From the IMG/VR virus record IMGVR_UViG_3300021963_000369, positions 1 to 35,133 of that record: a stretch of DNA of 35,133 nt. One strand, given 5' to 3'. The stretch comes from a virus. The position numbers were made by a program, and so were the translations under genes. Every line of letters begins with the position of its first letter. The first letter of the stretch is position 1. Under the pieces are notes generated by a model that saw only the letters and a list, made by a program, of their open reading frames with translations, was not told where the DNA came from and searched no databases. Shown in pieces: positions 1 through 35,133 of this stretch.

Positions 1-898
1 AGCCAACCATAACAGGTGAGCCGTCTGAGGCCACATCAACTACGGCACTAGAACTATCATAGCCAAAGTCATAGGTCTTGCTCCATACTACGCTGCCATC
101 GGTAGCGTCAAGTTTGGTCAGTGTAGCTAACCCGTATCCAGTTTCTGGATTGGTTTCGCCTGCTACATAAATTGTGTCAGTGTCGTTGTCTACTGCTAGT
201 CCCCAACCGTCTGTGAAAAAGTCATCGCTAAATCTTGCGGTCCATATCTTAGCACCTGCTGTGGTATACTGGCCCACAGAATAATACGTTGAGTTAGTAA
301 TATTGTTATAATGATTGAACAGGGCAATCACATTGCCCGCTGAATCGTACTCCACACTTATTGCTACTGATGGAATATCTGTTGGAGCACCGGCCGCCGA
401 TTCAAATGTCTGTATCCAGACATTGCTGTCACCTGTGACGCCACCGCCTAGTACACTAGCACCGTTGCTGTCTTTGATGTCGCCGCCTGTTGGTAATGTT
501 AAATTACCTGCGCCATCAAATGTCCACCATTTTTCATTGTCGCCTTGGTTAGTACGAATGTTTACTGCCGCTGAGCCACCGTTCTCGCCATCCCCAGTTG
601 CTCCGCCACCGTTGCCTGTCGTCCAAGCCTTTACGCTTAAACCATAGTTGTCTTGACGAACAGTAGAATTTGTGCCATCATTTTGCCCTTCACCGTAGTC
701 CCATACAACGCCGCGATTTATTCCACCAGCCTCACCACTAAATGTTACATTACCAGCCTCTGAAAGAGTAAACGTTTCTCCGTTGTTGGATAGTTGATCA
801 GCGGAACCGCCTAACACTGAATTGTCATTATTATCAACAATGTCATCGCCTGCTTGTATTTTAATACCGTCTTGTGTCTCAAATGGTTTATTAGCCAT
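1..898 (-). CDS. Fibre-like virion protein, C-terminus cut by window edge
   Basis: The reading frame is open from an ATG at 898-896 to the left edge of the window (299 codons seen, no stop). An AAAGGAAA ribosome site lies just upstream, and the gene starts 12 bases after the stop of the preceding fibre gene, so it is the next member of the tail operon. Residues 1-150 are rich in Gly, Asn and Thr, with stretches such as GNLTLPTGGDIKDSNG that are common in fibre and adhesin proteins of marine T4-like phages. From about residue 175 the sequence changes to strand-turn units (SAGNVIALFNHYNN, NDTDTIYVAGETN, TDGSVVWSKTYD) that look like beta-propeller (SBBP/PQQ-type) blades. A distal fibre or receptor-binding role is inferred from position and composition. 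No catalytic motif is visible, and the true C-terminus is outside the window. Confidence 0.6.
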   Translation of the reverse strand, partial: MANKPFETQDGIKIQAGDDIVDNNDNSVLGGSADQLSNNGETFTLSEAGNVTFSGEAGGINRGVVWDYGEGQNDGTNSTVRQDNYGLSVKAWTTGNGGGATGDGENGGSAAVNIRTNQGDNEKWWTFDGAGNLTLPTGGDIKDSNGASVLGGGVTGDSNVWIQTFESAAGAPTDIPSVAISVEYDSAGNVIALFNHYNNITNSTYYSVGQYTTAGAKIWTARFSDDFFTDGWGLAVDNDTDTIYVAGETNPETGYGLATLTKLDATDGSVVWSKTYDFGYDSSSAVVDVASDGSPVMVG

Positions 899-910
899 GT
901 TTCGTTTCCT

Positions 911-1954
911 TTAATCTGTTCCGTTTAATTCAGTTATTTGTATTCTAATGTTAAGGGTATCAATAATACTAACTGGGCTTGCCGTAATTTCAAAATTAAG
1001 ATTATCTAAATTATATTGTCCATCAAATGTTGCTATAGGATTAGTGCCAGTATATGTAAGTCCGTACGCCGATACATAAATTTGATTCAATGCTTCGTCA
1101 ATGGTCGCTATAATTTCACAGGCCTGTGACTCATACCCGTTAGTAAATTTTTCAACAAGAGCAAATATTTTAATTGCCCTAACATAATTGCCGTCTGTAG
1201 AATAAATCACAGTATCCGTTTCAGGCTCAATCTGTGTAAAATTAGATTGTTGGTGTACACCATTTCCTGGGTAGCTAATTCTTCCCGATGAATCAAGTAT
1301 TAAAGTTTTATCACTAGCAGTTAATCTGTCTGCAATGCCAACTGCTTGAATATCTGCACTTAATACTCCATCAGTGATTGTAAGTCTATTACCTACCTTA
1401 ATACCACCTAAAACTGTATCACTTGCTGGACTTAGATCAAATGCATTGAATGATGTACTAAGGACACCTCCTGCATTTATTTCTAGACCCGAACCAACTT
1501 TAATGCCGCCTAGAGTTCCGGTAGGTCCAACACCAGCTTTGGGCAAAGTATATGCACCTGGATCTGCACTAAGGACACCTTGAGCATCGATACTAAGTCT
1601 ATCACCCACTTTAATACCGCCTAAAATTGTACTACTTGCTTTAGGAAGTTCGTAAACTTGTACACTGGCTATGCCTTCTTCGTCTATAGATATGCCAGGC
1701 CCGATTCGTATGCCGCCGACTTCATCAGCTGATGCTATTTTATTTGTAATTAGTACATCACCGTCTGGACTGCTAACTATAATGCCTTTGCCAGCAAGTA
1801 TTTTTGAAACAATGCTTAAAGGAGCACCAGTTTCACCGCCAAGTGCGTTGTATAGCTCTGTAAAATTATCATTTATTAGTTGACCGGCAACTCTAAGCGA
1901 ATCACCCGATGTGTCATTTGCTGTGATACCGACGTTAATTATCTTTTTTGCCAT
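911..1954 (-). CDS. Tail fibre protein with LGGIKVG repeats
   Basis: This 347-residue protein starts two bases after the stop of the giant gene, with AGGAA as ribosome site. The N-terminus (NVGITANDTSGDSLRVAG, then NDNFTELYNALG) is a segment often found at the start of fibre or neck-type structural proteins of marine T4-like phages. The centre has four spaced copies of a GGI(K/R)(V/I)G unit near residues 79, 110, 147 and 182, each followed by a G(L/I)xI..GVLS strand pair. This is typical of the triple-stranded beta shafts of T4-like short and long fibres. The C-terminal 130 residues lack the repeat and may be a head or attachment domain. Fibre function is inferred from the repeats and from its position after the baseplate genes. 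The exact T4 equivalent (gp10, gp12 or gp37 class) cannot be decided here. Confidence 0.7.
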   Translation of the reverse strand: MAKKIINVGITANDTSGDSLRVAGQLINDNFTELYNALGGETGAPLSIVSKILAGKGIIVSSPDGDVLITNKIASADEVGGIRIGPGISIDEEGIASVQVYELPKASSTILGGIKVGDRLSIDAQGVLSADPGAYTLPKAGVGPTGTLGGIKVGSGLEINAGGVLSTSFNAFDLSPASDTVLGGIKVGNRLTITDGVLSADIQAVGIADRLTASDKTLILDSSGRISYPGNGVHQQSNFTQIEPETDTVIYSTDGNYVRAIKIFALVEKFTNGYESQACEIIATIDEALNQIYVSAYGLTYTGTNPIATFDGQYNLDNLNFEITASPVSIIDTLNIRIQITELNGTD

Positions 1955-1956
1955 TT

Positions 1957-4900
1957 TTATTCCTGATCGAATGTTATCGATGTGCTATCAAACGTTCCTG
2001 CAGAGCTGTCAAAAGTGGAAGGAATTCCTGCTTTGCTTTCATATTTACCAATATTTGAATACCAAATTCCTGGCGCTGCTCTTAAGAAACGTGCAATTTT
2101 ATTGTCATCTTCTAATATATTTGTAGTTGAATCCCATGCTGTTCCAGTACGTTTCACAACTGTAACTCTGGTTCCAAATGCTAACTGATGAGTTAATCGT
2201 AGTTCTTTACTTTCGCCGTCAACAGCAAACTCTGCGTCTAACTGCACATCTCCGTCTGGGCTTTCAGGAGCATTGTTTACATTATGTACTTTGTACGGCA
2301 ACTTCTTCAATCGAATATTGCCTATAAAGAATGTCCAATAACTATTATCTTCTCTAAATGTAGTTGAACTTGTATGTGCTGTTATGCATCGGAAAGTATA
2401 ACTTCCAACTTCTACTATATCATCTACATTATATTCAACATTAAACTCCCAAGGAATAGAACTATATCCGCCAACAAATACTTCAATATCATCTGATTGC
2501 CCGTAACCTGCTGGAATAGAACTAGTAAATCCTCCAGCATAAGACCAGTCGTTAGCTGACTTAGTTGGGATAAATGTTAACGGAACTATATGTGTACCGT
2601 CTGATTTGACTTGTTCAGTAATAGAAGTCTCAACATAAGGTATAGTTTCGCTTGGTCCAATATCTTGAACAAAACTGCCTCGCTTATGTACTTTGCTTAC
2701 ACCTGTTCCAAGTGTTCCACGACGTAATTGTCCTAGCAAATATGTTGTTACACCGCCGTCAACTTTTGTTTGAAGTGTAAAGAATTCAATACGTTCTCCA
2801 CGAATTTCAATAATACCAGGTTTGTTATTAACAACGCTAGGAGCATCAAAAGTACTTGCATCTTCAACTTCAATAGAAGTATCTAAATATTTTAAATCTT
2901 TTACAAGAACGGTTCTCTTGTTAGCATTTAATCGCTTGTAATGAGTCCTATTCAACATATCTTTAAATTGCATGTAAGATATGCCAGATTTTAATATTGT
3001 ACTACCATATGTGATAATTGTAAATTCATCATCAGGATCTGGATAGAACGCTAATTTAATGCTCTTACGATCTTCATTCAATTTAAAGTCAGCACTTGGT
3101 GTCAACAATAATCCATTCTTAACAACCCATACATAGTTGTCATCAATTACAGTTCTGTCTAGTAAGATAACTCCTCCTGCAACACCTTTATAATTGTAAA
3201 ACTCAGGAGTGTCCGGAGTTAATTCAAAGTTTGAAGTGACATTAACACCAGTTCGTTGGATATCTAAAATATCATGCTTGTAAGAACTTACCACTTCAAT
3301 TATGTCTGTAGGATCATAGTTTTGAACAAATTGAATTTTAGCAGAGTTAATTCCGTCTGGTGGAATATAAAAATATTCTTGGTCTTGTTTGATACTAATA
3401 ATTAATTCTTGATTCAAATACTGTTTACGAATATTTTGTGTAATTTTAATATTAATACCACTAAGTTCAACAATGTAATCAATACCAGATTTTAGTAAAA
3501 CTCCTCCAGCATATACGTAAATGTCATTGATTGACAACGAGTATGGCAGGAATTTAACCGAGTCAATAGCATAGTTAACTTTAGTTCCTGTAATTTTATA
3601 GTAGCTGTTGTTTGGGCCTTTTAATAATTTGTTGTTTACTCTAACCAGCATATTAGTTTCAGCCGGCAACTTGTCTCCAACAATATATTCTAAATTGTAA
3701 ATGTTTGTTCCAGTTCCTTGAATGCGCTCAGTTTTAGTAATTGAGTATGTTTGTTCTTCACCGCTAACAATAACAAAATTAATAATTGAGCCTACACTTG
3801 GCGGAATACTAAAAAATAATCCTATTCTATTTGCACTTTCGTAACTAGCATCAGTCTTAAACAATCCTGGAGTTCCCGGCTCGGCAGGTTGTCCATTAAC
3901 ATAAACTAGATAATTTACATTTTCTAACCAAGGTGCTTTAGTTACAAATTCTACTTGCGAACCGTCACCAACAAAATAATCTAAATCTAAAATGTTAGAT
4001 CCGTTAAATCCAAAACTAAAAATTGAAATTAACTGCCCACTTTCAGGAGCAGTGTTAAATTTAATTAATTTGTTTTTATAATCCAACGTATAATCATCGC
4101 TAATAGTTTTAATAGACGATACTGAAGATAGTACATCAGTTAATGGATCTCTAAATCCCGATGTAAATTTAACAATGACTGCTGTAGGACTATTTGGTTG
4201 TTGACTAATTTCAAAATCAGTTTGAACACCGTCAGCAAGATAACTGTCTACACGAATATTAGCAGATCCTGTATTAGGTCTGTCATAGACTTTAATTGCC
4301 ACAGCATCAACTACTTGTCCTGGAACAACTTCTTCAGTTGCAGGACTGCTCGTCGGTGTTACGAACCCATCACCGTCAACAATAATATCATCTGCTGCAA
4401 TACCTGTTGCAGAGCTATAGGCAAGATCTCCACCGCTCAATGCAGTATCATAATCTTGTTCTTGAGGAAGGCTAGATCCGTCGCTGCCTGCTCTACGCCA
4501 AATAAATTGATCACCTTCATAAACATCAAATGTTCCTGGAATACTAAATGTCTTATAAGTTGGGTCTACTTGGCTGTCTGGTATTCCGTCAGAAATAATT
4601 GTCTGCATAATTGCTGTATCGTTTGCTAGAGGAGTTAAATTGTTAAGTGCAGATGTTGCATTATCAATTTGTAGTTGTTTAGCAGCTCTTGCAGAAGCGT
4701 TAGTACTTAAATCTGCATTAACTCCTGCAAGTTCATTGTTTCCAACTTCTATTAATCCTTGGGTTGCAGGAATTGTAGTGTTTACTAACACGTTAATGTC
4801 GCTGACAATTCCAGAGTATAAAGGATTACCTGGATCCATACCATCTATAACTACGAGTTTAGCGTTCAATGATGCTTGTTCAGATGCCAATTGTGCATTG

Positions 4901-7900
4901 TATGTTTCTAAAAGAGCTTCTATTTGATTCTTGTCATTTGTCAACGAATTCTTTTCAAGGATTAATGTTTGATATTGTCCTTCTAGAACATCAAGGGCAG
5001 CAACCGCGGCTCCAGTAATTGTAAAGTTCGGATCGTCTAATCTAATTGGATTAATGTAAGCAGTAATATCAAGTGTTGCGCCTACTGGAATAGGTTCTTC
5101 TAAGAATAGAGTTCCGTTTGGATTTATAGTACAATCTGTTGGGTCTACTAGTGTTCGTGTAAAGACTGCGGTAGTTCCATTTGCAATATCTTTAAACAAT
5201 ATTTGGTCAAGTTTGATAGTAGTACTGTTAACAATGCTCAACACTTTGGTCGCAAACGCAATAGTTTTACTTACATCTGGAGTTATTGTCAATACATCAC
5301 CAATTTTAATTCCTGTAGTGTTTGACAATTTAATTGTATCACTGCCTGCAACGTTTATTAATCCAGTATTATCGACAGTTTTGCTAATTGAAACTGTAGC
5401 TTTTGGAGGATAAACATCGTTAATATTAAAATTATAAATTAATGTAAAACCATCACCTGTATAAGTATCAACATTTTTTCCTACGTAATACACATTCATT
5501 TCTGTACCGTCTTCTGGAACATATGGTAATGTGAAAGAGTGTGTGTTTTCGGCAACAGTGACAACAAAGTCGTCAAATGTACTATCAAAACTTGCCCACT
5601 TGTCTGTGTAATAAGGAACACTGCCCCAACCAGACGAGATATCAAAGTTAAGTCCGTGTATGTTTACACCACCGTAATCGATGCCTGTCATTAGTTGAGA
5701 CAAATCTTTACCTAATTCGCCAGTAGCAGGATCGTAGTAATATTGTATGCGATCCGCAGCATTTAAAACTGACCAATCTTTAATATACGTGACAGTTACA
5801 ATTTGTCCTTTTTTTGGAGCAGTATTAAATGTAATTGTTCCGCTGTAACTAGTGTAACCGTTTGTTGTTGATTTAACTATTGCCAACTTATAGTCAGATC
5901 TTAAAACTTCAACTTGTTTGCCAAGTTCGCCAATTAGCACAGATGTTTTGCCAATTCGAACATCGGGCGCCCACTTTAACGGAAACTGTAATCTTGAACC
6001 AGAGACAACTGTATTTCCAGAAAATGATTCTGTTTCCTGCAAGTTTGTAACAAAATATTTCTGTGTTATTCTATCAAATTTTATTTTAACTAAATTACTT
6101 CTAACAACACCGTTTCCTATTTTTGCAACTACTTTTGCAGGTTTTCCTCCGTCAATCAATCCGCCGTCAAGTACTACTCTTGGCGCACTTAGATACCCTG
6201 ATCCAGCAGCTAGTAGAACAATTCTATTAACTTTTCCGTTAGTAAAGAATGCTCGGCCAACGGCGCCAATACCTGTGTCGCTAATAATTCTAACTGTAGG
6301 TTCTGCTCTGTATCCGCTACCACCATCGACAATATCGAGAGATATAACAGAGTAACCTAAATTATCATACCACTGACGCCATGGTTCAGTTAACACTTTG
6401 TTATTATCCGATTGTATTATGCCATTTACAACTTGAGTTGTGATTGGAGATAATACTCCGTTTTCATATACTGGAGGTAAATCAAAGTCTGTAGTTAAAA
6501 GTGTATTAGTGTCTACTTTAGAATAAGCACTCACATATTCTCTAACTTTTGTTCTGTACGGCTTAACTTCATTAATGTAATCTTCAAAATTATTTAAGTT
6601 ATCATTGTTGTAAGTTACTTTTTGTTTTAATTCTCCAACACTATGTTGTGCCTTAACAAAACTTGTTTTGAAAATCCAGTCGATATAATTTTGTTCACTA
6701 AACGCATAACGAACTGAATTAAAGAACGCATTTAAATATACTTCTTTTAAGTCGTCAACAAGTATGTTATTTTTAAGAGATTCCAAAACAATACGCAATT
6801 CTGTTGCGGCTGAATTATCAAAAGATCCTGCATCATAAAGCGAACCGTCAAATCCAAACTCACTGTTAGAAAATTCATACAATGTTGAACTAAACTGCAA
6901 TGTTCCTTTTTCTTTTCCGATAACTGTATAGCTTTGAGTCCAATCAATACTAGCAGAATCGGCATACTTTTCAAGTAATGTCCAAGTGCCTGCTGTAGTT
7001 GTTCTAATTTTAACAGTCTGACCTACAGATGCCTCTAACTGTTGCAAATCTGAGAATGAAGAAATAGAATGATCGATTGCCGTAAACTGATTAAATCCTG
7101 TAGCATACCAATCTACATAATCCCAATACTTTCTTACATCATATGATTGACTGCGTACTCGAGACCATACTTGCGTTGTTGGCTCGTAAGAATAAATGCT
7201 CCAGTTGCCGCCTGCAACAGAATCGCTATGAACTAATACACTATAATTTCGTAAAGTAACTAACGTATCAGCTGTATATCCATATCCCTCTGAGACAACC
7301 TCTGATCCAACAATTTGTCCTTTAACGTCGATGACTGCACGTACTACTGCTCCTGTGCCTGCGCCAGAAATTATGAAGTAGGGTGCAATTAAATATCCTC
7401 GACCTTTGTTGATAATGTTAATACCTTTGATGCGTCCGTTTTCTATTATAGGAGTAAATGCAGGCTTTTCATATGTTCCAATATTAGCAAATCGTAATTC
7501 AGTATCAGTATCTGTAGTTGAATCGTATTGCCCAGTAATTGTACTAGGTTCTGTTTCAAATTGAGATATTTTTGATATATCACTATTTTCAACAATTAGA
7601 TGTGTAGATAATGCATTGTTAACAGATTCTATGAATTGTTTTAGTGCTTCAAATCTGTTTATGAACATGCTCTGACGAGGACGATTTTCAATACCGTATT
7701 TCAATTTTGGAGGTAAAGATGAGTCTGGAACAACACGCCCTTGACTATCCTTACCACATAAACTGTCAAACCATTTTTGTTCTATTGTTGCTGGTATTAC
7801 AGTATCAGATCTGTTGTTGATAATTTTCCACTGACTATGAATACTTTTATCAGTCTTAGGACTTGTCCAATATTCAACACTTAAAATTATATCTTTATCT

Positions 7901-10900
7901 TGCAATAAGGATTGCACATTGACAAGGCTAAAAGAATTAGGTCCTGTAAACGCAATATACTTGTATCCATAACCTCTTGGGTTTTCAATTAGAATTGAAA
8001 CATCCATGGCTGACATAGAACGTCCCAAAACATTTGGAACTGTTTTTTTATTTTTAACCCAGAAGTAGTATGTATTTTTAAAACTTTTTGCTACACTATC
8101 GTATTTTCTCACAAGTGCATAGACATTGTTCCCGTATAGACTTGTACCACTTATTCCAAAAGCAATACCTTCTTCTGTATCGGCAAGACTATTCCATTTT
8201 TCTGGTGTATATTTTGTTTCAACCCATTCGTATATGTCAATACTTGCACCTGGGAAGATAGTATTCCATGTACTATTTCGATAAACTAAATCAGCGTCAT
8301 AGCTATCGAGGAACTTGGCGGTTCTCAAATCCCACCATAAAGTTCCAACATATTGTTTTGTCCAAGCCATTCCTTCATCAACATTTACTGCGCTATCGCC
8401 TACACTATAAATTGCAGGGTCGTAAAATGTTTTAAATTTAATTTCTTGGTCGGCAATTCCTGGAATTTTTCCCTGTGTTGAATCTATAACATCAAGATAA
8501 GTTACTAACTTGTTGGTAGATTTATTATACAAGAATGCTCGTTTAATTTTGCTAATGTCAACACGACTACTTTGCTGTCTTGAAATAGTCCAACTAAACT
8601 GATTATTTGGTTTTCTATACTCGTATACTTTTCCTGATTGATAAGTTTGATCTACAGCGTTTGGAGATCCTACAAGAATCTGATTAGAACCAACAGCAAG
8701 GCTTGTACTATACCCAGCTAACATGTCGTCAGTATTTTCCAATGTTTCACTGTAAATCCATTTAGTTGCATAACGGTCATATACATCAATGCGTCCACTA
8801 TCTGCAATTAAATCATATACTTTTGTTAAATCGTTATCAAACGTTGTTAATCCTTGGTCAAAATTTGTTTTAATTAAATTGTCAGCACCTTTACTAAAAA
8901 CAATCAAAGATTGATAGTCATTCATAAAGGCTATTTTAGTCCCAAACAGCCCTGCTACTTCTGTTTTAGGATTGAATAACTCGTGTACTAATTCGTATCC
9001 ACTATTATCTTGATAGACAAAAACTGTTCCTTGGTCAATCTTTTGATTGTCATTTAGCACAGAAGAAATAGCAATATACTGTCCTGAATTAGAAACAGTT
9101 ATGCTTGATCCAAAACCATATTCTGTCCCTGAAATTGTTTGATATAAAGAATATACATCGTTCAATTTTTTATAAACAAACACATATCCCGCAGTTAATA
9201 TATCTTCGTTAGGACGATCAACTCCTAGTGTGGAAACTAACAATGTAGTATTATCAGAACTCATAGACATTGCATACCCAAAATTGCTATATTGAGGTAG
9301 TATTAAATGATCTAACGTATTGTTTAAATTGTATCTCCAACTAGTAGTAGTAAATTCAATCTTACCTGACGGGATAGTGTCTGGCTCTGCACTAACAATT
9401 ATTGAGTTAGTTGCTTGATTGATCTGTGCTACATACTGACCGCTTTCAAAGCCAATACCTTTTAAATACATTCCGACTTCGATTCCAGCTGTGCTACTTA
9501 ATACTACAGTAGTGCCTGAACTTCCAGTTGGGTTATAGGATGTGCTTACTTCCGTAACTGTTTTATAATCCAATCTGTAAACATTTCCAGTTTGCATATT
9601 AAAGCCGCTTGCGCCAACAAATAATGTATTGTCCCCGAATACTAAATTAGATCCAAATTGCTGGCTGTCGGTTGGTAGCGGACTTAATATTGTTGCTTCT
9701 AAAGTGAAGATATTGTTATTATCTTTTTTATAAATTGATATAACACCTTGATTATCTAGACCTGAATTGCTTCCGCTGCTGTCAACTGGAATATATGCAA
9801 TAGATTTCCAGTAAATTTTTGCATCGCCTGATACTACAACTGCTGCAATAGGACCCACAGTTGTACCACCAACAATTGATGTTACTTTAATTAGAATATT
9901 GTTTGCAGGAGCAGTTCCTCCAACTGATGTTCCTAAAATTCTAATAGTATCGCCAACTGCGTAAGAATTTCCACTAGAAACAATAGATGCAGAATAGTTA
10001 AATTTATTAGTAACAATAGTAAATGTTGCACCAATGCCTGCGCCAGTCAATGCTGTTCCACTTATTCCAGTGTAAGTATTAGATATAGTTAAAGGATCTT
10101 TATTTAAAGAAGAAGAAACAGCGACATAAGGCAATGAATTTTTAATTACAATTTGCCCGATAGAATAACTAGTTGCTGGACTCCACACGCCGACATATTT
10201 GCTACAAACGCTAGATGCTAACGGAGTTCCTGTTGCTAACCATGTGCTATCTGATGATAACGCTACAAAGTCTCCAGTTACTGATTGAGCTGTGTCTGAG
10301 TATCCAAATCCGCTTGTTGTCGAAATAAACGGTGCTGTGATTGTTTGACGTTGTAACCATGGAGCAGTTGGACTTGCTTTATCAAATACGATTGTTTCGC
10401 CTTTTCTATTGGTAATAATTGCTAACGTGCCTTCTGGATTTAAAACAATCTGTCTTCCGTAAAATAATCCATCTTCGGGTGCAGTATTAACAATTTCATC
10501 TTTTGAGTAAATTGTGTTATGTTTCCATACTGCCCATTTGCCATTGCCGCCGTCGTCTGTCCACAAATATTCACCGTCATTCACTGGCAATGTTAGTTTA
10601 GTATCAGCAATGTCAATAGAACTTGTTCTCGAAGAAGTAAAATAGCTAAGAGTTATCCTGTGTTGTTCAGTAAATATTTTTGGTTGATCTTTTAAATCAG
10701 CTATTACTGTTATAACTTTTCCTAAGACTGATTTTATTTCAAAGAAACCGTTATAAGCAAATGCTTGGTCAATACCTAAATATTTGCCTAAATCGACAGT
10801 TACACTATCTGTTAATGTTATTATTATTTGATTTTGTTTATATTCTAAGTTAGCAACTGTAGAAGTAAATCTTGTGTACTTGTAAATGTTCCACTCACGA

Positions 10901-13900
10901 CCTTCAAATCCAACCCAGACATAATTGCCTTCTACAAAATTAGTGACATCTTGATTAAGAATTTCGTCAAAAGTTTTTAACGTAACTTTTACATCGCCCG
11001 ACCTGACATATCCTGGTGTTCTTAAATATAAATTGTTATTAGTAGTTAATGGCCACGGATTATTGTTGTACCCTATCGGTTTTAAGTACACATCGTTTGG
11101 AATTTGTCTAACAATAAAATCGACTAGTGTGTCGTCTACACGATTTACTAATTCAAATCCCTGTGGATTATTTTTTACATATTGTTCGTCTATTGTAAAT
11201 TCGATGTTTTCAAAAGATCCGCTTGCACCGTATTGTCCAACACGAATTGCCCACTCTTCATAAAATTTTACGCTTTCTTGGCCGTCAGCACTTAGTACAT
11301 CAAACAGTTTATTAAGTACATTCTTAGTGCCTTTTTCTACAATCATACCTTGATAGAATTTAAACTCGCTCACATCATCTTGAATAATATTACTCAAATA
11401 TTGACGTTTTTGATATCCAATTAAATGTTGGGCAACTGCTTGTTGATCCGCATCAAAATTATCGCTATCTAAACTATAAAAATCTTCAAACTGTGTTGCT
11501 TTATAACTCCAGTTTGGCAATAACTTAGAAGAAGGCTTGCTATCTAATTTCATCCAACTATTAGAGTCAAATGTTTCTGAGCCAGAAATGAAAAACTTTG
11601 CTGTATAATAAAATTGCTTAAACTTAATTATATCACCAAGTGAATAATCTTTCCATGGTTCCCACTCTTGTATTACTGCTTGGTCAAAAATAAACCCAGG
11701 AACATTAAAATCTCCGCGCCAATTACTGCTTATATACCCAGCAACTTTAATGCGCTCTTGCCTAAATCCGCTTGAAGGACTATAGATTGTATCATTGAAT
11801 AATGTAGAATTTTTTAATACTACAACTTGTTCTTTCTGGACTAGATAAAATACTGCACCATATATACCGTCGGAAACAGGAGTATAACTTACTGCGTTTT
11901 CATCTCTATAATTGTTTAAAAAGTTTGGAGAAATTGGTGAGCCGTCAACTTTAAAAATTTCATATCCGTTGAAGGGATTACGAATGTCGTCAACAATTGA
12001 CAAATTAGCATTAAATGTTAAGTTAGTTGCTGCTGGACTCAAACTAATAACTGAGCTACCAATTGAACTTAATCCGTCTAATTTAATATAATCTTCTTGG
12101 TCGAAGACTGACGCAGGTTCTAAAGTGTTAGTAGCTCGGTAGTACTCTCCATTATACTTTACAATATCTCCTAAGTTAACTGGCTGATTAGCTGACCAAT
12201 TATCCCACTTGTCTTGCCCTGTACTCCAATTCTGTGTTGTCCAGAATAGGAATTCTTTAGCACTTGTTTCCCAGTTTGTAATAGCAGCCATTTCTGAATT
12301 AAAATTATCAAATACAAAACCTTGATCTTTTAAATATTCTCCGTAGCCTAATAAGAAATCCACAACGTCTTGAATTGTTCTTAATTTAGTTCCGTATGGG
12401 ACTGTTATTTCTTCAGTATTGTCCCACCCTTGTCGGAAATACGCATCGCGGCCGCCAATAATTGGCAATGAAGGCAATAATGTATAGTAGACTGGATTAA
12501 ACGAATCTTCAGTAGTGTGAAGAGTTTTAACTCTATAATAACGGTTGTTAAACGCTACAATTTTTCCTGCTGAATATTGCGAGTCAGAAGTCCAATTAGA
12601 GAAACTTTCTGAAATGCCTCCAACGTTTATTAAAATTCCATTTTTTGTATAATTGTAATATTTAAAATATGGTTGAGTTTTATTGTATCCTCTTAGAACG
12701 AATCCGTCAGATAACTTAGTAATAATTACACCGCTATAAGTAATTTTCTTTATAGGGCTTGAAGTATTTAAAATAATATCATAGTCTTCTTGGGGAACAA
12801 ATACACTACCTGAAGTAGAAGGTGTTTTACTATCTAACAATAATTTAAATTTTTCTTTGCTAGTAAATCCACCAATACGATGTGTTAGTCTAATTTGAAT
12901 GTTTTGTAAATCATAAGAGTATTGTTTATAAGACTTTAAATTATCACTTTGAATATAGTCTACAATATAATTTATAATCCCGCTAGTTTTAATATTTGTT
13001 GTACTTGTGTATATGCTTGGCAATAAAATATCAGAAGGTTTAATTCTTAAACCAGTATCTTTATAAACTAATTGTCCTGCTATATCTCGAACAATTCTAG
13101 ATCTATCTAATAGTAATCCAAATGTTTTAGCAGGACATGTTAGTAATAGAGTAATCAATATACTGAAAGGATAATGGCTACTACGTCTCCATGCGCTCTC
13201 TACTGGACTTACGTCACCAAATATAAAGTCTCCTGAAGTAGAAGCTGTAATTACTCCGCTAGCTAAACCGGACTCTAGAGGACTAATTAATTCACCGTTT
13301 TCATTAACAGGTAAATGGCCTTTTAAGTATGGTCTAATATATTTTTTATTTTGCTCTGGAGGTGTTCCTGGTTTTCTAACAATACCTTCTGACAAATCAT
13401 CCCATAAGATTAAATTGTTATTTGTGTACGGTGCTGGACCATACACAGTTTTCCACCATGTTGGTTCTTCACTAAAACCTAGAATTTCCCAAGGACATAG
13501 ATGAGGACGATCTGTTCCTAACATCCAACGATGAATTCCTTTCCAATATCCTGGTAAGGGTGTACGCCCGTCAGGGGTAGACATTTCACGATAATTGTAA
13601 GTTTTTGAATCTTCAGAATTATAATTTAACTGCTTAGTAAAATCTTGTTCGATTGCATTTGACCAAGTGTAAAAATACGACGAAAGAACTTGATCAAACT
13701 CTTCTCGAGAATAAGAATGCTTTCTGTTATATGCAGGCAAGTAATCATTGATGTCAAAAATTGAAACATCATACTTAACTTTAATATTATTATAAATTCT
13801 CTTTTCTAATTCTAAAATTAAGTTGTCGCGGAAGTCGCCATACGCTAATACTTGACTACCGTCGTGACCTTGTATCATTAATCTTGGAGTGACTAAACTT

Positions 13901-16878
13901 GTGTCAAGATAAATTTTTGGTTCGTATTTTGGCCATAATCCTAATTTAGTAGGAGTAGGAGGAATGAAAGATCCGTTAGTATTTTCAAATTCGTAAATTG
14001 TAATTTTATCGTCGGTAGCTATAGTAGCCAAAATTACTACAAATCCTTGATCGTTAAACGAATAATCTCTACCATATAATAAGTGTTCGTCGTTTAGATA
14101 AACTAGTACTGCACTACTTGAAAGAGAATCTAAATTAAATGTGTTTGTCAAAGGATATGTCTTGATTCTATAATCAAATACATACAACTCTGTTTTAACT
14201 CCTCCGTTGAACGGAGCCATATCACTAAAATAATAAGAAGAAGTTTTTGGTTTATCTTTTGTTATTTCTTGAAGAATTAGATTTACTTGTCTAACAGTAT
14301 CAGTGTCTACTCCTAGTTTACCGGCTGTTATAATAAAATTTCGTTTAAACTGAATATAATCTTGCTGGCTGCTTTCAATTGACTTAATAACATTATTTGT
14401 TTGCGAAGTCAAATGATATGCTGATAAACTGATCGGACCGCTGTGTTGAACAAATCTTGTTCCGTAAGGTGTAACGTTTCCTAGGTCTCGAATATTACTT
14501 GGTCCTGGAAATTCGCCAGTAAATGTATTTTGAATATTATCGACTATTGAGTTAACATGTGATGAAATTTCGCCAAGTGTAAAATCTAAAATGTCTGCAT
14601 TCAATGGATTATTTTGTAACCCAATAGGCATTTCATAAAAACCGTTTGTATTAATTGGTTGCGAAGAAAATGCTTTAATTGTTAAAATATCAGTAGTTAA
14701 AATGTCATTTGTTAAAACAATTTTTTTATAATATGTTCCGTCGACAACCGACCAATATTGCTTACTTAAACGGTTTCCATTAATGTAAACTCTAACTTCA
14801 AGATCTTCTAAATCTAAAATATTATCAAATATGTCAATGTCAAAATTATTTAAAATTTGTTCTCTTACATTGTTAACTGTTTTAAATTCAGTCTTGTAAA
14901 TTCTAACAGCTGGTTGGTTACGTACAGCTTTTGATATTTGCCATCCGTTAACAAATTCTGTTTTATTTGAAGAAATCGTCTTTAATAAGTACCCAACATT
15001 AACTTGTTTTTCAATAACATAAGAAACTTCTTTGTATTGGAAACTGTCTGATACAATGTTAAAGTTAAAAACAATATCTCCAATGTTATCTATATTTTTA
15101 TAAGATAATGGAAATCCCAAACTTGAGTCGTTTGTTCCTGAACCTGATTTATAAGAAAACAACTTTGTACCAATAAACGTACTACCATCATAAACAGTTT
15201 TGTCTCCAAAGCTATTTCCGTTAGCGTCAAACAAATCAAATAATGGTGCTTGATTCAAACTAGTTTTTTGCTGAGACTTGTTCCAAGTAGTACCGTCAAA
15301 CCAATATGTTAATCCTTGATTTTGTAAACCTTGTTTTACAAATACAGAATCTAGTTCGACTGGCATTTCTTGTTCTTCTAAATGTATCTGTCTATTGCCA
15401 TCTAATGTTAAAAAGTTAACTTTAAAAATTTTATTTTTAACACGGATATCGGTATCGGCTGGGAATAGAATTCGTTGTCCTTGAGCTAGCTCTATGCCGT
15501 CAATATTATAACCAATCTGTCCTTCAATCTTTGAAAAAATATCGGTAGTAAAAGTATCAATTAAATCAACGTCAGGAATAGACTTAGTTCCAAAATTAAA
15601 AAGTTTTAAGTTTGCTTCAAACTCAATGATTGGTCTGATTGCTCGTGCTGTTTGGTCAATACTTGCAATTTTTCCGTTGAATGTTGCGCTGGCTTCAATT
15701 ACATCCTTGTGTACCCATCTGTTGTAACGACTCCAAGGATTATAATCATTACTTTGTTTGTTAATTACAATATAGTCTTTTTTGCCAGCAAACGATGTTG
15801 AATCGCCAAACGGCACTGTATCAAATGGATCGTTGTCAAACAACACTGTCTGTGGAGTAGAGTATGGTCCGGTTAACTCTAATAAAGACTCAGGAACTAA
15901 CGCAATAGAGTCGCCTACACCTTCTACATAATATTGTCCAGATTTATAAGACTCAGGAATAACATTTCCAACAAACGATACTTTCATACCGTTGCTTAAT
16001 TCTGTTCCGTTACCTAATTTAAAAGTCTTTTTACCTAATAGGTCTGTAGTAAGGTCTAAAAATGAGTTTTCATCTAGTGGTAAAATTTGAAAGACGCCGC
16101 CCAAAACTACGTCCGTTTCGCTTACATAATATAGTAAGTCAGGTGAGTTCTGCGGAACAGTAAATTCAATAATACCATTTTCAACAGCATGTCCAGTAAT
16201 TGTTGATACTTCATATCTGTCGTTAGGACCTGCTGTTCTTGCAGTTTTAATTGAGAACGGATTTCCTGGACTGTTAATTTCAAATCTATAAGTTTGTCCT
16301 CTATATAATCTGATACTTGGGTTTTGAGTCAACCCTGTAGGAAAAAATACATAGGTATTGTTGTCAGCTTCTGGCTGAATTTCAACTTTGTAAGTACTTG
16401 TGATTTCTTGCTGTATGCCTGAAATTCTAATTACATCAGGGCCATATGGAAGCCAGTAGTACTGTTGGAAATTTACAAACTTGTCCCAGTTAATATGAGG
16501 ATCCCAGCTATAAAATTCTTGCTCGTTTAGTCGAGCATGATTTTTTATGTTTGCGCCAAAGACACCTAACTGATTAATATAGTCTTGATAATCTTTAAAA
16601 AATGTGGTATTATCTAAAGAATCTTTAACAACTAGTCCTGGTTCTAATTGATAGTCTTGTCGTGATTGTGTTGGCGCCTGAACAAAAATATCTTCGCCCG
16701 TTGTTGATTTAGAATTCTTTTTTCCAATATAACCGTTTACTTTTTTTACTGTGCCGGGTTGTATTAACTGATCAATAGTGGCTTGTAAAAACTTTTTATT
16801 GTCGTCAGTTCTATAATATTTTGGTAATAGTTCAGAACTAGATACTTTTCCACCATTTGGATTTGTTTTATCAGCCAT
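1957..16878 (-). CDS. Giant baseplate/tail structural protein in the gp7 position
   Basis: One uninterrupted frame of 4973 codons (roughly 550 kDa) fills 42% of the window. It begins inside the last codons of gp6 (8-base overlap, GGAG ribosome site), where T4 has gene 7 (1032 residues). Parts in order, with approximate residues: N-terminal conserved segment with WDPHINWDKFVNFQQYYWLP (122-142); a cupredoxin-like beta domain (172-267); NPWSRYNRWVHKDVI (near 375); a Trp/Pro-rich block with RPHLCPWEILGF (1100-1205); five W..xY..G(D/K)IV...YY modules resembling carbohydrate-binding modules (1429, 1557, 1736, 2233, 4808); a segment FEDFYSLDSDNFDADQQ (about 1790-1830); an FG-GAP-like beta-propeller (2130-2760); glycine-rich GSGY repeats (3142-3172, 3510-3583); a coiled coil (3955-4085); and a C-terminal beta region. 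Several blocks are familiar to me from large structural proteins of marine T4-like phages. The gp7 assignment rests on gene order and is not proven. Confidence 0.65.
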   Translation of the reverse strand: MADKTNPNGGKVSSSELLPKYYRTDDNKKFLQATIDQLIQPGTVKKVNGYIGKKNSKSTTGEDIFVQAPTQSRQDYQLEPGLVVKDSLDNTTFFKDYQDYINQLGVFGANIKNHARLNEQEFYSWDPHINWDKFVNFQQYYWLPYGPDVIRISGIQQEITSTYKVEIQPEADNNTYVFFPTGLTQNPSIRLYRGQTYRFEINSPGNPFSIKTARTAGPNDRYEVSTITGHAVENGIIEFTVPQNSPDLLYYVSETDVVLGGVFQILPLDENSFLDLTTDLLGKKTFKLGNGTELSNGMKVSFVGNVIPESYKSGQYYVEGVGDSIALVPESLLELTGPYSTPQTVLFDNDPFDTVPFGDSTSFAGKKDYIVINKQSNDYNPWSRYNRWVHKDVIEASATFNGKIASIDQTARAIRPIIEFEANLKLFNFGTKSIPDVDLIDTFTTDIFSKIEGQIGYNIDGIELAQGQRILFPADTDIRVKNKIFKVNFLTLDGNRQIHLEEQEMPVELDSVFVKQGLQNQGLTYWFDGTTWNKSQQKTSLNQAPLFDLFDANGNSFGDKTVYDGSTFIGTKLFSYKSGSGTNDSSLGFPLSYKNIDNIGDIVFNFNIVSDSFQYKEVSYVIEKQVNVGYLLKTISSNKTEFVNGWQISKAVRNQPAVRIYKTEFKTVNNVREQILNNFDIDIFDNILDLEDLEVRVYINGNRLSKQYWSVVDGTYYKKIVLTNDILTTDILTIKAFSSQPINTNGFYEMPIGLQNNPLNADILDFTLGEISSHVNSIVDNIQNTFTGEFPGPSNIRDLGNVTPYGTRFVQHSGPISLSAYHLTSQTNNVIKSIESSQQDYIQFKRNFIITAGKLGVDTDTVRQVNLILQEITKDKPKTSSYYFSDMAPFNGGVKTELYVFDYRIKTYPLTNTFNLDSLSSSAVLVYLNDEHLLYGRDYSFNDQGFVVILATIATDDKITIYEFENTNGSFIPPTPTKLGLWPKYEPKIYLDTSLVTPRLMIQGHDGSQVLAYGDFRDNLILELEKRIYNNIKVKYDVSIFDINDYLPAYNRKHSYSREEFDQVLSSYFYTWSNAIEQDFTKQLNYNSEDSKTYNYREMSTPDGRTPLPGYWKGIHRWMLGTDRPHLCPWEILGFSEEPTWWKTVYGPAPYTNNNLILWDDLSEGIVRKPGTPPEQNKKYIRPYLKGHLPVNENGELISPLESGLASGVITASTSGDFIFGDVSPVESAWRRSSHYPFSILITLLLTCPAKTFGLLLDRSRIVRDIAGQLVYKDTGLRIKPSDILLPSIYTSTTNIKTSGIINYIVDYIQSDNLKSYKQYSYDLQNIQIRLTHRIGGFTSKEKFKLLLDSKTPSTSGSVFVPQEDYDIILNTSSPIKKITYSGVIITKLSDGFVLRGYNKTQPYFKYYNYTKNGILINVGGISESFSNWTSDSQYSAGKIVAFNNRYYRVKTLHTTEDSFNPVYYTLLPSLPIIGGRDAYFRQGWDNTEEITVPYGTKLRTIQDVVDFLLGYGEYLKDQGFVFDNFNSEMAAITNWETSAKEFLFWTTQNWSTGQDKWDNWSANQPVNLGDIVKYNGEYYRATNTLEPASVFDQEDYIKLDGLSSIGSSVISLSPAATNLTFNANLSIVDDIRNPFNGYEIFKVDGSPISPNFLNNYRDENAVSYTPVSDGIYGAVFYLVQKEQVVVLKNSTLFNDTIYSPSSGFRQERIKVAGYISSNWRGDFNVPGFIFDQAVIQEWEPWKDYSLGDIIKFKQFYYTAKFFISGSETFDSNSWMKLDSKPSSKLLPNWSYKATQFEDFYSLDSDNFDADQQAVAQHLIGYQKRQYLSNIIQDDVSEFKFYQGMIVEKGTKNVLNKLFDVLSADGQESVKFYEEWAIRVGQYGASGSFENIEFTIDEQYVKNNPQGFELVNRVDDTLVDFIVRQIPNDVYLKPIGYNNNPWPLTTNNNLYLRTPGYVRSGDVKVTLKTFDEILNQDVTNFVEGNYVWVGFEGREWNIYKYTRFTSTVANLEYKQNQIIITLTDSVTVDLGKYLGIDQAFAYNGFFEIKSVLGKVITVIADLKDQPKIFTEQHRITLSYFTSSRTSSIDIADTKLTLPVNDGEYLWTDDGGNGKWAVWKHNTIYSKDEIVNTAPEDGLFYGRQIVLNPEGTLAIITNRKGETIVFDKASPTAPWLQRQTITAPFISTTSGFGYSDTAQSVTGDFVALSSDSTWLATGTPLASSVCSKYVGVWSPATSYSIGQIVIKNSLPYVAVSSSLNKDPLTISNTYTGISGTALTGAGIGATFTIVTNKFNYSASIVSSGNSYAVGDTIRILGTSVGGTAPANNILIKVTSIVGGTTVGPIAAVVVSGDAKIYWKSIAYIPVDSSGSNSGLDNQGVISIYKKDNNNIFTLEATILSPLPTDSQQFGSNLVFGDNTLFVGASGFNMQTGNVYRLDYKTVTEVSTSYNPTGSSGTTVVLSSTAGIEVGMYLKGIGFESGQYVAQINQATNSIIVSAEPDTIPSGKIEFTTTSWRYNLNNTLDHLILPQYSNFGYAMSMSSDNTTLLVSTLGVDRPNEDILTAGYVFVYKKLNDVYSLYQTISGTEYGFGSSITVSNSGQYIAISSVLNDNQKIDQGTVFVYQDNSGYELVHELFNPKTEVAGLFGTKIAFMNDYQSLIVFSKGADNLIKTNFDQGLTTFDNDLTKVYDLIADSGRIDVYDRYATKWIYSETLENTDDMLAGYSTSLAVGSNQILVGSPNAVDQTYQSGKVYEYRKPNNQFSWTISRQQSSRVDISKIKRAFLYNKSTNKLVTYLDVIDSTQGKIPGIADQEIKFKTFYDPAIYSVGDSAVNVDEGMAWTKQYVGTLWWDLRTAKFLDSYDADLVYRNSTWNTIFPGASIDIYEWVETKYTPEKWNSLADTEEGIAFGISGTSLYGNNVYALVRKYDSVAKSFKNTYYFWVKNKKTVPNVLGRSMSAMDVSILIENPRGYGYKYIAFTGPNSFSLVNVQSLLQDKDIILSVEYWTSPKTDKSIHSQWKIINNRSDTVIPATIEQKWFDSLCGKDSQGRVVPDSSLPPKLKYGIENRPRQSMFINRFEALKQFIESVNNALSTHLIVENSDISKISQFETEPSTITGQYDSTTDTDTELRFANIGTYEKPAFTPIIENGRIKGINIINKGRGYLIAPYFIISGAGTGAVVRAVIDVKGQIVGSEVVSEGYGYTADTLVTLRNYSVLVHSDSVAGGNWSIYSYEPTTQVWSRVRSQSYDVRKYWDYVDWYATGFNQFTAIDHSISSFSDLQQLEASVGQTVKIRTTTAGTWTLLEKYADSASIDWTQSYTVIGKEKGTLQFSSTLYEFSNSEFGFDGSLYDAGSFDNSAATELRIVLESLKNNILVDDLKEVYLNAFFNSVRYAFSEQNYIDWIFKTSFVKAQHSVGELKQKVTYNNDNLNNFEDYINEVKPYRTKVREYVSAYSKVDTNTLLTTDFDLPPVYENGVLSPITTQVVNGIIQSDNNKVLTEPWRQWYDNLGYSVISLDIVDGGSGYRAEPTVRIISDTGIGAVGRAFFTNGKVNRIVLLAAGSGYLSAPRVVLDGGLIDGGKPAKVVAKIGNGVVRSNLVKIKFDRITQKYFVTNLQETESFSGNTVVSGSRLQFPLKWAPDVRIGKTSVLIGELGKQVEVLRSDYKLAIVKSTTNGYTSYSGTITFNTAPKKGQIVTVTYIKDWSVLNAADRIQYYYDPATGELGKDLSQLMTGIDYGGVNIHGLNFDISSGWGSVPYYTDKWASFDSTFDDFVVTVAENTHSFTLPYVPEDGTEMNVYYVGKNVDTYTGDGFTLIYNFNINDVYPPKATVSISKTVDNTGLINVAGSDTIKLSNTTGIKIGDVLTITPDVSKTIAFATKVLSIVNSTTIKLDQILFKDIANGTTAVFTRTLVDPTDCTINPNGTLFLEEPIPVGATLDITAYINPIRLDDPNFTITGAAVAALDVLEGQYQTLILEKNSLTNDKNQIEALLETYNAQLASEQASLNAKLVVIDGMDPGNPLYSGIVSDINVLVNTTIPATQGLIEVGNNELAGVNADLSTNASARAAKQLQIDNATSALNNLTPLANDTAIMQTIISDGIPDSQVDPTYKTFSIPGTFDVYEGDQFIWRRAGSDGSSLPQEQDYDTALSGGDLAYSSATGIAADDIIVDGDGFVTPTSSPATEEVVPGQVVDAVAIKVYDRPNTGSANIRVDSYLADGVQTDFEISQQPNSPTAVIVKFTSGFRDPLTDVLSSVSSIKTISDDYTLDYKNKLIKFNTAPESGQLISIFSFGFNGSNILDLDYFVGDGSQVEFVTKAPWLENVNYLVYVNGQPAEPGTPGLFKTDASYESANRIGLFFSIPPSVGSIINFVIVSGEEQTYSITKTERIQGTGTNIYNLEYIVGDKLPAETNMLVRVNNKLLKGPNNSYYKITGTKVNYAIDSVKFLPYSLSINDIYVYAGGVLLKSGIDYIVELSGINIKITQNIRKQYLNQELIISIKQDQEYFYIPPDGINSAKIQFVQNYDPTDIIEVVSSYKHDILDIQRTGVNVTSNFELTPDTPEFYNYKGVAGGVILLDRTVIDDNYVWVVKNGLLLTPSADFKLNEDRKSIKLAFYPDPDDEFTIITYGSTILKSGISYMQFKDMLNRTHYKRLNANKRTVLVKDLKYLDTSIEVEDASTFDAPSVVNNKPGIIEIRGERIEFFTLQTKVDGGVTTYLLGQLRRGTLGTGVSKVHKRGSFVQDIGPSETIPYVETSITEQVKSDGTHIVPLTFIPTKSANDWSYAGGFTSSIPAGYGQSDDIEVFVGGYSSIPWEFNVEYNVDDIVEVGSYTFRCITAHTSSTTFREDNSYWTFFIGNIRLKKLPYKVHNVNNAPESPDGDVQLDAEFAVDGESKELRLTHQLAFGTRVTVVKRTGTAWDSTTNILEDDNKIARFLRAAPGIWYSNIGKYESKAGIPSTFDSSAGTFDSTSITFDQE

Positions 16879-19800
16879 TGTTTACTCCGTACGAAGAACT
16901 TGTAGTATTTTGTTGAGATGATGTAGTTGACTGCACAGTTGTTCCTGCTACAGATTTAATAGAAGATGAAGTTATGCCTGTTGTAATTTCAATATCGTCA
17001 ACAGTTGCACCGTTAACAAACAGTTGGTCGCTTGCAGATTTGATTTCAAATAAACTTCCAAAACCTAAGCCGCCTAAGCGTGGTACAATAACAAAACTAG
17101 AAATGTCTGGTGCTAACTGAGACATTACATAAGTTGACAATTCTGAGAAATAAAACGTGTCTCCAAAGTCCCAATTTTCCAAAGCAAAGAATTGTTCCAT
17201 AGCTGAAATTACACGAGTTTTAATATCGTTGTCTGATACAACTTGTCCTGCATTTTTGATCACTTTAAAACTTGCCTGAAGATCAGGACTTGCAGACGAT
17301 CCAAATAGCACTTTATAGTTTGCTGGATGATATATAATTTCATCACTTATAGATTTAATTAAATTCAAAGTTGGAGCAACCAAGTTGTATAACTCGTCAG
17401 AACTTGGTGGTAACGGTTTAGTTGTAATTGCACCAGTTAACCATTGTCTAAATGTAGTATCGTAGTTTTTTGTCAACAAGTAAACATCAATAATATTACT
17501 TGCCCCTGGGTCAATTCTAGAATCGTAGTCTGCATTATGAACATACTGGAATTTTAATTTATCTCTACCAACAAATACTTTATAATCTAAAGTTGGAACA
17601 TACTGATCGGGTAGTTTTTCGTTGTATTTAAAAACAGTATCTGTATCAATAAAGTAGAAATATTGCCCAGTTTTCTTTTCTAAAATATTAACAAAATTTT
17701 TATTTGCTTTTATTAAAACAGTCAGTGCTGAATTATTGAAATATCGATAGTCTTCTTGTCCTTGACTGATAGCGTATTTTTCTTGAACTATGTATTTGTT
17801 TTGCAATACGCTAGAAGAAGTTTCTGTTGCCAACGGTGGTGCAACAATATTTAAAAATAATTCAGGATTATCAACAACACCGTTGTTATCTGAATCTGCA
17901 AAAGATATAATCAATTTTTTAGTGTCAACGTATCCGTCAATTCCAGTAAACTCTGAAATTATATCCCAAGATTGATCGTATGTAAATGCCAAAGTTGAGT
18001 CAGGTCTAGTATTAATACTCAACACTTTGATTAAATCTTTAATAACAGCATTTGATTTGCTATCATAAATTTTATCGCCTGATTCAAAATAAAATCTTGT
18101 CTGTGTATCGCTTTCAAAAATAAAGCGTTGGCAACGAGAAGTTACTGTATAGAATTCGTTGTCTGTAGTAAACAATAATAACCAACTAGCATCTTGTCTT
18201 AAGTTTGTTTGGTCGCCTTGTTTACCTAAACTAAACACATTCTTGCTATCTAAGTTTAATTCAAAAACAATAGACCAGACTTGATTTATTGCATCGTAGC
18301 GCAAGCCAAACGGCTTGTTAGCAAATATCAAATCTATCATAGTAGTAATTGTACTGCTGTCAATTACTGTTCTCCACTTAGGAATAATCTGTGTAATTGT
18401 TGGGTAAACTCCTGATGCTGACGGAACTGTTATATTCAATGTAATTGGTCCGAACCCAGTATCTAAAGTTCCTGTTCCTGCCGCTGTACCATCATCAACA
18501 ACGCTAACTACTTCTGCCCAAACTGAAGTAGCTGCATTTGGTGATGTTGAGCTTCCAAATACTAACGCATTGTTATTGTCAACATCAAAGTACCATCCGG
18601 TTGGGGCTGTAAAGCGAACTAATGCGCCTGGTTTGAAATATTTTAAATCTGTAGAAGTATAACTGCCAACTTTATAAATTGCAGAACCAACTGCCGATGT
18701 CAAATATCCAGTCGATGATCCTGTATCAGTTGTCACATTACGCCATACTGTATCTAATCCTGAAACAAAGTTAAGGAATTTTTCATAGTAAAAATTTCTC
18801 AAATCAACATTTTTTATAATGTCAAAAATATCGTTTACAATGATACCTTCAATGTCTGTTTTATTTTGATAAGAAAATCTAAAACTATTTTTAAATTCTT
18901 CTTTGTATAAAATGCCGTCGTCGGCAAATAATGTAGTAGCACTATATTTTCCAGTAGGATCAGCTAAATCAAAATAACGACTAATACCGCTACTAGTTCT
19001 GTTTAATGCTTTAATCTTTGCAACTTGAGTGCTAGCAGACAATGGACTAATATTATAGTCCTCGCCAGTAATCATACGATTTTGTGTATAATATGTTGCT
19101 GGAGCATTTGCTTTAATATTATCACTAGTCTCAGGTCCGGTTGCATTTGATACACCAGTTGCAAGACTCATTGTAATGGTCAAATTTTCTTGTTGACCTA
19201 CGTTAGAAATATATGGAAACGTGATGCTTACGTTACGAATATCTTGTGTATTAATAGTGTATGTTAAACCATTACTTACTCTGTAGTAAGTGCGGAAAGT
19301 TCCTAGAGGCAAGTCGCCGAATGTGCCATCGCTGAACTGTAAACTAATTGCATCATTTGTTCGAGTAATTACGCTATAGATGCTTCTAATATTTTTATTA
19401 AGACTATTATAGATAACGTTGTTTGCTTCAAAGTTTGAAACACTAGTCCATTCTTCTGCTTCTGTTCCATCTGTGTTTAGTTTAAACAACCATACATCGT
19501 CATTGTTAATATTTTGACTTTCAATATCTATTGATTGATTGTTACTTGGTTGTGTAATTGTAAAAGAACCGGTGTTCAATGTTCCTTGTACAAATCTCAT
19601 AAAGAAGCCTGTTCCTGCGCTACTCTGGCCGCGGCCGTCATCTCGATAAATGCAACTAACCGGTGTTCCTTGTTTTGGAGCTTCTTCGTAAATAAAAGTT
19701 TCTCCTTTGAATGTTGTGCTAACAACTTCAAAATCCATCGAACGACCAGCAACTACTTTGTTAAATCCAAATACAGGAACTCCTGTTGTGTTACTTTGGA

Positions 19801-20365
19801 AAGTGTATTGTTCTGTAGGAATTCCATAGATTGTTGCAGAATCAGCTGGGGTTCCAAATTGTTGTGTTTTAGGCAAAGCAGAGTTGACGATTTTTATAAA
19901 CTGATCGTACCAGTTGGCATTACTTGGATCATTCCAAGTAACAATTTGTCCTGCTAAATTGCGGCCGTTACTGTCTAAAACATTTTCTGTAGTGCTTACA
20001 GTAGTAAATTTTAATAGCCCGCTAGAAGAAACGTTACGCTTGGCATTATATGAAAGCATACGTGCTAAACGTAGAACAGATTCACGGCGTTCTGCCAGTT
20101 CTAAGAAGTTGTCACGAGCATTTAAGTCGACACGGAAAGCTATGCTTTGGCCCAAGAATGCTATCAAATCAATTAGGGCAAGGTATTCGCTAGACTCAAT
20201 ATAATCGTTAAAATCTTCAGGATAATTCTGACGGATATAATCTATCATTGTCCTGCGTAAATTTTCAAAGTCATAGCTTTGAAAGTCTGCATTGCGGAAA
20301 CTCTGATAGATTTTTTTCCAATCTTCAGATATTAAAAGTTTGTTTTGTCTAGCTGTAACCGTCAT
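16871..20365 (-). CDS. 6: Baseplate wedge subunit gp6
   Basis: gp6 dimers join the wedges into the inner baseplate ring around the hub. The N-terminal 110 residues carry the family hallmark (DWKKIYQSFRNADFQSYDFENLRRTM..., then SEYLALIDLIAFLGQSIAFR and a DNFLELAERRESVLRLARML helix). The C-terminal J-like region (about 1060-1135) has ENWDFGDTFYFSELSTYVMSQ and VPRLGGLGFGSLFEIK. At 1164 residues it is far longer than T4 gp6 (660). The excess lies mainly in the middle, including a Ser/Thr/Gly-rich beta segment around residues 550-670. The ATG at 20365 follows an AGGATAA ribosome site and a GATAAATA late box. The gene follows gp25 after 47 bases and overlaps the giant gene by 8. The order 25-6-(7) matches T4. 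Confidence 0.92.
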   Translation of the reverse strand: MTVTARQNKLLISEDWKKIYQSFRNADFQSYDFENLRRTMIDYIRQNYPEDFNDYIESSEYLALIDLIAFLGQSIAFRVDLNARDNFLELAERRESVLRLARMLSYNAKRNVSSSGLLKFTTVSTTENVLDSNGRNLAGQIVTWNDPSNANWYDQFIKIVNSALPKTQQFGTPADSATIYGIPTEQYTFQSNTTGVPVFGFNKVVAGRSMDFEVVSTTFKGETFIYEEAPKQGTPVSCIYRDDGRGQSSAGTGFFMRFVQGTLNTGSFTITQPSNNQSIDIESQNINNDDVWLFKLNTDGTEAEEWTSVSNFEANNVIYNSLNKNIRSIYSVITRTNDAISLQFSDGTFGDLPLGTFRTYYRVSNGLTYTINTQDIRNVSITFPYISNVGQQENLTITMSLATGVSNATGPETSDNIKANAPATYYTQNRMITGEDYNISPLSASTQVAKIKALNRTSSGISRYFDLADPTGKYSATTLFADDGILYKEEFKNSFRFSYQNKTDIEGIIVNDIFDIIKNVDLRNFYYEKFLNFVSGLDTVWRNVTTDTGSSTGYLTSAVGSAIYKVGSYTSTDLKYFKPGALVRFTAPTGWYFDVDNNNALVFGSSTSPNAATSVWAEVVSVVDDGTAAGTGTLDTGFGPITLNITVPSASGVYPTITQIIPKWRTVIDSSTITTMIDLIFANKPFGLRYDAINQVWSIVFELNLDSKNVFSLGKQGDQTNLRQDASWLLLFTTDNEFYTVTSRCQRFIFESDTQTRFYFESGDKIYDSKSNAVIKDLIKVLSINTRPDSTLAFTYDQSWDIISEFTGIDGYVDTKKLIISFADSDNNGVVDNPELFLNIVAPPLATETSSSVLQNKYIVQEKYAISQGQEDYRYFNNSALTVLIKANKNFVNILEKKTGQYFYFIDTDTVFKYNEKLPDQYVPTLDYKVFVGRDKLKFQYVHNADYDSRIDPGASNIIDVYLLTKNYDTTFRQWLTGAITTKPLPPSSDELYNLVAPTLNLIKSISDEIIYHPANYKVLFGSSASPDLQASFKVIKNAGQVVSDNDIKTRVISAMEQFFALENWDFGDTFYFSELSTYVMSQLAPDISSFVIVPRLGGLGFGSLFEIKSASDQLFVNGATVDDIEITTGITSSSIKSVAGTTVQSTTSSQQNTTSSSYGVNNG

Positions 20366-20383
20366 GATTTATCCTATATTTTA

Positions 20384-20391
20384 TATTTATC
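20384..20391 (-). promoter_or_regulatory. Late promoter box for gp6 and the giant gene
   Basis: On the minus strand the bases read GATAAATA, one mismatch from the T4 late consensus TATAAATA. It sits 18 bases before the gp6 start in the only sizeable gap (47 bases) of the baseplate operon, so the transcript would start just before the ribosome site. GTACGCA stands exactly 13 bases upstream of the box. It is probably an internal late promoter boosting gp6 and the fibre genes. Confidence 0.5.
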
Positions 20392-20412
20392 GAATAAAAT
20401 TATGTGCGTACT

Positions 20413-20856
20413 TTATCCTATTAATAGCCCGTTTGCTTGGTCAAATCTAAATTGCATACTCTGTTGTATGTTGTAAGGCAGATACGTTAGCACACATTCA
20501 ATCTGTATTCCAGATTCATACTGCGTTACAATTACTTCGTTTGTTGTTATCCTAGGATCATAGTTAATAATAGTATTCACGTTTTGTGTTATCAGATCCT
20601 TTAACTGTTCTGTTAGCGGTTCAAATAATAGATCCCAAATTATTGTTCCAAACGTTGGGTTCATTAAGCGTTCTCCTTGTCTAACATGAAAGTGATTTAA
20701 CAAATCCTGTTGTATTAACTGGAAATCGTACAAGGCAAAATTTTCTGTTTCGTTACTAACTGTACTGAAACCTTTATAAGTTTTAGGAGAAATTAAATCG
20801 CCACGTTGATTAGGGTTTAATACAATTTTGTCATATAGTTTTGCATTTGAGCTCAT
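20413..20856 (-). CDS. 25: Baseplate wedge subunit gp25
   Basis: This 147-residue protein is close to the length of T4 gp25 (132). It belongs to the gp25/TssE family that links the wedge to the sheath-initiating ring. Diagnostic features are the block RLMNPTFGTIIWDLLFEP (residues 63-80) and the YDPRI motif at 99-103, equivalent to the EPR-type core motif of the family. A closing strand pair follows (EVIVTQYESGIQIECVLTY). The ATG overlaps the gp5 stop (ATGA, 4 bases), indicating coupled translation. The gene order 5-25-6 and the length leave little doubt. Confidence 0.92.
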   Translation of the reverse strand: MSSNAKLYDKIVLNPNQRGDLISPKTYKGFSTVSNETENFALYDFQLIQQDLLNHFHVRQGERLMNPTFGTIIWDLLFEPLTEQLKDLITQNVNTIINYDPRITTNEVIVTQYESGIQIECVLTYLPYNIQQSMQFRFDQANGLLIG

Positions 20857-22334
20857 GCTGATTCTCCGGTATTGTTAGCAGGTGATAATAGTTTGTCAAA
20901 CGTGTCATTAAGTGCCGAATATTCTTTCCATGCTGCAGGCACTGCTGGTACTGTACCCAATTCTCTATCAGTTTTTTCTGGAGTATAAGATAAAGGATCT
21001 AAATTTTCATGATGCGGGTAAGGTTCATGTGTTGGAACTCGTAGCATTATTGAATCTAAAGTTGCGCCTTCTTCATCAGTTAAAGCAAATGTTTTTAACG
21101 CTGTTGCAGCTTCTGCTTTTGTTGCACTATTCATATAAATTTTACCAGCTGTTTCTAAATGATTAGTTTTGCTATTAATATGTGAAGTAGTTCCGCTTGT
21201 GATTTTTGTCGTTGTTGTAGCTACTGATTCAACTTCATTGCCTTCTGTATGAAGTATTTCAGCAGCTTTTAAGTTTATATTTCGTCCAGCTTCAATGTTA
21301 ACATCTCTATCAGCACAAAGATTTATATCGTTTTTAGTATGGATGCTGATACTGTCTTCGGCAAATATATCAATTTTACCGTTGCTAGTTAATTCAATCC
21401 ATGTAGTTCCGCTAGCATTGCCAATGTAAATCAAGTCTTCACTATTATGTAAAAGAATTTGATGTCCTGTTCTAGTACGGATACGCACTAGTTCGTTGTG
21501 TGGAATTGTTGAGTCCCCGTCTGTTTCACTATTTTCTAATCGAGCATATTCTGGAGGGCCATCGCTTGCTAAAGTTTTTCTTAAAAATTTATCATCACCG
21601 TCATCCATAACAAATGTACTTCCACCAAGTCTATTGATTGGAATTGTTATAGGATCATCTTCTGGTCCAACTAATCCTTGCGGACCTAATTTGTCAAGTG
21701 GCCCGGGTGTGCTAATACCAAAGACCATACTAGGCACTTCTCGTCTTGCACTAGATGTAGTAATTCCTCGTACATCGTCTTTGATAAGTCCTTGCGTGTT
21801 TAACACTTCTGCTAAAGGATGTTGTGCTTTTTTAATTTTAGTTGGGTCTGGTTGATTGCCGTCATTAACTTTTTTATTATATTCTGCAACAGGTGCTCTA
21901 TCTGCATCTGTTGTTTTTGTATCTTCAACAACTTGTTGTGTTGCAGCAATTCCTGGAAGCATGAAGTTCATGCCTTCGTCAGGGACACACCCAATCCAAT
22001 AACCATACTTTGCATCGCTTTGGACAAACACTACAATAACCGTTGATCCAACATCTGGTGGTATTGCCCACATGCCGTAACTTTTTTGTGTGTCTTCATA
22101 AGTATCGTTTAAAGCTGTAGTGCCTTGTGGCGTAACTCCGTAAAAAGGAGTCATATACTTTGCTGGATAAGTTTGTCCCGTTGTATTTGAGTTACCTACT
22201 GGGCGGTGTAACTTTACTTCAAGAATACCCATATAAGTTGTATCAAGGTGGCCAACTACTTCAGCAAGATAAATGCCGGCAGGAACTGGAGGACCTTCTG
22301 CTTGAATTGTTTCAACTGTATTTGGACCGCTCAT
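20853..22334 (-). CDS. 5: Baseplate spike gp5, without lysozyme domain
   Basis: gp5 forms the trimeric needle that punctures the cell envelope. Residues about 15-135 make the N-terminal OB-fold domain (AGIYLAEVVGHLDTTYMGIL... to KYGYWIGCVPDEGMNFMLPG). Residues about 290-402 form the C-terminal beta-helix, with VgrG-like repeating I-x-I strands (KIDIFAEDSISIHTKNDINL, DVNIEAGRNINLKAA). Between them, where T4 gp5 has its lysozyme, there is only a Pro/Asp/Lys-rich linker and a short beta segment, and I see no lysozyme catalytic pattern. The gene directly abuts the preceding stop (TAA then ATG) with an AAGGAAAA ribosome site, and overlaps gp25 by 4 bases. It could also be described as a VgrG-type spike. 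Confidence 0.85.
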   Translation of the reverse strand: MSGPNTVETIQAEGPPVPAGIYLAEVVGHLDTTYMGILEVKLHRPVGNSNTTGQTYPAKYMTPFYGVTPQGTTALNDTYEDTQKSYGMWAIPPDVGSTVIVVFVQSDAKYGYWIGCVPDEGMNFMLPGIAATQQVVEDTKTTDADRAPVAEYNKKVNDGNQPDPTKIKKAQHPLAEVLNTQGLIKDDVRGITTSSARREVPSMVFGISTPGPLDKLGPQGLVGPEDDPITIPINRLGGSTFVMDDGDDKFLRKTLASDGPPEYARLENSETDGDSTIPHNELVRIRTRTGHQILLHNSEDLIYIGNASGTTWIELTSNGKIDIFAEDSISIHTKNDINLCADRDVNIEAGRNINLKAAEILHTEGNEVESVATTTTKITSGTTSHINSKTNHLETAGKIYMNSATKAEAATALKTFALTDEEGATLDSIMLRVPTHEPYPHHENLDPLSYTPEKTDRELGTVPAVPAAWKEYSALNDTFDKLLSPANNTGESA

Positions 22335-24491
22335 TTATTTTCCTTTTTCCGCCGGGGTTTGTGAGTTAAGAGTATTTGCGCCTGTGCCTTGCTTCTTAAA
22401 TTCTTGACCATTACGTCTAAATCCTTTTAGTGTTTGACTAAACAAACCGTTTCTAAAACTGTTGGTTACCATGTTGACGCAATATAAACCAGTAAATCCA
22501 ATAGCTGGCCCAGCTTTAGGATCTTTAGTCATGTCTTGATGATTAGGTCCTTTAAAATCATACAATCCAGTTGTTTGATTTATATCAATAGGACTTCTAA
22601 AATTGACTATTACATCTACTTCGCTTGTTTGCCAACTGACTGATCCATCTTTGTTTAAATCTTTAACTCCTTGAATAGGTTTAGCATTATAATTACCCAT
22701 ACCGCTTGAAACAATCCAGAAAGGGTCCCCCATAATTTCTAAATCTAAAACTACCATGTCATATGGATTTGTAATTGCGTCATGGAACGTTTTGGCAACT
22801 CGTTGAGTAGTAGTTTCTTGGCCGCCGCCGCCTTTGCCGTCTCCGGATGTTTTTGTAGCAGCGTTGTTTTGTTGTCCTGGGTTTTGCCCTGGAACAGTTG
22901 GTGGCGCAGAACCTTCTGGAGAAGCGTCAATACTTTTAGGTTTTTGATCGTCTGCATTTCCTGTAGTTTCTTGCCTTGTAACGTCTGTTGAGTTTGTATA
23001 ACTGTCAGCTGCGAAAGAGTTAGCAAAACCTAAACTAAAATCAATATTAAATTTTAATACTTCTGTATTTTTTCCAGTAAACAAATAATCATATCTTTTA
23101 ACAGCTCTTGCTTTTAATTGATCGAATCCTGGCATTGCTACGTTAGGACCTGCGGTTTTACTAAGATGTACTTTAAAAGGAACAACTCTATAAACTGCAA
23201 TCTTTGGCATCTTGCCAGTCTTTGTGTAATTTTCTTTAGAGTCAATGTAATAAATTTGTGTGTCAATACGCCACCAAGTAACCATTCCGTTACTGTCAGC
23301 GGCGCCAGGCTTTAAAGCAGCGTCTGCGTATGAACTTGATAAGATAATTTGATTAATTACCGTTGGAATATCCATATCTTGGCTAAACTTAAACGTACCA
23401 GTTTTAGCATCTGCTATCAGTTTTCCGCGAAGCCAAGTTTTTGTAGTAGGATCCCATGTGTCTGCTTGATTGCCTGGAGGAGGGTCGCCTCTTCTTTTTT
23501 GATCAAAGCCCATTGTTTGAGATCCAATTTCATTAACTGCCGATGCTGATTGTTGTAGTGTACTTGCACTAACTCCTAACTTTTTAAAAATTTCTGTTGA
23601 ACCAGGAGATAGTTGAGGATTAACATATGCTTTGTTAGTTTTAGATTCGCTACCACCGCTGGCCGCTGGTGCCGATGCACTTGGTTGTGAATCTTCTTTA
23701 GGAAATAATATTACGACTTGGTCAGCAACTTTAACATCACCTTTTTTTACGTATTCTTGCAATTTGTTATTAACAACTGTTTGCAAACTTTGTTCGCCTG
23801 TTTGCAAAACTTCTTGAATTGTTTGTCCTTTGATAACTGTATCTGTTCTTAAGTTTGCAAATTCAGTTGTTAAAGCCATACCTTGTGCGGCATAGGCGTT
23901 TATGTTATAGCGTGTTCCTTGTTCAGTTGAATTCATTTTAACGGTTGTTAACTTTACAGGAATATGCCTTGCTGAAAACGGAACTTTTAAAATAGCACCG
24001 TTTTCTGTATTTCCTCTAAATTCAATTGACAGTAAAAACGGAGCATCTCTCCAGTTGTCATGGCCTGCAGCACTAGCGGCTTTTTGTAAGGCTAACATGA
24101 ACAATCCAATACTATACGGCTCGTAAACATCAAATTGTATTATTGACACGTTAGTTGCTTTTTCTGTTTGATATCCTATTAAAGATTCAAAGGTTAAGTT
24201 ATTAATAAAAAAATCGTGTTTGCCGTAGTTGGTCATAATCCTGTTGTCAGGATCTGCTCCGGCAGTTTTACAAACGATTGGCAAAACTTTTCCTGCTTTA
24301 TACGAGCTATCAGGAAAATTAAATTCATTAACTGTCAACGGATGCAAGGAAATAATATAGTTATAACTTGCATAGTTTGATAAAATGTTTGGAGCAGGTA
24401 AACTTAGGCCGCCTGGAATTGCTCCAAAACTTGCACCAAGGGTCGAGGCTGTACTTAAAAGATTTGTTGTTGCTCCAATAATGTCCGCCAT
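22335..24491 (-). CDS. Baseplate hub-type structural protein, possibly gp27 counterpart
   Basis: This 718-residue protein lies between gp53 and gp5. Its ribosome site AGGAG is inside the last codons of gp53, one base before the start. The N-terminal third (about 40-240) is a compact alpha/beta region (YNYIISLHPLTVNEFNFPD, then KVLPIVCKTAGADPDNRI). Two low-complexity linkers follow: Ser/Ala/Gly-rich at about 265-285, and Pro/Gln/Gly-rich at about 511-563. The C-terminus (about 565-700) has VDVIVNFRSPIDIN and FTGLYCVNMVTNSFRNGLF, a pattern familiar from tail proteins of marine T4-like phages. Direct adjacency to the spike gene suggests the hub that carries gp5, as gp27 does in T4, but I cannot show sequence similarity to T4 gp27. 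No enzyme motif is seen. Confidence 0.5.
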   Translation of the reverse strand: MADIIGATTNLLSTASTLGASFGAIPGGLSLPAPNILSNYASYNYIISLHPLTVNEFNFPDSSYKAGKVLPIVCKTAGADPDNRIMTNYGKHDFFINNLTFESLIGYQTEKATNVSIIQFDVYEPYSIGLFMLALQKAASAAGHDNWRDAPFLLSIEFRGNTENGAILKVPFSARHIPVKLTTVKMNSTEQGTRYNINAYAAQGMALTTEFANLRTDTVIKGQTIQEVLQTGEQSLQTVVNNKLQEYVKKGDVKVADQVVILFPKEDSQPSASAPAASGGSESKTNKAYVNPQLSPGSTEIFKKLGVSASTLQQSASAVNEIGSQTMGFDQKRRGDPPPGNQADTWDPTTKTWLRGKLIADAKTGTFKFSQDMDIPTVINQIILSSSYADAALKPGAADSNGMVTWWRIDTQIYYIDSKENYTKTGKMPKIAVYRVVPFKVHLSKTAGPNVAMPGFDQLKARAVKRYDYLFTGKNTEVLKFNIDFSLGFANSFAADSYTNSTDVTRQETTGNADDQKPKSIDASPEGSAPPTVPGQNPGQQNNAATKTSGDGKGGGGQETTTQRVAKTFHDAITNPYDMVVLDLEIMGDPFWIVSSGMGNYNAKPIQGVKDLNKDGSVSWQTSEVDVIVNFRSPIDINQTTGLYDFKGPNHQDMTKDPKAGPAIGFTGLYCVNMVTNSFRNGLFSQTLKGFRRNGQEFKKQGTGANTLNSQTPAEKGK

Positions 24492-24492
24492 A

Positions 24493-24792
24493 TTAGACTC
24501 CTAATACTGTTCGGAGGCTACTTCCTTTAGGAATGTAAATTTTCTTTCCAGGAACAAAATCAAAAATAGGATCTTCAAGAACATCCATATTACGTTGCAT
24601 AAAGACCCACCAGAGGCCAGGTTCTCCGTATAAGTCAAATGCTAACAAATCTGGTCTGTACATGTACTGACTTTCTATTGTGTATAAAAAGTCATCAGGT
24701 TCTGCACTTACTGGACGAATTGAAAGTACATCAAGATAATTTTGTTGTACTTGTGTATCATACCACGGACTTAATATTGAATATGTTGCCAT
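24493..24792 (-). CDS. 53: Baseplate wedge subunit gp53
   Basis: This 99-residue protein has the core of the gp53 family: an N-terminal SPWYDT segment, then YRPDLLAFDLYGEPGLWWVF, where the YG...LWWV helix is the recognisable part. A C-terminal LysM-like piece follows (DFVPGKKIYIPKGSSLRTVL). T4 gp53 is about twice as long (196), so this is the minimal form. It lies two bases after the preceding gene and one base before the next. In T4, gp53 finishes the wedge and allows ring assembly, and its position next to the hub and spike genes agrees. Confidence 0.85.
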   Translation of the reverse strand: MATYSILSPWYDTQVQQNYLDVLSIRPVSAEPDDFLYTIESQYMYRPDLLAFDLYGEPGLWWVFMQRNMDVLEDPIFDFVPGKKIYIPKGSSLRTVLGV

Positions 24793-24794
24793 GA

Positions 24795-25808
24795 TTAAAT
24801 GTATCCGAATGGGTTATTTAAATAAGAACCAGTAACAAATCTATCCAGACTGAATTTACGATTACTTGTTCGACTGTACATTGGAATTAATGTAATCTGA
24901 AATGAACTTTTAGTTGGAACGTAGGCCTTTCCGCCACTAGTTGTTCCGCCTATACCAAACGAACCTAACAATCCTGCAACTTGTCCAACGCCACCAGCGA
25001 TGCTACTAATTGTTCCCATTGCACTTGCACTAATACCAGGAATATTTCCGCCTAACGTGTCTGCAAGGCCGCTAACATTGTCTGCTAGTCCTGCAATATT
25101 TCCTGCGGCACTACCAACAACATCACAACTAATATAATCGCAATCATTTGGCAGTGTACACTGGAAACTTTGTATCGCTACAGGTACGTTTTTAAAAACA
25201 TAATTGCCGTAACCGTTCAAGTAAACAATTGGAGGAGGGTTGCCGGCTTTTGGATCAAATCCGCTGAACATTTTGGCGATGGAACGTAAATAATGAACCG
25301 CTGCAATCCAATACAATGCCTGACCCGAGTCTTCTACTGCCATTGGCGCTGTTATTTCAATAGTCCCTGGGTCACTATTTTTAAAAGCATTAAAAGGATA
25401 GTTAGTGTGTACAACTGGTTCAGCTGAATATTTGGCGCCAGACTTAATTGAAATCTGAGGAGTAAATGGAAACACCATTCCGCCAGCAGACTTTAAAGGT
25501 TTCAACACAGGACTAGATCTAAAACTAGACCAATTAGGGAGACTTAATCTGACACGCCAGTCTTTAGCGTTTGAATCTCCGGCAAAAGCCGAAACAGCAC
25601 TAACTAAATCACCAATAGCTTCGCCGCCGGCTGGTAAATTTATACTTCGAATTGCAGCGCCAACTCCGTCTGCACTTGCTACAGAACTAAAATTTGAAAG
25701 TGCCGCACCAAGATTTTTTGCTGTATCGACTGCCTGGCTTGCAGCACCAAATACTGCCGCGCCGGCAGCTACTTTAGTTGCTAGATTATTTCCAGATGTG
25801 AACGCCAT
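24795..25808 (-). CDS. Tail tube-baseplate junction protein, gp48-like
   Basis: This 337-residue protein is the first gene of the minus-strand tail operon, with an AAGGAAAA ribosome site and an upstream late box. An Ala/Gly-rich helical N-terminus (1-80) precedes a conserved beta region: DWRVRLSLPNW, GGMVFPFTPQISIKSGAKY, HTNYPFNAFKN, ALYWIAAVHYLRSIAKMF and NPPPIVYLNGYGNYVF. The C-terminus reads PMYSRTSNRKFSLDRFVTGSY. This order of blocks is what I know from proteins annotated as baseplate tail-tube cap or junction (gp48/gp54 class) in marine T4-like phages. A second Ala/Gly/Ile stretch at about 235-290 is low-complexity and may be flexible. The family assignment is from memory, and gp54 is the main alternative. 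Confidence 0.55.
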   Translation of the reverse strand: MAFTSGNNLATKVAAGAAVFGAASQAVDTAKNLGAALSNFSSVASADGVGAAIRSINLPAGGEAIGDLVSAVSAFAGDSNAKDWRVRLSLPNWSSFRSSPVLKPLKSAGGMVFPFTPQISIKSGAKYSAEPVVHTNYPFNAFKNSDPGTIEITAPMAVEDSGQALYWIAAVHYLRSIAKMFSGFDPKAGNPPPIVYLNGYGNYVFKNVPVAIQSFQCTLPNDCDYISCDVVGSAAGNIAGLADNVSGLADTLGGNIPGISASAMGTISSIAGGVGQVAGLLGSFGIGGTTSGGKAYVPTKSSFQITLIPMYSRTSNRKFSLDRFVTGSYLNNPFGYI

Positions 25809-25831
25809 ATTATTTTCCTTGTTTGGTAAAG

Positions 25832-25839
25832 TATTTATT
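25832..25839 (-). promoter_or_regulatory. Late promoter box of the baseplate operon
   Basis: On the minus strand the bases read AATAAATA, one mismatch from TATAAATA. It lies 23 bases before the start of the gp48-like gene, leaving room for a short leader and the AAGGAAAA ribosome site. TACGCA stands exactly 13 bases upstream, as before gp6. The box shares position 25839 with the -35 element of the divergent gp55 promoter. Confidence 0.5.
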
Positions 25840-25867
25840 TGACTTTATAATATGCGTATATTATAAT
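25839..25867 (+). promoter_or_regulatory. Sigma70-type promoter for gp55-47-46
   Basis: TTGACT (25839-25844) and TATAAT (25862-25867) are separated by exactly 17 bases. That is five of six and six of six matches to the bacterial -35 and -10 consensus. The expected start is near 25874, giving a leader of about 17 bases that contains GGAG (25877-25880) before the gp55 ATG at 25891. Host RNA polymerase should read it early in infection. TGCGTA lies within the spacer. Confidence 0.7.
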
Positions 25868-25890
25868 TAACAATCCGGAGACACGATTAA

Positions 25891-26733
25891 ATGACAACAA
25901 CGCCACCAAAAGTAAACTATCTAAACAATAAGGACATGCTAGCAGAAATACACAAAAGTAAAAGTTCATATTGTAGTTTTACCAAACCAGAATACCATCA
26001 GTATGACTTAATACTGCCCAGTACAGACAAAATAAACATAAGAACAATAGCAGAAGCCAAACGTAACAAAGCTAAAAGACTGGGCGATCAAGATTACGCC
26101 GCAAGACGTGCTTCAGGAGAAAAAGTTAAACTAGCAGACTGTGCTGTTGATTACAAAAAAATAGCTAAAACAGAACTAATTTTTAGAATTATGACATTTG
26201 ATCATATTCCACTTAACAACACACGTAAGAAAAATCCTAAAAGTCTAGCGGATCATAGAGATAAAGTTAACTTTCCTCCATTCCAACATTGGAAATTTAA
26301 TGATGAAGGCGAACTAGAATGTGTAGGCAAAAGTCATTGGAAGGGTGGACTCAAAACTGGCAAGTTTGACAAAGACGCTGGGCAAATAACTAATAACTTA
26401 GCTCGGATGATGATTAAGTTGTGTGAGAGATACGCTACTCGTGGTAACGTTCGAGGCTATACTTACAATGACGAGATGAAAGGTCAAGCTATTTTACAAC
26501 TAACTCAAATAGGACTACAATTCGATGAAAGCAAATCTGACAATCCTTTTGCTTACTTTACTGCTGCTGTCACTAATTCATTCGTTAGAGTTATCAACGT
26601 GGAAAAACGTAATCAAAATATTAGAGACGACATTTTAGAAATGAACGGTATGAATCCAAGTTACAGTAGAACTGGTCAAGGTGAACACGAGGCCGCATTG
26701 AAACGTCATGCAGAGGACACATCAAGTGAGTAA
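25891..26733 (+). CDS. 55: Late-transcription sigma factor gp55
   Basis: gp55 redirects host RNA polymerase to TATAAATA late promoters. The N-terminus PPKVNYLNNKDMLAEI resembles T4 gp55 (KPKYNYVNNKELLQAI). The sigma region-2-like core covers about residues 165-262: NNLARMMIKLCERYATRGN, GYTYNDEMKGQAILQL, then NPFAYFTAAVTNSFVRVIN and EKRNQNIRDD, parallel to T4 NPHAYITQACFNAFVQRI. At 280 residues it is about 95 longer than T4 gp55; the extra sequence lies between the N-terminal motif and the core. The C-terminus is polar (AALKRHAEDTSSE) and lacks the hydrophobic clamp-binding end of T4 gp55. It is preceded by a sigma70 promoter and overlaps gp47 by 8 bases. Confidence 0.88.
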   Translation: MTTTPPKVNYLNNKDMLAEIHKSKSSYCSFTKPEYHQYDLILPSTDKINIRTIAEAKRNKAKRLGDQDYAARRASGEKVKLADCAVDYKKIAKTELIFRIMTFDHIPLNNTRKKNPKSLADHRDKVNFPPFQHWKFNDEGELECVGKSHWKGGLKTGKFDKDAGQITNNLARMMIKLCERYATRGNVRGYTYNDEMKGQAILQLTQIGLQFDESKSDNPFAYFTAAVTNSFVRVINVEKRNQNIRDDILEMNGMNPSYSRTGQGEHEAALKRHAEDTSSE

Positions 26734-27739
26734 TTTATTTAAAAAAGTTGCCTGTTTTACAGACATACATTTTGGTTTAAAGTCTAATAGTCAAGTACAC
26801 AATCAAGACTGCGAAGACTTTGTTGACTGGTATATTGCTAAAGCAAAGGAGGAAGGCTGTGATACTGGAATATTTATGGGGGACTGGCATCACAATCGTA
26901 ATAGTCTTAATATCACTACTATGGACTATAGCCTTAGGGCCCTGGAAAAGCTCGGTGCGAGCTTTGATCAATTTTACTTTTTCCCTGGCAATCATGATTT
27001 ATATTACAAAGATAAGCGGGATATTCATTCCGTCGAGTTTGGCAAGTATATTCCTGGGATCACTATCGTACATGAGCCTATTACTACTGGTAACGTTACT
27101 ATGTGCCCGTGGCTTGTCGGAGAAGAATGGAAGGCAATAGGTAAAAAGAAAGCCAAGTATATCTTTGGACACTTTGAACTACCGCACTTTTACATGAATG
27201 CTATGGTCCAGATGCCGGATCACGGTGAAATACAACTAGATGCGTTTGACGGATACGAGCTAGGCTTTAGTGGACACTTCCACAAACGTCAAAGCAAAGG
27301 AAATATGCACTATATTGGCAATGCGTTCCCGCACAACTATGCAGATGCTTGGGATGATGACCGCGGAATGATGATATTAGAATGGGGCGGTAAACCAGAA
27401 TACCACAGTTGGGATAAACAACCTACATTCCGAACAGTAAAACTAAGTCAACTTATTGACGAAGCAGATACTTTAATCAAACCTAAACAACATCTGCGTG
27501 TTGCTTTGGACATTGATATCAGTTATGAAGAGGCTAGTTTTATTAAAGAAAACTTTATGGCCAATTATGATATCCGTGAGCTTACTTTGATTACGGAAAA
27601 GAAGCAAGTTGAGATTAATACAGACATTGATATTCAAGCATTTGAATCAGTTGATCAAATTGTGTCCAGTCAGCTTGTGAATATCGAAAGTGACACGTAT
27701 AATAAGAATACGCTACTGGCGATTTATAACAGTCTATGA
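26726..27739 (+). CDS. 47: Recombination nuclease subunit gp47 (Mre11/SbcD type)
   Basis: gp47 with gp46 forms the end-processing nuclease for recombination-dependent replication and host DNA breakdown. All metallophosphatase motifs are present (numbered from the GTG): DIH at 13-15, GDWHH at 52-56, GNHD at 88-91, GH at 148-149 and GHFH at 183-186. I prefer the GTG at 26726, giving (M)SNLFKKVACFTDIHFG, which places the first motif where the family has it. AGGA (26713-26716) lies nine bases upstream. An in-frame ATG at 26708 would add six residues and lengthen the overlap with gp55 to 26 bases. The stop overlaps the gp46 start (ATGA), as expected for a two-subunit complex. Confidence 0.93.
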   Translation: MSNLFKKVACFTDIHFGLKSNSQVHNQDCEDFVDWYIAKAKEEGCDTGIFMGDWHHNRNSLNITTMDYSLRALEKLGASFDQFYFFPGNHDLYYKDKRDIHSVEFGKYIPGITIVHEPITTGNVTMCPWLVGEEWKAIGKKKAKYIFGHFELPHFYMNAMVQMPDHGEIQLDAFDGYELGFSGHFHKRQSKGNMHYIGNAFPHNYADAWDDDRGMMILEWGGKPEYHSWDKQPTFRTVKLSQLIDEADTLIKPKQHLRVALDIDISYEEASFIKENFMANYDIRELTLITEKKQVEINTDIDIQAFESVDQIVSSQLVNIESDTYNKNTLLAIYNSL

Positions 27740-29514
27740 TAAAAATAAAAGAACTTACAGTCAAAAACTTTATGAGCGTGGGTAATCAAACCCAAGCTGT
27801 AGATTTTGACAAGCAACAACTAACACTTGTGCTAGGTGAAAACTTAGATATGGGCGGAGATGACAGCGGATCGCGTAACGGTACAGGTAAAACTACTATT
27901 GTTAATGCGTTAAGTTATGCTTTATTTGGTAATGCGCTGACTAACATTAAAAAAGATAACCTGATAAACAAAATCAACAACAAAAACATGTTAGTTACTC
28001 TGTCTTTTAATAAAGACGGAACTGATTATCGTATCGAGCGTGGACGCAAACCTAACATCTTACAGTTCTATGTCAACGATGTAGAGCAAGAAACTGACGA
28101 AACAGATGACGCTCAGGGCGATATGCGTGAGACTCAAAAAGATTTAGATGAAATCTTAGGTATGAGTCACGATATGTTTAAGCATATTATTGCATTAAAC
28201 ACATATACAGAGCCTTTCTTGTCAATGCGGGCAAATGATCAACGTGTGATCATCGAACAACTGCTAGGAATTACTATTCTTAGTGAAAAAGCAGAAGCAC
28301 TTAAAGAACTAATTAGACAAACTAAAGAAGCTATTACAGCAGAGAACGCTTTAATCGAAGCAACTAAGAAGTCTAACGAAGGAATTCAAAAAAGTATTGA
28401 CAGTTTAATTACAAAACAAACTGTTTGGAACACTCAACGAGACAACGATGTTGAAAAGATCGGCCGTGCTATCATAGAACTTGAAAGCGTAGATATCGAA
28501 GCTGAGCTGGCGAAGCACAGCGACCTGAAAGTTTACGAAGAAAAGACAGCGAAGCTGCGCTCGCTGAATAAGGAACGTGCTACGTTAGAAAGCGCGACAG
28601 CGCAAGCGGAGCGAAGCGTCACGAAGTACGACGGCGAGCTCGCCAAGTTGGCAAATAAGACCTGTCATGCATGTGAACAACAGCTACATGATCACAAACA
28701 TGAGGAAATGACTGCTACAGCACAAGAGCACCTTGAAGAAGCCCGGCGATATTTGTCCAAGGTGCAAACGGATCTCAATAAAATTAGCACAGAAATTCTA
28801 GCTATTGGAGACATAAGTACTCGTCCAGACACTTATTACGACACAGTTGAACAGGCACTAAAACATCAAAATAATCTTAAAACGCTGGAAACACAGTTAA
28901 CAGTACGGGCTGGCGAACAAGATCCTTATCAAGAACAAATTGAAGAACTGATGAATACAGCACTTGTAGACATCACTTGGGACAAAGTTAACGAGCTTAA
29001 CACAGTCAAGGACCATCAAGAGTTCTTGCTCAAGCTGTTGACCAGTAAAGATTCGTTTATTCGCAAGAAGATCATAGATCAAAACCTAGCTTATTTGAAC
29101 AATAGATTGACCTATTACTTGGATAAGATGGGATTACCGCATACAGTAACATTCCAAAACGATTTAAACGTGGAAATTACTCAGCTTGGGCAAGATTTAG
29201 ATTTTGATAATCTAAGTCGAGGAGAGCGTAATAGACTTATACTTGGCTTGTCGTGGGCATTCCGTGATGTGTGGGAGTCATTGTATCAACAGATTAACTT
29301 GTTGTTTGTTGATGAGCTGATTGACAACGGCTTAGATGCTAGCGGGGTTGAAAGCGCATTAGCTGTACTGAAAAAGATGGGTCGTGAGCGTAGCAAAAAC
29401 ATTTATTTGATATCGCACAAGGATGAATTGATTGGTCGTGTGACCAATGTGCTTAAGGTTATCAAAGAAAATGGCTTTACCAGCTATGCTAACGACTTGG
29501 AGATTACGGATTAA
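27736..29514 (+). CDS. 46: Recombination nuclease subunit gp46 (Rad50/SbcC type ATPase)
   Basis: At 592 residues it is close to T4 gp46 (560). Walker A is GSRNGTGKTT (45-54). Two coiled-coil arms (about 180-305 and 320-395) flank a zinc hook CHAC (310-313). The ABC signature is LSRGERNR (493-500), Walker B is NLLFVDELID (521-530), and the H-loop His is 561 in LISHKDEL. The start overlaps gp47 by 4 bases and the stop overlaps the next ATG (TAATG), so the genes are probably co-translated. The DNA for residues about 256-305, the arm just before the hook, is markedly GC-rich (about 57% by hand count) compared with its surroundings, and uses AGC, GCG and CTG/CTC codons. The frame stays open through it. 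Confidence 0.94.
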   Translation: MIKIKELTVKNFMSVGNQTQAVDFDKQQLTLVLGENLDMGGDDSGSRNGTGKTTIVNALSYALFGNALTNIKKDNLINKINNKNMLVTLSFNKDGTDYRIERGRKPNILQFYVNDVEQETDETDDAQGDMRETQKDLDEILGMSHDMFKHIIALNTYTEPFLSMRANDQRVIIEQLLGITILSEKAEALKELIRQTKEAITAENALIEATKKSNEGIQKSIDSLITKQTVWNTQRDNDVEKIGRAIIELESVDIEAELAKHSDLKVYEEKTAKLRSLNKERATLESATAQAERSVTKYDGELAKLANKTCHACEQQLHDHKHEEMTATAQEHLEEARRYLSKVQTDLNKISTEILAIGDISTRPDTYYDTVEQALKHQNNLKTLETQLTVRAGEQDPYQEQIEELMNTALVDITWDKVNELNTVKDHQEFLLKLLTSKDSFIRKKIIDQNLAYLNNRLTYYLDKMGLPHTVTFQNDLNVEITQLGQDLDFDNLSRGERNRLILGLSWAFRDVWESLYQQINLLFVDELIDNGLDASGVESALAVLKKMGRERSKNIYLISHKDELIGRVTNVLKVIKENGFTSYANDLEITD

Positions 29515-29783
29515 TGAGCAAAAAGGTTGATCCTGTAGACTATCAGGACGAAGAACTACATGCGGAATTGTTACGTCTGTTCCGTGTGTACTTTGAAGCC
29601 AATCAAAAGTGGATCAACACTGGTACTAAGACCAGTGCCATTCGCCTGCGACAAGTACTAAGTGAAATTAGAACGCTGTGTATACAGCGTAGAGAAGTTG
29701 TGCGGGCATGGGCTGTGACCAAAGAAGCACAACTAGCTGAAAGGAAAAAGAAAAGAAATGAGCAATCCAGTATTAACAGCTGA
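29514..29783 (+). CDS. Small conserved-looking protein downstream of gp46, function unknown
   Basis: This 89-residue protein overlaps the gp46 stop by one base (TAATG) and the next gene by 26 bases, so it is certainly within the operon. It is predicted to be mostly helical: DEELHAELLRLFRVYFEANQ, then TSAIRLRQVLSEIRTLCIQR, followed by a very basic tail (ERKKKRNEQ). There is no signal peptide, membrane span or metal-binding motif. The basic tail and its position after the Mre11/Rad50 pair would suit a nucleic-acid-associated or nuclease-accessory role, but that is a guess. I do not recognise the family. Confidence 0.65.
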   Translation: MSKKVDPVDYQDEELHAELLRLFRVYFEANQKWINTGTKTSAIRLRQVLSEIRTLCIQRREVVRAWAVTKEAQLAERKKKRNEQSSINS

Positions 29784-30522
29784 TTGTCTATACGTCAACG
29801 GTGATTCTTGGACTAGGGGTAGTGAATTAATTGATCCAACTAGCTCTATTGAGAATCATTTTGATCCTGTGCATGAAGCCTACAGGATGAAACACTTTTG
29901 GCCGCGGCTAGTTGCTGACCAGTTGGGTCTAGAACTAATAGACGGCAGTATGGCGGGTGGCAGCAATGACAGACTGCTTAGAACTACCATCGAAGATGTT
30001 AGCCGTTTAATCATGGAAGGACGCAAACCATTTGTCATAGTCAGCTGGACACAGTTGCACAGGTTTGAACTGCCGGAAAAAGGCGGGCACTGGCGCAGTT
30101 TTGTCAACACCAAGCATGGTGATACACCCCGAGCAGTAAAAGAAATTTGGGGCGACTGGAGCAGTGACCGCAGTGATGTTATCCGTTGGACGCAACAGTT
30201 ACTGACTTTAGACTATTTTTTAAAAATGAACAAGGTGGATTATCTAAGCACAACAGTTTTTAAAGAAATCTATTGGCTTTTTGAGAGATTCACAGCAGGC
30301 GAAAAAGATTATTTTAAACCTTACCTACATCAAATCAATCAGCATGTCAAACTCAGCAGGCACTCACTTAACTTGTCAATGGAAACAGCACTAAGCTGGC
30401 ACTCAGATGTTACTTACGGGCCTGGCGGACACCCGCTGGCCAAGGGACACGAGCTGTTGGCAGAACAAATACTAAGTCAAATTAACAGCAAATATCAATT
30501 TCAAAGGCTCCAAGACCAATGA
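29758..30522 (+). CDS. SGNH/GDSL hydrolase-like protein
   Basis: This 254-residue protein has an AAAGGAAAAAG ribosome site. It shows the layout of an SGNH hydrolase: block I VNGDSWTRG with the candidate nucleophile Ser17, a GGSND stretch (67-71) that could supply the oxyanion Gly/Asn, and a C-terminal block GPGGHPLAKGHELLAEQI with His225 as candidate catalytic His. The usual Asp three residues before the His is Gly222-223 here, so the acid is missing or supplied from elsewhere. Two central Trp-rich helices are present (VSWTQLHRFELP, KEIWGDWSSDRSDVIRW). There is no signal peptide, so it should act in the cytoplasm or in the virion. Substrate unknown; possibilities include deacylation of host carbohydrate or modification of phage glycans. 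Confidence 0.6.
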   Translation: MSNPVLTADCLYVNGDSWTRGSELIDPTSSIENHFDPVHEAYRMKHFWPRLVADQLGLELIDGSMAGGSNDRLLRTTIEDVSRLIMEGRKPFVIVSWTQLHRFELPEKGGHWRSFVNTKHGDTPRAVKEIWGDWSSDRSDVIRWTQQLLTLDYFLKMNKVDYLSTTVFKEIYWLFERFTAGEKDYFKPYLHQINQHVKLSRHSLNLSMETALSWHSDVTYGPGGHPLAKGHELLAEQILSQINSKYQFQRLQDQ

Positions 30523-30537
30523 CCTGCTACATACAGC

Positions 30538-30981
30538 ATGTCATGGACTTATCAAAATAATACAGTTGAATCGTTGCCCGAAGATTGTATAGGGTTCGTG
30601 TACATAATCACAAATACTATCTCTGGACGCAAATACATAGGCAAGAAGTTAGCAAAATTTAGCAAAACCACATACAAAACAGTAAAACTTAAAAACGGCA
30701 ACAAAAAGAAAAAGAAAATACGCAACAAAATTGACAGCGACTGGCGCGAATATTATGGTTCAAGTCCGGAACTTACCAAGGATGTTGTGGCATTAGGCAC
30801 AGAAAACTTCTCCAGAGAAATACTTTTTTACTGTAAATCCAAAGCAGAATGTAGTTATATCGAGGCTCGTGAACAGTTTAGTCGTCGTGTACTAGAATCA
30901 AATGACTATTATAATGGCCATATTCAAGTACGTGTACATGGTTCACACATTAAGAAACTTCAAGAAAATCAGGCAAAATAA
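30538..30981 (+). CDS. GIY-YIG family nuclease
   Basis: This 147-residue protein has the signature near its N-terminus: GFVY (19-22) and KYIGKK (32-37), spaced ten residues apart as in GIY-YIG nucleases. A basic block follows (LKNGNKKKKKIRNKI, 51-65), then DWREYYGSSPEL (68-79), and a helix with candidate metal-binding Glu109 or Glu112 (YIEAREQF). It may be a free-standing nuclease like the T4 Seg enzymes or endonuclease II. No clear ribosome site precedes the ATG, which lies 15 bases after the preceding stop. The adjoining non-coding region is rich in hairpins, so a homing role was considered, but no split gene is visible. Confidence 0.7.
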   Translation: MSWTYQNNTVESLPEDCIGFVYIITNTISGRKYIGKKLAKFSKTTYKTVKLKNGNKKKKKIRNKIDSDWREYYGSSPELTKDVVALGTENFSREILFYCKSKAECSYIEAREQFSRRVLESNDYYNGHIQVRVHGSHIKKLQENQAK

Positions 30982-31404
30982 AGCGGTTTAGGCTCAGCGC
31001 AGGCCAATGTCATGCGCCCTTATACCTGGATCACGGATCGCAGGGACGGAAAACTCTTGCCGCCAAGAGTACTCAGCAACTACCCGAAAGGATGTCGATC
31101 GCTTCTAAGACCTGCGATTTTGCTGTTTGAAAAGAATTTAAAGGCAAAATGAGGGAGAAAAACCCACGGCTACAAGTATGTTAACGTATACTTTTAGACC
31201 CGCCGTTGTATAAGACTCAGCTCGTGGTACCGGACAACCGCCACTGTAATGCTGTAACGTTAAGTGAACTGCTCAACTCAGATAATGTTCATTTTTTAGC
31301 CCGCAAGGGCTAAGTGTGACTACACAATCTAGATAATATCTTAACGCTTCGCGTTTATAATAATATTGAAAAAAGAAGAATAGTTCGAGCTGAAAGCGAA
31401 GAAC

Positions 31405-31425
31405 AGATGAACGTAGTTCATCTTT
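31405..31425 (+). terminator. Perfect 8-bp hairpin with short T tract
   Basis: AGATGAAC, loop GTA, GTTCATCT, followed by TT and then A residues. The stem is only moderately GC-rich and the T tract is short, so termination would be weak. It may instead be the last stem of the structured region or shape the leader of the next gene, whose late box follows at 31433. Confidence 0.3.
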
Positions 31426-31432
31426 AAACTAT

Positions 31433-31440
31433 AATAAATA
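31433..31440 (+). promoter_or_regulatory. Late promoter box before the putative internal protein gene
   Basis: AATAAATA lies 18 bases before the ATG at 31459, a spacing like that of the other late boxes here. It has one mismatch from TATAAATA. The short leader has no strong ribosome site (only ACGGAA). Confidence 0.4.
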
Positions 31441-31458
31441 TCATATCACGGAATCAAT

Positions 31459-32481
31459 ATGAAAATATACGACATCATCTCAGAATCGCAACAACTTAAT
31501 GAAAATGTCATAATCATGAGTGGATTTAGACAGATATTAAAATATGTTGCTTCACGTAACGGTCAAGGTCTTGAACATGCCATGGAATGGATTGCTAGAC
31601 GTTTAGCAGGTAAAGAAAATGCCGCTGAACAACTGGCTGAAGCATGGATCTTGGCAGCTGAGAAAGTTGGTATAGCAGAAGCAGAAGCAATTGCCATGGG
31701 CGCACAAAAAGCTGCTAGAGCTGGTATCGGTGATGATGTTATTACTGCGGCACAACGAGCTGCTGAAAAATTAATTGAAAAACGAGCAGGATCAATTTGG
31801 GGACAGCTGAAAACTCCTGAAAGCAAACTTAATTTTTACTACGGTTTAACTTTTAAGACTATAAACCAAGGACTTATGTTTTGGGGCATTGGCGAGCCAA
31901 TTTATAAGTGTGTTACTAGTATTTTAAACGCTTACGAATTACGTGATTCTGGAGATCCAGAATTAAAAGATCCAGCCAAGTTACAATGGGTAGTTCAGTA
32001 TTACATTGATCAGTGTGTGAAACAAGTTGTATCATTGTGGTTAGGCAACAAAATTGTTAATAAAGTTATAGGCAAATGGGTTCCTGGTATAGCGTACAAC
32101 ATTCCTATTGCAGGACCGCTTATTCAAAAGTTAGATCCAATTTATTCAAAAGTTCCACCTGCAACATTAGTTGCATTTAAAAGTTGGATGATCAGTAATG
32201 AAGGCCAGGAAGCATTGGCCAAGTGGCTAGTTGGACAAGCTCTAGTACCATATACAGATTGGAAGATTCCTGGCGGACCAACTTATCAGAAATTAATTTT
32301 GGATCCGTTAGGTGGAATAGCTATGACTGGCTATAACAAGATATTAAAATGGACCGGTTCTGACAAGATGATTCCTGAACCTGGGCAAAAGAAGGATGAT
32401 AAAGGGGCAAACGAACCTGAAAACACAGGTCCTGACAACTACAATCCTGGATTAAGAGGAGCTAAGACACCTAACTATTAA
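31459..32481 (+). CDS. Putative internal head protein with capsid-targeting N-terminus
   Basis: I recognise no domain in this 340-residue protein. The first residues, MKIYDIISE then SQ, resemble the capsid-targeting sequence of T4 internal proteins (MKTYQEFIAE) and end in I-x-E, the cleavage consensus (L/I)xE of the T4 prohead protease gp21. Residues 30-115 are Ala/Glu/Lys-rich and helical (ENAAEQLAEAWILAAEKVGI). Residues 125-260 are more hydrophobic (TINQGLMFWGIGEPIYKC, WVPGIAYNIPIAGPLI) without a clear membrane span. The last 40 residues are Pro/Asn/Gly-rich and probably disordered. If the signal is real, the protein is packed in the head, trimmed after Glu9 and injected with the DNA. It has its own late box, and its stop overlaps the opposing reading frame. 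It could instead be a minor structural protein. Confidence 0.55.
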   Translation: MKIYDIISESQQLNENVIIMSGFRQILKYVASRNGQGLEHAMEWIARRLAGKENAAEQLAEAWILAAEKVGIAEAEAIAMGAQKAARAGIGDDVITAAQRAAEKLIEKRAGSIWGQLKTPESKLNFYYGLTFKTINQGLMFWGIGEPIYKCVTSILNAYELRDSGDPELKDPAKLQWVVQYYIDQCVKQVVSLWLGNKIVNKVIGKWVPGIAYNIPIAGPLIQKLDPIYSKVPPATLVAFKSWMISNEGQEALAKWLVGQALVPYTDWKIPGGPTYQKLILDPLGGIAMTGYNKILKWTGSDKMIPEPGQKKDDKGANEPENTGPDNYNPGLRGAKTPNY

Positions 32482-32714
32482 AGCAAGGGCATATTAGTTT
32501 CTTTGCTTAACTCCATATTTTCTTTAACTACAGCGTACATAGAATCTCTGTCGTCAAAGCTGTACTGATGCAGTAATTGATCTACTGTAACTCCGCCTCT
32601 CATGTACCAGCTTAGTCTTATTAATTCTGTTTTAAAATCTTTTGCTTCTTTTTCTAGCCTAACTAGACGTTCTTCAATTTTAGAGGCGTTTAATCCAATT
32701 AGGCTTTGTCGAAA
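32478..32714 (-). CDS. -1 frame extension of gp26 (gp51-like part of a frameshift fusion)
   Basis: In the -1 frame relative to gp26 the sequence is open from the slippery site to TAA at 32480-32478, 78 codons. The product continues as RQSLIGLNASKIEERLVRLE, then helical KEAKDFKTELIRLSWYMRGG, and ends SKETNMPLL. There is no ATG, GTG or TTG start in this frame between an upstream in-frame stop (near 32737) and the Met at 32603, which lies inside the helical region. Translation therefore needs either a -1 frameshift (fusion of about 349 residues) or a rare ATT start (32699-32697). Its stop overlaps that of the opposing gene, leaving no other use for these 220 bases. In T4, genes 26 and 51 are adjacent near the tape-measure gene, so a gp51-like role is suggested by position only. 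Confidence 0.6.
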   Translation of the reverse strand, partial: FRQSLIGLNASKIEERLVRLEKEAKDFKTELIRLSWYMRGGVTVDQLLHQYSFDDRDSMYAVVKENMELSKETNMPLL

Positions 32715-33526
32715 AAATTTGATTGATCTAACTCAATTAACACTTGATCTTCGTGACCACAGTTAATACATTTAACAGTTTGCGAAGGAGGAATCCAACG
32801 TTTTCTGTTTTCCTCCATGTGTGCTTTGACACGGTCAACAACTTCTAAATCAATATTGTTAACCCATTCTTCAATAAACTCTCGCTCGGTTACCACTACC
32901 TTGCCAGTGTCAATGCTTTCAATACCAGCTGTGAACAAATCATTACGCAAGATTGTTAGCTCTTCAAAGATACTAGCACTGGCTTTTTGTTGTTCGTCAA
33001 CATCGGTTAAATTGTTTATTTGATATAATTTTTGTTGTATGCCAAAATTTCTCAAAGCAAATTCTGTATTTTGTCTATAGTTTAACGGGCGTATTACAAC
33101 AGATAATTCATCAAGAACTACTCTATTGTCGTACTGACAACTAGAATAATGTTCAATAAATGATGTAAGTTCTAGTGCGTAGTCTTGAGCTGTGTCACAT
33201 TTTGAACATTTGTGGCCTACAGTTAGTTCGTTACCAAAGGTAGCAATACGGATAGCTGATAAAATCAAGTCTAAATCAACTAATGACACTTGCCACGGAT
33301 CGGTTATAGCAGGACAACAACTGTTAATTACCTTTGCTGTGCTTTCTCCTGTTAATAACGCATCTGGCGTCTTAAACAAAATCTCGTCCATACCAGTCAT
33401 ACCAAATATTGGCAATCTATTTGGATCACCATTAATAACGCCAGGTGCATAATAAATGCCTTGACTTGGAAGACTTACAAAGATTTTAGGTTGTCTAAAA
33501 TACTGCTGTAAGGGATTGTTTGCCAT
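32699..33526 (-). CDS. 26: Baseplate hub/tail assembly protein gp26
   Basis: This 275-residue protein has the N-terminus NPLQQYFRQPKIFVSLPSQG and the block MTGMDEILFKTPDALLTGES (45-62) followed by SCCPAI, which I associate with gp26-type hub assembly proteins of marine T4-like phages (T4 gp26 has 208 residues). Two CxxC pairs, Cys107/Cys110 and Cys253/Cys256, 143 residues apart, could form one zinc ribbon bridging both ends of the chain. A GGAG ribosome site and the exact late box TATAAATA lie upstream. The gene ends on overlapping slippery heptamers that would extend it in the -1 frame. The divergent neighbour is a tape-measure-like gene, which fits an assembly role for the tail tube and hub. 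Confidence 0.72.
   Translation of the reverse strand: MANNPLQQYFRQPKIFVSLPSQGIYYAPGVINGDPNRLPIFGMTGMDEILFKTPDALLTGESTAKVINSCCPAITDPWQVSLVDLDLILSAIRIATFGNELTVGHKCSKCDTAQDYALELTSFIEHYSSCQYDNRVVLDELSVVIRPLNYRQNTEFALRNFGIQQKLYQINNLTDVDEQQKASASIFEELTILRNDLFTAGIESIDTGKVVVTEREFIEEWVNNIDLEVVDRVKAHMEENRKRWIPPSQTVKCINCGHEDQVLIELDQSNFFDKA
32711..32720 (-). other. Candidate -1 ribosomal frameshift site
   Basis: On the minus strand the gp26 codons read TCA AAT TTT TTC GAC. They contain two X XXY YYZ heptamers in the correct frame, A AAT TTT (32720-32714) and T TTT TTC (32717-32711). A shift back by one base bypasses the gp26 stop four codons later and enters the 78-codon extension. Only a weak TAAT/ATTA hairpin (loop TGG) is visible downstream, and no strong pseudoknot. 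Confidence 0.6.
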
Positions 33527-33537
33527 TTTTAACTCCA

Positions 33538-33545
33538 GATAAATA
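33538..33545 (+). promoter_or_regulatory. Late promoter box for the tape-measure-like gene
   Basis: GATAAATA on the plus strand, identical to the gp6 box, 44 bases before the ATG at 33590. The leader contains GGTGGG as ribosome site. It faces the gp26 box only 12 bases away, so the two late promoters transcribe through each other. Confidence 0.45.
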
Positions 33546-33557
33546 TTATAAGCATTG

Positions 33558-33565
33558 TATTTATA
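33558..33565 (-). promoter_or_regulatory. Late promoter box for gp26
   Basis: On the minus strand it reads TATAAATA, an exact match to the T4 late consensus, 31 bases before the gp26 ATG at 33526. GTACGCA lies just upstream on the same strand, as at two other minus-strand promoters, although its spacing to this box is only 2 bases rather than 13. Confidence 0.6.
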
Positions 33566-33589
33566 TGCGTACTTTTTGGTGGGAAAATA

Positions 33590-35133
33590 ATGGCATTAGA
33601 AGATAGAGTTGAACGGTTAGCATCGGCACTTGAACGCATGTTGGATCAAGGCAGCTTTTCTGGTGTGCGCAACACTGGCGGAACAAACAACACAGGCGGC
33701 CGCGGTGATGTAGACTATGATCGTATGGGTCAAACTGCTGGACAGTTTGTCAACACACTAGGCCAAGCAGCTCAAGGAAATACCAATTTAGTAGGAGTGA
33801 TGAGAGAAGTCAACTCCGTTCTCGGAAACTTTGGTCCAGCAATTGGAGCCATTAGCAATGTTGCTACAGCAGTGGGCACTAACCTAGTTCAAATGAACCA
33901 AAACATGATGGCCTCGTCAAAGTTTGGCATGGGCTTCAGTCAAAGTATTGGACGATTCACTGAAGAATTAGGTAAAGCAGGTATAGCACAAGAGCAGTGG
34001 GTTAATCTTTTACAGTCTAATTCGAAATATCTAAGTGGTAGTGCATCATCTGCACAAGAAGCTGCAGAGTTATTCCTTAAACAAAATCAAGAATTACGTT
34101 CAGAAAAAGCAGTACAACAGGCCATTTTATCAGGAATTGATTTTAGTGAGTTTCAAGATCAATTATTGATTAACACTAATTTAATGAAGTTTCAAGCAAT
34201 TGAAGAAAAAAGGACACAAAAAATATTACAAGAATCTGTAGTTACTACTGTTGGTGAACTTGATAATATGGCACGTATTACTGGTAAAAGCAGACAAGAA
34301 ATACAAAAAGGTGTAGACCAACAGCAACAGACAAACACAATGCGTATAGCAAGATTGTCGATGGGCGTAGAACAGTTAGCTAGATACAACGAATCATTAC
34401 CAAAAATAACTTCTTATGGTACTGCATTTGCCAGTTTGTTTACAGAAATGTCTGCAAACAGAGGTAATGTTGTTTCAAGACAAGGCACTGAAATGCAAGC
34501 TGCTTTGAATTTAGTTGCTCCAGGTGTTGGCAACATAATGCGAGAGTTGAGTCAAGAAACAAATAAAGAACGTAGAGCAGAGTTACAAGCTAGAATTGAT
34601 TACGAAATGGCCAAAGCAATCTCTGATGAAAAAGCCATGGAAAGGTTTAATGCTATGGCTGAAAGAACAGAGCCAGGTATAAGACAAGCAGTTGAAATGC
34701 TCATGCAAGGTGAAGGAATTCTTGCTGCTAACAAAGAACTGTTAGCTAAAACAGATGGCACTATCGGAGACTTTACAAAACTTCAAGAAGCACAAAGAGC
34801 CAAAGCAAAAACAGAAGGGACACCGGCCGGTGCTGGAGCAACTGAAGAAAACGCCACATCTGTTGCAATACGAGCTGCACAAGAAGGGTTAAAAACTATA
34901 GCTGCTGGACTAGCTATGGGAACTAAAGAAGGATTAGACAAACTTGGAAAAGAAATAACAGATGCTATGAAACCTGAAACTTTCTTGACAGCATTTAAGA
35001 CTCAGGCAATAACTCCAGAAAATTTAATAAAAGCATTAAAAGAAGCAACTGGATATGTTGGAACATCAACTACTCCAGGCACTATGCCAATCTCGCCAGA
35101 ATTAGCAAATAAATTAAACATCGATTCGTCAAC
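33590..35133 (+). CDS. Tape-measure-like tail protein, C-terminus outside window
   Basis: The frame is open from the ATG at 33590 to the right edge (514 complete codons, no stop). A helical start (EDRVERLASALERMLDQG) is followed by a Gly/Asn/Thr-rich linker. A long, mostly helical, Gln/Ala/Gly-rich region follows, with NLVGVMREVNSVLGNFGP and AIGAISNVATAVGTNLVQ, typical of phage tape-measure proteins that fill the tail tube. Further on are long charged helices (QETNKERRAELQARI). I see no peptidase or lysozyme motif in the visible part. The position beside gp26, whose frameshift resembles tail-assembly chaperones normally encoded next to the tape measure, supports the call. It could be another long virion protein, since the total length is unknown. 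Confidence 0.5.
   Translation, partial: MALEDRVERLASALERMLDQGSFSGVRNTGGTNNTGGRGDVDYDRMGQTAGQFVNTLGQAAQGNTNLVGVMREVNSVLGNFGPAIGAISNVATAVGTNLVQMNQNMMASSKFGMGFSQSIGRFTEELGKAGIAQEQWVNLLQSNSKYLSGSASSAQEAAELFLKQNQELRSEKAVQQAILSGIDFSEFQDQLLINTNLMKFQAIEEKRTQKILQESVVTTVGELDNMARITGKSRQEIQKGVDQQQQTNTMRIARLSMGVEQLARYNESLPKITSYGTAFASLFTEMSANRGNVVSRQGTEMQAALNLVAPGVGNIMRELSQETNKERRAELQARIDYEMAKAISDEKAMERFNAMAERTEPGIRQAVEMLMQGEGILAANKELLAKTDGTIGDFTKLQEAQRAKAKTEGTPAGAGATEENATSVAIRAAQEGLKTIAAGLAMGTKEGLDKLGKEITDAMKPETFLTAFKTQAITPENLIKALKEATGYVGTSTTPGTMPISPELANKLNIDSS

Follow-up and report, generated by a model that had tools for sequence, protein, structure and literature searches.

The window, the whole stretch of 35,133 nucleotides of the IMG/VR virus record IMGVR_UViG_3300021963_000369, carries a gp26-type gene that is flanked by a converging gene on one side and by a divergent, probable tape-measure gene on the other (Table 1). 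The gp26-type gene matches PF12322 (T4_baseplate) with an E-value of 3.1e-15 and 56.9 bits, above the curated cut-off of 24.5, and the baseplate hub family phrog_150 with an E-value of 2e-14. Its product was modelled by AlphaFold (pLDDT 88), and the matches of the model in BFVD are T4-like baseplate hub proteins, down to Gp26 of Aeromonas phage 25. The same model has no match in the PDB at E <= 0.001, so that the solved fold of the tail-assembly chaperones (e.g. HK97 gp13) is not recovered, and sequence searches for homologues of solved structure, done for gp26 and for the extension described below, found none. The 3' end of the gene reads ...GAT CAA TCA AAT TTT TTC GAC AAA GCC TAA, with the 0-frame TAA at 32699-32701 (minus strand).

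Table 1. Features of the gp26 locus (positions are those of the window).
Feature	Position	Strand	Reading and remarks
Converging gene, unknown function	31459..32481	+	Stop overlaps the stop of the -1 frame; most relatives share this arrangement
-1 frame extension, 77 codons + TAA	32478..32711	-	Putative C-terminal domain of the long form (GT or gp51-like; TAC-NC)
Stem-loop downstream of the heptamer	32656..32705	-	Predicted from covariation, RNAalifold and folding z-scores
gp26-type gene	32699..33526	-	275 aa; putative short chaperone form (lambda gpG-like; TAC-N)
Slippery heptamer T_TTT_TTC	32711..32717	-	Predicted shift site; in frame in the window and in 63/63 readable IMG/VR relatives
Second in-frame heptamer A_AAT_TTT	32714..32720	-	Missing from many relatives that keep T_TTT_TTC
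Probable tape-measure protein, N-terminal part	33590..35131	+	Divergent from gp26; truncated at the window edge; identified via relatives

The tape-measure assignment was made through a family of homologous genes of 673-1434 aa, which are located between the portal gene and gp26, are divergent from gp26, and have members linked by BLAST. Two members (L042 and L043) match PHROG tape measure families (E 7.7e-6 and 7.1e-7) and carry a GPELVVP motif, and the RaK2 counterpart is annotated as tape-measure-like. The PHROG tape-measure match of a further member (L023) was discounted, as it sits in a low-complexity PK-rich repeat. Since the window ORF belongs to this family between portal and gp26, the gp26-type gene lies next to the probable tape-measure gene. 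An earlier sequence-only reading of the window had drawn a parallel with chaperone genes located just before the tape-measure gene; here the probable tape-measure gene is divergent and not downstream. Within the single clade of L042, L043, L023 and L001, the lengths of the probable tape-measure proteins range between 673 and 1434 aa, a spread that suggests widely different tail lengths.

Other features of the wider neighbourhood are recorded here for completeness. A SegE-type GIY-YIG endonuclease is encoded at 30538-30978 on the plus strand (PF19835, E 1.7e-32), and T4 segE is likewise found in the gene 25/26 neighbourhood. A full-length Polynucleobacter-1 RNA (Rfam RF01718, 107 bits, E 1.7e-22) is present at 30992-31128 (plus strand), flanked by the SegE-like gene and by the converging gene of Table 1. 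A single ORF of 4973 aa occupies positions 1957-16878 on the minus strand and follows several baseplate genes, among them a gp25-like one.

Two heptamers had been noticed in frame near the end of gp26, A_AAT_TTT and T_TTT_TTC, and both are indeed present in the window sequence. Their conservation is very different. A scan of viral_contigs yielded 67 loci, and the gp26 3' end was readable in 63 of them, which share between 83% and about 33% identity with the window. T_TTT_TTC is kept in frame in all 63, at 10 to 43 nt upstream of the 0-frame stop, and is also found in the first three jumbo phages that were compared; its presence is therefore far from chance. Elsewhere in these gp26 genes, phenylalanine is encoded by TTT 616 times and by TTC 99 times (14% TTC, n = 715), whereas at the slip site TTT as the first Phe codon and TTC as the second are each used in 67 of 67 cases. 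The preceding codon always ends in T, despite encoding a variable residue (N, S, H or D). A_AAT_TTT is unconserved among the relatives and was ruled out as the shift site. Of the two proposed heptamers, T_TTT_TTC is thus the operative one, and A_AAT_TTT is probably not needed for the shift.

Homopolymer runs are prone to sequencing error, and it could be argued that gp26 and the extension are in truth a single frame, disrupted by an indel in the window or by decay of the gene. The register is identical across 63 contigs and complete reference phages, with varying distances to the 0-frame stop. Because the relatives share the register, this explanation is refuted, and we consider its probability negligible.

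Ribosomes that slip by -1 at T_TTT_TTC would go on with CGA CAA AGC CTA ATT GGA and further codons, 77 in all. The -1 frame has its upstream stop at 32733-32735 and its terminal TAA at 32478-32480 (minus strand). It had been described as 78 codons long and as filling the space to the opposing gene; it is open up to that gene, with overlapping stops, but comprises 77 codons and the TAA. The predicted fusion has 272 + 77 = 349 aa when computed from the window sequence, as anticipated. The frame was also expected to be devoid of ATG, GTG and TTG codons ahead of an internal methionine, and this is the case: the earliest is an ATG at 32601-32603, which encodes residue 37 of the extension, inside a WYMRGG motif.

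Comparison with the relatives leaves little doubt that the -1 frame is coding. The alignment of gp26 loci, which the sequence-only reading had recommended as a check, was carried out and shows that both T_TTT_TTC and the start-less -1 frame are conserved, with strong purifying selection. In the relatives, the extension has 77 codons without indels, except in L055 and L011, where the frame is truncated or altered, and the WYMRGG motif recurs. Pairwise omega values of the extension are between 0.05 and 0.42, with pN/pS similar to gp26. In the other two frames of the same DNA, pN/pS values are mostly 0.6-2.8 (one is 4.9), and there are stops in every sequence. Residues R1, K27 and W35 of the extension, all ahead of any possible start, are invariant in alignment A3. 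The conserved -1 frame thus predicts a long form that would share its N-terminal domain with the short form. Modelled alone by AlphaFold, the extension consists of three helices (pLDDT 90); a PHROG search with it returned only matches at chance level.

The extension could instead be a separate small gp51-like gene with its own start, reached by translational coupling or by ribosomes that reinitiate past the gp26 stop. Several T4-like phages (P-SSM2, S-PM2, KVP40 and Cr30) have a -1 frame ATG that overlaps the gp26 stop or comes shortly after it, and a small ORF is annotated at the extension in some records, e.g. gene 595 of 121Q. In the window, however, the first potential start at residue 37 lacks an SD sequence, and the residues that precede it are conserved and under selection. 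Start positions vary among the relatives, and none is conserved. A separate gene would also leave the invariant T_TTT_TTC unexplained. We therefore regard it as very unlikely, and favour translation of the extension by a -1 shift.

A conserved stem is predicted downstream of the heptamer. Its 10 bp pair 32695-32704 with 32657-32666, begin 6 nt after the heptamer, and include the gp26 TAA. Among 23 distinct sequences, 90% of the cells are paired, and 18 cells are doubly changed, compared to 6.6 in shuffles; the covariation score is 0.281, versus 0.164 for shuffled data. Pairing collapses when the partners are slid by 1-3 columns, and the RNAalifold consensus independently recovers the inner 10 pairs. 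The best covarying column pair, 21-54, is U-A in 15 sequences, A-U in 6, and G-C and U-G in one each, with the 3' partner at the third position of a -1 frame codon. The 80 nt downstream of the slip site have a mean folding z-score of -2.45 (27 sequences, mononucleotide shuffles), in comparison to -0.47 for gp26 control stretches. For the window alone, z is about -3 for 80 nt, and a modest -1.85 for a 103-nt stretch with dinucleotide shuffling. Most of the closer relatives are predicted to fold a stem within 80 nt past the slip site. No stem was seen at the corresponding position in L039, L041 or L044, or in the sampled members of the more distant IMG/VR group L048-L063, and it is therefore not essential across the family. 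With respect to SD-like stimulators, there is no good one in the window, where the best candidate reaches about -2.2 kcal/mol.

The stem also bears on the possibility that RNA polymerase slips on the T6 run and produces a fused message. The six-T run is invariant in the family, but six T followed by an invariant in-frame C suits tandem tRNA slippage. Transcriptional slippage normally requires longer runs. The covarying RNA stem 6 nt downstream, and the SD-like sites in relatives, are putative stimulators of ribosomal frameshifting. Polymerase slippage thus appears extremely unlikely. The programmed -1 shift at the end of gp26 that had been proposed is borne out by the conserved site, the conserved start-less -1 frame and the stem, and ribosomes almost certainly slip back by one base at this place, as judged from sequence comparison.

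The same arrangement recurs in other phages. The gp26 genes of Atu_ph07, 121Q, PA5oct, Phosso, RaK2, XaC1, XacN1 and BF likewise end in a slip site, with a -1 ORF of about 70-80 codons that has few potential starts; in XacN1, the slip site reads TTTTTTT. TTTTTTC, TTTTTTT or TTTTTTG, together with a -1 ORF, is present in eight other T4-like phages, P-SSM2, S-PM2, HTVC008M, Cr30, phiM12, KVP40, phiW14 and phiM9. Several of the phages with this design have an SD-like GGAGG about 9 nt upstream of the slip site. In place of the window-type stem, the cyanophages and Cr30 have GGAGGG at this distance, and some have a hairpin downstream. In Ackermannvirus Vi01 (L088), the end of the PF12322 gene has a gp51-like -1 ORF without a standard slippery heptamer.

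When whole records were searched for PF12322, one gene was found in each of those with a predicted frameshift, and two in T4 and in Campylobacter phage CP81. The T4 genes are 26 and 51. T4 gp51 consists of a PF12322 domain and a C-terminus for which hhalign gives a match (E 2.9e-7, prob 93) to the cyanophage-type -1 ORFs. In CP81 (L080, record positions 23086-24200), the two PF12322 genes are adjacent on the same strand, and the second has a gp51-like C-terminus. The extensions of the window clade match those of the jumbo phages (hhalign E 9.5e-16), and all extensions pooled have a weak match (E 4e-4, prob 34) to the cyanophage-type ORFs. A direct hhalign comparison of the window extension with T4 gp51 was negative, and the likeness is seen only via intermediates. 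The earlier description of the product as a gp26-gp51-like fusion is acceptable in this indirect sense. The link that it drew between gp26/gp51 and the G/GT chaperone system agrees with the paralogy of the T4 proteins and with the probable tape-measure neighbour.

Taken together, the comparisons make it very probable that the gp26 gene of this uncultured T4-like phage specifies a short and a long tail-assembly chaperone by means of a -1 slip. Most ribosomes would terminate at the gp26 TAA and release the 275-aa short chaperone. A minority would slip by -1 on T_TTT_TTC, with tRNA-Phe in both the P and A sites, and the stem-loop 6 nt past the heptamer probably slows the ribosome. A slipped ribosome would decode CGA next and continue for 77 codons, to yield the 349-aa long chaperone, which has an additional helical domain. 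If the pair works like lambda gpG and gpGT, the tape-measure protein may be coated by many short copies and few long ones, and the additional domain of the long form may attract partners from the tail tube or the hub. T4 would make the equivalent pair from two paralogous genes, with gp26 as the short and gp51 as the long form. We infer the occurrence of shifting, its rate and the chaperone role of the gp26 products from sequence. With somewhat more confidence than doubt, we suggest that the T_TTT_TTC shift is the ancestral source of the gp26/gp51 pair throughout the T4 superfamily, jumbo relatives included, that T4 and Campylobacter phages have replaced it by duplication, and that the window clade has evolved a covarying stem, with the gp26 stop codon inside it, which tunes the ratio of short to long form.

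G-T frameshifting has been described as widespread except in T4 (Atkins et al. 2016, PMC5009743). T4 gp26 and gp51 were earlier listed as hub assembly chaperones, with roles that were long disputed (PMC3004832). As summarized in PMC10885494 and PMC12846349, Vladimirov et al. 2022 identified the chaperones of T4-like phages. According to the account in the PRFect paper (PMC10885494), some of these phages dispense with frameshifting and have a short gene alongside a longer, fused one, and PMC12846349 attributes to the same work poly-T slippery sequences in T4-like TAC-N genes. A chaperone pair made by a -1 slip is standard in tailed phages and, according to these accounts, already reported for T4-like phages. 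Since T4-like chaperones and poly-T slips are, by the same accounts, already published, the finding is real but ordinary in kind. New here are the uncultured lineage and the covarying stem. Current records name the gene baseplate hub and miss the long product, and a simple annotation fix would apply to several jumbo phages and cyanophages. The stem provides a natural RNA element for testing. The comparison suggests that the T4-like hub proteins gp26 and gp51 are the two forms, short and long, of the tail-assembly chaperone, and that a single ribosomal slip can stand in for a two-gene duplication and vice versa.

Of the features by which a G/GT-type locus is recognized, the window has a conserved in-frame X_XXY_YYZ heptamer near the 3' end, a start-less -1 ORF under purifying selection, and a predicted stimulatory element, the covarying stem 6 nt downstream. 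The similarity to lambda G/GT (TAC-N/TAC-NC) lies in the -1 slip near the end of the chaperone gene, the start-less C-terminal extension and the adjacent, probable tape-measure gene. In contrast to lambda, the gene is unrelated in sequence (PF12322, Zn-ribbon-like), the heptamer is T_TTT_TTC, the probable tape-measure gene is divergent, and the search of solved structures gave no fold match. The TAC locus of Vandenendeviridae and Andersonviridae (GTTTTT, PMC12846349) shares the poly-T -1 shift in a myophage chaperone gene and the start-less -1 frame, but belongs to other phage families, and the likeness is one of locus description, not of protein comparison. The gp26 loci of cyanophages, KVP40 and 121Q/RaK2/Atu_ph07 have the same gene, a poly-T slip and a -1 ORF. 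They differ in their stimulators, which are SD-like and upstream in several, and are annotated as baseplate hub with either nothing or a hypothetical protein next to it. T4 gp26 and gp51 belong to the same family, gp26 matching the short form and gp51 having the extension-type C-terminus, but in T4 they are two paralogous genes, whereas the window has a single gene with a predicted frameshift.
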